A DNA stretch of 64,000 bases from Planctomycetaceae bacterium (GTDB lineage Bacteria; Planctomycetota; Planctomycetia; Pirellulales; Pirellulaceae). This document shows, piece after piece, positions 1 through 64,000 of the stretch. The stretch is from contig CANHVO010000001.1 in assembly GCA_947463915.1 (NCBI GenBank), positions 37,359 through 101,358 of the forward strand. The letters run 5' to 3'. A model generated the notes under the pieces. It was not told where the DNA came from and made no database searches. It saw nothing but the letters and a program-made list of their open reading frames with translations. The translations under genes and the position numbers were made by a program. Within the stretch, counting starts at the first letter, position 1, and every line of letters starts with the position of its first letter.

Positions 1-3000
1 TCTGTTCAAGGTGGTATCTCACCCGCAACGCAGGGAGGTGGCGGTATTCTGTCCATCGGCAACTTAGATCTCGACCAAGCCATTCTAAGAAACAACACAG
101 CCTTAGGCCTAACTGCTGAGACCCCAATCTTTGGAGGCGCAATTGCGTCCTGGAACGGCAATACATTGATCAACCAATCATGGCTCACAGAAAACAAAAG
201 TGATTTCGGGGGAGCCCTTTATTATGGCGGTATTGCAACTGCAACGGTTTTACGGAGTACCATTGATACCAATACGGGAGGAGGCATTTACTCAACTTCT
301 TCGGAAAATGGGAAGGTTGAAGATTCGACTTTGTCGTCGAACTCAGGCGGTTATGGCGCGATCGCGAATGGTATACAGAATGGTTTTTTGTTTGCAAACC
401 GCTCTAGCTTCCCCACGTCGCTTAGCGCCGACGGTCGGTTCGTGGTGTTTGAGTCGGGGGCAAGCAATCTGGTTTCTGGAGACACAAACGGAGTTGGAGA
501 TATCTTCGTGTACGATCGTACAACGGGGAAGGTCGAGCGGGTCAGCGTCAGCGACTCTGGAGTGCAAGGCGATTTCGGCAGTAATTCCCCATCGCTAAGC
601 GCGAATGGTCGCTACGTTACCTTCTTTTCGCTTGCACGCAATCTAGTTTCCGGAGATTCTAACGGAGCGGATGACATCTTCGTGTTCGATCGTACGACGA
701 AGAAGGTCGAGAGGGTAAGTATCAGCGACGCCGGCGTCGAAGGCAATTCCAGTAGTTTTTCCCCATCGCTTAGCGAAGACGGTCGCTACGTTACCTTCGA
801 ATCGTACGCAAGCAATTTAGTCCCCGGAGACACTAACGGAGTAAATGACATCTTCGTGTACGATCGTACAACGAGGAAGATCGAGCGAGTAAGTGTCAGC
901 GACGAAAGCGTCGAAGGCAAGTCCGGTAGTTTTTCCCCATCGCTTAGCGCGGACGGTCGCTACGTTACCTTCGAATCGTACGCAAGCAATTTAGTTGCCG
1001 GAGATACTAACGGAGTTCGAGATATCTTCGTGTACGATCGTACAACGAGGAAGATCGAGCGGGTCAGCGTCAGCGACGCTGGCGAGCAAGGCAACGACAT
1101 AAGCATTTCCCCATCTCTTAGCGCCGACGGTCGCTATGTTACCTTCGACTCGTACGCAATCAATCTTGTCCCGGGAGACACTAACGAACTATCTGATATC
1201 TTCGTATATGATCGTACAAACAAGAAGATCGAGCGTGTCAATCTTGGCGACTCTGGAGTGCAAGGCGATTTCGATAGTTATTCCCCATTGCTTAGCGAGG
1301 ACGGTCGTTACGTCACTTTCTATTCGGATGCCAGCAATTTAGTCCCCGGAGACACAAACGGAGTAGCTGATATCTTCGTGTTCGATCGTACAACGGAAAA
1401 GATCGAGCGGGTCAGTGTTAGCGACACTGGCGAGCAAGGCAATAACAATAGCCGTTTCTCTTCGATTAGCGAGGACGGTCGATTTGTGGCTTTCTATTCG
1501 GATTCAAGTAATCTAGTCAATGGGGATATTAACAAAGTCGGTGACGTTTACTTGTACGATCTTACATCGCGGTCGATCGAGTCAAGTACCATTCGACCCA
1601 TCAAATCTGTAATTGAAGTCATAAGTTCGACCATCGCATTTACATCGGTCGCTATCGTGAATTCAGCCGTCTATGGCGACGTGAAGGTCAATAATTCGCT
1701 ATTCGTTCCGAATACGGTGAACTCGGATCTCACTAGCCGTCTACCACCCGCTGATTCATATAGCAATATTTTTTTAGCCCCAGCCCAGTCTAGCTTTATT
1801 TCTTTGTTGCAGCGTTCAGGAACTCTCCCACCAGTCCATCACTTGATTAATGGTAATCCTGCAATCAATTCTGCAGTTCCATCGCGCAACGGTTCGCCCG
1901 ATCAACTGGGGAATATTCGCGTAATTTCCGATGTTGGTGCAGTCGAAGCCACCAACGCGTCCATTGGTGGGAAAGTTTATCTGGATGCAAATCACAATGG
2001 TAGATTCGATACGGGAGAACGGGGGATTCCTGACGTGACAATTAACGTCACTGGCGCCACGAACGCGGTAATCACGAGTCGAGTCGATAATTCTGAAACA
2101 CCACTTGTCAACGAGAGTGGCTTGTTGGATTTAACGGAATTGCCTGTTGGTGTCCACAATTTTGATGCTCAAGTGATTCCTGGTTGGTCCAAGGCAGTTC
2201 CATCCTTGAAAGTTATAGGAAGCGAGGCATTTTCCTTTGGCTTTCCACCGTCGCTGAATGCTGATGGTCGCTATGTGACCTTTTCCTCGGTTGCTAGCAA
2301 TCTCGTCCCGGGAGACACTAACGGAGTTGCTGATGTCTTCGTGTACGATCAAAAAACGGAGAAGATCGAAAGGGTAAGTGTCAGCGACGCTGGTGAGCAA
2401 GGCAATGACCAAAGTTTTGCACCATCGCTGAGCAAAGATGGGCGTTTCGTGACCTTCCACTCGGTTGCAAATAATCTTGTCCCTGGGGATACTACCGGAC
2501 AGTTTGATGTTTTCGTGTACGATCGAACCACGAAGAAGATCGAACGGGTTAGCGTCAGCAATACTGGCGGCCAAGGAAGTTCGCAAAGCGATTCCCCGTC
2601 GCTTAGCGCTGATGGTCGCTACGTTACCTTCGGATCGAGAGCAAGCAATCTTGTCCCGGGAGATACTAACGACGTGGCTGATATCTTCGTGTACGATCGC
2701 ACAACGAAAAATATCGAACGAGTCAATGTGAGCGCAGTTGGCGAACAAGGCAATGGCAATAGCTATTTCCCGTCGCTTAGCGCTGACGGCCGCTATGTTA
2801 CCTTCGAATCGATCGCAAGCAATCTAGTCCCAGCAGACACAAACGAGGTTTTTGATATCTTCGTGTACGATCGTACAACGAAGAGTATCGAACGAGTCAA
2901 TGTGAGCGCAGTTGAAGAGCAAGGCACTCTCAATAGCTATTCCCCGTCGCTAAGCGCTGACGGTCGCTACGTTGCCTTCGGCTCGTACGCCAGCAATCTT

Positions 3001-6000
3001 GTCCCGGGGGATACTAACGACGTGGCTGATATCTTCGTGTACGATCGTACAACGAAGAAGATCGAGCGGGTAAGTGTCAACGATGCTGACGAGCAAGGCA
3101 ATTTCAATAGCTTTTACCCGTCGCTTAGCGCAGACGGTCGATTTGTATCCTTCGAATCGTACGCGAGCAATCTGATCCCGGGCGACACAAACGAAGTAGC
3201 TGATATTTTTGTGTGTGATCGCACCACGAAGAAAATCACGCGGGTCAGTGTCGGCGACTCTGGAGCTCAAGGCGATTTCGATAGCTATTCCCCGTTGCTT
3301 AGCGCAGACGGTCGATACGTCACTTTTTATTCCAATGCCAGCAATCTAGTCGCCGGAGCTCTTAACGGACTTTCCAATACCTTTGTTACTTACAACCCGT
3401 TGGCGGGCACTGGACAGTCGCTGGAGCTACAGGCTGGCGATGTCTACACAGATCTCAACATTGGTCTCGTACCAGACCCGGGTATGATTGATGGGAAAGC
3501 ATTTGAAGATACTGTTGCAAATGGTGTTTTCGATTCAGGTGAAACAGCCGTCGCCAACACGATTGTCTTCCTGGACCTCAACGTGAACGGCGTGCTGGAT
3601 GCTGGCGAGAGATCGGTCATTACCACTTCCGATGGTACATATCAGTTTTCCAAAATAGACTCCTATCAATCATACTCAATCGTCATCAAAATCCCAAATG
3701 GTTACGAACAAATCTCGCCAAGCGCCAGTGACAAGTTCGTGTGGAATATTTTCCTTCCTGCGGGTGGCACCGTCGCTAATCGTGATTTTGCATTTCGTAA
3801 AGTGCAGTCAACCGGGCAGTCGAGCGCATCAGCCGTAAGCGGACGTCTTTATGACGATCGCAATGGCAACAAGGTGTTCGACGCAGGAGATATACCCATT
3901 GCCAATCGGGAGGTTTATCTCGATGCGACCAACTTTGGGACGCGTGATTCCGATGAGCCCCGTGTTCTGACGGATGCTCAAGGGTTGTATTCCATAGATG
4001 GTCTCAGCTCACGCACGGTTGCAGTTACCACTACCCTTGATGAGACGCTCTCGCATGTTTCGCCGCTTGGTAGCAATTTCAGTCTTCAAAAGTTTCCTTT
4101 ATTTAGAAACCTCCAGCCCTTTGGAAATCCACAGGCGATCGCTGCCGGTGATTTTAACTTCGATGGATTTCAAGATGTCGCTGTTGCCCTCGGCGAAGGG
4201 AACAAACTGAGCATCCGATTGAACGACAAACTAGGTGGATTTCTACCGGACGCGATCGATATCGATCTTGGAAACGATGGTGCTGGGCCAACCGCTCTTG
4301 TTGTCGGACAGTTTGATAATGATGCAAAACTCGATGTCGCTCTCACCGCTAACTATGCCTCTAAAGTTACCGTCCTGCTCAACTTCAATCCAGCAACCAA
4401 GTCTTTTGCTTCGCAATCCGCTGTTGCTGTAGGTCTGTTGCCCATCGACATTGTTGCTGGACAGTTTGGTGGTGATGCAAAACTGGATTTGGTCGTCGTT
4501 AACAAGGGAGCAGGCACCGTTGGATCGACCGTGCAAGTATTAACCAACAATGGCAACGGTGTATTCTCTGCCGGTCCTCCTATTCCTACTGGAGGTAAAG
4601 ATTCGGTATCCCTCGTGGCAGGGAATTTTACAGGTGACGCGAACTTGGACGTCGCAGTGGTTCATGCAAGTCCCTCGGCAACAAACACGCCGTTTGGTGG
4701 CGTGACCGTCTTACGCGGGAACGGTGCCGGTGATCTGAACCTGGAGGCCAGTTACTATCAAGTCGGAGCCGTCCCGATTGATTCGGTCACGGCTGATTTT
4801 AATAGTGACGGGCGGGCGGATATCGCCGTTGCCAATTTTAGCTCGAATTCGATCTCGATTCTCCTCGGACAAGCTAACGGGACGTTCCGCGTGCAGTCCG
4901 CCATCCTCGGAACGGCCAGTGGTGCATTCGATATCGCACTCGGTGACATCGATAACGATGGTGATACCGATGTGATCGCAAGCAATTTGGTCGACCGAAA
5001 CATCTCGATCTTCCGCAATGTGGGCGTCGATACACCAACGGGAGATGTTCGGTTTGAACCGTTAGAAAACGTCGGTTTAGGGCAGTTCGCGTTGGCGCAG
5101 CGAATGCCGCTGGTCGTCGCAAATCTTGACAACGACACGTCCGGACCAGCAGGAACAGGAACCGTTGATATCGTCACAATTCCTCAGAGAACAGACACGC
5201 TTCACGTACTCAAGAACAAACTCGTCAATGGAACGCGACGTGTTGCGTTGACAGGGCTGAATCGCGTTTCCGGCTTGGATTTTATTATTAAGTCCGCGAT
5301 CCTTCCGCCGTTGTTTAACGAGATCACCAACCCTGCAGCGATTGTTGAGGACTCTGTAGAACAGTTGATATCGATTACCGGCATCAAGAAAGGCCGAGCA
5401 ACTGGACCAGCGTTGCGTTTCACTACAACCAGTTCTAACCCGGCCCTGATCGCTAGCCCTTTGGTATCCTTCACTGACGGAAGCGGTAGTGCGACGCTTC
5501 GATATACGACCACTCCAAATGCAAATGGGGCTTCGGTCATAACCCTACGTGCAATCGATGCTGGGGCGAACCAAACGTTTGATGACGATGATGATGGTGT
5601 TTTCGAACGAACCTTTACGGTGACTGTTTTGGCGGTGAATGATGCACCGACCATGACCATCCCGCCAATAACGACGGTGACGCAGAAGGCAGGTGCTCAA
5701 TCGATCGCCAATTTCGTTACCGGGATTTCACCCGGCGGTGGCAGCGACGAGTCGGGGCAAATACTCTCCGCGTTCACGGTGACAACCGACGCAAGTTTTT
5801 TTACTGTGCAGCCATCGATTGATGCCAGTGGGGCACTCTTGTTTACTCCGAATTCAAACAATTCGGGCAGCGTGATTGTCACCGTGACGCTTACAGACAA
5901 CGGTGGACGTGCCAGCGGTGGTGTTGATAGTACGACGCGCAACTTCGTGATCAACATTTTGCCGGTGAATGATTCGCCTTCATTCAATCTGGGTGAGGAT

Positions 6001-7173
6001 CTATTTGTTGAGGCGAGCGCCGGGTTACAAACGCATAGCGGATTTGCGACTGGCTTCCTGCCTGGCGGTGGTTCCGATGAAGCGTCACAATCAATTGCCG
6101 AGTACGTCGTGACCGTCGATACGCCACGGATATTTGAGGTGCTTCCGAAGATCGACAAATTGGGGACGCTTACCTTTACGCCTGCTCTGGATCGAAGCGG
6201 CATTGCGATCGTTAGTGTTCGTGTTCGTGACGATGGCGGTACGCTCAATGGAGGTAACGATCTTTCCGTTGTAAAAACATTCAGAATCGTTAGCGGTGCG
6301 GCCAAGACGATCAAGCTCAATGCGTCTGAGCTTGGGGCTCACGAAGTTGCAATCCGAAATGGATTGCTCACAGTCACTTCGGGTGGCAATACCATCTGGA
6401 GTTTGCCGGCTGCGGATATTTCCAAGATAACAACCGTCGATGGTATTGGAGCGACCCTGTATGAAGTTGCAGTGCCAATTGTCAATCTGCCCGGGACGAT
6501 TCGTTTCACTGGTGCAGGCAAACCGATTGAACTCATCGTCGATCGAACGGCCGTCGATTTGAGTGTCTTGACCTCGGACAAATTGTTTGGAATGGAAGTC
6601 ATCGACTTGCAAGCCGCTGGGCCAAATTCCTTGGCATTTCGATCGACGGATGTGAGTGCACTCAACGGGTCCAAAACACTTCGTATTCTGATGGACAGCG
6701 CCGACACGCTTTCAACTCTTGGAAGCTGGGTGGCTCAGGCTGGACGGGTAGAAAACGGCGTATGGGTCCAGCCGTTCACCAATGCAAGTGCAAGAATTGA
6801 GGTGATCAGCGCAACTCCTTGGCAGAACAAAGTAAATCGTTTCGACGTCGATAGCGATCTCACCTTATCCCCGCTGGATGTTTTGGTCTTGGTCAACTTG
6901 ATCAACGCCAATAGTTTTCCAAACGGTCAACTTCCAGCACGCGGTAGCACTCAACCGGATGGTTTCTTTGATCCCGATGGAGACAATTCCTTAGGGCCAT
7001 TGGATGTCCTTACGCTGATCAATGAAATTAATCGAGGCAGCGGAGGGACAGGCGGCGAAGGAGAGAATCGCTCACAGTGGGTCGATGAAGTGATGGCAAC
7101 GGAGTTTGGGAAATGGGGTGTGGAGATGCGGCCGGTGGGCTTAGCGAGACGCAAGCTTGGGAATCGTCGCTAA
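1..7173 (+). CDS. Giant secreted multidomain protein, copy 1 (5' truncated by window): beta-helix, two PD40 propellers, SdrD_B-like domains, FG-GAP propeller, VNDAP cadherin-like repeats, C-terminal dockerin
   Basis: Frame 1 is open from base 1 (SVQGGISPATQGGGGILSIGNLDLDQAILRNN...), so the listed Met at 166 is internal. It aligns with beta-helix segments of the three downstream paralogs. PD40-type repeats (SLSADGRYVTFESYASNLVPGDTNGVxDIFVYDRTT), FG-GAP-like DFNxDGxxDVAVA repeats, VNDAP repeats and dockerin DVDSDLTLSPLDVLVLVNLIN...DPDGDNSLGPLDVLTLINEIN. Confidence 0.9.
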   Translation, partial: SVQGGISPATQGGGGILSIGNLDLDQAILRNNTALGLTAETPIFGGAIASWNGNTLINQSWLTENKSDFGGALYYGGIATATVLRSTIDTNTGGGIYSTSSENGKVEDSTLSSNSGGYGAIANGIQNGFLFANRSSFPTSLSADGRFVVFESGASNLVSGDTNGVGDIFVYDRTTGKVERVSVSDSGVQGDFGSNSPSLSANGRYVTFFSLARNLVSGDSNGADDIFVFDRTTKKVERVSISDAGVEGNSSSFSPSLSEDGRYVTFESYASNLVPGDTNGVNDIFVYDRTTRKIERVSVSDESVEGKSGSFSPSLSADGRYVTFESYASNLVAGDTNGVRDIFVYDRTTRKIERVSVSDAGEQGNDISISPSLSADGRYVTFDSYAINLVPGDTNELSDIFVYDRTNKKIERVNLGDSGVQGDFDSYSPLLSEDGRYVTFYSDASNLVPGDTNGVADIFVFDRTTEKIERVSVSDTGEQGNNNSRFSSISEDGRFVAFYSDSSNLVNGDINKVGDVYLYDLTSRSIESSTIRPIKSVIEVISSTIAFTSVAIVNSAVYGDVKVNNSLFVPNTVNSDLTSRLPPADSYSNIFLAPAQSSFISLLQRSGTLPPVHHLINGNPAINSAVPSRNGSPDQLGNIRVISDVGAVEATNASIGGKVYLDANHNGRFDTGERGIPDVTINVTGATNAVITSRVDNSETPLVNESGLLDLTELPVGVHNFDAQVIPGWSKAVPSLKVIGSEAFSFGFPPSLNADGRYVTFSSVASNLVPGDTNGVADVFVYDQKTEKIERVSVSDAGEQGNDQSFAPSLSKDGRFVTFHSVANNLVPGDTTGQFDVFVYDRTTKKIERVSVSNTGGQGSSQSDSPSLSADGRYVTFGSRASNLVPGDTNDVADIFVYDRTTKNIERVNVSAVGEQGNGNSYFPSLSADGRYVTFESIASNLVPADTNEVFDIFVYDRTTKSIERVNVSAVEEQGTLNSYSPSLSADGRYVAFGSYASNLVPGDTNDVADIFVYDRTTKKIERVSVNDADEQGNFNSFYPSLSADGRFVSFESYASNLIPGDTNEVADIFVCDRTTKKITRVSVGDSGAQGDFDSYSPLLSADGRYVTFYSNASNLVAGALNGLSNTFVTYNPLAGTGQSLELQAGDVYTDLNIGLVPDPGMIDGKAFEDTVANGVFDSGETAVANTIVFLDLNVNGVLDAGERSVITTSDGTYQFSKIDSYQSYSIVIKIPNGYEQISPSASDKFVWNIFLPAGGTVANRDFAFRKVQSTGQSSASAVSGRLYDDRNGNKVFDAGDIPIANREVYLDATNFGTRDSDEPRVLTDAQGLYSIDGLSSRTVAVTTTLDETLSHVSPLGSNFSLQKFPLFRNLQPFGNPQAIAAGDFNFDGFQDVAVALGEGNKLSIRLNDKLGGFLPDAIDIDLGNDGAGPTALVVGQFDNDAKLDVALTANYASKVTVLLNFNPATKSFASQSAVAVGLLPIDIVAGQFGGDAKLDLVVVNKGAGTVGSTVQVLTNNGNGVFSAGPPIPTGGKDSVSLVAGNFTGDANLDVAVVHASPSATNTPFGGVTVLRGNGAGDLNLEASYYQVGAVPIDSVTADFNSDGRADIAVANFSSNSISILLGQANGTFRVQSAILGTASGAFDIALGDIDNDGDTDVIASNLVDRNISIFRNVGVDTPTGDVRFEPLENVGLGQFALAQRMPLVVANLDNDTSGPAGTGTVDIVTIPQRTDTLHVLKNKLVNGTRRVALTGLNRVSGLDFIIKSAILPPLFNEITNPAAIVEDSVEQLISITGIKKGRATGPALRFTTTSSNPALIASPLVSFTDGSGSATLRYTTTPNANGASVITLRAIDAGANQTFDDDDDGVFERTFTVTVLAVNDAPTMTIPPITTVTQKAGAQSIANFVTGISPGGGSDESGQILSAFTVTTDASFFTVQPSIDASGALLFTPNSNNSGSVIVTVTLTDNGGRASGGVDSTTRNFVINILPVNDSPSFNLGEDLFVEASAGLQTHSGFATGFLPGGGSDEASQSIAEYVVTVDTPRIFEVLPKIDKLGTLTFTPALDRSGIAIVSVRVRDDGGTLNGGNDLSVVKTFRIVSGAAKTIKLNASELGAHEVAIRNGLLTVTSGGNTIWSLPAADISKITTVDGIGATLYEVAVPIVNLPGTIRFTGAGKPIELIVDRTAVDLSVLTSDKLFGMEVIDLQAAGPNSLAFRSTDVSALNGSKTLRILMDSADTLSTLGSWVAQAGRVENGVWVQPFTNASARIEVISATPWQNKVNRFDVDSDLTLSPLDVLVLVNLINANSFPNGQLPARGSTQPDGFFDPDGDNSLGPLDVLTLINEINRGSGGTGGEGENRSQWVDEVMATEFGKWGVEMRPVGLARRKLGNRR
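403..1585 (+). repeat. Intragenic tandem repeat: 7 PD40 blades, ~174-nt unit, copy 1 propeller A
   Basis: The motif tcgctTAGCG..GACGGTCGCTACG recurs at ~592, 766 and 940 (174-nt period); seven SxSxDGRxVxFxS...DIFVxDR blades counted. Confidence 0.9.
2236..3400 (+). repeat. Intragenic tandem repeat: 7 PD40 blades, copy 1 propeller B
   Basis: Seven consecutive SLSADGRYVTF...NLVPGDTN...DIFVYDRTTKKIERV units with long shared nucleotide stretches. Confidence 0.88.
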
Positions 7174-7260
7174 GCACATCGTCATGTGTTTTATCGAACG
7201 ATTAGCCGATGGGCACTAGTGCTAAAAGTCTTAAGTCCCTTCCACTTGCTTGAAGCAAAC

Positions 7261-7318
7261 TGAGCCTGAGGCGCTAGCCGATTTCCAGAGGCGTGGCTCG
7301 GCTAGCGCCTCAGGCTCA
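7261..7318. repeat. Perfect 21-bp inverted repeat TGAGCCTGAGGCGCTAGCCGA / TCGGCTAGCGCCTCAGGCTCA with 16-nt loop
   Basis: Arms 7261..7281 and 7298..7318 are exact reverse complements; located between copies 1 and 2. Confidence 0.95.
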
Positions 7319-7363
7319 ATTGAAGTCGAATGAAAAAAAACGGAAGGAACTTCCGGTTTCTAG

Positions 7364-7385
7364 CACTAGCTTGCGCGTCGTGCTA
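7364..7385. repeat. Solo arm of the CACTAGCTTGCGCGTCGTGCTA family
   Basis: Identical to the right arms at 42407..42428 and 58675..58696. Confidence 0.85.
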
Positions 7386-7560
7386 GGTTTGTTAGCCCCC
7401 TCCGCTTGCCAAGGGCCAAATAGATTCAGTGGGAATGCCATCCAGAATCCCAAAAAAGGACTGGAAAGCCAAGTTATTCTCGAGTTATTGATTAAAATCC
7501 ATCCCCACTGGAAATTTCAAATTGAAATCAGCCCACTCGCATTTGGCATTAACGACATTT

Positions 7561-10500
7561 ATGAAGCGACGATCCCCCGGCATCCCTAAACGAAGACGAC
7601 CACTTGGGCTTGAACAATTGGAGTCGCGAAGGCTTCTTGCGAGTGATCTTGTAGGGAATTACGACCAACCTACCGCGGCTTGGTACGAGAGTTGGGATCA
7701 CGATTCGGAGTTTTTAGCAAACATCGCGAAAGGGCTTCCCGCTACGGAATGGTATTCTCAGTTTGTTGGTCCTCGCCAATATCAGCTTAACGACTGGATC
7801 GTTCGGCTTTCTCGCGACGAAACGCAATCGGAGCCGGACCCGAACCATGTGTCCAATCTCCTTGGCACTGACACTGTGTCGTTTCAAGTGGTTGCAGGCC
7901 TCGGATTGCCGGGAATGCTTCATGTCCAAAGCCTATCGCGAGACGCAAAACTAGCCGAAGCGGCCCTGGCCCAGAACTCCAACGTTTTAACGTATTCATT
8001 CAATGAAAAAGTCACCGGCCAAGTCACGCCGAATGATCCTGAATTCTCCAACATGACAGGGTTGCATAATGTAGGACAGTTCGGGGCAACGGTCGATGCA
8101 GACATCGACGCTCCAGAAGCGTGGGACATTACCAAGGGAAGTCCTAGCGTGGTGGTTGGAGTGATCGATTCGGGTATCGACGTAACTCACCCGGACCTCT
8201 ACTTGAACATTTGGATCAATCAAGGCGAAATTCCCGCTGCCAAGCGAAATGCTCTTGTTGATACGGACGCAGACGGACTTTTTACGTTCTACGATTTGAA
8301 TGCGAGCGTTAATGCAACTCTCACTCGCGACCTGAACAACAACGGTTACATCGATGCAATCGATTTGCTGCAAGATCCACTGTGGGCGGAAGGCATCGAT
8401 ACCGACAACAATGGTTTTGTTGACGATTTCTTTGGCTGGAATTTCCGAAGCAATTCGAACGAACCATTTGCATCCAATGACCCGCGCGATGCTTTGGGGC
8501 ATGGAACTCACGTGGCAGGGACCATTGGGGCGATCGGCAACAATGGGCTGGGTGTAACCGGCATCAACTGGCGTACATCGCTGATGTCGCTCAAGTTCCT
8601 TGATGAGAACAACCAAGGGGATACTGCATCAGCCATTTCGGCCATCAACTACGCGACGATGATGCGATCGCAATTTGGCACCAACGTGCGGGTTCTTAAC
8701 AATAGTTGGGGGCAACCAGGCGGTCCCAATCTAGCGCTGCAATCGGCAATTCAATCAAGCGGCGAATCAGGAATCTTGTTCGTTGCTGCGGCTGGAAACG
8801 GAAATCTTATCGGGCAAGGCATCGACAATGATAGAACCCCTTTCTATCCTGCAAGCTACGACCTGCCCACCATTTTGACCGTTGCAGCAACCGATTCAAA
8901 AGATCGTCTAGCTGCTTTTTCCAACTACGGAGCAACTTCAGTTGATATCGCAGCACCAGGTGTAGGCATTGTCAGCACATTGCCAGGCGGACGATACGGG
9001 ACTGCCAACGGCACCAGTATGGCTACTCCGCATGTCTCAGGAGTCGCTGCGTTACTCTTCGCAGAAATTGGACTAGCTACGGTCGCCGAGGTTCGAAATG
9101 CAATAATTATTCAAGCAGATTCAATTTCACAGAACAATTCGCTAATCCAAGGTAGATTAAATGCCGTTTCCTCTTTGCGTTCAAGCAACTTCGCGCCGAA
9201 TGCTATTCACAACAATCGCAGTGATGTTCGTGTAGCAGGTGCGAACTTCTATACCTTCTCAATTTCTTATTTCGCTCGCGAGATCATCGATGTCACTTCA
9301 CTCGACGACAACGATATCGTTGTCGAACGCAATTGGGGCGCAAGGGATCGCCTCAATGCGAGTCTAGTATCGTCCTCGATCCGGGTTTTAAACGGTGGGA
9401 AAACGGTAACTGCAAACTATACAATCGTTCCGCCGGGAGGGAGTTGGGATACGCTTGATTACGGGGAATATGAGATCGTTATCCAACCAACGCAGATCTT
9501 AGCATTGGAAAGTCACAAAGCTGTTCGTAGTGAGACGATTGGTCGCTTCAAAGTTGAAATCGAGGATCCTAATTTCATCTATGTTAAATCCAAATCAGAC
9601 ATAACCAGTACCAAATCGCTTCGAGATGCCATCGTCGATGCAAACAATGCAGCTCCAACGGCGCGAACGATAATCTTAGATGCTGGTACCTATTCCTTGT
9701 CGAAGCCAGCAATCGTAGACGGAAGCTCCGCTTTTTCAACGCCCTCCACGCTTTCAGGCTGCGGCTTCGGTTCCTCGTCCATTGGCTGGTCGAACGTGAC
9801 TTCGGGGGATTTAGATATACTTGGCAACGTAACTGTGATGGGCGATTCGAGGGCGTCAACAACGATAGACGGTGGGAAAATTGACAGGATTTTTCGCGTT
9901 CACCCTGGCGCAACGCTAAACCTAAGGCAACTGACCTTGACGAATGGAATTTCCGCTAACGGCCGAGGGGGAGATGCAATCCTATCGGCAGGGCAGTTGT
10001 CGATCGAATCTGTCGGGCTCTTTCAAAACGGGGCTCGTGAAACAATCCCAACAGGACCGGGCGGCGGGATCGCAGTTTGGAGTGGAAGTGCCACAATTGC
10101 CAACTCCCAGTTTGAGAGCAACGCGGCTATCGCTGGCGGTGGACTCTTTACCTGCAATGGAGCAACCGCCAATGTTGACACTACTAGCTTCATCGGAAAT
10201 CAGGGAACGAATCGGGGGGGGGCCGTTCTCTCTGCCAATGGAGGTAATCTTAAGGTAAGTAACTCGACGATTGCAGCGAGCAACAGCGGGGCGATCTATG
10301 CAGGAAACGCTTTTGCTTCCCTAGGAAAGTTCGGAGACAGCTTTGCACCTGTCATCAGTGATGACGGGAGGTTTATTGTCTTTATTTCCGATTCGAGCAA
10401 TTTGGTTCCAAACGATACAAACAACGAAGCAGATCTTTTTTTGTATGATCGCCAAGATCAATCCATCATCCGAGTGAATACCTCAAGCTCAGGTAAACAG

Positions 10501-13500
10501 GATTCTGCTGGAATCATGCAGGCGGCCATCAGCGACGATAACCGATTCATAGCATTTAGTGTTGGCGGACCGTCAATACTCGTTCCTGGCGCTCTGGACA
10601 ACGGCACGAAGCTGTTTCTGTACGATCGCACTCAGCAGAGTATTCTGCGAATTGGAATCAGTCCGCAAAACACCAAAATTTCCATTTCTAATAACCAGTT
10701 GATTGGCGTTGAGACTTCGTCCGGTGGCTATTCCATTTACGACATAACACTTGGAAGAGTTTCAAGCATACCGCTAACAAGTGGTTCGTTTTCTCCAAAA
10801 ATGAGTAGGGATGGGCGATTCATCGTATCGACGACAAGCTCACCCTTTGCTCCTGGAATTTTCCTTTTCGATCGCTCAACGGCAACAACGACTCAACTCA
10901 GAGCTGACAGTAGTTTCGCCGAAGCGATCAGTGCTGACGGGCGTTACGTTTCATTTACCTCTTCTAATTCGACAATTGTTCAAGGTGACAACAACAACCT
11001 TCCAGACTTATTCATTCTCGATCGAAACACTTCGAGGACAGTGCGTGTGGCAAGGGCTGGATTTGATCCAAACGGAACTAGCTTTTCCTCGTCATTTGAT
11101 CGAAACGGGACAACGTTGTTGTTTCGGTCGACTGCTTCGAATATGACGGCACTTGGTGGGCAATCGAGCGATCCATACGTTTATGCGATTCAGACTGGAC
11201 AGATTCGCAACGTTAGCATTACGCCACAAGGCACCGTTCCGAACGGGCCTAGTTTGGTTTTAGGAAGAGCGATCGACATGCCGAGCATCAGTGGCGATGG
11301 TCGATTTGTCGCATTTACATCGCTTGCAAGTGATTTGGTCAATAACGATTTTGATCAACGAGCAAATATCTTTGTTCGAGATTTAAACAGTATTTCCGTT
11401 CAATCAACTATTCCGAATCAGGTTACTCAAATCTCGATCGATTACGCAACGATTGTTGATAATTCTGGTGATTTTACCGTCGGCGGATTGTCGAAAGTAG
11501 GAAGCAGTATTCTCGTTGGGAACACTGAAACAAATCCATTGGGCCCTGGATCTAGTACGATTGGTTCTAATATATTCGCAAAGAATCCTACTTCACCTCA
11601 ATCGACGGATCGAGTGATTTCGGATCGTTTGCTCGTGATCGGTCCGAGAACCGCGTTTTCCCAATCGCCAGATGGTTTTCCTTTGGCCAAGGATAGTCCA
11701 GCAATCAACCACGGTGATCCGTCGTACGCGACCACTAAGGATCAATGGGGAAAGTCGCGATCGCTTCCAGATGTTGGCGCTCTCGAAGTCGCGTACGCAA
11801 GCGTTCGTGGTGTTTTTTACAACGACGAGAATCGGAACTTTGCGTTAGACATCGCAGAACCAGGGATAGTTGGATTTCAAGTGTTCGACGACAAAAATGG
11901 CGATGGAGTTCGGCAATCGAACGAACAAAGCACTGTTTCACGATCGAATAATCTTAGTACGCCTTCGATCGATGAAACTGGAGAACTCCGTTTTGATGTA
12001 CTCGATCCAGGCTCATACCGATTTACGCCAGTGATTCCGTCAGGTTGGGAAGCCTCTAGACCTCGCACGATGCAAGTAGCCGGGGATGTACAAGGGAACG
12101 CAGATGTCCGAATCGAAAATGCGCGTCTCAGCGACGATAGGCGTCTTCTTGTCTTCTCGACAAGTGCAAATAACTTTATCTCCGGAGCAGGGCCTGGAAT
12201 CTATTTGTATAACACAATCTCGAGAGTAGTGGAATTCGTTGGTGCCGGGTTTGAACCCGATATCAGTGGAGACGGAACCAAAGTAGCCTATTATCGGTTC
12301 CCGAACATCTACCTCTATGACGTACAATCCAAAACCACAACAATTGCAACGCAACAAACCGCGGATGGACAAACTCCAAACGGCAGTTCCGCCAAACCGT
12401 CACTGAACCGAGACGGTTCAGTCGTCGCATTCTCGTCGTATGCCTCCAATTTGGTAGAGGGCGATACAAACAATTCGCAAGATATCTTTGTGTACAGAAG
12501 TGTGTCAAATAGAATCTCGCTGGTTAGCATCGGGAACGGTGGGACGCAATCAAACTCAAACAGCTTCAGTCCATCAATAGACTCATTTGGAGCTAGGCTT
12601 GCGTTCGAGTCAACGGCAACAAATCTAGTGACATCCGAAGATACAAATCAAACTTCTGATGTATTCTATGCGGACATTTCGAGCTCGATTCCTTCGATCA
12701 GTCTAGTGAGCCGTTCGACCAACGAAACCTCTGGCAATGGGTCGTCGTTCATGGGCGAATTGAGTGCCAATGGTCGCTACGTTGTTTTTGAATCGGATTC
12801 GAAGAACCTCGTCGCATTGACAAGCAATTTCGGACGTCGAGTCTACCTAAGAGACCTTCTATCTAATTCGACGGAAATCATAAGCGTAACGAACGACGGA
12901 ACGCTCGCGAACGGGTTTGGTTCTAGCAGGCCTTCAGTTAGTGCCGACGGACGTTATGTCGCATATGCAAGCGACGCAACGAATCTTTCTTCGGGGGAAA
13001 CAGACACTTTCGGTGACACTTTTGTTTACGATCGAATTTCTCGCGAAGTTAAAAAGATAAGTTCAACGTACGATGGCTCTCCAGCAACCGGTTCAAGCTC
13101 GCTCCCCTCAATTTCGAATGACGGCAAAGCGATATCATTTCTTTCATTTACATCTAATATTACGCCCAATGATGTCAATGAAAAGATCGATTTTTTCATT
13201 GCATCTAATCCGCTGACAACAATCGAGTACATTGTCAATCTAACGGCGGGTGAAACCGTAACCGATCTTCGAATAGGCGTGACCGCAATCCCAGGGGGAA
13301 TTAGTGGAGAACTTTTTGTCGATGATATCGCCAACGGAATACCCGACCCCAACGAGCAGCGACTAAATGGTGCAATCGTATATGTGGACGAAAACAATAA
13401 CAACGTGCTCGATAATACTGAACGGTCGGTTGTAACAACCAACGGTTCTTATCGCTTTGACAATCTTCCTAGTAACCGCGAGTATCTATTGCGAGTTCGA

Positions 13501-16500
13501 TACGGGAGTGAGTTCGTTCAAGCTTCACCATCAAGAGATGACCAATTTGCTTGGAAGGTTTTCTTAGCTCCAAATTCGCAAATACTAAATCGAGATTTTG
13601 TTTTCGAGCTCCAGTCTACAGTTGGACAATCTCAAAACGCAAGTATCGAAGGAATTCTTTACACAGACGTTAATCGCAATGGCTCGTTTGACGTCGGAAT
13701 TGAAACACCAGGGACCAATAGTACAGTCTTTTTGGATACGAATGGCGATGGTCGTTGGCAGAACCCCGAACGACGTGCGATAACCGATATAAATGGAAAA
13801 TATTCCTTCACCGGCCTTGGTACTCAAATCGTTACGGTGGTCGCCGAGATCGATAATTCCACGACCTTGACTTCTCCCAAGGGAAGTCTTTTCTCGAAGA
13901 GCGTCACCCCACTATTCAATCAGTCTGTCGCGTTTGCAAATCCGCAATCGATCGTAACGGCCGATTTCAACAACGATTCATTTCCGGACGTGGCGGTGGC
14001 TTTCGGTGACGGAAATTTCGTGGGCATTCGATTGAACGACGGTAAGGGTGGTTTTTTGTCGAATCAAATCAACGTGGCTCTGCCTGGCAACAGTCTAGGA
14101 CCAGTAGCGCTGCAGACGGGGTTTTTCAATAACAATACATTGATGGATCTTGCGGTTGTCAACAACTTCAATTCGACCGTAACGATCATGCTCGATTTCA
14201 ACGGTATCGATTTCGCCTCCAAATCAACCGTCACGGTTGGGTCAGAACCGATCGACATCGCATCCGGAAAATTTAACAATGATACTTTTCTGGATTTGGC
14301 GGTAGTCAACAAAGGAAGCAACTCCGTATCCATACTCCTTAATAATAGCAATGGAGGTTTTTCTGTGGCGTCAACGCTATCCTCCGGAGGGAAATTCCCA
14401 TCCGCTATCGTGACCGGGCAATTTACGGACGACAACGCGGATAACATTATCGACTCCAAGGATAAGTTGGACCTGGCTGTAGCGAACTCCCTATCTAACG
14501 CATCAAGTGTCAATGGCAATGTCGCGTTATTCAAAGGGGTTGGTAATGGATCGTTTGTTGCAAACGGACTTTATCCAGTCGCGACCACACCACTCGATAT
14601 CATCACCGCAGACTTTGATCTGAACGGAGTTAGTGATTTGGCTGTTTCCAATTTCACATCCAATACCATTAGCATCTTGACGGGCAGTTTGTCCGGAGCC
14701 TTTCAAGTACAATCAGAGACGCTTGGAACAGCCAACGGAACCATCGATATCGCGATCGCAGACATTGAGAATGATGGTGATTGGGACATAATTTCAAGCA
14801 ACCTGACCAACAATAATGTCTCAATCTTCCGCAACACAAAGAAACAGTCCGCTACGTCAGCTACCCTAAGATTTGAGCCCGCCGAAAACGTAGGGGTTGG
14901 GCAGTTTGCACTAGCCAATCGAATGCCAATCGTTGTCGCGGACTTCGACAAGTCCGGAACCGATGACATTATTGCCGTTCCAAGTGCAACGAAGGCACTT
15001 CACTTGCTGAAAAACTCTCTGATCAACGGAGCCCACCGCATTACGTTGACGGGGACCGAGTCCGTCACGGGGCTTGATTTTGGAACAGCTCCGAAAGTAT
15101 TGCTTCCTTCCTTGGATCCAATCTCATCGCCAGCTCCAATCGTCGAGGATGCGGCAGAACAGTCTATCAACTTGACCGGCATTGCGCGCGGTCGATCTGG
15201 AACCACACCGTTGAGAATCGTTGCATCTAGCGATCGACCTGATTTAGTGTCGTTCTCTTCGAATTCAGTGCAATACGTCCAAGGGAACGCAACTGGATCC
15301 CTCAAGTTTACGCCACAGCCGAATGCTTTTGGCAGCGCAATCGTAACCGTCACTATTACGGATCCTGGCGCTGACCAAACCATCGATACAACGGACGATG
15401 GCATGGTAAGTCGAGCGTTTACCGTTTCAATAATTTCCGTTAACGATGCACCAACATTTGTGCTACCGGCCGGGCGAACTGTCAGGGCTTTTGAAGATGC
15501 AGGCGCACGATCGATTGCGGGTTTCGTTACCGGAATATCCGCAGGTGGCGGTTCCTTTGAATCGACACAGGTTTTGTCGCCATTCACCGTAACGACAGAT
15601 CAGCCAGAATTCTTTTCTTCGTTGCCGACGATTGAGAGTAACGGCAGACTCACATTCACTACTGCGACCAACGTTTCCGGCTTCGCATCGGTCAGCGTAT
15701 CTCTCAAGGACGATGGCGGTATTGCCAATGGTGGCGTCGATGTTCGCAATGATCAGTTCTTGATTCTTGTGGACGCGGTGAATGATGCCCCGTTGATCAA
15801 TATCGGTGGAACGCAGACGGTACCAGTGGGTGCCGTTAAGCAAACGATTCCGAGTTTCGCGATCGGATTCTCACCGGGTGGCGGTCCCGATGAGCTATCG
15901 CAGGTTATCTCGGATTTCCTTGTAAACGTAGATTCGCCCGGGTTGTTTTCAGTATTGCCCGCCATCAGCAATGACGGCACGCTCACCTTTACTCCCGCCG
16001 CGGATCGAAGAGGTATCGCTACGGTCAGTGTTCGAGTTCGCGACAATGGTGGCACGATCAATGGCGGAATCGATTTGTCGATCGCAAAGACCTTCACCAT
16101 CATCATGGGAGCGACTCAAGAGATCACGCTCAACGCGTCAGAACTGGGGCCACATGAAATTGCAATTCGAAACGGTTTTCTTGTCGTTACAGCAGCTGGA
16201 ACAACGGTTCGAAGCGTATTGGCAGCCGAAGTGACCAAAGTTACTACCTTGGACGGCGTTGGGACAAAGTTGTTCGAGGTTAATCTACCAGCCATTAATC
16301 TGCCGGGTATGATTCGATTTACAGGAACAGGAAAGCCGATCGAACTTATCGCGGAACAAGTTGCGATTGACTTGAGTGTACTGACCTCTGACAAACTATT
16401 CGGAATTGAGCTTGCTGATTTAAGAGCCGTTGGGCCAAATTCCATGGCATTTCGATCGACGGATGTAGGTGCTCTCAACAGGTCCAAAACACTTCGTATT

Positions 16501-16986
16501 CTGATGGACAGCGCCGACACGCTTTCAACTCTTGGAAGCTGGGTAGCTCAGGCTGGGCGCTTAGAAAACGGCACATGGATTCAGCCGTTCACTAACGCTG
16601 GTGCAAGAATTGAGGTGATCAGCGCAACTCCTTGGCAGAACAAAGTAAATCGTTTCGACGTCGATGGCGATCTTACATTGTCTCCACTGGATGTCTTGGT
16701 CTTGGTCAACTTGATCAACGCCAATAGTTTTCCAAATGGTCAACTTCCAGCACGCGGTAGTACTCAACCGGATGGCTTCTTTGATCCCGACGGAGACAAT
16801 TCTTTAGGGCCCTTGGATGTCCTAACGCTGATCAATGAAATTAATCGAGGTAGCGGAGCGGCAGGCAGTGAAGGAGAAAAACGCTCACAGTGGGTCGATG
16901 AAGTGATGGCAACGGAGTCGGAAGATTGGGGTGTGGAGATGCGACCGGTGGGCTTAGCGAGACGCAAGCTAGGGAATCGTCGCTAG
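7561..16986 (+). CDS. Giant secreted subtilase / triple-propeller / dockerin protein, copy 2
   Basis: ORF 7522..16986; the in-frame ATG at 7561 (MKRRSPGIPKRRRPLGLEQLESRRLLASDL) gives a better Planc_extracel-like N-terminus. Subtilase triad motifs GVIDSGID, GHGTHVAGT, NGTSMATPHVSG; PD40, SdrD_B-like, FG-GAP, VNDAP and dockerin segments. Confidence 0.92.
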   Translation: MKRRSPGIPKRRRPLGLEQLESRRLLASDLVGNYDQPTAAWYESWDHDSEFLANIAKGLPATEWYSQFVGPRQYQLNDWIVRLSRDETQSEPDPNHVSNLLGTDTVSFQVVAGLGLPGMLHVQSLSRDAKLAEAALAQNSNVLTYSFNEKVTGQVTPNDPEFSNMTGLHNVGQFGATVDADIDAPEAWDITKGSPSVVVGVIDSGIDVTHPDLYLNIWINQGEIPAAKRNALVDTDADGLFTFYDLNASVNATLTRDLNNNGYIDAIDLLQDPLWAEGIDTDNNGFVDDFFGWNFRSNSNEPFASNDPRDALGHGTHVAGTIGAIGNNGLGVTGINWRTSLMSLKFLDENNQGDTASAISAINYATMMRSQFGTNVRVLNNSWGQPGGPNLALQSAIQSSGESGILFVAAAGNGNLIGQGIDNDRTPFYPASYDLPTILTVAATDSKDRLAAFSNYGATSVDIAAPGVGIVSTLPGGRYGTANGTSMATPHVSGVAALLFAEIGLATVAEVRNAIIIQADSISQNNSLIQGRLNAVSSLRSSNFAPNAIHNNRSDVRVAGANFYTFSISYFAREIIDVTSLDDNDIVVERNWGARDRLNASLVSSSIRVLNGGKTVTANYTIVPPGGSWDTLDYGEYEIVIQPTQILALESHKAVRSETIGRFKVEIEDPNFIYVKSKSDITSTKSLRDAIVDANNAAPTARTIILDAGTYSLSKPAIVDGSSAFSTPSTLSGCGFGSSSIGWSNVTSGDLDILGNVTVMGDSRASTTIDGGKIDRIFRVHPGATLNLRQLTLTNGISANGRGGDAILSAGQLSIESVGLFQNGARETIPTGPGGGIAVWSGSATIANSQFESNAAIAGGGLFTCNGATANVDTTSFIGNQGTNRGGAVLSANGGNLKVSNSTIAASNSGAIYAGNAFASLGKFGDSFAPVISDDGRFIVFISDSSNLVPNDTNNEADLFLYDRQDQSIIRVNTSSSGKQDSAGIMQAAISDDNRFIAFSVGGPSILVPGALDNGTKLFLYDRTQQSILRIGISPQNTKISISNNQLIGVETSSGGYSIYDITLGRVSSIPLTSGSFSPKMSRDGRFIVSTTSSPFAPGIFLFDRSTATTTQLRADSSFAEAISADGRYVSFTSSNSTIVQGDNNNLPDLFILDRNTSRTVRVARAGFDPNGTSFSSSFDRNGTTLLFRSTASNMTALGGQSSDPYVYAIQTGQIRNVSITPQGTVPNGPSLVLGRAIDMPSISGDGRFVAFTSLASDLVNNDFDQRANIFVRDLNSISVQSTIPNQVTQISIDYATIVDNSGDFTVGGLSKVGSSILVGNTETNPLGPGSSTIGSNIFAKNPTSPQSTDRVISDRLLVIGPRTAFSQSPDGFPLAKDSPAINHGDPSYATTKDQWGKSRSLPDVGALEVAYASVRGVFYNDENRNFALDIAEPGIVGFQVFDDKNGDGVRQSNEQSTVSRSNNLSTPSIDETGELRFDVLDPGSYRFTPVIPSGWEASRPRTMQVAGDVQGNADVRIENARLSDDRRLLVFSTSANNFISGAGPGIYLYNTISRVVEFVGAGFEPDISGDGTKVAYYRFPNIYLYDVQSKTTTIATQQTADGQTPNGSSAKPSLNRDGSVVAFSSYASNLVEGDTNNSQDIFVYRSVSNRISLVSIGNGGTQSNSNSFSPSIDSFGARLAFESTATNLVTSEDTNQTSDVFYADISSSIPSISLVSRSTNETSGNGSSFMGELSANGRYVVFESDSKNLVALTSNFGRRVYLRDLLSNSTEIISVTNDGTLANGFGSSRPSVSADGRYVAYASDATNLSSGETDTFGDTFVYDRISREVKKISSTYDGSPATGSSSLPSISNDGKAISFLSFTSNITPNDVNEKIDFFIASNPLTTIEYIVNLTAGETVTDLRIGVTAIPGGISGELFVDDIANGIPDPNEQRLNGAIVYVDENNNNVLDNTERSVVTTNGSYRFDNLPSNREYLLRVRYGSEFVQASPSRDDQFAWKVFLAPNSQILNRDFVFELQSTVGQSQNASIEGILYTDVNRNGSFDVGIETPGTNSTVFLDTNGDGRWQNPERRAITDINGKYSFTGLGTQIVTVVAEIDNSTTLTSPKGSLFSKSVTPLFNQSVAFANPQSIVTADFNNDSFPDVAVAFGDGNFVGIRLNDGKGGFLSNQINVALPGNSLGPVALQTGFFNNNTLMDLAVVNNFNSTVTIMLDFNGIDFASKSTVTVGSEPIDIASGKFNNDTFLDLAVVNKGSNSVSILLNNSNGGFSVASTLSSGGKFPSAIVTGQFTDDNADNIIDSKDKLDLAVANSLSNASSVNGNVALFKGVGNGSFVANGLYPVATTPLDIITADFDLNGVSDLAVSNFTSNTISILTGSLSGAFQVQSETLGTANGTIDIAIADIENDGDWDIISSNLTNNNVSIFRNTKKQSATSATLRFEPAENVGVGQFALANRMPIVVADFDKSGTDDIIAVPSATKALHLLKNSLINGAHRITLTGTESVTGLDFGTAPKVLLPSLDPISSPAPIVEDAAEQSINLTGIARGRSGTTPLRIVASSDRPDLVSFSSNSVQYVQGNATGSLKFTPQPNAFGSAIVTVTITDPGADQTIDTTDDGMVSRAFTVSIISVNDAPTFVLPAGRTVRAFEDAGARSIAGFVTGISAGGGSFESTQVLSPFTVTTDQPEFFSSLPTIESNGRLTFTTATNVSGFASVSVSLKDDGGIANGGVDVRNDQFLILVDAVNDAPLINIGGTQTVPVGAVKQTIPSFAIGFSPGGGPDELSQVISDFLVNVDSPGLFSVLPAISNDGTLTFTPAADRRGIATVSVRVRDNGGTINGGIDLSIAKTFTIIMGATQEITLNASELGPHEIAIRNGFLVVTAAGTTVRSVLAAEVTKVTTLDGVGTKLFEVNLPAINLPGMIRFTGTGKPIELIAEQVAIDLSVLTSDKLFGIELADLRAVGPNSMAFRSTDVGALNRSKTLRILMDSADTLSTLGSWVAQAGRLENGTWIQPFTNAGARIEVISATPWQNKVNRFDVDGDLTLSPLDVLVLVNLINANSFPNGQLPARGSTQPDGFFDPDGDNSLGPLDVLTLINEINRGSGAAGSEGEKRSQWVDEVMATESEDWGVEMRPVGLARRKLGNRR

Positions 16987-17120
16987 TCGTTACAGAAGTC
17001 TTCAGTGTTCCGATTTTGGAATATGCTGCCCCGACGCATGAGAATTGCATGTCTGTCCAAACTAAATCGAATCGATGCTGACTTTTCCGATTGAATCGCG
17101 AATGCGATGGAATCTTTTAG

Positions 17121-17348
17121 CCTGGGGTAATTCGCCACGCGAACGAAACCCCAGGTAGAACGCCCAAAAGGCTTCAGAGCTCTGAAGGAGCGCTATTGAC
17201 CATGAATCAATACCCAACCATTCGCAATGTTGATCATCGGGCCAACTAGATTTCTGAGGGAATGTCGTCGCTCTGCGACTCTCTATCAAACGTTCCATTC
17301 CTACCACGGATTTCATCCGTGGCTTTCAAATGCCACTGCTCCGCAGTT
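17121..17348. repeat. Composite multi-hairpin intergenic repeat, copy 1
   Basis: Ordered blocks CCTGGGGT..ACCCCAGG, AGCTCTGAAGGAGCG, GTCGTCGCTCTGCGACTC, ACCACGGATTTCATCCGTGGCT, TGCCACTGCTCCGCAGTT. Confidence 0.82.
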
Positions 17349-17544
17349 AAGGCTGTTGTATCTAGTACCCAGAACAAGACGTCCCTTTGAACGGCTGAAT
17401 TTTAAGCGAAACAGACAGCTTCAGAAGGAATGGAGGTCCAACTCGCCGCATTCTTTTGAATTTCTGACTAAAATGTTGTCGCAGTGGAATTCAGACAAGA
17501 TAACGACCTGTACGATTCATTTTGAATTTGCCCATGTGATTCAT

Positions 17545-17602
17545 TGAGCCTGAGGCGCTAGCCGAGCCACGCCAAAGGAAATCGGCTAGCGCCTCAGGCT
17601 CA
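17545..17602. repeat. Second copy of the 58-bp inverted repeat, opposite orientation
   Basis: Arms 17545..17565 and 17582..17602 identical to those at 7261; the 16-nt loop GCCACGCCAAAGGAAA is near the reverse complement of the first loop (GCCACGCCTCTGGAAA). Confidence 0.95.
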
Positions 17603-17666
17603 GTAAGCATCCAACTTATTCCAATCCTACAGCTCACAAGATTTCAACCCAAAACGCCCAGTCAAA

Positions 17667-20600
17667 ATGCACCAAAAATACGCTCGATCAGCTCGTAATC
17701 GTTCTTCTCGTAGACGCAGATTGCAATACGAATTGCTTGAGTCAAGGCGAATGCTAGCATCGGACTTGGCGGTAAACGACACTTTGCATCAAACAACCGG
17801 TCCGATGAACTGGTTTGAATCGTTTCAAGACGTCGACCGAGTTTCGCCTGAGTCATTAGCAGACGTCGACAAGTCGCTTCCAGCAGGAATTGCCGGCCCC
17901 GTCGAACCGGCTGTGGGTGAATGGATAGTTCAGTTGACGGACTCGGCAGCGAAGCCGCTTCGATCTCTCGATCAAGCTAACTCGCTCTTCAATCAAGCCT
18001 ACGGTGACTTCACCATCATCAGCGGCCTCGGCGTCGAGGGATTGCTGCTCGTTCGCGGTCGTGGAGCGACCAAGAGCGTGCTTGAGTCCAGTCTGAGCCA
18101 GAATGAAAACGTTCAGTCGTTTAGCCTCAATCAATTGATCGAGGGCAAATCAACAACACCGAACGATCCTGAGTTTGTGGCTGGTCTAATGCCTGGCATG
18201 GAGAAGATCGACGCGACGAACGCTTGGGATGTTTCGCGGGGCAGTTCATCGACTGTTGTTGGTGTCGTCGACGGAGGCATCGATCCGACGCACCCTGACC
18301 TTTATTTGAACATCTGGGTCAATCAAGGTGAGCTTCCTACCAAGTATCTCGATGATGTGGGGCCTAAGCTAACGGATATCGATGGAGATGGGCTCATCAC
18401 GTTTTATGACTTAAACAACGTCACACGAGCTACAACATCGCCGTATGCATTTACTTTCAATGGCTTTGCGAATGGTCCCAACGCGTCGTTTGTTGTGGAC
18501 AAGAACAGCAATGGACGAATCGATGCCGAGGACTTGCTTGCAGACCCGAATTGGGCGGATGGATTTGATACCGACAACAACGGTTTCTTTGATGACTTTT
18601 TTGGTGTGAATTTTCGTGCCGGTTCGGGCGATCCGTTCGCAGCCAACAACCCATCCGATGAGCTAGGGCACGGAACGCACGTGGCCGGAACGATCGGAGC
18701 TATCGGTGGCAACGCAGCCGGCGTCGTGGGTGTCAATTGGCAAACATCGTTGATGTCGCTTCGGATACTTGACAACAACAACCAAGGAGACTCGGGAGCG
18801 GCGATTCGCGCGATCAATTATGCACGTGAGATGCGAGAACGGTATCGCGTCGAGCCCAATGGCCGCGTGTCGGAAGGCGCCAACGTTCGCGTGCTCAACA
18901 ATTCATGGGGCCAACCAGGCGGCTATGAAGTTTCGCTAGAAACAGCCATCCAAGATAGCACCGACGCCGGCATCTTGTTCGTCGCTGCTTCCGGCAACGG
19001 AAATTTCCTGGGGCAAGGCGTCGACAACGATCGAACGCCGTTTTATCCAGCAGGCTACAACACCGTGCTAGCCGTGGCCGCATCAGATTCAAGTGATCGC
19101 CCCGCAACCTTTTCTAACTTCGGTATCAAGTCAGTCGATATCTTTGCACCGGGAGTCGGCATCCGCAGCACATTGTCGGGCGGAGGCATTGGCAGCGCCA
19201 ACGGTACCAGCATGGCATCGCCGCATGTTGCCGGTACGGCAGCCCTTATCTGGTCCGCATTTCCAGCGGCAACAGTCGACGAAGTCCAACTCGCCATCTT
19301 AAGCACGGTCGATCCGATTACCAACGGCAGTTCATTCGTTTCCACGGGCGGTCGACTCAACGCATCCAAGGCCATCAACGCAGATGTCTTCGCACCAGCA
19401 GCAAGACTCGTATCTAAACAAAACATCACGTCATCTGGGGGCGCATCGACCGAGTTCACTGTCGAGTACAGTCATCGCAGCGGGATCGATACAACGAGTA
19501 TAGGCAATGAGGACTTGATCGTCACAAGACAATGGGGCCCCGCAGACCAATTAGTTGCAACCCTCAAACCCAATTCGATTACAACAACCGTCACAACAGC
19601 ACGCGCGACGTACATCGTTTCAGCCCCAGGCGGCACATGGGACCCACTCGACTTCGGCGATTACGTCATCTCGACGGTAGCAGGAAGAGTTGCTGCCAAG
19701 GTTGGAGGCAAAACCACCGAAGCCCGCGACGTTGGTTTGTTCAATGTACGCATCATCGACCCATCGTTTCTGTACGTGACTACGTATTCCGACTCATTAG
19801 AACAAGGCACCTTGCGCAGTCAAATCATTGCTGCAAATGCAGCAGCACCTTCGCCACGTACGATCATCTTAGAGTCGGGACTATATAGCATTGATGTTCC
19901 GCCAACTCCCGATTTCGCATCCAAGTTTCCAACTCCTTCCCCACAGTCGCAGTGTTTTGCTCCTGCGGTTCACTCGGCTTGGTCAAATGAAGCGTCAGGA
20001 GATTTCGATGTTATCGGTTCAATCACCGTAATTGGAAATCAAAAGGATACAACCATCATCAATGGGAAGTCATTTGATAGAGTGTTCAAAGTGCATCCCG
20101 ATGCTACCTTTAATTTGCAGAGGGCTACGATAACAGGTGGTGTGTCACCAACCGACCAGGGAGGCGGAGGTATTTTATCTGCGGGCAATCTTAGTATTAC
20201 GGACAGCATCATACGCGGAAACCGCGCAAAGGGAATTGAGGCTATCAGCCCAATCGGAGGTGGTGGTGTTGCTGTTTGGTCTGGACAAACCAACATTTCT
20301 AGCTCCTGGATCGATGATAACGATAGCAACCTTGGTGGAGGTGTGTTTTACTGCGGAGCTTCAGACGGAAACATTTCGCAAAGCACAATTAGTAACAACC
20401 GCGGAGGAGGAGTTCAAGGAAGTTCTAGCAAAGACCTAATCGTTTCGAATTCCACGATTTCAACAAATGTTGGTGGCAACGGTGCCATCGCTGACTTCAA
20501 CGGAGTCAACGATGCTATTCGCGACCCATCTATTAGCGCTGATAGCCGCTTTATTGCATTTTCTTCCAAGGCCGACAATCTAGTTCCAGGTGATACAAAT

Positions 20601-23600
20601 GGAATTGAAGATATCTTTGTCTTCGATCGAAACAGTAATGTGATAGAGCGTGTAAGTATGGCAAATGACGGCTCCCAGGAAAGCAATTTCAGCTTTCAAC
20701 CATCGATTAGTGCAGATGGCCGATTTGTGGCATTTGGCTCTTATGCAGAGAACTTTGTTCCGGGGGATACCAACGATACGTCCGATATTTTTGTCTATGA
20801 TCGGCAGCAACATTCTATTCAATGTGTTACTCTAGGTATCAATGGTGCGATAGGAAATAGTGATAGTTTCTATCCGTCAATCAGCGCGGATGGTCGTTAT
20901 GTTGTTTACAGCTCCAGCGCAAGTAACTTGGTGACCGGAGATACAAACGGTAAAGGCGATACGTTTATATTTGATACCGTTCGTAAAACCACGGAACGTG
21001 TTACCGGCCAGAGTGGGGCCGAATCTACTGGGGGCGGAATTGCATCTATTAGTTCTAACGGCCAGTTTATCGCTTTTTCTTCATTTGAGGACAACCTAAG
21101 TCCACTCGATATGAACGGAAGTCTCGACGAGTACGTTTATGATCGAATCAGCAGACAATTTGAGCGAATTAGTTTTACCGCTACGAGTACCCAGTCGTTT
21201 GTAAATGAAAGTGGAAATCAAACAATAAGTGCGGATGGACGGTACGTATCCTTCGATGCTTCAACTTCACTTGTGCCAGAAGATATAAATGGTAAATCGG
21301 ACGTTTATGTCTATGATCGTACCAACCATTCCCTTGAACTGATCAGCAAAGGATTAGGAGGGCAGATGGCAAACGGCGAGAGTAGTGTTCCATCGATTAG
21401 CCCAGGTGGAAGATTTGTCGCTTTCACTTCGACTTCGAGCAATCTAGTCTTAAACGACAGTAATAATACCAAAGATATCTTTATCTTCGATCGAACATTG
21501 CGTACTCTGGAGCGAGTCAACGATGCTAACAACGGAATCTATTCCTCGAATGCTGATAGCCTTTTCGAAAACTTGCAGGTTTCACTTAGTGACGACGGTC
21601 GATTTGGGGTGTTCGCAAGTGTTGGGGACAAACTTGACATAAATTTGCTCGACCGCAACAGCCAGCAAATTCGTCCTGCACCTTTTGACCAGGGGTTTTC
21701 TACAATTCGTGGGACTGAGCTTACCTTGGTTGGAGAGACGTTAACTAGATTTTCTGTTTCAGGTAGTGTGGATCTTGTCGATACCATTATCTCTGGGACT
21801 AATGCCGATCTCGGCTCCCAGGTCTCTTTCAAAAATGTGCTTCAAGATTCATCTCCCGGCGTCTCGTTTTTGGGGAAGTTAGACCGTATCGGTACGGCTC
21901 CTCCGGTACATTTACTCCTTCGAGGAAATCCCGCTATTGATCAAGGCAGCATACTGTTCTCTGGCTCAAGAGACCAACTCGGGGTGTTGAGAGGAAAACC
22001 AGATATCGGAGCCGTCGAGGTTGTAGATGCAAACGTATCAGGACTCGTTTACATCGATTCCAACAGGAATCAACTTTTTGATGATGGCGAAACGACGATT
22101 CCAGACGTCCAGGTTAGGCTTCAGTCACCATTGTCAATCCGCTCGGCCATTTCAAACGCGGCTGGTGTTTTTAAAGTGGAGAAAATCGATCCGGGCAAAT
22201 TGACTGCGACGGTCTCATTGCCAAAAAACTTTACAAAATCGGTACCCGTCACACAGAGGATTCCTCCAACCTTCGTCCCGAATAAAAGCAGCTTTTTCGG
22301 AGGTCTAAGTTCAGATGGGCGATTCGTTGCTTTCGAATCAGATGCAACAAATCTTGTTCCAAACGATACCAACAACACTCGCGACTTATTTCTTTACGAT
22401 CGTCAAGGCAAGACTGTCATTCGAGTTGCAGAAAATGCAGCATTCTCGTCGCCAAGTGTCAGTCCAGATGGTGGGTTCGTTGTCTACAATTCCATTTTAT
22501 ATCCTTCTGGTATGAGCAGCGTTTTTGCGTACAACGTCTTGAGTAGTAGAACGGAACTCATTGGAGGAGGGAGCGGCGCGAAACTGAGCAACGATGGTCG
22601 ATTTGTCGTTTTTTCATCGCAAGGCCTATTCGTGTACAACCGTGATACACAGGTGACTGAGCAGCAAAACATAACTACGACCGGGGGACTGCCAAATGAT
22701 TTCATTAACCACAGTTCTATCAGCGATGATGGGCGCTATATCGTTTTTGATTCATTGGCTGATAATTTAGTTGCTTCAGATATCAATCTTCATCAGGATG
22801 TTTTTCTTTACGATCGAGTTGATAAAAAGACTACGATAGTTAGTGCCAACGCCATGAAAGTTCAAGGAAACGGAGATTCTCTTTCTCCTTCCATTTCTGC
22901 TGACGGACGATACGTCGTGTTTCTTTCCGATTCCACTAACCTAATTGAAAGCGGCACCAAGAATGTTCGTAATGTATTTGTTTTCGACAGAATCACAGGA
23001 TCTTTAGAACTAGTAAGTAAATCTTCCAAGGGCGCCCAGGGAGACGACTTTAGTTCGACGCCGTCAATCAGTTCCGATGGCCGATTCGTCTCGTACGGAT
23101 CGGACGCGACCAATCTCGTCGACGGTGATACAAATCGCAATCGTGACATTTTTCTTTTCGATCGCTCTTCAACCACAACCCTACGGCTCAACCTGACTGA
23201 CGGAGAACAACAACGTGGCTTTAGCTTTGCTCAATCAATGAGCGCAGATGGAAGCCTTGTCGTCTATGAGTATTTCCCAAATACGAATGATTCAGATCGA
23301 GACGGTCCCTCCGATGTCTATGTTGCGGCGAACCCACTCACCGATGCAAATCGCTCAAGGATTGTTTCCGCAGGAGACATTGTAACTGATCTCAACTTAG
23401 GTCTCGCTCCCGATCCAGGAACGATTTCAGGACGGGTCTATGAAGACTCAATACTCGAAAATGGCAATTACGACCAAGGTGAGACCGGACTAGCTGGCTG
23501 GACGGTTTATGTTGACGAAAATAACAATGGAGTGCAAGAACGAACCGAGCAATTTGGGATAACCAACAATGTTGGCGTTTACCAATTGTCAAACATGCCA

Positions 23601-26600
23601 GGATACAAAAGGTACACTATTCGTGCTGTCGCTCAGTCAGGTTTCGTTCAGATCGCTCCTCTGTCCGGCAGCAACGACTTATTTTTGTCAGCGGGCGGTA
23701 CGATTGGCGATCGCGATTTTGGTTTCCAGCGAGTGCAATCGAGTGGGCAATCGAGTGGTTCATCGGTCAGTGGCCGGCTTTATGATGATCGTAATGGAAA
23801 TGGTCTCTTCGATGCTGGTGATGTTCCGATCGCCAATCGTGAAGTCTACCTCGATGCTGCTAACTTCGGTGTGCGCGACTCGAATGAACCTCGCGTTTTA
23901 ACCGATTCCCAAGGTTTTTATAGCATCGATGGCTTGAGCTCGCGGACTGTGGCCGTGACAACCACACTCGATGCATCCCTAGTCCACGTTTCACCGCTTG
24001 GCAGCCAGTTCAGTCTTCAAAAATATCCTCTTTTCGCTGGCATCACTCCGTTCGCTAATCCACAGGCGATCGTCTCTGGCGACTTCAATCTGGATGGATA
24101 TGCCGATGTGGCTATCGCATTGGCTGAAGCCAATAAACTGAGCATTCGCTTGAATGACAAGAAGGGTGGGTTCCTGCCTGACCCCATCGATATCGATCTG
24201 GGCAAAGACGGTGTCGGGCCGGCTTCGTTGGTCATTGGCCAATTTGACAACGATCCTAAACTCGATGTCGCTCTCACAGCTAAATTATCATCGAAGGTAA
24301 TCGTGTTGTTGAATTTCAATCCGACGACCAAAACGTTCGCGTCGCAATCTGCCGTAACCGTCGGCCTACAACCGACCGATATCGTTGTAGGACAATTTGG
24401 TGGCGATTCAAAACTGGATTTGGTTGTCGTCAATCAAGGAAGCGCATCGGTCAAAGGAGATTCGACCGTTCAAGTTCTCACAAACAATGGCAGCGGCGTA
24501 TTTACCGCTGGGCCGCCTGTTCCAACAGGAGGGGACGATTCCATTTCGCTCACGGCCGCAAACTTCGCGGGGGATACCTCACTGGACGTTGCTGTGGTCC
24601 ATGCGGCTCCCGCTAATACATCGACACCCAACGGAGGCGTTACCATTTTGGTTGGCAACGGTGCCGGAGGTTTGTCTCTGCAATCGACGTTCTACCAAAC
24701 AGGAGCTCTCCCGATCGATTCATCGACGGCTGACTTCAATGGCGATGGACGGGCCGATTTGGCTGTCGCGAATTTTAGTTCGAACTCGATTTCAATTTTG
24801 ATTGGTCAATCCAACGGCACATTCCGGGTTCAAACGGCGATTCTCGGTACTGCCAGCGGTGCGTTCGATATCACCGTTGGGGATATTGATGACGATGGAG
24901 ACATCGATGTCATTGCAAGTAACTTGATCGATCGCAACATTTCGATCTTCCGCAATATAGGAGTCGATGCGACCAACGGCGACGTGCGATTTGAACCTCT
25001 AGAAAACGTTGGTCTCGGTCAATTCGCGCAAGCACAGCGGATGCCGTTGGTCGTCGGTAACTTTGACAACGACACATCCGGGCCTGGAGGAAAAGGCACG
25101 CTTGATATCGTGACGATTCCGCAAGCTACCGATACGATCCACGTCCTGAAGAACAGACTTGTTAATGGTACCCACCGGGTCTTACTAACGGGTACGAATA
25201 AGGTCACCGACATGGATTTCATCATCAAGAATGCAATCCTGCCTCCATCTTTCAATGACATATCGAGCCCTGCACCGATCGTTGAAGATGCAACGGAACA
25301 GTTGATTGAGTTGACCGGTATCAAAAAGGGGCGTGCAACAGGACCTGCCTTAAGATTTGCGGCGATCAGTTCTGTGCCTGGGTTGATTTCGAACCCCGTA
25401 GTTACTTACCTTGATGGCAACACCGGCGCAACGCTACGTTATGCGTCTGTCGCGAATGCGAATGGCACGGCCATCATCACCGTACAAGCGATCGACGCGG
25501 GTGCTGATCAAACGTTCAATACAACCGACGATGGGAGTTTTGAACGTTCAATCACCGTGACTGTGCTTGCGGTCAATGACCCTCCAACATTTTTGGTACC
25601 TTCGTTAACTACAGTAACTCAAAAAGAGGGAGCTCAGTCGATAGCTAACTTTGTTAGTAGCCTTTCGCCTGGCCTTGGTTCCGATGAAGCGAATCAAGCT
25701 CTTTCGTCCACCATCGTCGTTTCGGATCCAAGTTTGTTTACCATACAACCGGCGATCAATGGGGCGGGAATATTGACGTTTACGCCGAACCGAAATCAAT
25801 CAGGCATTACGCCGATAACAATATCCTATAAGGACAATGGTGGCATCGCGAACAGTGGTGTCGATACTGCGACGAAGAATTTCGTCATCCAAGTGCTGCC
25901 GGTCAATGACGCACCCTCATTTAGTCTACAAGGCAACCTGTCGGCGCAAGTGGGATCAGGATTACAAACAAAAACGGGCTTCGCCTTTGGCTTCTCACCA
26001 GGTGGCGGTCCCGATGAAGCGTCGCAAATTGTGCTGGACTATTTGGTAACTGTGGATTCGCCAGGACTGTTTGTGAAGCTCCCGGTCATTGATTCCGCCG
26101 GTACACTGACGTTTACACCTGCCGCCGATCGAAGTGGTATCGCATCCGTCAGTGTTCGTGTTCGCGATAGCGGTGGAATATCAAACGGCGGCGTCGATTT
26201 GTCGCCCATAAAATCATTTACGATTACTGTCGGGCTGTCGCAAACGCTAACACTGAATGCAGCCGAAATTGGGCCACATGAAATCGCGATTCGCAATGGT
26301 ATGCTGGTGGTGACAGCTGGGGGAAATACCATCAATAGCGTACCGGTTGTGGATCTTCAGAAGGTAACGATCAACGACCGTTCCGGAGCGAGACTTTTCG
26401 AAGTCACGGCTCCTGCATCGAATCTGCCGGGAACAATCCGCTACACTGGAATTGGCAGGCCGATCGAGTTGGTCAGCGAACAAGCGTTGATTGATTTGTC
26501 GTCGTTGACGCCAGACAAATTGTTTGGAGTCCAGATTGTGGATTTGCGATTGACGGGAGTAAACAGCTTTGTGTTTAAACCGACGGATGTAAGTTCTCTG

Positions 26601-27134
26601 AATGCCACCAAGACGCTTCGGTTCATAATGGACAAAGACGATAAGCTGGCTACACAGAGCGTATGGAAATCGCAAACAGGTACAGCTGAAAATGGAGTAT
26701 GGGTACAACCTTATACATCGGGTGATGCGAGAATCGAAGTGATCTCGACGTCCCCGTGGCAGAACAAGGTTAATTTGTTCGATATTGATGGTGATCAAGC
26801 CGCGTCGCCATTGGACGTATTGGCATTGATTAATTTAATCAACGCTGGTTCGGGTGGAGCCCTACCTGTACGAGGCTCAATTGGCTTGGGCACGATCAAT
26901 TCCTTTATCGATCCCGATGGCGACAACACGCTTGGGCCACTGGACGTTCTGACGGTGATTAATCAACTGAACCGCGGCAGCGGTGCCGACGGGGAATCGA
27001 CGGATGCAATGTTGTATCCGTTTTCGACGCAATCGATCGATCAAGTCATGGCAGTGGACTTAAGCGATCTGTTTGAGAGTCCTACTGTCGTCACTTACTC
27101 CACAAAAAGTTCTCGGCGACAGGACAAGAGGTGA
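17667..27134 (+). CDS. Giant secreted subtilase / triple-propeller / dockerin protein, copy 3
   Basis: RRRRLQYELLESRRMLASDL N-terminus; S8 motifs GVVDGGID, GHGTHVAGT, NGTSMASPHVAG; PD40 blocks, FG-GAP blades, VNDAP repeats, dockerin DIDGDQAASPLDVLALINLIN...DPDGDNTLGPLDVLTVINQLN. Confidence 0.92.
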   Translation: MHQKYARSARNRSSRRRRLQYELLESRRMLASDLAVNDTLHQTTGPMNWFESFQDVDRVSPESLADVDKSLPAGIAGPVEPAVGEWIVQLTDSAAKPLRSLDQANSLFNQAYGDFTIISGLGVEGLLLVRGRGATKSVLESSLSQNENVQSFSLNQLIEGKSTTPNDPEFVAGLMPGMEKIDATNAWDVSRGSSSTVVGVVDGGIDPTHPDLYLNIWVNQGELPTKYLDDVGPKLTDIDGDGLITFYDLNNVTRATTSPYAFTFNGFANGPNASFVVDKNSNGRIDAEDLLADPNWADGFDTDNNGFFDDFFGVNFRAGSGDPFAANNPSDELGHGTHVAGTIGAIGGNAAGVVGVNWQTSLMSLRILDNNNQGDSGAAIRAINYAREMRERYRVEPNGRVSEGANVRVLNNSWGQPGGYEVSLETAIQDSTDAGILFVAASGNGNFLGQGVDNDRTPFYPAGYNTVLAVAASDSSDRPATFSNFGIKSVDIFAPGVGIRSTLSGGGIGSANGTSMASPHVAGTAALIWSAFPAATVDEVQLAILSTVDPITNGSSFVSTGGRLNASKAINADVFAPAARLVSKQNITSSGGASTEFTVEYSHRSGIDTTSIGNEDLIVTRQWGPADQLVATLKPNSITTTVTTARATYIVSAPGGTWDPLDFGDYVISTVAGRVAAKVGGKTTEARDVGLFNVRIIDPSFLYVTTYSDSLEQGTLRSQIIAANAAAPSPRTIILESGLYSIDVPPTPDFASKFPTPSPQSQCFAPAVHSAWSNEASGDFDVIGSITVIGNQKDTTIINGKSFDRVFKVHPDATFNLQRATITGGVSPTDQGGGGILSAGNLSITDSIIRGNRAKGIEAISPIGGGGVAVWSGQTNISSSWIDDNDSNLGGGVFYCGASDGNISQSTISNNRGGGVQGSSSKDLIVSNSTISTNVGGNGAIADFNGVNDAIRDPSISADSRFIAFSSKADNLVPGDTNGIEDIFVFDRNSNVIERVSMANDGSQESNFSFQPSISADGRFVAFGSYAENFVPGDTNDTSDIFVYDRQQHSIQCVTLGINGAIGNSDSFYPSISADGRYVVYSSSASNLVTGDTNGKGDTFIFDTVRKTTERVTGQSGAESTGGGIASISSNGQFIAFSSFEDNLSPLDMNGSLDEYVYDRISRQFERISFTATSTQSFVNESGNQTISADGRYVSFDASTSLVPEDINGKSDVYVYDRTNHSLELISKGLGGQMANGESSVPSISPGGRFVAFTSTSSNLVLNDSNNTKDIFIFDRTLRTLERVNDANNGIYSSNADSLFENLQVSLSDDGRFGVFASVGDKLDINLLDRNSQQIRPAPFDQGFSTIRGTELTLVGETLTRFSVSGSVDLVDTIISGTNADLGSQVSFKNVLQDSSPGVSFLGKLDRIGTAPPVHLLLRGNPAIDQGSILFSGSRDQLGVLRGKPDIGAVEVVDANVSGLVYIDSNRNQLFDDGETTIPDVQVRLQSPLSIRSAISNAAGVFKVEKIDPGKLTATVSLPKNFTKSVPVTQRIPPTFVPNKSSFFGGLSSDGRFVAFESDATNLVPNDTNNTRDLFLYDRQGKTVIRVAENAAFSSPSVSPDGGFVVYNSILYPSGMSSVFAYNVLSSRTELIGGGSGAKLSNDGRFVVFSSQGLFVYNRDTQVTEQQNITTTGGLPNDFINHSSISDDGRYIVFDSLADNLVASDINLHQDVFLYDRVDKKTTIVSANAMKVQGNGDSLSPSISADGRYVVFLSDSTNLIESGTKNVRNVFVFDRITGSLELVSKSSKGAQGDDFSSTPSISSDGRFVSYGSDATNLVDGDTNRNRDIFLFDRSSTTTLRLNLTDGEQQRGFSFAQSMSADGSLVVYEYFPNTNDSDRDGPSDVYVAANPLTDANRSRIVSAGDIVTDLNLGLAPDPGTISGRVYEDSILENGNYDQGETGLAGWTVYVDENNNGVQERTEQFGITNNVGVYQLSNMPGYKRYTIRAVAQSGFVQIAPLSGSNDLFLSAGGTIGDRDFGFQRVQSSGQSSGSSVSGRLYDDRNGNGLFDAGDVPIANREVYLDAANFGVRDSNEPRVLTDSQGFYSIDGLSSRTVAVTTTLDASLVHVSPLGSQFSLQKYPLFAGITPFANPQAIVSGDFNLDGYADVAIALAEANKLSIRLNDKKGGFLPDPIDIDLGKDGVGPASLVIGQFDNDPKLDVALTAKLSSKVIVLLNFNPTTKTFASQSAVTVGLQPTDIVVGQFGGDSKLDLVVVNQGSASVKGDSTVQVLTNNGSGVFTAGPPVPTGGDDSISLTAANFAGDTSLDVAVVHAAPANTSTPNGGVTILVGNGAGGLSLQSTFYQTGALPIDSSTADFNGDGRADLAVANFSSNSISILIGQSNGTFRVQTAILGTASGAFDITVGDIDDDGDIDVIASNLIDRNISIFRNIGVDATNGDVRFEPLENVGLGQFAQAQRMPLVVGNFDNDTSGPGGKGTLDIVTIPQATDTIHVLKNRLVNGTHRVLLTGTNKVTDMDFIIKNAILPPSFNDISSPAPIVEDATEQLIELTGIKKGRATGPALRFAAISSVPGLISNPVVTYLDGNTGATLRYASVANANGTAIITVQAIDAGADQTFNTTDDGSFERSITVTVLAVNDPPTFLVPSLTTVTQKEGAQSIANFVSSLSPGLGSDEANQALSSTIVVSDPSLFTIQPAINGAGILTFTPNRNQSGITPITISYKDNGGIANSGVDTATKNFVIQVLPVNDAPSFSLQGNLSAQVGSGLQTKTGFAFGFSPGGGPDEASQIVLDYLVTVDSPGLFVKLPVIDSAGTLTFTPAADRSGIASVSVRVRDSGGISNGGVDLSPIKSFTITVGLSQTLTLNAAEIGPHEIAIRNGMLVVTAGGNTINSVPVVDLQKVTINDRSGARLFEVTAPASNLPGTIRYTGIGRPIELVSEQALIDLSSLTPDKLFGVQIVDLRLTGVNSFVFKPTDVSSLNATKTLRFIMDKDDKLATQSVWKSQTGTAENGVWVQPYTSGDARIEVISTSPWQNKVNLFDIDGDQAASPLDVLALINLINAGSGGALPVRGSIGLGTINSFIDPDGDNTLGPLDVLTVINQLNRGSGADGESTDAMLYPFSTQSIDQVMAVDLSDLFESPTVVTYSTKSSRRQDKR

Positions 27135-27298
27135 CACTGTTGATCGGAGTACCTGAGGCCCTACGACTCGCTAGGTGCTGGTTAGCTGCATCCCCGGTAA
27201 GTTGCACACGCTCCCGTCGTCAATCGTTCCACCATAATTCTTTGCTTTTGACTATAACTTTCGATTTTAATAAAATTTTTCGTTAACTGAGATACTCC

Positions 27299-30200
27299 AT
27301 GCCATCCAAGGATTTGCACTCTACCAACGCACGAAAGAATCACAAACGTACACGACGTACAAGATTTCTTTTTGAGCTTCTCGAACAACGGGCAATGCTT
27401 GCGAGCGATCTGCATGCTACCAGTATTCCGTTTCATTGGTTTGAATCGAATCATTCTGTTGATCGCGTTCCCGTGGCGGAGTTGGCTCGAGTCGACAAGT
27501 TGTTACCCGAGGGAGTTGCTGGTCCCGTTGCACCTGCACTTGGTGAATGGATTGTGCAACTGACAGATGACTCCGCAAATTCAGTTAACTCGTTTGAGCA
27601 AGCGGCGAAGGCTCTGAATCAAGATGCCAATACGTTTACAATCATCTGCGGACTTGGTTCCAAGGGATCGCTACTTGTTCGAGGAACAGGATCCACCAAA
27701 GTCTCCATCGAAGCCAGTTTGTCGCACAATTCGAACGTCCAATCGTTTAGCCTCAATCAACTGATCCAAGGTCAATCGACAACACCGAACGATCCCGAGT
27801 TTGTGGCTGGTCTTATGCCAGGTATGGAAAAAATCGATGCGACGAACGCTTGGGATGTGACGCGAGGTAGTTCGTCGACCGTGGTTGGTGTCGTTGACGG
27901 AGGTATCGACCCAACGCACCCGGACCTCTATTTGAACATCTGGATCAATCAAGGCGAACTGACTAACAAGTATCTCGATGATGTGGGGCCTAAGCTAACG
28001 GATATCGATGGAGATGGGCTCATCACGTTTTATGACTTGAACAATGTCACTCGAGCCACGACCGCTCCGTATGCGCTTACTTTCAATGGCTACACCACAG
28101 GTCCCAATGCATCCTTCGTCGCAGACAAAAATAATAATGGTCGGATCGACGCGATCGATCTGCTCGAGGATCCGAATTGGGCAGATGGTTTTGATACCGA
28201 CAACAACGGCTTTTTCGACGACTTCTTCGGAGTGAACTTTCGAGTCGGCTCGGGCGATCCGTTCGCAGCCAATAATCCATCGGATGAGTTAGGGCACGGG
28301 ACGCACGTCGCGGGCACGATCGGAGCCATTGGAGGTAACGCAACCGGTGTTGTGGGCGTCAATTGGCAAACATCGCTTATGTCCCTTCGAATTCTTGATA
28401 ACAACAACCAAGGCGATTCCGGCGCAGCGATTCGAGCGATCAATTACGCTCGCGAGATGCGTGAGCAATATCGCGTCGATACTATTGGCCGTGTGACTCA
28501 AGGTGCGAATGTCCGTGTTTTAAACAACTCGTGGGGACAACCCGGCGGTTACGAAGTATCCCTCGAAGCCGCAATCCACGACAGCAGCGATGCTGGAATC
28601 ATCTTTGTAGCCGCCGCCGGTAACGGCAATTTCATTGGCCAAGGCGTCGATAACGATAGAACGCCCTTCTATCCAGCCAGCTACGACGTTCCCGGGTTGA
28701 TTGCAGTAGCCGCTTCCGACCCGACCGATCGTCCGGCCGGTTTCACTAACTTCGGTGCGCAGTCAGTTGACCTCTTCGCTCCTGGCGTAGGTATCCGAAG
28801 CACGCTTCCCGGTGGTGGTTACGGTAGTGCCAACGGAACCAGCATGGCGACACCGCATGTCGCTGGCACCGCTGCCTTGGTATGGTCGGCATTCCCAGAA
28901 GCAACGGTAGCTGAGGTTCAAAAGGCGATTCTTAGCAAGGTTGCCCCGATTGCCAACGGCAGCTTATTCGCATCCACCGGCGGGCGTTTAAGTGCCTCCA
29001 AAGCTATCATAGCCGACGTCTTCGCACCCGCGGCAAGATTGATCGCCAAACAAAACATCACGACCGCTGGCGGTACTTCAACTGAGTTCACTGTTCAATA
29101 TTTCCATCGCAAGGGGATCAATGCGGCAACGATTGGCAACGACGACATTCTCGTAAAGCGTCAATGGGGTTCCACCGGTCCGCTGTCGGTAACTCTCAAA
29201 CCGAACAGCATTACATCGACATCGACCTCGGTCAACGCGACCTATATACTTACTGCTCCGGGTGGCGTTTGGGATCCGGAGGATTTTGGAGATTACGTAG
29301 TTGAAACCACAGCGGGGGGCGTGGTTTCGTCGGAAACTGGTCAATCCACGCAATCGCGAGAGATTGGTCTTTTTAATGTTCGAATCAACGATCCCAGTTT
29401 CATCTACGTTCAATCGAACTTCGACAAGCCTGGGAACGGATCGCTCCGAGAGGCGATTGCCACAGCCAACGCTGCCGGCGCGTTTCGCACCATTATTTTG
29501 GAGACCGGTACGTATCTTCTCGAAATTCCCTTCCAAGCCGATCCCAACTCAACATTCCCTCAATCGATTTCATCTACACTTGTCGATTTGCCCCCAAATC
29601 TAGGAGCTTGGTCGGGCGAGGGCACTGGCGATTTTGATATCACTGGTTCCGTGCGGATCATCGGAAATCAAAACGACTTGACGACTATTGATGCGCAGCG
29701 TCTCGATCGAGTTTTCAAAGTCCACGCTGGCGGATTTTTGGAGCTTGATCGCGTAACAATAAGAGGAGGGAATTCACCGCCCAACCAGGGAGGGGGAGGC
29801 GTCTTGTCGTTAGGGGAACTACGCCTCAACAACACGATCGTTCGCGGAAATCGTGCGTTGGGAAATGATCCGATCGATCTAATCGGCGGCGGCGGTATTG
29901 CGACTTGGGGAGGAGGTGTCCAGCTTTCAGAATCGTGGATCGATGGAAACGAGGCAGACTTCGGAGGTGCCTTTTTCGCAACCGGCGATGCCGATTTTTT
30001 TATTGATCGAAGTACCATTAGCAACAATCAGGGAGGTGGTGTTCATTCCCATTCGCATTTCACAAATACAATTGTGAATTCGACTTTCTCGGAGAACGTC
30101 GGCGGTAAAGGGGCCATCTTCAACAGCAGAAACAGTTTCGAAGGAAACAGTTTTGCACCGGTCATTAGTGCTGATGGTCGTTTCGTGGCCTTCGAGTCGG

Positions 30201-33200
30201 AATCAGGAACGCTTGTGCCGGGAGATACAAATTCAGTCTCCGATATTTTCGTTTACGAACGAGCGACAGGTAGGATCGAACGCGTGAGTGTCGCATCCGA
30301 CGGTACGCAAGCTGATTCATTTAGCTTTGAACCTTCGATTAGCGCAGATGGGCGCTTTATCGCCTATCGCTCACACGCGAGTAACTTGGTTCCTGCCGAT
30401 ACCAACGGAAGTCGCGACATCTTCGTCTTTGATCGCCTTACTCGGCAGACGACTCGCGTCAGCGTATCGTCCACAGGCGCGCAGGTGCCGGCCGGCAGTC
30501 GTACGGAACAACCGGCTATCAGCGCAGATGGACGCTACGTCGCTTTCTGGTCCAATGCAAACAATCTCGTTTCCAACGATACCAACGGTAATGTAGATGT
30601 TTTTGTGCGCGACCTCCTGAATCAAACGACCGAACGGGTAAGTCTTACTTCTGGTAATTTTCAAATTTCAGGTGATAGCTTAGGCGTTTCGATTAGTGAT
30701 GATGGTCGATTCGTCACCTTTACTACCGATGCCAACAACGTCGTAAGTGGCGATACGGATAGCATTATTTCGGTTTTTTTACGCGACCGATCAGCAAACT
30801 CGACGTTACGCGTGGCCGACGGAGAGAAGCCTCAGCTAAGTGGCAACGGCCGGTTCATTGCATTTCAGTCTTCGTCTCCGCTCGTCGTTTCCGGCGACAC
30901 GAACAACACATCAGACGTTTTCGTTTATGATATTGCGAACTTTTCTCTTGAGCGTATCAGTAAGTCGGCTGCAGGGACGCAAGGAAACGGTGGGAGCTCC
31001 GATCCAAAGTTAAGCCGTGACGGCAAATATGTGGTTTTCAATTCGGCGGCAAACAATTTGGTTTCTGCTGATCTCAACGACGCGAGCGACCTTTTTATCC
31101 GTAATCGAACAACCAATTCCGTATTTAGGATACCGAGCGGATCCGGAAGCAGCGGACCTGGCTTCGGTTTCTCACAGCCATCGATCGATGCCGAAGGACG
31201 ATTTATAGCCTTTGACTCTAGCCTCGACAGTCTCTTATTTCCCGATAACAACCAACTTGCTGATATCTATCTTTACGACGCGTTTAACCAAACAGCGAGT
31301 GCTGTAACGGTCTTCTCGTCAGGCGCACTACAAGTGGAGCAGGTCTCCGTCGTAGATGCTAGTCAGGCCAACTACGCGGTGACTGGAAAGGTCATTTTGA
31401 CCGATGCCCTTTTGGTGAATGCCATCTTCGACCGTAGTCCCGGTGTTACGTCAACGAACGTGATTTCCAAAAGCGACGCTGGTGCCTTTGCAATCGGACC
31501 GCTAAAACGCCGCAACTATCTTCCTCCCGTCCGGCCGTTATTGGCAGGCAACCCGGCTATCGATAAAGGAACCCCCTCGTTCCAGGGTCGAGTCGATCAA
31601 TGGGGACGAATTCGAACAACGCCAGACATCGGAGCGTTTGAAGCCATCGAGGCTTCTATCTCCGGAACGGTCTATGTCGATCTCAATCAGAATCAATTGC
31701 GAGAGTCAGACGAACCGGTGATTTCGGATGCTTTTGTTTCTGTAAATTCAGTCTCTCTGGCAGACTCCAACTCCTTAGGAGGCTATGCTATCGATGATTT
31801 GTCCCGAGGGAAAACGATTGTCGGTATCCAGCCTCCGGGGCTTTTTCAGTCAAGTAAAGCCAAGCTTCAGATCATCCCACCGCTGGCTGCTAATAACACC
31901 CGAGGAACAAACGGCGCTTCGAGCGCGGATGGCCGATTCTTCGCCTTTGAGTCCGATGCCGATAATCTCGTTCCCGCCGATACCAACGGGAACAGCGACG
32001 TCTTTTTATTCGATCGCCTTCGTAATACGACGATTCGCGTTAACACTTCTTTGAGCGGAAGTCAAGCAAATGACCAAGCCTTTTCTCCCGTGATGAGCAC
32101 CGACGGACGGTTCATTGCCTACCTCTCCCGAGCATCTAACCTTGTACTCGGTGATACGAGCTCGGTTATGGACGTCTTTCTGTTCGATCGGGAAACTTCG
32201 AGTACTCAGCGGATCAATCTGGGACCTAATGGAGTCGAAGCGAATCAAGACACCATTTCCATTGCCATGAGCGCAAATGGACGCTTCATTGCCTACAATT
32301 CCCTTGCGTCAAATATTGCCGCCGGTGATACCAATGACAAATATGATTTTTTCGTCTTTGATAGGGTGAATCGCACAACTGAATATATTCCAACTTCGCT
32401 AACTTCCCAGAACTTCTTTATTTCTGGCGATTTGAAGATTAGCGGTGATGGTCGATATCTAACCTTTTCATCGAACGCGGGGACTATCGTAAGCGGAGAT
32501 ACAAACAACAATTTTGATATCTTCGTCTACGATCGCGTCACAAAAGCCTTTGATCGCGTTAGTGTAAATAGCACTGGCGGACAAGTGAACGGAGATAGCT
32601 TATATCCGGATCTCAGTTTCGATGGTCGATATGTAGTGTATCAGTCGTCAGCGGTTGACATTGTCTCGGGGGATAACAATGACAGCCAAGACGTTTTTTG
32701 GTTCGATCGAATAACTCGCGAAGTGAAGTTGCTCAGCAAGGCAAACAACGGTTCGCAGGCCCTCGACTTTAGCTTTGAAGCAAATATCAGTGGAGACGGG
32801 CGCTTTGTCGCGTTCTCGTCTTTCGCTTCGAATCTGATTCCCGACGACACGAACGGCAATCCTGACGTCTTCGTTGTTGATCTCACCACGAATCAATTGG
32901 TTCGTGCGAGCAATACAGTCGATGGTAAACAGGCGATTAGTGCCGGAAGCGGTAATGGCAGCTCATCACCCAAATTAAGCGTCGACGGACAATTCTTAAC
33001 GTTTCTTTCATCGGCTTCGAATCTGGTCCCCGGAGATAGTAATCAAGGTCCGGACGGTTTCTTTGTCGCCAATCCACTGGCCGATGGTGCGCGTCAACTT
33101 ACGCTTGTTCCTGGTGATCAGATCGTCGATCTAGATTTTCCATTGATCGCGCAAGCGGGCAATCTTTCGGGACGTCTATTCGTTGACACCGTCCTTAACA

Positions 33201-36200
33201 GTGAATACGACGTCGGCGAACCGCCCATCATCGATGCAGTTGTTTTTTTGGACTTGAATCGAGATGGATTCGCCAGCAACGATGAACCGCGTTCACGGAC
33301 CGATGCGGAGGGTCGTTATCATTTTTCGAACGCGGCGTCTCAGCTATCTCACGTCATACAAGTTATTGTTCCCATCGGCTTTGAGCTTGTCACCCCCGGT
33401 CGCGAACAAGGCTTTGTCATAGAACGGTTTTTACCTGCCGGCGGATCGTTGACCGATTTGGATTTTGCCCTCAAGCCAGTTCAAAGCGTGGCTCAATCGA
33501 GCGATTCGGCGGTGAGTGGGCGGCTGTACGATGATCGCAATGGGAATAAGATCTACGATGCAGTGGATGTTCCTATTGCGAATCGTGAAGTCTACCTCGA
33601 TGCGACGAATTTTGGGGTACGCGATGCGAATGAGCCGCGGGTGCTAACTGATGCTCAAGGCTTTTATTCGATGAGCGGTCTCAGCTCGCGAACCGTCGCT
33701 GTAGCCACCACACTTGATTCGAGTCTGGTCCATGTGACGCCACTAGGAAGTAATTTCACGCTCCAAAAATCTCCGCTTTACAGCTCGGTTCGCCCCTTTA
33801 GTAACCCTCAAGCGATCGCGTCGGGAGACTTTAACGCAGATGGATTACTAGATGTTGCGCTAGCTCTCAGTGAAGCCAATAAACTAAGTATTCGATTGAA
33901 TAACGGCCTGGGCGGATTCCTTTCTACGGAGATCGATGTCGATCTCGGGAGCAATGGAACCGGTCCGACTTCTCTGGTCGTGGGCCAGTTTGATACTGAC
34001 TCGAAATTGGACGTTGCGTTGACAGCTAACTTTTCGTCAAAGGTTATCGTACTGCTGAACTTCGACCCTACAAACCGAACCTTCGGCTCCCAATCGGCCG
34101 TGAATGTCGGCCTGCTGCCAATTGATCTCGTCACTGGTCAGTTCGGTGGTGATCCCAAGCTTGACCTAGCGATTGTAAACCAAGGAAGTTCCACCGTTGC
34201 TTCGACTGTCCAGTTGCTTACCAATAACGGGAATGGTGTATTCACCGCTGGCCCCCCGATTGCAACAGGTGGCAAAACCTCCGTCTCCCTCGTCGCTGGC
34301 AATTTTGCAGGAGATCCATCGACAGATATCGCCATCGTGAATGCCAGTCCATTAACAACCAATACTCCTAACGGTGGTGTGACAGTGCTCCGTGGCAACG
34401 GTGCCGGAGGATTATCGCTCGAGCCGAGCTACTACCAGGTCGGTGCCGTTCCGATCGATTCCGTGACGGCTGATTTCAATGGCGATGCTCGCCCCGATAT
34501 GGCTGTGGCGAACTTCAGTTCGAATTCGATCTCAATCCTACTTGGCCAAGCCAACGGAACCTTTCGCGTCCAAACGGCAATTCTGGGAACGGCTAGCGGT
34601 GCTTTTGATATCACCGTTGGTGACATCGATAACGACGGCGATATGGATGTGATTGCAAGTAATCTGGTCGATCGTAACATCTCCATTTTCCGCAATGTGG
34701 GTGTCAATCCGTCGAATGGAGATGTCCTGTTTGAGCCGCTGGAAAATGTTGGATTAGGGCAGTTTTCGCTTGCACAGCGAATGCCGCTGGTGGTTGGAAA
34801 TTTTGACAACGACAGATCGGGGCCTGGAGGAACCGGAACACTCGACATCGTTACCATTCCACAGCGAACCGACACGCTGCATGTCCTTAACAATAAGCTG
34901 GTCAATGGTAGTCGGCGTGTTGCATTGACGGGAACGAATAGCGTTTCCGGTTTGGATTTTATTATCAAGTCCGCAATCCTTTCGCCGTCCTTTGACGAAA
35001 TTGCAAATCCATCTCCGATCGTCGAGGATGCAACGGAACAGACAATCCAGATTGGAGGGATCAAAAAAGGAAGGGCTACTGGACCTTCGTTGCGTTTCAC
35101 CGCAAAGAGTTCCAATCCGTCGTTAGTGGCGAGTCCATCGATTTCATTTGTGGATGGAAGTGCGAGTGCTTCCATTCGCTATACTACGTTGCAGAATGCC
35201 AATAGTACTTCGGTGATCTCTGTTCGCGCTGTCGAAGCTGGGGCGAACCAGATCTTTGACGACGGTGACGATGGGATTTTCGAACGATCGTTTACGGTCA
35301 CCGTTCTAGCCGTCAACGATGCACCGAGCATGACGACTCCAACTGAATTGGCCGTTTCACAGAAGGCTGGTTCAAAAACCGTTTCGAACTTTGTCACTGG
35401 TATCTCCACAGGTGGCGGAAGTGATGAACAGAATCAAGTGCTGTCTGCTTTTACAGTCACTGCAGATGCAAGCTTCTTTGTTGTGCAGCCCTCCATCTCC
35501 AGCACCGGCACTCTTTCATTTACCCCAAGCCCCAATAAATCAGGCAATGTTTTTGTCACCGTGAAGCTCACCGATAATGGTGGGGTTTCCAATGGCGGTG
35601 TCGATTCGACCACCAATAATTTCGTAATCAACATTTTGCCGGTGAATGATCCACCTTCGTTCCAATTGACAGGCAGTACCTCGCTCCAAGCCGTGAATGG
35701 ACCGAACACTCTAATAGGATTTACTACTGGCTTTTCACCAGGTGGTGGCGAAGATGAGCTCTCACAAGTTGTCTCAGACTATTTAGTTTCGGTAGACTCG
35801 CCATGGTTATTTGCCGTGTTGCCGTCCATTTCGAATGACGGGACACTGAGATTTACTCCGGCAACCGATCGCAACGGGATAGCTACCGTTACGGTCCGAG
35901 TTCGCGATAATGGAGGGACGCTCAATGGAGGTGTCGACATGTCAAGCAGTCAAAACTTTAGCATAACCGTTGGTACGGCGCAATCGCTGACCCTCAATGC
36001 GACGGAGCTTGGACCGCATGAGATCGCCATCAGGAACGGACTGCTCGTCGTCACAGCCCGCGGGGCATCGATTCGCAGTGTTCCTTTGGCTGAATTAACC
36101 AAGGTGACGACCATCGATGGCAGTGGCGGAAAGCTTTTTGAAGTGGCATTGCCTGCCAGCAATCTACTTGGCATGGTCCGATTTACCGGCGTAAGCAATC

Positions 36201-36847
36201 CGATCGAGCTCATTGCAGAACGAAGCGCGGTCGATTTGAGCATTTTGACGTCGGACAAACTATTTGGAATTGGGCTTGTTGATTTGCGTGCGGTCGGAGC
36301 GAATTCCCTGGCGTTTCAAGCGTCGAATATCAATGCGATCAATGGCTCGAAGAAACTTCGCATTTTGATGGACCGCGAGGATTCACTTTCGATACCTGGA
36401 AACTGGCTTGCGCAGACTGGACGACTGGAAAATGGCGTCTGGGTGCAGCCGTTCACGAATGCGGGGGCCAAAATCGAGGTGATTAGCGAAACTCCTTGGC
36501 AGAACAAAGTGAATAGATTCGATATCGATGGAGACCAAGCCGTAAGTCCATTGGATGCACTGGTATTGGTAAACCTGATCAACGCCAACACTTTTCCAAA
36601 CGGTCAGCTTCCTGCACGCGGCAGTACTCAACCGGATGGCTTCTTTGATCCCGACGGCGACAATTTGTTGGGCCCGTTGGATGTGCTTTCGCTGATCAAC
36701 GAAATCAATCGCGGCAGCGGTGCTGGCAGCGAAGGAGAGGGCGAGGAACGGTCGGATTGGGTAGACCAAGTCATGGTGTTGGAGTTTGGGGATTTGGAGG
36801 CAATTTCTTCAAATTTTTCAAAACGCAAGCTTGAAAATCGTCGCTAA
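27299..36847 (+). CDS. Giant secreted subtilase / triple-propeller / dockerin protein, copy 4
   Basis: RTRFLFELLEQRAMLASDL N-terminus; S8 motifs intact; CSLREA-like GNGSLREAIATANAA; PD40, SdrD_B-like, FG-GAP, VNDAP, dockerin DIDGDQAVSPLDALVLVNLIN...DPDGDNLLGPLDVLSLINEIN. Confidence 0.92.
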   Translation: MPSKDLHSTNARKNHKRTRRTRFLFELLEQRAMLASDLHATSIPFHWFESNHSVDRVPVAELARVDKLLPEGVAGPVAPALGEWIVQLTDDSANSVNSFEQAAKALNQDANTFTIICGLGSKGSLLVRGTGSTKVSIEASLSHNSNVQSFSLNQLIQGQSTTPNDPEFVAGLMPGMEKIDATNAWDVTRGSSSTVVGVVDGGIDPTHPDLYLNIWINQGELTNKYLDDVGPKLTDIDGDGLITFYDLNNVTRATTAPYALTFNGYTTGPNASFVADKNNNGRIDAIDLLEDPNWADGFDTDNNGFFDDFFGVNFRVGSGDPFAANNPSDELGHGTHVAGTIGAIGGNATGVVGVNWQTSLMSLRILDNNNQGDSGAAIRAINYAREMREQYRVDTIGRVTQGANVRVLNNSWGQPGGYEVSLEAAIHDSSDAGIIFVAAAGNGNFIGQGVDNDRTPFYPASYDVPGLIAVAASDPTDRPAGFTNFGAQSVDLFAPGVGIRSTLPGGGYGSANGTSMATPHVAGTAALVWSAFPEATVAEVQKAILSKVAPIANGSLFASTGGRLSASKAIIADVFAPAARLIAKQNITTAGGTSTEFTVQYFHRKGINAATIGNDDILVKRQWGSTGPLSVTLKPNSITSTSTSVNATYILTAPGGVWDPEDFGDYVVETTAGGVVSSETGQSTQSREIGLFNVRINDPSFIYVQSNFDKPGNGSLREAIATANAAGAFRTIILETGTYLLEIPFQADPNSTFPQSISSTLVDLPPNLGAWSGEGTGDFDITGSVRIIGNQNDLTTIDAQRLDRVFKVHAGGFLELDRVTIRGGNSPPNQGGGGVLSLGELRLNNTIVRGNRALGNDPIDLIGGGGIATWGGGVQLSESWIDGNEADFGGAFFATGDADFFIDRSTISNNQGGGVHSHSHFTNTIVNSTFSENVGGKGAIFNSRNSFEGNSFAPVISADGRFVAFESESGTLVPGDTNSVSDIFVYERATGRIERVSVASDGTQADSFSFEPSISADGRFIAYRSHASNLVPADTNGSRDIFVFDRLTRQTTRVSVSSTGAQVPAGSRTEQPAISADGRYVAFWSNANNLVSNDTNGNVDVFVRDLLNQTTERVSLTSGNFQISGDSLGVSISDDGRFVTFTTDANNVVSGDTDSIISVFLRDRSANSTLRVADGEKPQLSGNGRFIAFQSSSPLVVSGDTNNTSDVFVYDIANFSLERISKSAAGTQGNGGSSDPKLSRDGKYVVFNSAANNLVSADLNDASDLFIRNRTTNSVFRIPSGSGSSGPGFGFSQPSIDAEGRFIAFDSSLDSLLFPDNNQLADIYLYDAFNQTASAVTVFSSGALQVEQVSVVDASQANYAVTGKVILTDALLVNAIFDRSPGVTSTNVISKSDAGAFAIGPLKRRNYLPPVRPLLAGNPAIDKGTPSFQGRVDQWGRIRTTPDIGAFEAIEASISGTVYVDLNQNQLRESDEPVISDAFVSVNSVSLADSNSLGGYAIDDLSRGKTIVGIQPPGLFQSSKAKLQIIPPLAANNTRGTNGASSADGRFFAFESDADNLVPADTNGNSDVFLFDRLRNTTIRVNTSLSGSQANDQAFSPVMSTDGRFIAYLSRASNLVLGDTSSVMDVFLFDRETSSTQRINLGPNGVEANQDTISIAMSANGRFIAYNSLASNIAAGDTNDKYDFFVFDRVNRTTEYIPTSLTSQNFFISGDLKISGDGRYLTFSSNAGTIVSGDTNNNFDIFVYDRVTKAFDRVSVNSTGGQVNGDSLYPDLSFDGRYVVYQSSAVDIVSGDNNDSQDVFWFDRITREVKLLSKANNGSQALDFSFEANISGDGRFVAFSSFASNLIPDDTNGNPDVFVVDLTTNQLVRASNTVDGKQAISAGSGNGSSSPKLSVDGQFLTFLSSASNLVPGDSNQGPDGFFVANPLADGARQLTLVPGDQIVDLDFPLIAQAGNLSGRLFVDTVLNSEYDVGEPPIIDAVVFLDLNRDGFASNDEPRSRTDAEGRYHFSNAASQLSHVIQVIVPIGFELVTPGREQGFVIERFLPAGGSLTDLDFALKPVQSVAQSSDSAVSGRLYDDRNGNKIYDAVDVPIANREVYLDATNFGVRDANEPRVLTDAQGFYSMSGLSSRTVAVATTLDSSLVHVTPLGSNFTLQKSPLYSSVRPFSNPQAIASGDFNADGLLDVALALSEANKLSIRLNNGLGGFLSTEIDVDLGSNGTGPTSLVVGQFDTDSKLDVALTANFSSKVIVLLNFDPTNRTFGSQSAVNVGLLPIDLVTGQFGGDPKLDLAIVNQGSSTVASTVQLLTNNGNGVFTAGPPIATGGKTSVSLVAGNFAGDPSTDIAIVNASPLTTNTPNGGVTVLRGNGAGGLSLEPSYYQVGAVPIDSVTADFNGDARPDMAVANFSSNSISILLGQANGTFRVQTAILGTASGAFDITVGDIDNDGDMDVIASNLVDRNISIFRNVGVNPSNGDVLFEPLENVGLGQFSLAQRMPLVVGNFDNDRSGPGGTGTLDIVTIPQRTDTLHVLNNKLVNGSRRVALTGTNSVSGLDFIIKSAILSPSFDEIANPSPIVEDATEQTIQIGGIKKGRATGPSLRFTAKSSNPSLVASPSISFVDGSASASIRYTTLQNANSTSVISVRAVEAGANQIFDDGDDGIFERSFTVTVLAVNDAPSMTTPTELAVSQKAGSKTVSNFVTGISTGGGSDEQNQVLSAFTVTADASFFVVQPSISSTGTLSFTPSPNKSGNVFVTVKLTDNGGVSNGGVDSTTNNFVINILPVNDPPSFQLTGSTSLQAVNGPNTLIGFTTGFSPGGGEDELSQVVSDYLVSVDSPWLFAVLPSISNDGTLRFTPATDRNGIATVTVRVRDNGGTLNGGVDMSSSQNFSITVGTAQSLTLNATELGPHEIAIRNGLLVVTARGASIRSVPLAELTKVTTIDGSGGKLFEVALPASNLLGMVRFTGVSNPIELIAERSAVDLSILTSDKLFGIGLVDLRAVGANSLAFQASNINAINGSKKLRILMDREDSLSIPGNWLAQTGRLENGVWVQPFTNAGAKIEVISETPWQNKVNRFDIDGDQAVSPLDALVLVNLINANTFPNGQLPARGSTQPDGFFDPDGDNLLGPLDVLSLINEINRGSGAGSEGEGEERSDWVDQVMVLEFGDLEAISSNFSKRKLENRR

Positions 36848-36955
36848 GCCTATCGTAGTTTCCAATTTTTGTATTGGCGTCTAGCTTAAACGCAAACGCT
36901 AGTTGTGATTTGATGATTCGCGACCTTAAACGCGGCTCAACCGGAAAATTGCCAC

Positions 36956-39900
36956 ATGAATATCGCTGAAGAAGTTGCAATCGCGTTCCTTGCCGCCGAT
37001 AGAGGCTTTGTCGATCAGAAAAAACTCGGCGAATCGATTCGCAAATGGTTAGAAAATGCGTCTGATCGCGGGCTGTGCGAATATTTCACGGAAATCGGTC
37101 TGTTGACGGCGATTCAAGTTCGCGATCTTAAAGGTGAGTTCCAAACCGTCATTCCTGCCTCGGGCGGAGAAACGGATGAATTTCAGACGAAAGATTGGGG
37201 AGCAGGTACCGGCGATACCCAATCAAATGCAGTCGCGACGAAAGATGACCATTCTCGGTTTCAAATTATCAAGCAATACGCAAAGGGTGGGCTTGGAGTC
37301 GTGTATCTTGCGCACGATGCCCAATTGCAACGCGATGTAGCACTCAAGCAGATCCGAGGAGACCGCGATCGGGATTCATTGAGCGAAACTAAGTTTCTTC
37401 TCGAGGCCGAAATAACAGGACAACTGGAACATCCAGGAATTGTTCCCGTTTACGCATTGGGAACAGACAGCAACGGGAGCCCCTATTACGCGATGCGCTT
37501 CATTCGCGGCCAAGAGTTCAAGAAAATCATTCAGCAATTTCACGAGGCCAGGAAAGGCACAAAAGCTGCGTTAGATGGTGTTCCGTTTCGACAGTTGTTG
37601 CGTCGATTTCTCGATGTATGCAATGCCATCGACTATGCTCACTCCCGAGGTATTTTGCATCGCGATCTTAAGCCGGCGAATGTCATGATTGGGAGTCACG
37701 GCGAAACCTTGGTTGTCGACTGGGGACTTGCCAAAATACTTGCAAATCAGACGGCGCCCGATTCGGATGAAAATAATGCCCCTGAAGAATACAAACAAAA
37801 GCGTGTGCGATTTTCAGGCACAAATTCGGACACCATGCAGGGGAGCTTCAGCGGGACGCTTGCTTATGCACCACCAGAGCAGCTGATGGGATTGATCGAG
37901 GAGCTGTGTCCCGCGTCGGACGTGTACAGCTTAGGCGCTATACTATTCGAGCTTATGACCAATCGAATACCGCTTTCCCAAAAGCCCGAGTCTTTGGCTC
38001 AAGTCGTGGAATGGACTCGCAATCCCGATTTTGCAAACCCTCGCCGATTTGATTCCGAGATACCAAAATCGCTCGCGATGATCTGCAAAAAGGCAATGAC
38101 TTTCGAGATCGCTACTCGTTACCCAACGGCTAGAGAGTTGGCCATCGACATTGAAAGATGGTTGGCTGACGAGAGGGTTATTGCGTTTGGCGAACGTGAG
38201 CCCGTCAGTGAAATGATTGGCCGATTAATGCGACGCTATCGTCGCTGGACGGTACCTGTCGTCGCTGCCATCCTATTTTCAACGATCGTCGCGATGGTTG
38301 GCGCGTGGTTAATAAACAGCGCACGAATTCAGGAACTCCTGGCAAAAGATTCCGCAATTCAAAACAAGAACGATGCTGTTAATCGAATCGGGGTTGCGAG
38401 AAGTGCAATCGACACGCTTCTGGTTGGTAGCACGGAATCTCTCGGCGATTTTCCAGCCGCGCGCGATCTGCAAAAACGGCTATACGAAGTTGCCGCGAAT
38501 GACTACGCAAAAATGAGTTCGAGCAAATCGAACGACCCAGAGTTGGAACTGGAGCGACTGCGAGCGCTGGTTCGCGTTGCAGATATTCAAATGTTGCAAT
38601 CCGAATACGACGAAGCCCAGAGGAACTATCGAATGGCGATAGCCGAACTTCAAACTCGAATAGATAAACCTGCGAGCGACGATCGCATTGCTCTGCTTTG
38701 GAGAGTTGAGTTAGCTAAGACAATTGGAAGATTTGCTTTCGCGCTGGATAATCTAGAAGGGATGTCTGAAGAGTCGAAAAACCAGTTTGCGATCGCTATA
38801 GCCCAGTTAAGGTTACTGGCTGTTACCTATCCCAAATCGAGCGAAGTGCATGTTACATTAGGCAAGACGCTCATTAGAGCCGTCAACTCGAAGTTAATGA
38901 CTGAAAAGCCTGCAGACGCACTTCAAATGATTGACGAGGCATTGGCATCATTAAAGGATGGCGACCTAGCACAAGATAGTGCTCTCTCCTTGCTACGTAT
39001 CCAAGCGATCCAGAACAGGGCGCAAGCGCTTGGAAGACTGAATCGAAATGACGAGGCCCTCGCCACCATCGAGAGGTCTCTTTCTTTGATCTCTGACTTT
39101 GTGAACAATAACAAGGCTGAAAGAACCTGGTTCAATGCACAGGCAGATTCCCGAGTGATCAAGGCAGGAATTCATCGCAGAATAGGTGACTTCAAAACAG
39201 CCTCGCAGAATTTGGCAATTGCGTTGGAGACATACAATCAATTGAGAAAGGAATGGCCAGACAACTTGGATTATCGTGCCTTGGCCGCCTCAGCTTCAAC
39301 GAATGTGGGACTTTTGCTTTTGGATGAAAATCGGCCACTTGATGCGATCCACTATTTTAAAACTTCTCGCATCGAATTTTGGGAACTTCAAACTGATTAT
39401 CCGAGCATCGAACGATACGTAGAGGGATTAGGCACCGCGTTAAGTGGACTCGGACAAGCTGAACTCCGCTCGAACGAGGATGCCGAGTTGCCGATAGCGA
39501 TTCTAAGCGAGAGTGATCAAACGTTTAGCTCGCGGGCGACGCTATACCTTGAATCGGATCTTCCTGAAAACGTAAAAAAGCCTTTCCAAGTATATTATTC
39601 CCAAAAAGCAGCTACGGCACGAGGGCAATTGGCTCAAGCGTATCAGCGAGCAGGAGACAAGCCAAAAGCGAGGCTACTCTATAGTGAATCTGCGTCTCTT
39701 TTTCAGCATCAGATCGATCGCGGTCTCGAGACTTCTGATCTTCAATATGCAATCGCAGAAGTGGAATGGCGAAGAGGACAGCTTGAGTGGGATGATAACG
39801 ATCAGGAGGAAGCAAATAGATTGATCTCATCCTCGATGGATCGCATGAGGACACTTGTCCAAAACCATTCTGATAACGCGCAGTACCGCTTTCGGCTCGC

Positions 39901-40270
39901 TGAAGTACTTATTCACAGTCCTGACGTAACAATGGAACACTCGCAAGAGGCGGACAAGCATTTGAAGATCGCTGCCGAATTGCAGCCAGAAAATTTGCAG
40001 CTCAAGAATTTATGGTCAGAAGTAAAAGTTCGGCTCAACGAGATCGAACTGGCGAAAAAATTGCTTGCACAAATCCTTGAAGATCGTAGCAGCAGGTCTG
40101 CACGTGACTTTGGGGTTTTGGCGATGATCGATTGCCAATCTGGCAATCGCGAAGGTGCAAACGCAAATCTTTCAAGTTGTCGCGAACTGGTAACATCCCA
40201 ACAACCCTACGATCCCGACCTACATCGATGGATGCGATCGATCAAGCTGAGTATAGATGCGATGCAGTGA
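36956..40270 (+). CDS. Ser/Thr protein kinase with C-terminal TPR-like region
   Basis: Kinase motifs YAKGGLGVVYLAHD, VALKQI, HRDLKPANVM, VVDWGLAK; hydrophobic segment VPVVAAILFSTIVAMVGAWL; TPR-like helical repeats to the end. Confidence 0.9.
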   Translation: MNIAEEVAIAFLAADRGFVDQKKLGESIRKWLENASDRGLCEYFTEIGLLTAIQVRDLKGEFQTVIPASGGETDEFQTKDWGAGTGDTQSNAVATKDDHSRFQIIKQYAKGGLGVVYLAHDAQLQRDVALKQIRGDRDRDSLSETKFLLEAEITGQLEHPGIVPVYALGTDSNGSPYYAMRFIRGQEFKKIIQQFHEARKGTKAALDGVPFRQLLRRFLDVCNAIDYAHSRGILHRDLKPANVMIGSHGETLVVDWGLAKILANQTAPDSDENNAPEEYKQKRVRFSGTNSDTMQGSFSGTLAYAPPEQLMGLIEELCPASDVYSLGAILFELMTNRIPLSQKPESLAQVVEWTRNPDFANPRRFDSEIPKSLAMICKKAMTFEIATRYPTARELAIDIERWLADERVIAFGEREPVSEMIGRLMRRYRRWTVPVVAAILFSTIVAMVGAWLINSARIQELLAKDSAIQNKNDAVNRIGVARSAIDTLLVGSTESLGDFPAARDLQKRLYEVAANDYAKMSSSKSNDPELELERLRALVRVADIQMLQSEYDEAQRNYRMAIAELQTRIDKPASDDRIALLWRVELAKTIGRFAFALDNLEGMSEESKNQFAIAIAQLRLLAVTYPKSSEVHVTLGKTLIRAVNSKLMTEKPADALQMIDEALASLKDGDLAQDSALSLLRIQAIQNRAQALGRLNRNDEALATIERSLSLISDFVNNNKAERTWFNAQADSRVIKAGIHRRIGDFKTASQNLAIALETYNQLRKEWPDNLDYRALAASASTNVGLLLLDENRPLDAIHYFKTSRIEFWELQTDYPSIERYVEGLGTALSGLGQAELRSNEDAELPIAILSESDQTFSSRATLYLESDLPENVKKPFQVYYSQKAATARGQLAQAYQRAGDKPKARLLYSESASLFQHQIDRGLETSDLQYAIAEVEWRRGQLEWDDNDQEEANRLISSSMDRMRTLVQNHSDNAQYRFRLAEVLIHSPDVTMEHSQEADKHLKIAAELQPENLQLKNLWSEVKVRLNEIELAKKLLAQILEDRSSRSARDFGVLAMIDCQSGNREGANANLSSCRELVTSQQPYDPDLHRWMRSIKLSIDAMQ

Positions 40271-40314
40271 TTGGCGACGGCCTCAGTTTACCAATGTATT
40301 CGGCCAGATAGCCA

Positions 40315-42228
40315 CTACTTTTGGGTCAAATTCCATATCGGGGAGAAATTTTCCGTTGGGTCGTCGAGCTCCGCAACTGCTCTTGCTAGCAGTTTTTTGC
40401 AGGGCTTATCTTGGGGATGGGACTGCAAAAGCTCACCGATGCGTCTCACCGCTTCGCCAAACCTCTTCGACTCAAAGTCCGCAAGGGCCAGCTCGTAGTT
40501 GGTCGCAAGTTGTCTCCAATTGTCCGTTGGGTTGTTCTTAAGCTCAAAGACTTCGATGGGTTGGTCGATTCCAACGACGGAAATACTCGCAAGTCGACGA
40601 CAGTCTGAAACTGGTTTCATGGCCTTAAGCGATTCGCCACTCACGATGCAATCGACGCCAAACTGCTTGGTTGCTGATTGCAGTCTTGATCCAACATTGA
40701 CGGTGTTCCCCAAAGCGCCGTATTTGAACTTTTGTCTCGAACCCACGTTTCCTACTCGCGCGGGACCTGTGTTCACTCCAACTCCTGCTCCAAATCGTTG
40801 TGGCAAAACATCTCCCCATTTTGCTCGTAGACCATCGATTGCGGTCATCATCGCCCTCGCCGTTTCGATGGCACGTGTGGCGTGATCGGGTTGCGCTCCC
40901 GGAGCACCCCACATAGCCAGTACCTCGTCGCCAACATAGTCGACCAACACGCCATCGCGGTCGATGACGCATTGACTCAACTCACTCATCACATCATTAA
41001 TCCATTCGATTGCTTTTTGCGGGCCCAGCTTTTCGGTTACCGAACTAAAGCCCCGAATATCGCAAAACAAAACACTGACTTCGGCATCTTGCCCCTCCAT
41101 CAATTCCGGGTTGTCTGCTAGCAACTTCACCACCTTGGGCGAGAAAAATTCCGCCAGCGTGTTTCGCAAACTTTCCTCCGCTTGTCGTGCAATTCCCGCA
41201 GCGACGGAACTGGCAAGGACTTCGACAAGTGTCGCTTCGATATCGGTTATTCGGTTTTTCGGTAGTGCAAGCGCATCTGTTGAGCGATCTCCGTACAGAA
41301 CTCCGATCACCTTGCGATCGCGATCGAGAATGGGGGAGGCTGTAGCGCAACAGACTTGCATCAGCGATTGTGCATAGTCGATTCCGGAGGGATTCATCGA
41401 GCTATTTGAATTTCCTGGATCATGAATTGCTGTGATCCCTGTGCTGATGACTCGGTGAAGTATGGTGCGACTAATCGTCCCAAGTGACTCCACTCGAATC
41501 CCCGGGCGCAGGTGTTCTGCTGCAATGCTCCATCCATCGATGACTGCGCTTCGATGCTTAGTCTCGGTCGACGGCAAATGTGTGTCTTTTCGAAGCAATA
41601 CCACCACACGGTCAAGCTCTACGATTTGAGCCGCCGCAACGGCAGCGGCTTGAAAAAACGCATTGCTTCCAGTTGCCTTTTGTACGACTTGCAATGCAAG
41701 CCGTAACATATTCGCAATATCTTTGGCTTCAGGGGCGGAAAATTGACGAATCGTTGCTATTTGAGCAATTGGTTGCTCCTCGTTTGGAGCGAACGGCACA
41801 GTTGCAAGCGTACGAAGCTCATCGTTTGTCGAATCTTCCTCCGTTAACGCAGTGACGCGAATCGCCAAATTGCCGCCAAGTTCGAGTAGTACCTCATTCT
41901 CAAATTGGCGAGTCTGACCGCTTGCGATGGATGATTGATTGCGAATTGGAACGGGTCTTCCTTTGTGGATGTTTTTAATGTTGATGCGTTTACTATTGGC
42001 CAGTTCAATTGCAAACCATTCTCTTGGAATCTCTGTATCCTTTATGTCCGCGACAACGAGCTTCTTGTCTGCGTTAAGATTCTTTTCAATGGCAGGTATT
42101 TCCGTCAGGGCAAACGGAGCGGGCTCATTATGTAATAGGTCCTGCCGTCCAACCATCACCGTTGCATCCAGTGAAAAAGAATTGGCAAGCGTTTCAGAAC
42201 GATAAACAAGTAGTCTAAAGGACGGCAC
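40315..42228 (-). CDS. FHA-like / GAF / class III adenylate-guanylate cyclase
   Basis: C-terminal cyclase motifs VSVLFCDIRGFSSVTEKL, VDYVGDEVLAMWGAP, GVGVNTGPARVGNVGS, YGALGNTVNVGSRLQ; central GAF-like region (VIGVLYGDRSTD); FHA-like N-terminus. Confidence 0.88.
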   Translation of the reverse strand: MPSFRLLVYRSETLANSFSLDATVMVGRQDLLHNEPAPFALTEIPAIEKNLNADKKLVVADIKDTEIPREWFAIELANSKRINIKNIHKGRPVPIRNQSSIASGQTRQFENEVLLELGGNLAIRVTALTEEDSTNDELRTLATVPFAPNEEQPIAQIATIRQFSAPEAKDIANMLRLALQVVQKATGSNAFFQAAAVAAAQIVELDRVVVLLRKDTHLPSTETKHRSAVIDGWSIAAEHLRPGIRVESLGTISRTILHRVISTGITAIHDPGNSNSSMNPSGIDYAQSLMQVCCATASPILDRDRKVIGVLYGDRSTDALALPKNRITDIEATLVEVLASSVAAGIARQAEESLRNTLAEFFSPKVVKLLADNPELMEGQDAEVSVLFCDIRGFSSVTEKLGPQKAIEWINDVMSELSQCVIDRDGVLVDYVGDEVLAMWGAPGAQPDHATRAIETARAMMTAIDGLRAKWGDVLPQRFGAGVGVNTGPARVGNVGSRQKFKYGALGNTVNVGSRLQSATKQFGVDCIVSGESLKAMKPVSDCRRLASISVVGIDQPIEVFELKNNPTDNWRQLATNYELALADFESKRFGEAVRRIGELLQSHPQDKPCKKLLARAVAELDDPTENFSPIWNLTQK

Positions 42229-42368
42229 AGAAATCTCTAGCGTTGGAGGGCCAAGGTCAAGAAGGAGAATTGGAACGGGATTCGGCAGGCCGAGAATGCA
42301 GCCTTGTCTATTCCGAACTCAATATATCAAAAGCAGGAACGCGATGTAGCGGTGGACGCCATTATGCT

Positions 42369-42428
42369 TAACACGTCGCGCCGGCTAGCGAATCCACTAC
42401 CGAGTTCACTAGCTTGCGCGTCGTGCTA
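42369..42428. repeat. Degenerate inverted repeat of the TAGCACGACGCGCAAGCTAGTGA family
   Basis: Arms 42369..42392 and 42405..42428 pair with about 5 mismatches over 24 nt. Confidence 0.8.
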
Positions 42429-42474
42429 TAGTCGTTTTCTTAGCACCCGAGAAAAATCAAAGGCACCATCATGC

Positions 42475-44838
42475 TCAGCCGCGTGGATTGCGGTTGAAGT
42501 TTTGGTATGGAAGCCGAACGCCTGCCACCAGGTATTGATCAGCGCGAAGTGCATCCGGAGCCTCGAATCCTTGTTGAGCAGCCACGGTTACAACATCGTC
42601 TTGATCGACCCCGTCACCGCTAACGCCTAAGCCACCCACCAGCTTCTTCGCGCCTGAGCCATTATCGTACAATGCCGAACTCCCTGGAAAGAATACGATC
42701 CCGTTTTGTCGCTTGATGTTTCTCGGGTCACGGAAGTTTCTCGATGCATTGAACGAGTCGAACGAAAGAACCGTGGCTTTCGGCGAAGCATATTCCGAGG
42801 CGGGCAAAGGTGCACCAGTGTTTTCGCCCGTCAACGGATCGATCCCGGCCATGTTAAGGATACTGAAATCACCTGCCGGGGTACCTTCTGGCGAACCCGA
42901 TGGATAGCGAGGCAATGCGAGGAATCGGAACGTTCGGTTTGTCAATGCAGTGCCTTTGGGAACGTCGGGATTGCCGTTATTGTCTTGATCAATTCGGTCC
43001 GCATCGACCAGTGCATTGCTTGCGTAGTAGGCAGTGTTTCTCGACTTAGCAACAGCAACATCGACTGAGAAGATGGTCGCATCGTGCATTCGATATAGGG
43101 CCAATACATCGCCCGAAGAATCCGAAACGGCAAGGACCATCTTGGTTCGTGCACCGGGACGGAAACCGTTCTTGAGATCTAGCCGAATTGCCGCTCGCGT
43201 TAGATTCGCTTCGGCAATCCCATTGTTGATAATGCGTTCGACTTCGGCTTTGGTGAACTGCGGATCGACGGTGGACGCATGCGCTTCGATCAACCAGCCT
43301 TCGGGAACACTATAGCCCGATTGAGCCGTCATGCCTCCAGCGACGACTGGCTGATCGATTCCCGAGTTAACCCCTCGACCGCCGCGATTGGCGCGACCCA
43401 CTTGCAAAAGCCTTTGCGGACCGGTTACGGCATTCTCCCGCGTTGGGGTTGGGCCAAAGATCTCAAGAGTGATTCCGACAAGGTCGATCCGTCCAATCGG
43501 CATTGTAAATGCACATTGAGGTGCAGCGCCCTCGAACTCAGTGACAGGCGTTGCGCCAGGCCCAATCGTTGTTCCTCCTGCCGTAAAGTAAGCGATGAAT
43601 TCAGACTCAAGAACTTTCGGTGCATTCAATCTCTCGCTGTTCGATTGAGGGCCTGCGGCGCCACGTTGCGAAGCGGGTACAAAGTTTTGTTCGTAGGATG
43701 CGTACCCATTCGGCCCAGGGAAGAAAACGCCAACGCCGCCAACCAGCGCTAATGACCCATCACTGCGCTTTTTGTAGAGAGGCATCCCGCCAGGTAGTGT
43801 TGCAATTCCACGACCTTGCGAGTTGATAAGCTTGCCAGTTTGAAATCCGTATGACTCTGGAAATGTCTTCAGGAAGGACCTGGCATTCTCTGGTATGTAG
43901 TCAGGATTCGCATCAAATCGCCAGGAAAGTAATGGCTCAGGCACATCCTTTCCATTTTTGTCGACTTTCTTACCATCTTCGTCAACTTCGGTTCCTTTTA
44001 TGCCGTCAAGTCCTGCATGTAAAGCACTGTCGCGGCTTTGATGCTCAATTGCGAAGAGATCCACCGGCGGCGTGTTCGCTACGACAGGCGGAAAGTGAGC
44101 GCCCGTTCCAATGGGCGCAACGAAGCCTGGCCCCCTTAGAATAGAATTCGGGTCCACGATGTCTGGGTTCGATTCCACCTCTCGCTGCGTAATAGTTGAT
44201 TGGCTGATAAAGCGAACCGTTCGAGAAGTTAGCGGCGCTTCTTCGTTGGAAAAGAATGCTGCCGTCCGAGCCTTAGCTACCGCGCCGTCAATTGCAAACA
44301 CCAAGTCAGCATCGCGACCGCTATACATGGAAACAACATCAGATTCGGTGCGAACCCCAAGAATACGGCCGGACCGATCTACGATAGCAATGATCGCGTC
44401 GTTGCTTTCAGTGGCCCTTGAGGCACGCTCAAGTAAACATCTCACATCGTCTTCGGTAATAACGGGACCTGAGATAAAAGGGACGATGGCGGCTTCTGGC
44501 TCGACAACTGGATCAGGGGGTACAACAGCAACACTCACATTCAATTCATTGATGACGGCCAAGACATCCAGAGGCGTGACGACTCCATCAGCGTCGACAT
44601 CGCAGAACGTGACGGGCTTCTCTCCTGATCCCTCTCCCTCCACTCCGCTGTTGCTTCCGTTTATCTGATTAATGACAACCAATGCATCCAACGGTGAAAC
44701 TTGCAGATCGTTATCGACGTCTAGAGGCATGCTCGTATTGTGGAAACCCGGCAATCCAGCCATGAGCGAACGCCCCTCTAGTTTTTCCAGGAATAGCCGG
44801 CGTCGGGACTGAGACTTTTTACTTGAGCGAATTGCCAT
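42475..44838 (-). CDS. Secreted protein with N-terminal dockerin and two GlcG/HbpS-like (PF03928-type) domains
   Basis: RRRLFLEKLEGRSLMAG export motif; dockerin pair DVDNDLQVSPLDALVVINQIN / DVDADGVVTPLDVLAVINELN; two GlcG-like cores: ITEDDVRCLLERA...AIVDRSGRILGV...DGAVAKARTAAFF and FTKAEVERIINNGI...LAVSDSSGDVLALYRM...DVAVAKSRNTAYY. Confidence 0.8.
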   Translation of the reverse strand: MAIRSSKKSQSRRRLFLEKLEGRSLMAGLPGFHNTSMPLDVDNDLQVSPLDALVVINQINGSNSGVEGEGSGEKPVTFCDVDADGVVTPLDVLAVINELNVSVAVVPPDPVVEPEAAIVPFISGPVITEDDVRCLLERASRATESNDAIIAIVDRSGRILGVRTESDVVSMYSGRDADLVFAIDGAVAKARTAAFFSNEEAPLTSRTVRFISQSTITQREVESNPDIVDPNSILRGPGFVAPIGTGAHFPPVVANTPPVDLFAIEHQSRDSALHAGLDGIKGTEVDEDGKKVDKNGKDVPEPLLSWRFDANPDYIPENARSFLKTFPESYGFQTGKLINSQGRGIATLPGGMPLYKKRSDGSLALVGGVGVFFPGPNGYASYEQNFVPASQRGAAGPQSNSERLNAPKVLESEFIAYFTAGGTTIGPGATPVTEFEGAAPQCAFTMPIGRIDLVGITLEIFGPTPTRENAVTGPQRLLQVGRANRGGRGVNSGIDQPVVAGGMTAQSGYSVPEGWLIEAHASTVDPQFTKAEVERIINNGIAEANLTRAAIRLDLKNGFRPGARTKMVLAVSDSSGDVLALYRMHDATIFSVDVAVAKSRNTAYYASNALVDADRIDQDNNGNPDVPKGTALTNRTFRFLALPRYPSGSPEGTPAGDFSILNMAGIDPLTGENTGAPLPASEYASPKATVLSFDSFNASRNFRDPRNIKRQNGIVFFPGSSALYDNGSGAKKLVGGLGVSGDGVDQDDVVTVAAQQGFEAPDALRADQYLVAGVRLPYQNFNRNPRG

Positions 44839-44921
44839 GTTGTTGAAACCACACTATGAAATCCAAATACATCGAGATTCATCGTTAAGTATGATAGTTA
44901 CGCAATCTTGAAAAAACCACC

Positions 44922-47705
44922 TTGGAATGCCATTCTGCGGGTGAGCGGCACCTGTTCTCACTTTTTCCCAACTTGACGGACACCTTGACAAATAAATCCA
45001 TCGAAAAGCAACGTCTCCAGGACGCTGCCGTAAAACAGCATGGCTGGCGTCGCTGGGGGCCTTATGTGAGCGAACGGTCCTGGGGGACGGTTCGTGAAGA
45101 CTACAGTTCCGACGGCAACGCCTGGGGCTATTTTCCTCATGATCATGCCCGCTCCAAGGCCTTTCGCTGGGGTGAAGATGGATTGGCTGGCTACTGCGAC
45201 CGCTATCAGCTTTTGATATTTAGCCTCGCATTATGGAACGGTAACGATCCCATTCTCAAAGAGCGGCTATTTGGCGTCGTCCCATCGGAAGCAAACCACG
45301 GTGAGGACGTAAAGGAATACTATTATTACTTAGACGCCACACCAACTCACTCTTATCTGAAATATCTCTACAAGTATCCGCACAAAGCTTATCCCTATGA
45401 GCAGCTCTTGAATGGCTGTCGCTCGCGAAGCAAACAAGAGGGAGAGTACGAACTTCTAGACACTGGAGTGTTGGACGAGAACCGCTACTTCGACGTCTAT
45501 GTCGAGTATGCAAAAGCCAGCCCTGAGGACACGTGCATTCGGATCGAAGTGTTTAACCGAGGGCCCGAGCCAGCAAGTATCGATCTTGTACCTCAGCTTT
45601 GGTTTCGCAAAACCTGGGGGTGGGATGGTGCGCAATCACCACAACCCATCCTTCGGCAAATCAACGATGGCTCCGGACTGATCTGCATCGAAGCAGACGA
45701 AATGGATTCTCAAGCGTTGCATAATCTGATGACTCCCTACACGCTCGGGAAACGCTATCTGTATGCGGCGTACGGCGGGATCGCCATGTTTACCGATAAC
45801 GAAACCAACTTCGATCGACTCAATGGCACCTCAGGACAAAACAAATCGCCCTTTGTCAAAGATGCTTTCCATCGCCAAATCGTTAACGGCGAGTCGTGTA
45901 CAAATCCGCAGTTGCAAGGGACCAAGGCATGCGTCCGATTTCAGTCGGAGGAGATCCCTGCCGGTGGTTCCAAGGTTTTCTTATTGCGATTGACGGATCG
46001 CATGCTCGACAATCCGCTTGCCGACGTTGATATGATTGTCGCTCAGAGGAAGACAGAAGCAGATGCCTTCTATGAGGAAATCCAACCTCCGAAAGCGACC
46101 GCGGACGAAAAGCTCGTCCAGCGTCAAGCCCTTGCGGGAATGATTTGGACCAAGCAGATCTATTTGTTCGATGTGCGAAAATGGATGGAAGGGGACGATC
46201 CCAATTTGCCACCTCCTGCCAATCGGCCGGGGATTCGAAACAAACACTGGAAGCATCTGAACTCGATGCGAATCCTGTCGATGCCGGACAAGTGGGAGTA
46301 TCCGTGGTTTGCGGCTTGGGATCTGGCATTTCATTGTATCCCGCTGGCGCTCGTGGACCCGGACTTTGCCAAGGAACAATTATGGTTACTGCTGTTCGAA
46401 CAGTTTCAGCATCCTAGTGGACAAATCCCAGCCTACGAGTGGGAGTTTAGCGATTTGAACCCTCCCGTCCACGCATGGGCTGTTTGGCGAGTCTATAACA
46501 TGGACCGCATTCAGAAAGGGAAACCCGACCGAGTGTTCTTGGAAAAATGCTTTCACAAGCTGCTCATCAATTTTGCCTGGTGGGTGAACAAAGTCGATAG
46601 CGAGGGGAACAACATCTTCGAGGGTGGCTTCTTAGGACTCGACAACATCACTCTATTCGACCGTAGCCAAACGCCGACCGATGGTGCGACCCTCAAGCAG
46701 GCGGATGCGACTGGCTGGATGGGTATGTACTGCTTGAACATGATGCGTATGGCGTTAGAGTTGGCGAAGGAGAACGCGAGCTATATCGGATTGGCCACCA
46801 AGTTCTTTGAGCACTACATGTACATAGGCCACGCGCTCAAGCACATGGGTGGTGAGGATTTCAGTTTATGGAGCGAAACGGATGCATTGTTTTATGACGT
46901 ACTCAGTTATCCGGACGGCAAATGCAGGCGATTAAGAATTCATTCGCTGGTAAGCTTAATCCCGCTCTATGCAACGGAACGTCTCGAAGAGAGTTGGATC
47001 GATGCTTTCCCGGCGTTCAAGGCAAATCTGCATTGGTTCCTTCGCAATCGGCCTGAGATCGCCAAGCCTTGTTTGTCGACACGAGAAAACGGTCAAGGCG
47101 TCGTTCATCTGCTTTCGCTGGTGACGGAATCGCAGTTGCAAGGAATGCTACAACGCATGTGGGATCCGAACGAGTTCCGAAGCGAATACGGCCTCCGAAG
47201 TCTATCGCGATTCCACGAAGGCAAGCCATACGAATTCGCGGGCCAAGTTGTTCGATACGAACCAGGTGAAACGGAGTTTAGCATCAAGGGCGGTAACTCG
47301 AACTGGCGAGGTCCGATTTGGTTTCCAACGTCGTTTTTGATGATTGAGTCGTTGCGCAAACTTGCGAAGGTCTATGGCGAAGAAATGCAAGTGCCAAAAA
47401 CGGCCCCAGAAACGCCCACTAACAACGGCGAGGATCCGTTGTCTAATCCAATGAAGGCGAGCACCACGTTGATGGGAATGGCCAGTGGATATGCAGACAG
47501 CATGATATCGATGTTTACTCGTGACGGAAAAGGAAGACGTCCGATATTTGGCAATCGCGAGGTCATGCAATCCGATCCGCACTGGCGCGATTGCTTACTT
47601 TTCCATGAGTACTTTCACGCCGATACAGGCGAAGGCCTAGGGGCATGCCATCAAACCGGCTGGACCGGTTTGGTAGCGTGTTTGATCGACGAATGGCGCC
47701 GGTGA
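44922..47705 (+). CDS. GH63-like glycosidase (mannosyl-oligosaccharide glucosidase / MGH-type family)
   Basis: [89 protein letters not shown] are typical of GH63-like (alpha/alpha)6 glycosidases. Exact start uncertain. Confidence 0.75.
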
Positions 47706-47740
47706 GAAGTCCGCGTCTGGGCAACATATTGCGATTTAGT

Positions 47741-47995
47741 CCTGAAGGGACGGCATTTGAAAGCCTGGGGTAAAGTTCGCGAAGCGAACGAAACCCCAGG
47801 TTACCTGCCTCCATCCGTTCCAAGCTCTGAAGGAGCGCCACTGGCATTATGTAATTCTCTCAGCCATAAGTCTGGTTGGCTATTGTTTGCCTCGCGCCAT
47901 ACGCTATAGTGCCGTCGCGTTGCGACTCCCGACACATTTTGTTTCACTAACCACGGATTGCATCCGTGGCTATCAAATGTCACTGCTCCGCAGTT
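47741..47995. repeat. Composite multi-hairpin intergenic repeat, copy 2
   Basis: Same blocks in the same order: CCTGGGGT..ACCCCAGG (47764..47800), AGCTCTGAAGGAGCG (47823..47837), GCCGTCGCGTTGCGACTC, ACCACGGATTGCATCCGTGGCT (47950..), CACTGCTCCGCAGTT. Confidence 0.82.
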
Positions 47996-48085
47996 CTGAA
48001 ACCAACGAAATTGGTCAACAAAATCTCGACAACGGGTGCTGCCAATCGCAGCCACCGCCCGGTCAAGGAGCTTTTTGATTTAGTT

Positions 48086-48150
48086 GTTTAACAGTCAGCC
48101 GAAGGCGTACTTGGCGGCTTTGACAGTACGCCTACGGCTGACTGTTAAAC
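48086..48150. repeat. 25-bp inverted repeat GTTTAACAGTCAGCCG[A/T]AGGCGTAC
   Basis: Arms 48086..48110 and 48126..48150 with one mismatch; located between GH63-like and kinase genes. Confidence 0.92.
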
Positions 48151-48188
48151 GAAATGCATTTGAAAAAGTATTAAATCAACAAGCCCCA

Positions 48189-48413
48189 AGCCGGACGGAA
48201 GGCATATGAACTCGATTTCCGAACTTCACTCCAGGCTTTCGAATTCCATCGAAATTGCGATTGAATCGTAGGAGGCTCCATCGATTCGCTTTGGCTTGGA
48301 GTGCCAAGCATTCGTTTCGTCTTGTTTTGGTGCATGTTCTTGAACAAATAGATGGAACGGAGTTAAACGGTTTTTGGCAGGGCAGCAACAATTGAGGACA
48401 ATTGTGCGACACT
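48189..48413. repeat. Direct repeat flanking kinase paralog A, left copy
   Basis: AGCCGGACGGAAGGCATATGAACTCGATTTCCGAACTTCAC (48189..48229) and GCAACAATTGAGGACAATTGTGCGACACT (48385..48413). Confidence 0.88.
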
Positions 48414-48487
48414 GTCCGTCCGACACCAGGTTGTTAATCAAGAATCTGACAGCGCCGTCTACCATCCATCTCTCCCACTTCCCTCTT

Positions 48488-51400
48488 CTACCTTCCGTCT
48501 TCCACCTTCTTCTCTGCCTCCGGCTGCTTGGCAGACAAACTAAGGGCCACGCGGAAGCCAATGTCGCGAAGTCGGGCCGACGGAGGGCACGGGTAGCAGA
48601 AATCGCAACCCCTTGCGGATTGAGACGAACTGCCGCCGCTGTATGTGCGGCTCCAGCCCTCACCGGACCAATCGTCACCATAAAGTTCTTCACACCATTC
48701 ACAAACATTCCCATGAAGATCGTGAAGTCCCCAGCCATTTGGAATCTTCTCGCCACATTGCAAATGCGAGTCTTTGGGACGCATCTGGCAATAGCTTACT
48801 AATATTGTCTCGTCATTTCCACAAGAATACATTGTCTGAGTTCCAGCTCGACATGCATGCTCCCATTCCGCCCCATGAAGCAAGCGATAACCATTCGCCC
48901 CAGGTATCAATCGCCATGCATCATACTCTTCAAAATCATTCTTGAAGCCACCTTTTTCTTTGGTTCCCGTTCGTTCATAGCACGGCTTACGGCCTTCAGT
49001 TTCACTCAACCAATTGCAAAACATGACTGAATCGTACCACGATACTGATTCGACTGGATGATCCGCCGTGGTACTTATGGATTCATCCACACTCTTCCAC
49101 TCTTCAGGTTTTTCCTTCGCGGGATACGATGCGTCGCTCATAAAGAGGTTATACTGACCGCGACTCACTTCCCGATCAGCTACCCAAAACTCGTGGATTC
49201 GCCCGTCAAGCAATGTCGTGAACCTCACGTCCCTGTGGAGATTCTCAAGATCCGGGTGAGTAAAAAGAAAATCATTGTATTTGTTGCTTAGCTTGCTGAC
49301 ACAATCTCTTAATGTCGCGATCGCTTGATCGGCAAATTGTTTCGCCTGCTCAGGGTTTTTGCTGAACGCAGCCTTGGAACAACGCGACGCAGCACACGCA
49401 GTGTGTAAGCGAGCGGCCGCGTAAATGGTGGAATCCTCTGTAGCGAGTTTCAATTGTCGCGATGCTTCGGTGTAGTCACCGAGCCAAGCTGGCAACTGAA
49501 TCTGCATGTAAGTCTTATAGGACTCATCAGTCTCTTGCTCAAGATACTTTGCTAGCGATTTCTTCGCTTCATCGGTTTTGCCCAAACGTGCCAGGACAAG
49601 TGTCCGATACTGGAGTACATATGCTGAAGTTTCGTTATTGTCTTTGTTGAGCACCCAATCCAGATCGTCTTTAGCCGATTCGATGTTTCCGACGTTGTAG
49701 TTTGCTTCTGCTCGTGCCATGCGGTTTTCGGGTTTGTCTAACTCCTCCGCTGGTATTTGCGACAAATCCTCCAATTGCTTTCGGAACTTTTCCAATGGAT
49801 CCACCAATGTAACTGTCATTGGCGGTTTTCCACGAATCTTCAGCATGGTCGCACCGACCGAATTGACGAACCAATCTCGCTGAGCAACGATCTTATCCTT
49901 TTCCGGTGCCATAGGCTCCGCTATGCCCCAACGTCGCAGCAGCCAACCGGCAGCGCTGTGCGTTGTGGTATCTCCCTTATCGACAAACCACCGCGAAGCA
50001 AGGTTTTGCCAACGTTCCTTGTCAGGTTCGCTTAGCTTATCGACAGAGATCTGACCGACTGCTAAGCACATTCCCGACCGAAGTGAGGGGCTATCGCTGT
50101 TGGTCACCAATTCATGTATATCCTTTAGACGTTGATCCTCCCAGCGTGGAAATTCATCAATAAACAACGTTCGCTGTTCCGGATCCGGACGATCTTCGAT
50201 TTCACAAACATCCATGGCGAGAGTCGCGTCGCCCAAATTCAAAGCTGCGATCGCTAACTTCGCTTTGCGACGCCATAAGGATTTATCAACGCATTTGGCA
50301 GCCTCAGCTTGGATCGAACCAAGGGCGGCAGGTACATTCGATTGCATCGCTTTGATGTAATTTCCCGTGTCTGACTCGGCGATGTCATCAATTCTCGAAA
50401 TTAAATAGTCAGCATCCAATTGGCCAAAACTTGCCAACGCAAAGGCAAGAGAAAGCTTGTGACGAGGATTTGTCGCCGACGCATAACGGCTTTGCAGTTC
50501 CGGTAAGACTAATTCTTTAGGCAAGTTCCCTAGTTCTTTCAAGTTGACTGATACGCTTGGTCCAAGGGTATTTTGCAATGACTCTGCAACAGCCCGTGTC
50601 TGATCCTGAAGATTCTTCCAACGCTCCGATGAAATCCATTGCTGGATAGCAAAACCCAAAACAAACGTCGCCAGCACCGTTCCGCCCCACTGGCTTGCAT
50701 GAACGCGGCCTGCACGCGTCATGACGGTTCGCTCAGACTCGGTCCATTTTTTTGAATCGGTAAGCGTACGAATGCTAAGCCATTCACTAACGGTTGGGAG
50801 TTGTTTGTTCTCGCGTTTGTCGCTCCATGTCGCGGCGCGTTCTGCCAGTTTTAACTCCGCTCGCCCTCTGCGTGACTCACGCTGTTTACGCGTTAGCCAA
50901 TCGCGAAGCGATGGGACTAGGTAGTCGTGGGTAAGTTGGTATTGGGTGGATGATTGTCCAACTTGAGTCGCGGGCGCTAGCCGCGTTACGGTTGGCATGT
51001 TCGTGTTCTGTGTGATGTCAGGCGTGGTCGCGGCTGACGCCTGCGGCTCAGATGTTTCTAGCGACGTTACGGTCAATGGGTTTTCGTTTGTGGTCGCGGC
51101 TAGCGCCCGCGGCTCAGTGCTATCCACTGGCGTGATCAATCGCAACTCACCGTCGAGGATCCGAATCAAATCATCAAAATCCCTTTGACGATTGCCGTAA
51201 CCACATGCGGCTCGAAGCTCGTCCGTCGAGCGTTTGTGCCCTTTGATATCGGTTCCTGCCTGTGGCATCATAGCTCGTAATACCGATCTAGCTGCTTCCT
51301 GGTGATAGCGATGTTGTGGTGGCGCACCGGATGCCGAAAACGTCTCCTCTAAAAACGTTGCCCCTACACCTGTTGTTCCGCCAACCTCACGCAGCGATTC

Positions 51401-53254
51401 AGGGGTCCACGGTCGACCCTTCATCATCTCCGCGAACAAGGACAATCGCACGGAGATCACTTTGCCTTGCTCTGCCAATCCGTTTACGGCCTCGGTAATG
51501 AATTTCTTTCGGTCTTGTTTCTCTTCCTTGCCGTCCGATTCCAGTTTGCCAAAGGCGCGACCAAATGCCTTCAATACCCGCTCGGCATGGTCCAAGTCGA
51601 ACAAATCGACCGCAGCCGAATTGATTCGCTCCAACAACGGAATATCCAGCTCGCGAAAGAACCTGGTCGCCGCCATCCAGAAATCATCGCGAACCATCAC
51701 GATCGCTTGAACTCTCACTCCATCGCATTGCAACAGTGCTTCCAACAAGGGCTCACCCGAAGCGCTGGGACGGGCAAATAACCATTGCTCGAATTGATCG
51801 ATGATCACGACCAGTTTTTTGCCTCGCGGTAGAATTCGGCCAAGTCGAACTTCATGAAGCAAATCGACCAGACTTGTGGCTGTGTCCGCTTCCTTGCTAT
51901 CGAGCTTCTTGCGTATCAAGGAAAGGAGCGTGCGCTCCGTCTCGTCCACGGTCGCTTCCAAGTAGATTGGCACAATATCGGGCGCAAGTCTTGGTAGCAG
52001 GCCAGCTTTCATCATCGACGACTTGCCGCAGCCAGATGGTCCATAGACCAGTCCGACGGCAAAGGTCTGATCGGCGTCTCGCTCTTCGATGCGTGACTTC
52101 CAGAAGCCAACTGACTCAGGGAGCCCATCTCGATCGCGAGCTCCGGGCAGCAACTCCAAAAAGAAATCCGCGTCCCGATGATCAAACGAGCGCAGCCCCT
52201 TGGGAACGATCTTGAGAGCACGCGAGCCAGATGTTGGAGTCGCAGCAAACGGTGTTACATCTGAGTTTGGTTTCTTGGTCAGGTTGGAATCGGACACAAT
52301 CGCCTCTTGTGCTCGCATCGACTGCCCTCTTAGCGGAAGTTGTGAAACTTCCTGCAGATCGAGCGATGTCGACACCACAAATGCCTTTAAGTCATCGACC
52401 AGATCCTTTGCGTTAGAATAGCGGTCCGACTTTCGCTTAGCCAACATCTTCAAACAGATGCGTTCCAGTTCCTGCGGCACGGAATCAACCCACTGACGCA
52501 GCGGCTTGGGATCGAGGTCCGTGATTTGTTCGTACAGTTCAAGATGCGAGTCCCCTTGGAACGGACGTCGCCCACACAGCATCTCGTAAAACATGATGCC
52601 AAGGCTAAACAGATCGCTCCGGCCATCAACACGATGCCCTTCACCGCGAGCTTGTTCCGGGCTCATGTACGCAGGTGTTCCGCCAGCAGGTAGCCTCTTG
52701 CCCACGTCTTGATCGGCCAGTGCTAATCCAAAGTCAACCAAATAGACTCGATCATCCTGATCGATCAGGATGTTTTGAGGTTTGACATCGCGATGCACGA
52801 ACCCCTTGCGATGGGCTTCGCGCAGGGCGTCAGCGATATCGATCATCCACTGTACAGCTTTAGCACTGTCAAGTGACTCATGTTTCATATGGGCAGCCAT
52901 ATCTTGCCCAACAATGTATTTTGAAACGATATAGATTGGGAAATCAGGTGTGCTGCCCACTTCATGGACGGGCACGATGTTCGGGTGCTCAAGTCCAGCG
53001 ACCGTTCGAGCTTCTTTCAAATAGATTTCGCGATCCTCAGGCCGTTCCACAAATTGCGGCCTGGGAACTTTGATGGCAACTTTGCGTTGAAGCTGCTCGT
53101 CCAGGCCTAGGTAGACGACCCCAAATCCACCTTGCCCAAGAATCCGCTCGATGCGGAATTTGCCGATGAATGGTGGTAAAGAAACGGTTTCATCCGAAGC
53201 ACGCTTCGGAATTGGATCGTGAGTGGAGCGAGTTGCGAATAGGTCGTCGGGCAT
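48488..53254 (-). CDS. Ser/Thr kinase - STAND NTPase - TM - TPR - FGE/SUMF1-fold receptor-like protein, paralog A
   Basis: GQGGFGVVYLG, VAIKVPRP, HRDVKPQNIL, LVDFGLA; Walker A GPSGCGKSSMMKAG and Walker B-like KKLVVIIDQFEQWL; hydrophobic VLATFVLGFAI; TPR-like section; C-terminal FGE-like GYRLLHGAEWEHACRAG...WGLHDLHGNVCEWC...GFRVAL. Confidence 0.88.
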   Translation of the reverse strand: MPDDLFATRSTHDPIPKRASDETVSLPPFIGKFRIERILGQGGFGVVYLGLDEQLQRKVAIKVPRPQFVERPEDREIYLKEARTVAGLEHPNIVPVHEVGSTPDFPIYIVSKYIVGQDMAAHMKHESLDSAKAVQWMIDIADALREAHRKGFVHRDVKPQNILIDQDDRVYLVDFGLALADQDVGKRLPAGGTPAYMSPEQARGEGHRVDGRSDLFSLGIMFYEMLCGRRPFQGDSHLELYEQITDLDPKPLRQWVDSVPQELERICLKMLAKRKSDRYSNAKDLVDDLKAFVVSTSLDLQEVSQLPLRGQSMRAQEAIVSDSNLTKKPNSDVTPFAATPTSGSRALKIVPKGLRSFDHRDADFFLELLPGARDRDGLPESVGFWKSRIEERDADQTFAVGLVYGPSGCGKSSMMKAGLLPRLAPDIVPIYLEATVDETERTLLSLIRKKLDSKEADTATSLVDLLHEVRLGRILPRGKKLVVIIDQFEQWLFARPSASGEPLLEALLQCDGVRVQAIVMVRDDFWMAATRFFRELDIPLLERINSAAVDLFDLDHAERVLKAFGRAFGKLESDGKEEKQDRKKFITEAVNGLAEQGKVISVRLSLFAEMMKGRPWTPESLREVGGTTGVGATFLEETFSASGAPPQHRYHQEAARSVLRAMMPQAGTDIKGHKRSTDELRAACGYGNRQRDFDDLIRILDGELRLITPVDSTEPRALAATTNENPLTVTSLETSEPQASAATTPDITQNTNMPTVTRLAPATQVGQSSTQYQLTHDYLVPSLRDWLTRKQRESRRGRAELKLAERAATWSDKRENKQLPTVSEWLSIRTLTDSKKWTESERTVMTRAGRVHASQWGGTVLATFVLGFAIQQWISSERWKNLQDQTRAVAESLQNTLGPSVSVNLKELGNLPKELVLPELQSRYASATNPRHKLSLAFALASFGQLDADYLISRIDDIAESDTGNYIKAMQSNVPAALGSIQAEAAKCVDKSLWRRKAKLAIAALNLGDATLAMDVCEIEDRPDPEQRTLFIDEFPRWEDQRLKDIHELVTNSDSPSLRSGMCLAVGQISVDKLSEPDKERWQNLASRWFVDKGDTTTHSAAGWLLRRWGIAEPMAPEKDKIVAQRDWFVNSVGATMLKIRGKPPMTVTLVDPLEKFRKQLEDLSQIPAEELDKPENRMARAEANYNVGNIESAKDDLDWVLNKDNNETSAYVLQYRTLVLARLGKTDEAKKSLAKYLEQETDESYKTYMQIQLPAWLGDYTEASRQLKLATEDSTIYAAARLHTACAASRCSKAAFSKNPEQAKQFADQAIATLRDCVSKLSNKYNDFLFTHPDLENLHRDVRFTTLLDGRIHEFWVADREVSRGQYNLFMSDASYPAKEKPEEWKSVDESISTTADHPVESVSWYDSVMFCNWLSETEGRKPCYERTGTKEKGGFKNDFEEYDAWRLIPGANGYRLLHGAEWEHACRAGTQTMYSCGNDETILVSYCQMRPKDSHLQCGEKIPNGWGLHDLHGNVCEWCEELYGDDWSGEGWSRTYSGGSSSQSARGCDFCYPCPPSARLRDIGFRVALSLSAKQPEAEKKVEDGR
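50965..51115 (-). repeat. Three palindrome-family repeats inside the kinase paralog A coding sequence
   Basis: GAGTCGCGGGCGCTAGCCGCG (50965..50985), CGCGGCTGACGCCTGCGGCTC (51029..51049), CGCGGCTAGCGCCCGCGGCTC (51095..51115): one arm inverted relative to the other two. Confidence 0.88.
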
Positions 53255-53475
53255 GCTTTGGGAACTGGGCGATGCGAAAAGGGAATCATCGAGACGCCGT
53301 TATGAGGCGAGCGGTTAGTGTGAGTACTACCAATCATATCCCAAAACGTGAGGGCTTGTTGACTTGATCCTATCCCGAAGCGTGACGGCTTGTACCTTTT
53401 AGTCACATCCCGAAGCGTAAGCGAGCGGTCGAGAATCCCATGCTCACGTTTTTGAGTTGCGATTTTTCTGTGCTA

Positions 53476-53692
53476 CCGGCCAAGGGCCTAGCAATTCAAA
53501 TAGCCAGGGCCATCGGCCCTGGTAATTCGGCAACAACGACGTTAGAGTCCCAACGGGCCAGCCGTTCGACATTGTTTTCGATGCCCTCGAACGCTCCGCC
53601 CGTTGGGCCTTTTTCATGCTTGTGTTGGATGATTTTCCAGGACCGATGGCCGTGGCTATTGGAACGGATGGCCCATTGGGCCGTAACACTTT
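53476..53692. repeat. Nested palindromic intergenic element
   Basis: Outer arms TAGCCAGGGCCATCGGCCCTGG (53501..53522) and CCAGGACCGATGGCCGTGGCTA (53637..53658) complementary with 2 mismatches; inner arms CCCAACGGGC (53549..53558) / GCCCGTTGGG (53598..53607) followed by CCTTTTTC. Confidence 0.8.
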
Positions 53693-53729
53693 TGAAACGT
53701 GTCGTTGGATAGGTCGGGCCGCCCTGGCG

Positions 53730-53849
53730 AGCCGGACGGAAGGCACATGAACTCGATTTCCGAACTTCACCGCAGTCCGAAGAAAGAGATGGACCGGAAG
53801 TAACGGTTTTTCGCGGCGCGGCAACAATTGAGGACAATTGTGCGACACT
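53730..53849. repeat. Direct repeat flanking kinase paralog A, right copy
   Basis: 40/41 match to 48189..48229 at 53730..53770; exact 29-nt GCAACAATTGAGGACAATTGTGCGACACT at 53821..53849. Confidence 0.88.
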
Positions 53850-53927
53850 CGTGTTGTAACGAGTAGGTACTGGGCTGCACCGGTTTGAATCTGGTAAACT
53901 AAGCTGATTTGATTTAGGGATAAAGTT

Positions 53928-54716
53928 ATGCGACCGTTGGTTTTGAGTGTTTTTATCTTGATTGGCTCTCCTGCTGTCTCGATTGCCCAACAAGCAAAGG
54001 CGATTACCAATAGCATTGGGATGAAATTAGTACTGATTCATGCTGGCTCGTTTGCGATGGGGTCAACTGATGACGAAGTTGGCAGGCAAAAAAATGAGAC
54101 GCTACACGAAGTGACGATACGCAAGTCTTTTTACCTCGGTGTATTCGAAGTGACCCAAGGGCAATATGAAAAAGTGATGCTAAAGAATCCGAGCCGGTTC
54201 CGAGGTAGCCAGTTGCCTGTCGAATATGTTAGTTGGGACGATGCCGTTTCGTTTTGCGCAAAGCTATCAGAAATGCCAGAGGAGAAAGCAGCTGGGCGAT
54301 TGTACCGGTTGCCGACAGAAGCCGAATGGGAGTACGCTTGCCGCGCGACAAGCACCACATCCTATTGTTTTGGCGATAACACCGAATTGCTCGGGGAATA
54401 TGCTTGGTTTGGTGAAGGCCTTGGAGGCAAGACCCACCCCGTTGGCGAGAAGAAGGCGAACCGCTGGGGGTTGCATGACATGCACGGCAATGTCTGGGAA
54501 TGGTGTCAGGACGCGTTTGCGGCTTATCCAACGGATGCGGCGATCGATCCTCGGGGGCCAAAAGACGGCTCGGACCGAGTTAACCGTGGCGGCGCTTGGG
54601 TCCTTGACGCGGCAGCTTGCCGGTCCGCGCATCGCTACGCGAACAACTCATCCAACCGCGGCTTCGAATTCGGCGGTTTTCGCGCTGCTCTGAGTTTGTC
54701 TGTTGCGGAGCCGTAA
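53928..54716 (+). CDS. Secreted FGE/SUMF1-fold protein
   Basis: Signal-peptide-like MRPLVLSVFILIGSPAVSIAQQ; SIGMKLVLIHAGSFAMGST, EVTQGQYEKVM, YRLPTEAEWEYACRA, WGLHDMHGNVWEWCQD, NRGGAWVLDAAACRSAHRY, GGFRAAL. Confidence 0.88.
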   Translation: MRPLVLSVFILIGSPAVSIAQQAKAITNSIGMKLVLIHAGSFAMGSTDDEVGRQKNETLHEVTIRKSFYLGVFEVTQGQYEKVMLKNPSRFRGSQLPVEYVSWDDAVSFCAKLSEMPEEKAAGRLYRLPTEAEWEYACRATSTTSYCFGDNTELLGEYAWFGEGLGGKTHPVGEKKANRWGLHDMHGNVWEWCQDAFAAYPTDAAIDPRGPKDGSDRVNRGGAWVLDAAACRSAHRYANNSSNRGFEFGGFRAALSLSVAEP

Positions 54717-54778
54717 TAAGTTGCATTGCCGTCGAGGGCAACGACTATCCTCATCCACTTTGGCAGCACACCCTTCGG

Positions 54779-55423
54779 CTACTCAAAAAGCCGAACGCAT
54801 AGAAAGGCCAAAATCGATCCTCCAAGAACATCCACCAGGTAATGCTGCCCTGTCGTAATGGTGGAAATGAGGACTCCACAGGCTATCAACCAAGCGATTG
54901 CGAGCCAAATTTTACTTGTGACGTTTTGCTGAATTACCAGGGCTCCTAGTACGGCAAAAAAACAGTGAAAGCTTGGGAAGCAATTAGCCGCATCATCAAC
55001 TGCAAAAACAGCTTGCATGAGCGATTCGCCAAAAAGATGGCCGTCAAATTCCGGCCTCCGAATGTTCAGTGGCCACAGTAAGAAAATCAAAAAACCGACC
55101 GCGGTTCCTGTGGCTATCATCTTGATGAGTCGCCAGAATCGTGGAGAGTTCCATGTCGCTGCAATCGGCCAAGCCAAAAGAATAGCCGCCCCAGCCACGT
55201 AAACAATCGCTGCTGCTGGCTGAATAATCTCGCCCCAGTAATCCATAGGACGCATGCTAAAGAATATTGCACGATCGGCTTTGGCGTTAAATGCGTTTAT
55301 CTTCGAATAGCCGATCCACCAAACGATAGCGAAAATTAGTAGCGCCGTCACCTTAAATGCATCCGATGTCACGATTGGCCTCAAGTTATCCTCCGTTGTT
55401 TGAACCAAGTGGTGCTTAAGCAC
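54779..55423 (-). CDS. PAP2-superfamily integral membrane protein (PAP2_3 / inositolphosphotransferase-like)
   Basis: Multiple hydrophobic helices; NCFPSFHCFFAVLGAL and TGQHYLVDVLGG match PAP2_3-type active-site motifs. Confidence 0.7.
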   Translation of the reverse strand: MLKHHLVQTTEDNLRPIVTSDAFKVTALLIFAIVWWIGYSKINAFNAKADRAIFFSMRPMDYWGEIIQPAAAIVYVAGAAILLAWPIAATWNSPRFWRLIKMIATGTAVGFLIFLLWPLNIRRPEFDGHLFGESLMQAVFAVDDAANCFPSFHCFFAVLGALVIQQNVTSKIWLAIAWLIACGVLISTITTGQHYLVDVLGGSILAFLCVRLFE

Positions 55424-55574
55424 TCTGATTTCGCGAATGCAATTGGAATTGCCATGTTCGGAATTCTGTTGCTCCGAGCAGACGTACTCGACATTGTATC
55501 GTATCAGTATTTCTCCAAGTTTCGGCTTGATTGGGCTTTAGACTTTGCCTTGTCGATATCGAAGTTCTTAAAGA

Positions 55575-55616
55575 TCCGGAGTACAAGGTCCGGAGTACAA
55601 GGTCCGGAGTACAAGG
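55575..55616. repeat. Perfect 3 x 14-bp tandem repeat TCCGGAGTACAAGG
   Basis: Three exact consecutive units 55575..55588, 55589..55602, 55603..55616. Confidence 0.97.
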
Positions 55617-55864
55617 TAATGTTCGTCAGTAAGTTGATAAAGGGCCGAGATCGGGCGAACATCGTATTGACGGATTATTCTCATGAGATAAGTCGTCAAG
55701 CCCTACTTGATTGGAGCTGCGGCAATGATTAGACTCCGCATAATCAGAATGATTTTCCAGTTCTTGCAGGGAAACTCGTATGGGCCATTGTTTGGTTTTG
55801 GGAGGGACTCGAACTGGGTTGTGTCGTGCCAGTTAATCGAACCTGTTAATTCCCTAAACCACTA

Positions 55865-57754
55865 ATGGACGAACTGTGTATGCGTGGACATAAGTCGCTG
55901 GTCGCTGCTATTCTCCTTTGCACATTATGGGCTTCTCCCCTGATGTCGCAGAATTCGGCCAACTTCAAAGCTTTATCCGAAGCGCTTGAGCAGTCGCATT
56001 TCACTGCGGTTTCGACGCAGGATCTTGATGTGTCTCGTTCGAATGTTCTAGTCGCATTATCAGAGGTCACGGGCGATTTTACGGCTAACGAATGGAAGGA
56101 TGTTGAGGACTACTTACGGACAAAAGATGTTTCCATTGCAATACAAACGAATGCACCAAATGTGGAAGATTGGTTATTAATCCTATCTGAGAAAGTCAAT
56201 TCAGACAGTAAGCCAAACGAAAAACCAAAGCTTCTAAGGCTTCGAACCGTTCTTCGACGACATTTGCAGCTACTCGATGATTCGCGCAACGGAAACGAAA
56301 TCGAAAGTAGGTTTAATCAGGCGATTCGAACGCTCCGCGATGCACTTCAGAGATTCGAGCACTCTGGGAACACCGCCGAACACGATCGGATTTCGAAGGA
56401 AATTCGATGGTGCGAGGAGCATGGGTTGGCTGGCGATTTTGTGCGTCTGGCAAAACTGCAACTATCGCATCCTAACCTTGAAATCTATTTGCCGGCAGAT
56501 TTCATTCGAATCGCCTCGACGCAACGGATGGACAAGACCGAGGCAGTCAATCGCAATTCAGACGGGATTGAAACACGAGGATCAGGCGAATTTCGAGCAC
56601 AGGGATTCCTGGAGCCCGCAAGTTGCGGCAACTCCGGTGCACTTATTTTGCGAGTACAAGGCGATGCAAAGTTTTCAGCGGACAATACTCGCAAGAAGAT
56701 TCAATTCCACAGTTTCGCAACAACCAATATCACTGGTTGCGCGCGCATCACCATTAACGACCTTGGGGTGATGGCCAACACAATGCCTGAGATTTCGGCC
56801 ACTACCAACGTGATAAACTGCGACGCGTCGGTGGATCTTCGATTAGGGAAACGACTGATAGGGCGTGTAGCGGACCGGGCGATTGCTAAAAAAACACCTG
56901 AAATTAGGGACTCCCTAACTCGAGAAATTGCAGATCGCCTTAAAGACGAGTTGAAAAATCAACTCGGTGAATTGATCGGAAAAGCAAATGCATTTACCGA
57001 CGGAACGCTTTGGCCGATGGCTCGGCGGTTGGAACTTGCACCGCGTCGACTTTCAATTCAAACAACCAAAGATGAGATGCGGCTAACTGCGATTGAAGAT
57101 ACCGTATGTGGATTGGCGGCACCTTTTCCATTTAAGCGTACAGCAGAGCGATCGTGCATAGCGGCGCTCCACCAGAGCTTTGCGACGGATTTACTAAACA
57201 GTACTTTCGTACGACAGAGTCGCCCTGAATCTTTGAACGCAAACTCTCTTCAGCATCTGAATGATTCGATGCCAATACGGTTGTTTCGCGAAGCCAAGAT
57301 GCGGGATGAGGGGGCATTGCTATTGATCTTGGACTTTCCTCGCCCTTTCGTTGTAACGTTTTACGATGAGGTCGTCTCCCTTACGATGCGAGCAAAAGAG
57401 CTCAGGATACTCGACAAGTCTCATCCGCCGCATGATGTGACCATTTCTTACCGTATAGCCAAGCGGTCTGATGGTGGAATGCAACTTACATTAGATGGGC
57501 ATCCCACTATTGCGCCGGTTGGGAAGCTTGAGAGTAAAGCGTCCCCAGAGTTAGTTGAAGCCGTACAAAATGATCTTTTCGGCGATCTATTGCCTACATT
57601 CTATGTTTCGGCAGACAAATTGGGAAAGAGTGACTTTCCCATTCCAATCCGGATATCGCAAGTTCTTGCCTCGCAAGGTTGGCTTGCGTTGTCGTTGGAC
57701 CAACCACAGCTTGTCAATGATGTGTCTCCCATCCTTTCAGCAAAAAAAGAATAG
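55865..57754 (+). CDS. Uncharacterised secreted protein
   Basis: Long ORF; the in-frame ATG at 55880 gives a good signal peptide (MRGHKSLVAAILLCTLWASPLMSQ). Body resembles, from memory, an unnamed planctomycete secreted family. Confidence 0.7.
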   Translation: MDELCMRGHKSLVAAILLCTLWASPLMSQNSANFKALSEALEQSHFTAVSTQDLDVSRSNVLVALSEVTGDFTANEWKDVEDYLRTKDVSIAIQTNAPNVEDWLLILSEKVNSDSKPNEKPKLLRLRTVLRRHLQLLDDSRNGNEIESRFNQAIRTLRDALQRFEHSGNTAEHDRISKEIRWCEEHGLAGDFVRLAKLQLSHPNLEIYLPADFIRIASTQRMDKTEAVNRNSDGIETRGSGEFRAQGFLEPASCGNSGALILRVQGDAKFSADNTRKKIQFHSFATTNITGCARITINDLGVMANTMPEISATTNVINCDASVDLRLGKRLIGRVADRAIAKKTPEIRDSLTREIADRLKDELKNQLGELIGKANAFTDGTLWPMARRLELAPRRLSIQTTKDEMRLTAIEDTVCGLAAPFPFKRTAERSCIAALHQSFATDLLNSTFVRQSRPESLNANSLQHLNDSMPIRLFREAKMRDEGALLLILDFPRPFVVTFYDEVVSLTMRAKELRILDKSHPPHDVTISYRIAKRSDGGMQLTLDGHPTIAPVGKLESKASPELVEAVQNDLFGDLLPTFYVSADKLGKSDFPIPIRISQVLASQGWLALSLDQPQLVNDVSPILSAKKE

Positions 57755-57765
57755 AGAATAGATCC

Positions 57766-58524
57766 GTGAAACCATTCCGATTCTTCGCAGCAATAGTCTT
57801 TCTTTTCGCAACGATGGTGGAGAATGTGTTCGCCGATGAAAAAGATACGCTACCGCTTACTTTTGAAAAGCAGATGACTCGATATGAACTATCCACGCTT
57901 CCCACTCAAGACCGTTGGTCCTACTGTGTGACGCTCCCTAGGTCGGTCAACGAATTTGAGCGAGACCCCCAAACGATTCGAAACTTCATTACCCCTGAGA
58001 AAGGTGATGAGGTCGCATGCCGTTTACGATCTAAAAGAAACTTTGTTGCTCTATTTCGTTTGGTAGATCCGACCTTCAAGAATGCGAGCCGCCTTTCTTG
58101 GCGTTGGTCCGTCAGCAAACACCCATTCAATGGAACAGCGGTAGGCCGTCCAAATGATCAGTCTATTCAGGTCTTTGTCGTATTTCACAATCCTGAATTA
58201 GCTACCGAATCAGAGCAATACACTATTCTTAGTTTCGTATGGACAGCCAAGACAACCGGCAAGCAGTTTGCTACGGAATATCGGTTACCTTCACCGAATT
58301 CGCCACGAGTTCCTGTTAGAGTACAAGTTCTTCAAGACGGCAGCATTGACGGCCTATTATCTCAAGAGGTTGAACTTCAAACAGAATACAGGAAGGCATT
58401 TGGTAAAGCAGCACCTCCAGTATGGGGGATTTTGCTTTTCGCTGACTCGGATGAGTCGAAGGAAGTGGTTCCGGGAGAAATGATCACAGACGCTATCATC
58501 CGAGATATTCGATTCAGCCGTTAG
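57766..58524 (+). CDS. DUF3047-like secreted protein
   Basis: Signal peptide MKPFRFFAAIVFLFATMVENVFA; SRLSWRWSVSK...QSIQVFVVFHNPE...LSFVWTAK...GILLFADSDESKE fits a DUF3047 pattern. Starts 11 bp after the upstream stop. Confidence 0.6.
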   Translation: MKPFRFFAAIVFLFATMVENVFADEKDTLPLTFEKQMTRYELSTLPTQDRWSYCVTLPRSVNEFERDPQTIRNFITPEKGDEVACRLRSKRNFVALFRLVDPTFKNASRLSWRWSVSKHPFNGTAVGRPNDQSIQVFVVFHNPELATESEQYTILSFVWTAKTTGKQFATEYRLPSPNSPRVPVRVQVLQDGSIDGLLSQEVELQTEYRKAFGKAAPPVWGILLFADSDESKEVVPGEMITDAIIRDIRFSR

Positions 58525-58585
58525 ACTTTGGGCAATTTCCTTTTTACTTTCGTTGGTTAGAAGAGCGGCAGTACGAATATTACTT

Positions 58586-58696
58586 TAGCACGTCGCGCAA
58601 GCGAGCAACCTAGTGAACAGGATAGTTACTCTAACTTAGCACGACGCGCAAGCTAGTGAACAGGATAGTTGGCTCACTAGCTTGCGCGTCGTGCTA
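58586..58696. repeat. Tandem plus inverted copies of the TAGCACGACGCGCAAGCTAGTGA family
   Basis: Perfect 23-bp inverted repeat 58637..58659 / 58674..58696, preceded by a diverged direct copy at 58586; both direct copies are followed by ACAGGATAGTT. Confidence 0.93.
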
Positions 58697-58721
58697 GGCA
58701 TTCCTGAACCCATCGGTCGCC

Positions 58722-61700
58722 TTATTTCTTTTCGGATGTCCTCGCTACTCGAAAACCGTAAATCTGGTGTGACACTATTGGACTTGCGTCAAGACGATTG
58801 CCAGCCATTAAAGATTTGCTGTCATCCATGTATGAGCCTCCCCTTATTACGCGCGACTTGGAAAGCTCCGAAATATCACTTTGCGATTCGTTTTCATTCA
58901 GAAAGCTATCCTGACACCATTCCCAAACATTTCCATGCATATCGAATAGCCCCCACGCATTTGGCAGTTTGCTGCCTACAGGCTGCAGTTTATGTTCACT
59001 GTCAAAATACACTGCGTAAGAGGACAAATATCTGTCGTCGCCGCTGGAAAAAAGGGTGGTTGTTCCTGCGCGGCAAGCATACTCCCACTCAGCTTCCGAC
59101 GGTAGCCTGTAGCCTTTTGCGTCAAGTTTCAGCGTCCAAATATCTTGTCCGTCTACTTTTTCGTAGCACTTTTCCAAGCCTTCTTTTTCGCTCAACCAGT
59201 TACAGAACATGATTGCATCCAACCAGGTCACCCCGCAAACGGCTTTGTCCGAAGGTAGACCTTCATTCTTACTCGGAGACGTGGGTTTAGCGGCTGTTGG
59301 ATAGTTAGAATCGTCGATAAACGATTGGTAGCGTACGTGGCTCACTTCACAATCGGAAAGATAGTACCCAGCTAACGAAACAGGGCCGCCCAACTCTAGA
59401 TTTTCTCCACTTTTGGAACCCATTCGAAAGCTCCCTGCAGGAATGTATAACATTGTCATGCCTAGGTTGTTTGAATACCAATCCACGTTACGAGATGACG
59501 ATGACGGAAGAAATTTAGGTAAAGTCACTCTCCATTTCTGCAGTGCCCATAAACACGCGCTATGCGTGCCACTGTCCGGCGCGTGCTCATACAGTTCGTA
59601 CAGTGTTTCTTCCAAGGCAAACCGTTGACTGTCCGAAAGATTACTCATTTCCAGCACCCCAATTGCCGCGACGAGGCCAGAGCGAAAGTGTGATTCGTCG
59701 TACTTTTGCAAGATTCCAGCTAAAGTGGATATATCCCCGGGCCATTCCCTAAATTTCTCAATGAAGAAAGTACGGTCACTGGGATCTGCGTCGCATTTCA
59801 GTGTGGTTCGCACCTCATCGACTTCACCTAACGACAGCAGTGCGGTCTCCCAGCGAACTTTATTGGAGGCGAGCGATTCGTTTTGCAATCGCTCGCGGAG
59901 TGCTTTAATTGCGATTTCCCTGCCTTGCGCCAGTGCAGTAATGAGATTAGTGCTTTCAGACCTCTGACTATTTGGAATACTCGATACGAGGAAATCTGTG
60001 GACTGCGTAGTTGGTTTCTCGATTGCCGCCAAGGCGTATGCTTTGCGGATTCTTTTCGGCATTTCCAGAGTTCTGTCCCTATCAAGCGTTGCAAGATATT
60101 GACGCGAAAATTCCTTGTACTGAAGCATCAACTTGATTGCAGACGGGACGCCATCTGGGGTTGCCGCCAAGAGGCTGTCAACACTATTTTTGGCCATTTG
60201 GTAATTTTCGGCGTTCTTCTTCCATATGGTCAGGGAGCCGAAAAACATAGTCAACAACAAAAGTCCGCCCAAATAAAGTCCATGCTTGCGACCTGCTCGG
60301 CTCATCATCGAACGTTCATGTAAGGTCCATTTCTTTGAGTCGGTAAGGGTGCATATACCAAACCATTCGCTTACAGTGGGAAGTTGTTTATTCTCTTGCT
60401 TTTGGGACCAGATTGCGGCGCGTTCAGCCAGCTTTATCTCCGCTCTTCCTTTGCGTGTCTCGCGTTGCTTGCGGGTGAGCCAATCCCGAAGCGATGGGAC
60501 CAGATAGTCGTGCGTCAGTTGATATTGGGTAGTAGGTACTAGCGGCGAAATTGCCGAGGGTGCTTCTTGGTTGTTAGTAGCGACCACTGGAGCATCTGTC
60601 GTATCCGCCGGCGTAATCAATCGCAATTCACCATCCAAGATGCGAATCAAATCATCGAAATCCCGTTGACGACTTGCATAATCACAGGCGGCTCGGAGCT
60701 CATTGGTCGATAGTTTGTGCCCTTTAATATCGGTTCCAGCCTGTGGCAACAAAGCCTGCAATACTGTTCTGGCTGCCTCCTGGTGATAACGATGCTGAGG
60801 TGGTGCGCCTGGTGCTGAAAACGTCTCCTCTAAGAATGTTGACCCTACGCCCGTTGTACCTCCAACCTCACGCAGCGATTCAGGTGTCCACGGTCTACCC
60901 TTCATCATCTCCGCAAACAAGGACAATCGAACGGAAATCACCTTGCCCTGCTCTGCCAATCCGTTCACAGCCTCGGTAATGAACTTCTTTCGGTCTTGTT
61001 TGTCTTCCTTGCCGTCCGATTCAAGCGTACCAAAGGCTCGTCCGAACGCCTTGAGCACACGTTCCGCATGCGCGATGTTAAAAAGATCCACTGCCGCGGA
61101 GTTGGTTCCCTCGACAAGCCGAATATCTAGCTCACGAAAGAACCTCGTCGCGGCCATCCAGAAATCATCGCGAACCATCACGATCGCTTGAACTCGCACA
61201 CCATCGCATTGCAAAAGCGCTTCCAACAAGGGTTCACCCGACACGTTGGAATGGGCAAACAACCATTGCTCGAATTGGTCGATGATAATAACCAGCTTCT
61301 TGCCTCGCGGCAGAATTCGCCCAAGTCGAATTTCATGTAGCAAATCTACCAGACTTGTGGCTGAGTCAGCTTCCTTGCTACCTAGTTTCTTGCGTATCAC
61401 GGCCAGGAGCGTGCGTTCCGTTTCGTCAACGGTCGCTTCCAAATAGATTGGCACAATATCAGACGCAAGCCTTGGTAGTAGACCAGCTTTCATCATCGAA
61501 GACTTGCCGCAGCCAGATGGTCCATAAACCAAGCCGACGGCAAACGTCTGATCGGCGTCTCGCTCTTCGATGCGCGACTTCCAAAAGCCAACCAACTCGG
61601 GGAGCCCGTCGCGATCGCGAGCACCTGGCAGCAACTCTAAAAAGAAATCCGCGTCCCGATGATCAAACGAACGCAGCCCCTTGGGAACGATCTTGAGTGC

Positions 61701-62726
61701 CCGCGAACCAGATGTTGGTGTCGTAGCGATCGGTGTTGCATCTGAGTTCGGTTTCTTGGCGACGTTGGAATCAGATGGAATCGCATCTTGTGGTTGCCCT
61801 CGTTGTGGAAGTTGTAAAACTTCCTGCGGATAGAGTGATGTCGACACTGCAAATGCTTTTAAATCATCAACCAGATCTTTTGCGCTAGAGTAGCGGTCTG
61901 ACTTTCGCTTAGCCAACATTTTAAAACAGATGCGTTCCAGTTCCTGCGGCACGGAATCAACCCACTGACGCATCGGCTTTGGATCGAGATCCGTGATTTG
62001 TTCATACAGTTCAAGATGTGAGTCCCCTTGGAATGGACGTCGTCCACAAAGCATCTCGTAAAACATGATGCCAAGACTAAAGAGATCGCTCCGGCCATCA
62101 ACTCGATGCCCCTCGCCTCGGGCTTGTTCCGGGCTCATATACGCAGGCGTTCCGCCAGCGGGAAGCCTCTTGCCCACGTCTTGATCGGCCAATGCCAGTC
62201 CAAAGTCAACCAAATAGACGCGATCGTCCTGATCGATCAGGATATTTTGAGGTTTTACGTCGCGATGCACGAAACCCTTACGATGGGCTTCTCGCAAGGC
62301 GTCGGCAATATCGATCATCCATTGTACGGCTTTACCGCTGTTGAATGTCTCTGATTTCAAATGAGCAGCCAGATCTTGCCCAACAATGTATTTTGAAACG
62401 ATATAGATTGGGAAATCAGGTGTGCTGCCCACCTCATGAACGGGCACGATGTTGGGGTGCTCAAGTCCAGCGACCGTTCGAGCTTCTTTCAGATAGATTT
62501 CGCGATCCTCGGGCCGTTCCACAAATTGCGGCCGCGGAACCTTGATGGCAACTTTGCGTTGTAACTGCTCGTCAAGGCCGAGGTAGACGACCCCAAATCC
62601 ACCCTGGCCGAGAATCCGCTCGATACAGAATCTGCCAATGAATTGCGGCAAAGAATCCACTTTATCCGACGCACGAGTTGGAAAAGGATCGTGAGAGGAT
62701 TGGGTTGCAAATTGATCGTCGGACAT
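58722..62726 (-). CDS. Ser/Thr kinase - STAND NTPase - TM - FGE/SUMF1-fold receptor-like protein, paralog B
   Basis: Kinase and STAND portions nearly identical to the 48488..53254 protein; TM-like GGLLLLTMFFGSLTIW; C-terminal FGE-like LGMTMLYIPAGSFRMGS...GYRLPSEAEWEYACRAG...WGLFDMHGNVWEWCQD...GFRVAR. Confidence 0.88.
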   Translation of the reverse strand: MSDDQFATQSSHDPFPTRASDKVDSLPQFIGRFCIERILGQGGFGVVYLGLDEQLQRKVAIKVPRPQFVERPEDREIYLKEARTVAGLEHPNIVPVHEVGSTPDFPIYIVSKYIVGQDLAAHLKSETFNSGKAVQWMIDIADALREAHRKGFVHRDVKPQNILIDQDDRVYLVDFGLALADQDVGKRLPAGGTPAYMSPEQARGEGHRVDGRSDLFSLGIMFYEMLCGRRPFQGDSHLELYEQITDLDPKPMRQWVDSVPQELERICFKMLAKRKSDRYSSAKDLVDDLKAFAVSTSLYPQEVLQLPQRGQPQDAIPSDSNVAKKPNSDATPIATTPTSGSRALKIVPKGLRSFDHRDADFFLELLPGARDRDGLPELVGFWKSRIEERDADQTFAVGLVYGPSGCGKSSMMKAGLLPRLASDIVPIYLEATVDETERTLLAVIRKKLGSKEADSATSLVDLLHEIRLGRILPRGKKLVIIIDQFEQWLFAHSNVSGEPLLEALLQCDGVRVQAIVMVRDDFWMAATRFFRELDIRLVEGTNSAAVDLFNIAHAERVLKAFGRAFGTLESDGKEDKQDRKKFITEAVNGLAEQGKVISVRLSLFAEMMKGRPWTPESLREVGGTTGVGSTFLEETFSAPGAPPQHRYHQEAARTVLQALLPQAGTDIKGHKLSTNELRAACDYASRQRDFDDLIRILDGELRLITPADTTDAPVVATNNQEAPSAISPLVPTTQYQLTHDYLVPSLRDWLTRKQRETRKGRAEIKLAERAAIWSQKQENKQLPTVSEWFGICTLTDSKKWTLHERSMMSRAGRKHGLYLGGLLLLTMFFGSLTIWKKNAENYQMAKNSVDSLLAATPDGVPSAIKLMLQYKEFSRQYLATLDRDRTLEMPKRIRKAYALAAIEKPTTQSTDFLVSSIPNSQRSESTNLITALAQGREIAIKALRERLQNESLASNKVRWETALLSLGEVDEVRTTLKCDADPSDRTFFIEKFREWPGDISTLAGILQKYDESHFRSGLVAAIGVLEMSNLSDSQRFALEETLYELYEHAPDSGTHSACLWALQKWRVTLPKFLPSSSSRNVDWYSNNLGMTMLYIPAGSFRMGSKSGENLELGGPVSLAGYYLSDCEVSHVRYQSFIDDSNYPTAAKPTSPSKNEGLPSDKAVCGVTWLDAIMFCNWLSEKEGLEKCYEKVDGQDIWTLKLDAKGYRLPSEAEWEYACRAGTTTLFSSGDDRYLSSYAVYFDSEHKLQPVGSKLPNAWGLFDMHGNVWEWCQDSFLNENESQSDISELSKSRVIRGGSYMDDSKSLMAGNRLDASPIVSHQIYGFRVARTSEKK

Positions 62727-62880
62727 GTTTTCGGATTTTGGCGATGCGAAAAAGAAATCTTCGAAACGCCATTATAAGGAATGCGGGCTGTGTGAGTACT
62801 GCCAATCGTAACCTTAAAAATGAGGGCTTGTTGACTTGATGGTAAACCGAAGCGTTAGCGTGAGGCTCCGTAACTGATAT

Positions 62881-62923
62881 TTTTACTCCCCTTCTCCTCC
62901 GAAGGACGAGAAGGGGAGTAAAA
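62881..62923. terminator. Bidirectional Rho-independent terminator-like hairpin
   Basis: TTTTACTCCCCTTCTC (62881..62896) and GAGAAGGGGAGTAAAA (62908..62923) perfectly complementary with 11-nt loop and flanking A/T runs; just downstream of the LVIVD gene stop. Confidence 0.8.
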
Positions 62924-62950
62924 AACATAAGACCTGACTAATCTTAGCGT

Positions 62951-64000
62951 TTACCTCGAGATCGCATTTACCTCTGAAATTTTGCGTTTTTCCGAAACTT
63001 GTGCGGGCCGAATGAATTTGCGTAGCGATGCAGGGAATGCGTATGTCCGATCATCAAATGGGTCGTCGCTAACCTGATAAAGACTCCCATCTTTTCGACG
63101 GTGCATTCGCGTAGCTTCTTCCTTGTTGAGCGGCCTCGCTCCGATACGTCCGAAGACGGCGATCTGATTGCCTGACTCGTCTACTGCCCGATCTCGATCC
63201 ACTCCTCTCGAGATACAGAGGGCGTGGCCATCCTTTGGTAGTTTTCTTGTCGCAATCAAACAGGGATGTGGGCGAGGTGAAAAGCCATCGTTGCCCGGTA
63301 ACTCCGGACTCGTTAGCTGCACAACTCGCAAACCATTCCTCCCGTCAGCGATGTACGCAAACTGGCTGACATTGGTAATGCCAAGCTTAACGTCATGCGC
63401 ATCGTTGATTTCGCCGCCAGCGTTGTACACTTGATCCACGTAGGCGGCAGCCGGGTTCGCAATATTGAGAATGACTAGCCCGTCGTGACCACCTGCCACA
63501 TAGGCATAGGTACGCCCCAGGTAAACGCTATTGGCTTCATGAAGTTGAACCGTGTGAACATGTTGTGGGAAGCCAAGTTCGGTAACGTCAAAAACCTTGA
63601 CCCCTTCTTCATCGCAAACAAACGCATAACGAAACTGTACCGCGACGCTTTTGGGATGACGTAGCACTTCGTGGCCAACGACTGAAACGAGAGATGGTTT
63701 TGTCGGATCGCTCAAATCGACAACGGCAAGCCCCGCATCGCAACAAATGTAAGCGTAGTGACCAGCAATCATAATTGCCTTGGCTCCGCACAGAATGCCG
63801 TTCGGGTTGAAGGTGACGTCGCGCTTTAGGAAATTGTTCGAGGGGTTACCATCGAGCAACGTCGCCGCGCTAACCATCACGAGTCCTTCGTATTTATCGG
63901 TGACGTAAATGTAGGCATATAAGGGGTGAACCTTGGATTCGAAGTTCTCTGGACGATGCGTTCGAGTTGGATCGGGAGCGATTGTCGTCGGAGCAGCCAC
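62951..64000 (-). CDS. LVIVD-repeat (beta-propeller) protein, 5' end probably beyond window edge
   Basis: Repeats [85 protein letters not shown]. Frame open to the right edge. Confidence 0.75.

Follow-up and report, generated by a model that had tools for sequence, protein, structure and literature searches.

Giant genes at one locus of a Planctomycetaceae bacterium encode chains in which beta-propellers alternate with pieces of other beta-domains, which raises the question of whether each propeller stands beside its neighbors or inside a host domain that it interrupts. The locus is a tandem array of four paralogs (c1 to c4) on the forward strand of contig C1, largely within the 64,000-nucleotide stretch of DNA (C1 positions 37359-101358) that was analyzed here and is referred to as the window. 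A first-pass annotation of the sequence had proposed the second arrangement, with a propeller placed before the final strand of a host three times in the chain encoded by copy 3. The open reading frame of copy 3 and every string quoted from it were recovered in the order given, and the same order was found, as the annotation had indicated, in c1, c2 and c4. More distant paralogs on contigs C44, C46 and C306 of the same genome also have an identical domain order. All copies begin with a planctomycete-type N terminus (PF07595, a weak match), an S8 peptidase, a beta-helix, PD40 propeller A and a choice-of-anchor Q end, continue with SdrD_B1, PD40 propeller B, a tail, SdrD_B2, SdrD_B3, an FG-GAP propeller and its tail, and close with cadherin-like repeats and a dockerin-like end (Table 1).

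Table 1. Features of the giant gene array and of related loci (positions are those of the window unless stated otherwise)
Feature	Position	Strand	Residues, evidence or remark
Copy 1 (c1)	1..7173	+	Gene start upstream of window; architecture same as c3
c1 P_proprotein insert	L001:4899-6026		Upstream of window start
c1 propeller A	406..1608	+	7 blades of 58 aa; 174-bp DNA repeat
c1 propeller B	2242..3387	+	7 blades
Copy 2 (c2)	7522..16986	+	Architecture same as c3
c2 propeller A	10339..11403	+	PD40, several blades degenerate
c2 propeller B	12127..13209	+	PD40
c2 FG-GAP propeller in SdrD_B3	13936..15015	+	Profile matches
Copy 3 (c3)	17667..27134	+	Giant secreted protein, 3155 aa; three interrupted hosts
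S8 (subtilisin-like) peptidase domain	18204..19319	+	c3 180-551; PF00082 E=1.4e-51
Uninterrupted APG|GTWDP junction in c3	19623..19646	+	c1 carries P_proprotein insert there
Host 1 N-terminal part, parallel beta-helix coils to STISTNVGGNGAIAD	19794..20495	+	c3 710-943; PF13229
Guest A, 7-blade PD40/TolB-like propeller between two beta-helix coils	20523..21671	+	c3 953-1335
Host 1 C-terminal part, last coil(s) and choice-of-anchor Q cap to DIGAVEV	21672..22022	+	c3 1336-1452; NF041518
Host 2 N-terminal part, SdrD_B1 strands to LPKNFTKSVP	22032..22247	+	c3 1456-1527
Guest B, 7-blade PD40 propeller inside SdrD_B1	22248..23345	+	c3 1528-1893
Host 2 C-terminal hairpin RSRIVSAGDIVTDLNLGLAPDPG	23352..23420	+	c3 1896-1918
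SdrD_B2, intact, same family, internal control	23418..23732	+	Profile, AF2
Host 3 N-terminal part, SdrD_B3 to VHVSPLGSQF	23763..24011	+	c3 2033-2115
Guest C, FG-GAP (integrin-alpha-type) propeller inside SdrD_B3	24012..25163	+	c3 2116-2499; PF13517, AF2, Foldseek
Host 3 C-terminal hairpin NGTHRVLLTGTNKVTDMDFIIKN	25164..25232	+	c3 2500-2522
Dockerin-I-like calcium-loop pair near C terminus	26778..26972	+	c3 3038-3102; PF00404 E=0.004, under curated cut-off
Copy 4 (c4)	27299..36847	+	Architecture same as c3
c4 propeller A	30149..31333	+	PD40, 7 blades
c4 propeller B	31922..33058	+	PD40, 7 blades
c4 FG-GAP propeller in SdrD_B3	33800..34894	+	Profile matches
VVW blocks, L036	~831-1196		Protein residues
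VVW blocks, L038	~337-711, 781-1147		Protein residues
VVW blocks, L132	~862-1245, 1313-1672		Protein residues

The constituent domains were assigned by profile. The predicted S8 peptidase of c3 combines its PF00082 match with Asp, His and Ser motifs that could be read in the sequence. From profile matches and visible repeats, propellers A and B have seven PD40-type blades each in c1, c3 and c4, while several blades of c2 are too degenerate for counting; the PD40 match reached 41.7 bits (PF07676, cut-off 20.9), and AlphaFold2 (AF2) models searched with Foldseek led to TolB. In propeller B the outermost strand of the last blade is missing, and its place is probably taken by a strand immediately ahead of blade 1. 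The FG-GAP propeller scored 71.7 bits with PF13517. SdrD_B domains of c3, c2 and c4 scored 66, 49 and 36 bits with PF17210, against a curated cut-off of 29.7, and E values of the host domains went down to 4e-18. No RNA families were found within the window.

Downstream of the array, on the same strand, lies a serine/threonine kinase gene (36956-40270), whose product (P0005) combines a kinase domain with TPR-like repeats. A kinase gene downstream of a giant gene on the same strand was seen at the end of the C1 array, on C44 and C46, and in G023b and G009 (including L002, L003, L031 and L033), suggesting that the two form a conserved gene pair. Two further large proteins encoded close together on the reverse strand (48488-53254 and 58722-62726) carry kinase, nSTAND1 NTPase and FGE-sulfatase domains, a combination reminiscent of proteins that act in conflict or as sensors.

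Within the chain, SdrD_B2 shows what an undisturbed domain of this family looks like. It has the complete fold in one stretch, is uninterrupted in all these copies and ends in "...FLSAGGTIGDRDFGF". SdrD_B1 and SdrD_B3 halt before an ending of this type, and matching endings ("SRIVSAGDIVTDLNLGL" and "HRVLLTGTNKVTDMDFII"), which hold the last hairpin, follow only after the propellers. The best Pfam SdrD_B stretch in c3 ends at profile position 73 of 112, a weak observation alone as intact domains end nearby too. As the last third of the Pfam model is poorly matched even by intact domains, a separate profile was built from 23 intact tandem domains, taken only from unrelated proteins to avoid circularity. 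The N-terminal part of each interrupted domain was then joined by script to each downstream segment in turn, and the stitched sequences were scored with this profile. For SdrD_B1 (site 1 of the scan), the mean gain peaked 25 aa before SdrD_B2, at 5.4 bits (next best, 2.3; z 10.5, n = 18), and for SdrD_B3 (site 3) it peaked 4 aa after the FG-GAP block, at 4.5 bits (next best, 3.6; z 7.6, n = 21), the scanned homologs being mutually related, so that these z-scores overstate independence and are not probabilities. Gains in single sequences were small and noisy, with another position scoring higher in several homologs, and the average over homologs was therefore used. Stitched in this way, the SdrD_B hosts align column by column with intact domains over their full length. 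Judged from these comparisons, the tails behind SdrD_B1 and SdrD_B3 are parts of the interrupted hosts. The order of host, propeller and tail proposed initially is thus confirmed at both sites, but each propeller precedes a hairpin of two strands and not the last strand only.

An AF2 model of the SdrD_B2-SdrD_B3-FG-GAP region, made with seven sequences, had a mean pLDDT of 81. In SdrD_B2, strands were modelled at residues 2-9, 29-32, 46-48, 54-57, 64-70, 76-80, 86-90 and 101-105. The first six strands of SdrD_B3 come before the propeller and two come after it (586-591 and 601-605), with the same 15-residue spacing as strands 86-90 and 101-105 of SdrD_B2. This spacing recurs, at moderate confidence, in the two strands of SdrD_B1 that follow propeller B (1132-1136 and 1147-1151). 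Foldseek matched the first model to integrin alpha propellers, which were among the top folds, and to SdrD B domains. A second model, running from the beta-helix through propeller A and SdrD_B1 to propeller B, was matched to TolB and other propellers; its pTM was 0.44, and the N-terminal part of the beta-helix and propeller A were fairly well modelled. Structure prediction, which the first-pass annotation had proposed as a check, is consistent in secondary structure with nesting for both SdrD_B hosts, but it left the anchor-Q part (residues 606-689) unmodelled, with pLDDT below 50. We infer that strands pair across the guests.

The beta-helix host had been labelled CSLREA-type. Its split by propeller A stands, as do the quoted strings and their order, but the label goes no further than resemblance: an NCBIfam profile search had no CSLREA model among the matches at E ≤ 0.1 and gave choice-of-anchor Q (NF041518), with 31.4, 25.0 and 28.2 bits in c3, c2 and c4 at a cut-off of 25. 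Right-handed beta-helix (PF13229) was matched at 29.6 bits in c4 (cut-off 25.9) and, just below the cut-off, at 24.4 bits in c3. Coils are present on both sides of the guest; these are unmistakable in the relatives L036, L038 and L132 and only moderate in c3. Propeller A is placed inside the beta-helix, but ahead of the last one or two coils and the anchor-Q cap instead of a final strand. The stitched scan gave only a weak peak for this host (z 4.1), and it is homologs with a contiguous beta-helix that carry the case.

Such homologs, proposed at the outset as a check, proved decisive. In L175 (G885) and L177 (G827), the beta-helix is contiguous, with coils such as "..NTTISGN.." leading through further coils to anchor Q. 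SdrD_B1 is contiguous in L031 (G023b, same genus), with a gain of 16.7 bits across the junction, and is empty in L040 (G057a), where SdrD_B2 is occupied. In L031 the final run of beta-helix coils is likewise uninterrupted, and an insert of a different, perhaps propeller-like kind lies just before PDIGAVE. An exact pair of empty and filled sites exists inside the tandem array itself: c1 has an insert of ~294 aa with P_proprotein-type sequence (PF01483) between its peptidase and its beta-helix, at APG|GxWDPLDFG, a position that is uninterrupted in c2, c3, c4, G023 and L051.

Occupied sites hold guests of several kinds. SdrD_B1 contains a PD40 propeller in L175, an FG-GAP propeller in L177 and L036, and a lactonase-type propeller in L038 (PF10282 match) and L132 (similar by eye). 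In L036 a "VVW...RRFDA.G" repeat block sits in the beta-helix, and in L038 and L132 two VVW-type blocks occupy two coil turns. These blocks had no Pfam match; their ~55-aa repeat ("VVW...RRFDA.G...N"), with ~6 copies per block, probably represents an undescribed propeller family. PPC domains are found in both the beta-helix and SdrD_B1 of L133. Doublings to ~14 blades occurred at site A in C306 and G891a and at site B in G402. Sockets of ~14 blades, probably two seven-blade propellers, span protein residues ~973-1728 of L004, ~1149-1962 of L173 and ~1869-2649 of L131. Thus, the rule put forward in the first-pass annotation holds in that three hosts are split, but it is not specific to propellers, as PPC and P-domains also serve as guests and some sockets are empty. 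In a tree built from the SdrD_B3/FG-GAP part, at least six changes of state were counted at SdrD_B1 and at least five at the beta-helix, the branches being long and deep placement unsure. The homologs were collected with an SdrD_B2-B3-FG-GAP query, and the constant occupancy of site 3 among them is by construction. Within the family, 17 of 241 genomes carry this signature (E ≤ 1e-60), as do a few from other families of the same order; when 392 genomes sampled from the phylum were searched at E ≤ 1e-50, this genome alone was matched. At L034 (G035:C489), the giant gene is in two open frames, probably through a frameshift or an assembly error.

Comparison of close relatives points to exchange of the middle of the gene. 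Copy c2 and its homolog in G023b are sisters on the SdrD_B3/FG-GAP tree (support, 100), sharing 88% amino acid identity in S8, 87% in FG-GAP and 90% in the C terminus (87 to 91% over the ends), with fourfold sites 66 to 78% identical. From behind the peptidase to SdrD_B2, amino acid identity drops to 25 to 40% and fourfold identity to 0 to 27%. Orthologous ends around an unrelated middle indicate, at the sequence level, that the middle block was replaced as a unit, with a change in the occupancy of two sockets. The S8 domain and SdrD_B3/FG-GAP are the most strongly conserved parts, being 76 to 88% alike among c1, c3 and c4, and the middle is 26 to 52% alike. Recent gene conversion was considered for these conserved ends and rejected, as fourfold identity is 20 to 45% where amino acid identity is 76 to 87%; the N-terminal 150 residues of c1 and c3 are an exception (fourfold, 78%). 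As fourfold identity is low in ends and middle alike, selection is what keeps the ends similar. The locus L030 (G023:C139) is a mosaic, with an N-terminal part nearest c1 (fourfold identity, 71% versus 33% to c4) and an SdrD_B3-FG-GAP part nearest c4 (49 to 50% versus 25 to 29% to c1).

Blades also appear to have traveled within a gene. In c1, DNA identity between blades of A and B is 72%, against 72% within A and 74% within B, whereas the c1 propellers share 50 to 52% with those at the same site in c3 and c4. The same pattern was seen in G892c (74 against 58 to 61). This suggests that blades or whole propellers move between the sockets of one gene. The 174-bp tandem DNA repeats of c1 are blades of two propellers in different hosts that are homogenized with each other.

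The best explanation of these observations, and one that we consider probably correct, is that the domains are nested, with split, swappable sockets and side-mounted guests. Each giant protein would be a chain of beta-domains, some of them split sockets, in which the chain would exit the host at a fixed loop, fold a guest with adjacent ends, return and complete the host. The ends of a propeller meet in one blade, so that a propeller can hang from a loop, and a closed propeller would suit a role as guest in which two ends must be close together. The series of hosts would form an unbroken rod with the guests hanging from its side, where they could be exchanged, duplicated or dropped while the rod stays intact. 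By analogy, the guests would be ligand-binding or matrix-binding heads, and the fast-evolving middle would be the variable binding region of what is likely, as a prediction, a protein that is secreted or attached to the surface and binds several ligands. The role of the peptidase may be to process the giant protein itself or to act on material bound to it. More tentatively, and with slightly less than even weight, we propose that fixed loops of SdrD_B and beta-helix domains would be general sockets of a natural display rod, in which guests of unrelated fold are gained, doubled, swapped and lost by recombination, with blade traffic between the sockets of one chain, so that planctomycetes would possess exchangeable recognition heads mounted on its side.

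The simplest rival is that the domains are arranged as beads on a string and that each tail motif is a short linker or a small domain of its own. The failure of AF2 to model the anchor-Q segment could be taken that way, as could the Pfam SdrD_B match ending near position 73 in intact domains too, which implies that the tail is weakly conserved generally. However, the same tail occurs without any propeller in SdrD_B2, in SdrD_B1 of L031 and in tandem SdrD_B proteins, the scan average puts it at the predicted place and nowhere else, and relatives with contiguous hosts already contradict this reading, which we regard as very improbable. Scarcely any more credible, and if anything slightly less so, is the idea that the flanking strands serve to close the propeller ring and that the hosts are truncated domains. 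It draws on the strand before blade 1 that probably completes the last blade of propeller B and on the strands that AF2 placed at the propeller B junction, but it would cover the few residues adjacent to blades and not the conserved hairpin further out, which is present without a propeller (SdrD_B2 and L031) and after PPC, an unrelated fold (L133).

Nesting could also be real but old and frozen, with guests set once per lineage and the whole middle block, not single guests, exchanged today. That c2 and G023b differ over the whole block that starts after the peptidase and ends at SdrD_B2, including its hosts, fits this account, as does the finding that guest kinds differ chiefly between families and genera; against it, the blades of A and B in c1 and G892c resemble each other across hosts as closely as within one host, 14-blade doublings arose at A (C306 and G891a) and at B (G402), and P-domains are in c1 only among the tandem paralogs. 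We consider it unlikely, while giving it appreciable weight. The same weight is given to a different view of function, in which the protein is a giant secreted protease that employs its propellers and beta-helix for recognition or as a scaffold on behalf of the S8 peptidase, the task being substrate handling and not binding. The presence of catalytic motifs and the strongest conservation falling on S8 and SdrD_B3/FG-GAP speak for it, but the variable middle fits diversified recognition under either view.

If the nested arrangement is correct, a chain in which several hosts, belonging to two unrelated folds, are interrupted, together with relatives in which the same host is empty or filled one way or another, constitutes a ready-made natural experiment that bears on which loops accept guests and on how multidomain proteins evolve. 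Nesting also accounts for why SdrD_B matches in proteins of this kind look truncated, and it points to a scaffold, provided by nature, by which domains could be mounted along the side of a rod.

No description of this architecture was found in the open-access literature, but its parts have known relatives. By profile, the SdrD_B hosts are of the same family as the B-domains of Staphylococcus SdrD (PF17210; PDB 10ps), 10ps being matched by both sequence and fold; unlike the hosts here, SdrD B repeats are contiguous, with no inserted guest. Guest C matches the integrin alpha fold and has the DxDxDG loops of integrin-type FG-GAP propellers (PMC3192720), although the propeller of some integrins is host to a vWA domain, whereas here the propeller is itself the insert. 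Like propellers freshly amplified from single blades (PMC9218822), those of c1 have near-uniform blades and a 174-bp DNA repeat, but in this case one blade pool is common to two propellers that sit in different hosts of the same chain. Of multidomain proteins, 20% contain an insertion of the A1-B-A2 type, and the guest is usually smaller than its host (median, 115 versus 199 residues) (PMC13114784); the guests described here, of ~310 to 400 residues or consisting of two propellers, are ~three to seven times larger than the ~105-residue host.

The closest parallels are adhesins in which a split domain carries another. In the pilus tip adhesins RrgA and GBS104, as here, stalk domains D1/D2 are split and a head, D3 (vWA), is inserted between the parts, but there is one head, the folds differ and the pili are sortase pili of Gram-positive bacteria (PMC7893114). 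In the RTX adhesins FrhA and MpIBP, a split beta-sandwich in a very long chain likewise holds an inserted ligand-binding domain, the ends of the guest leave the host side by side, and a role in holding the guest outward has been proposed for the host (PMC10865825). These adhesins have one Ig-like host with a sugar- or peptide-binding guest (PMC10865825), whereas the hosts here match SdrD_B and beta-helix and not a split Ig-like domain, several occur per chain, the guests are mostly propellers of several families, and occupancy varies. By analogy, we predict that the giant proteins work like an RTX split-domain adhesin without being one, with binding and projection by the guests. What is known, then, are the parts and split domains that project ligand-binding guests; what is new is the presence of repeated, swappable sockets in one chain.
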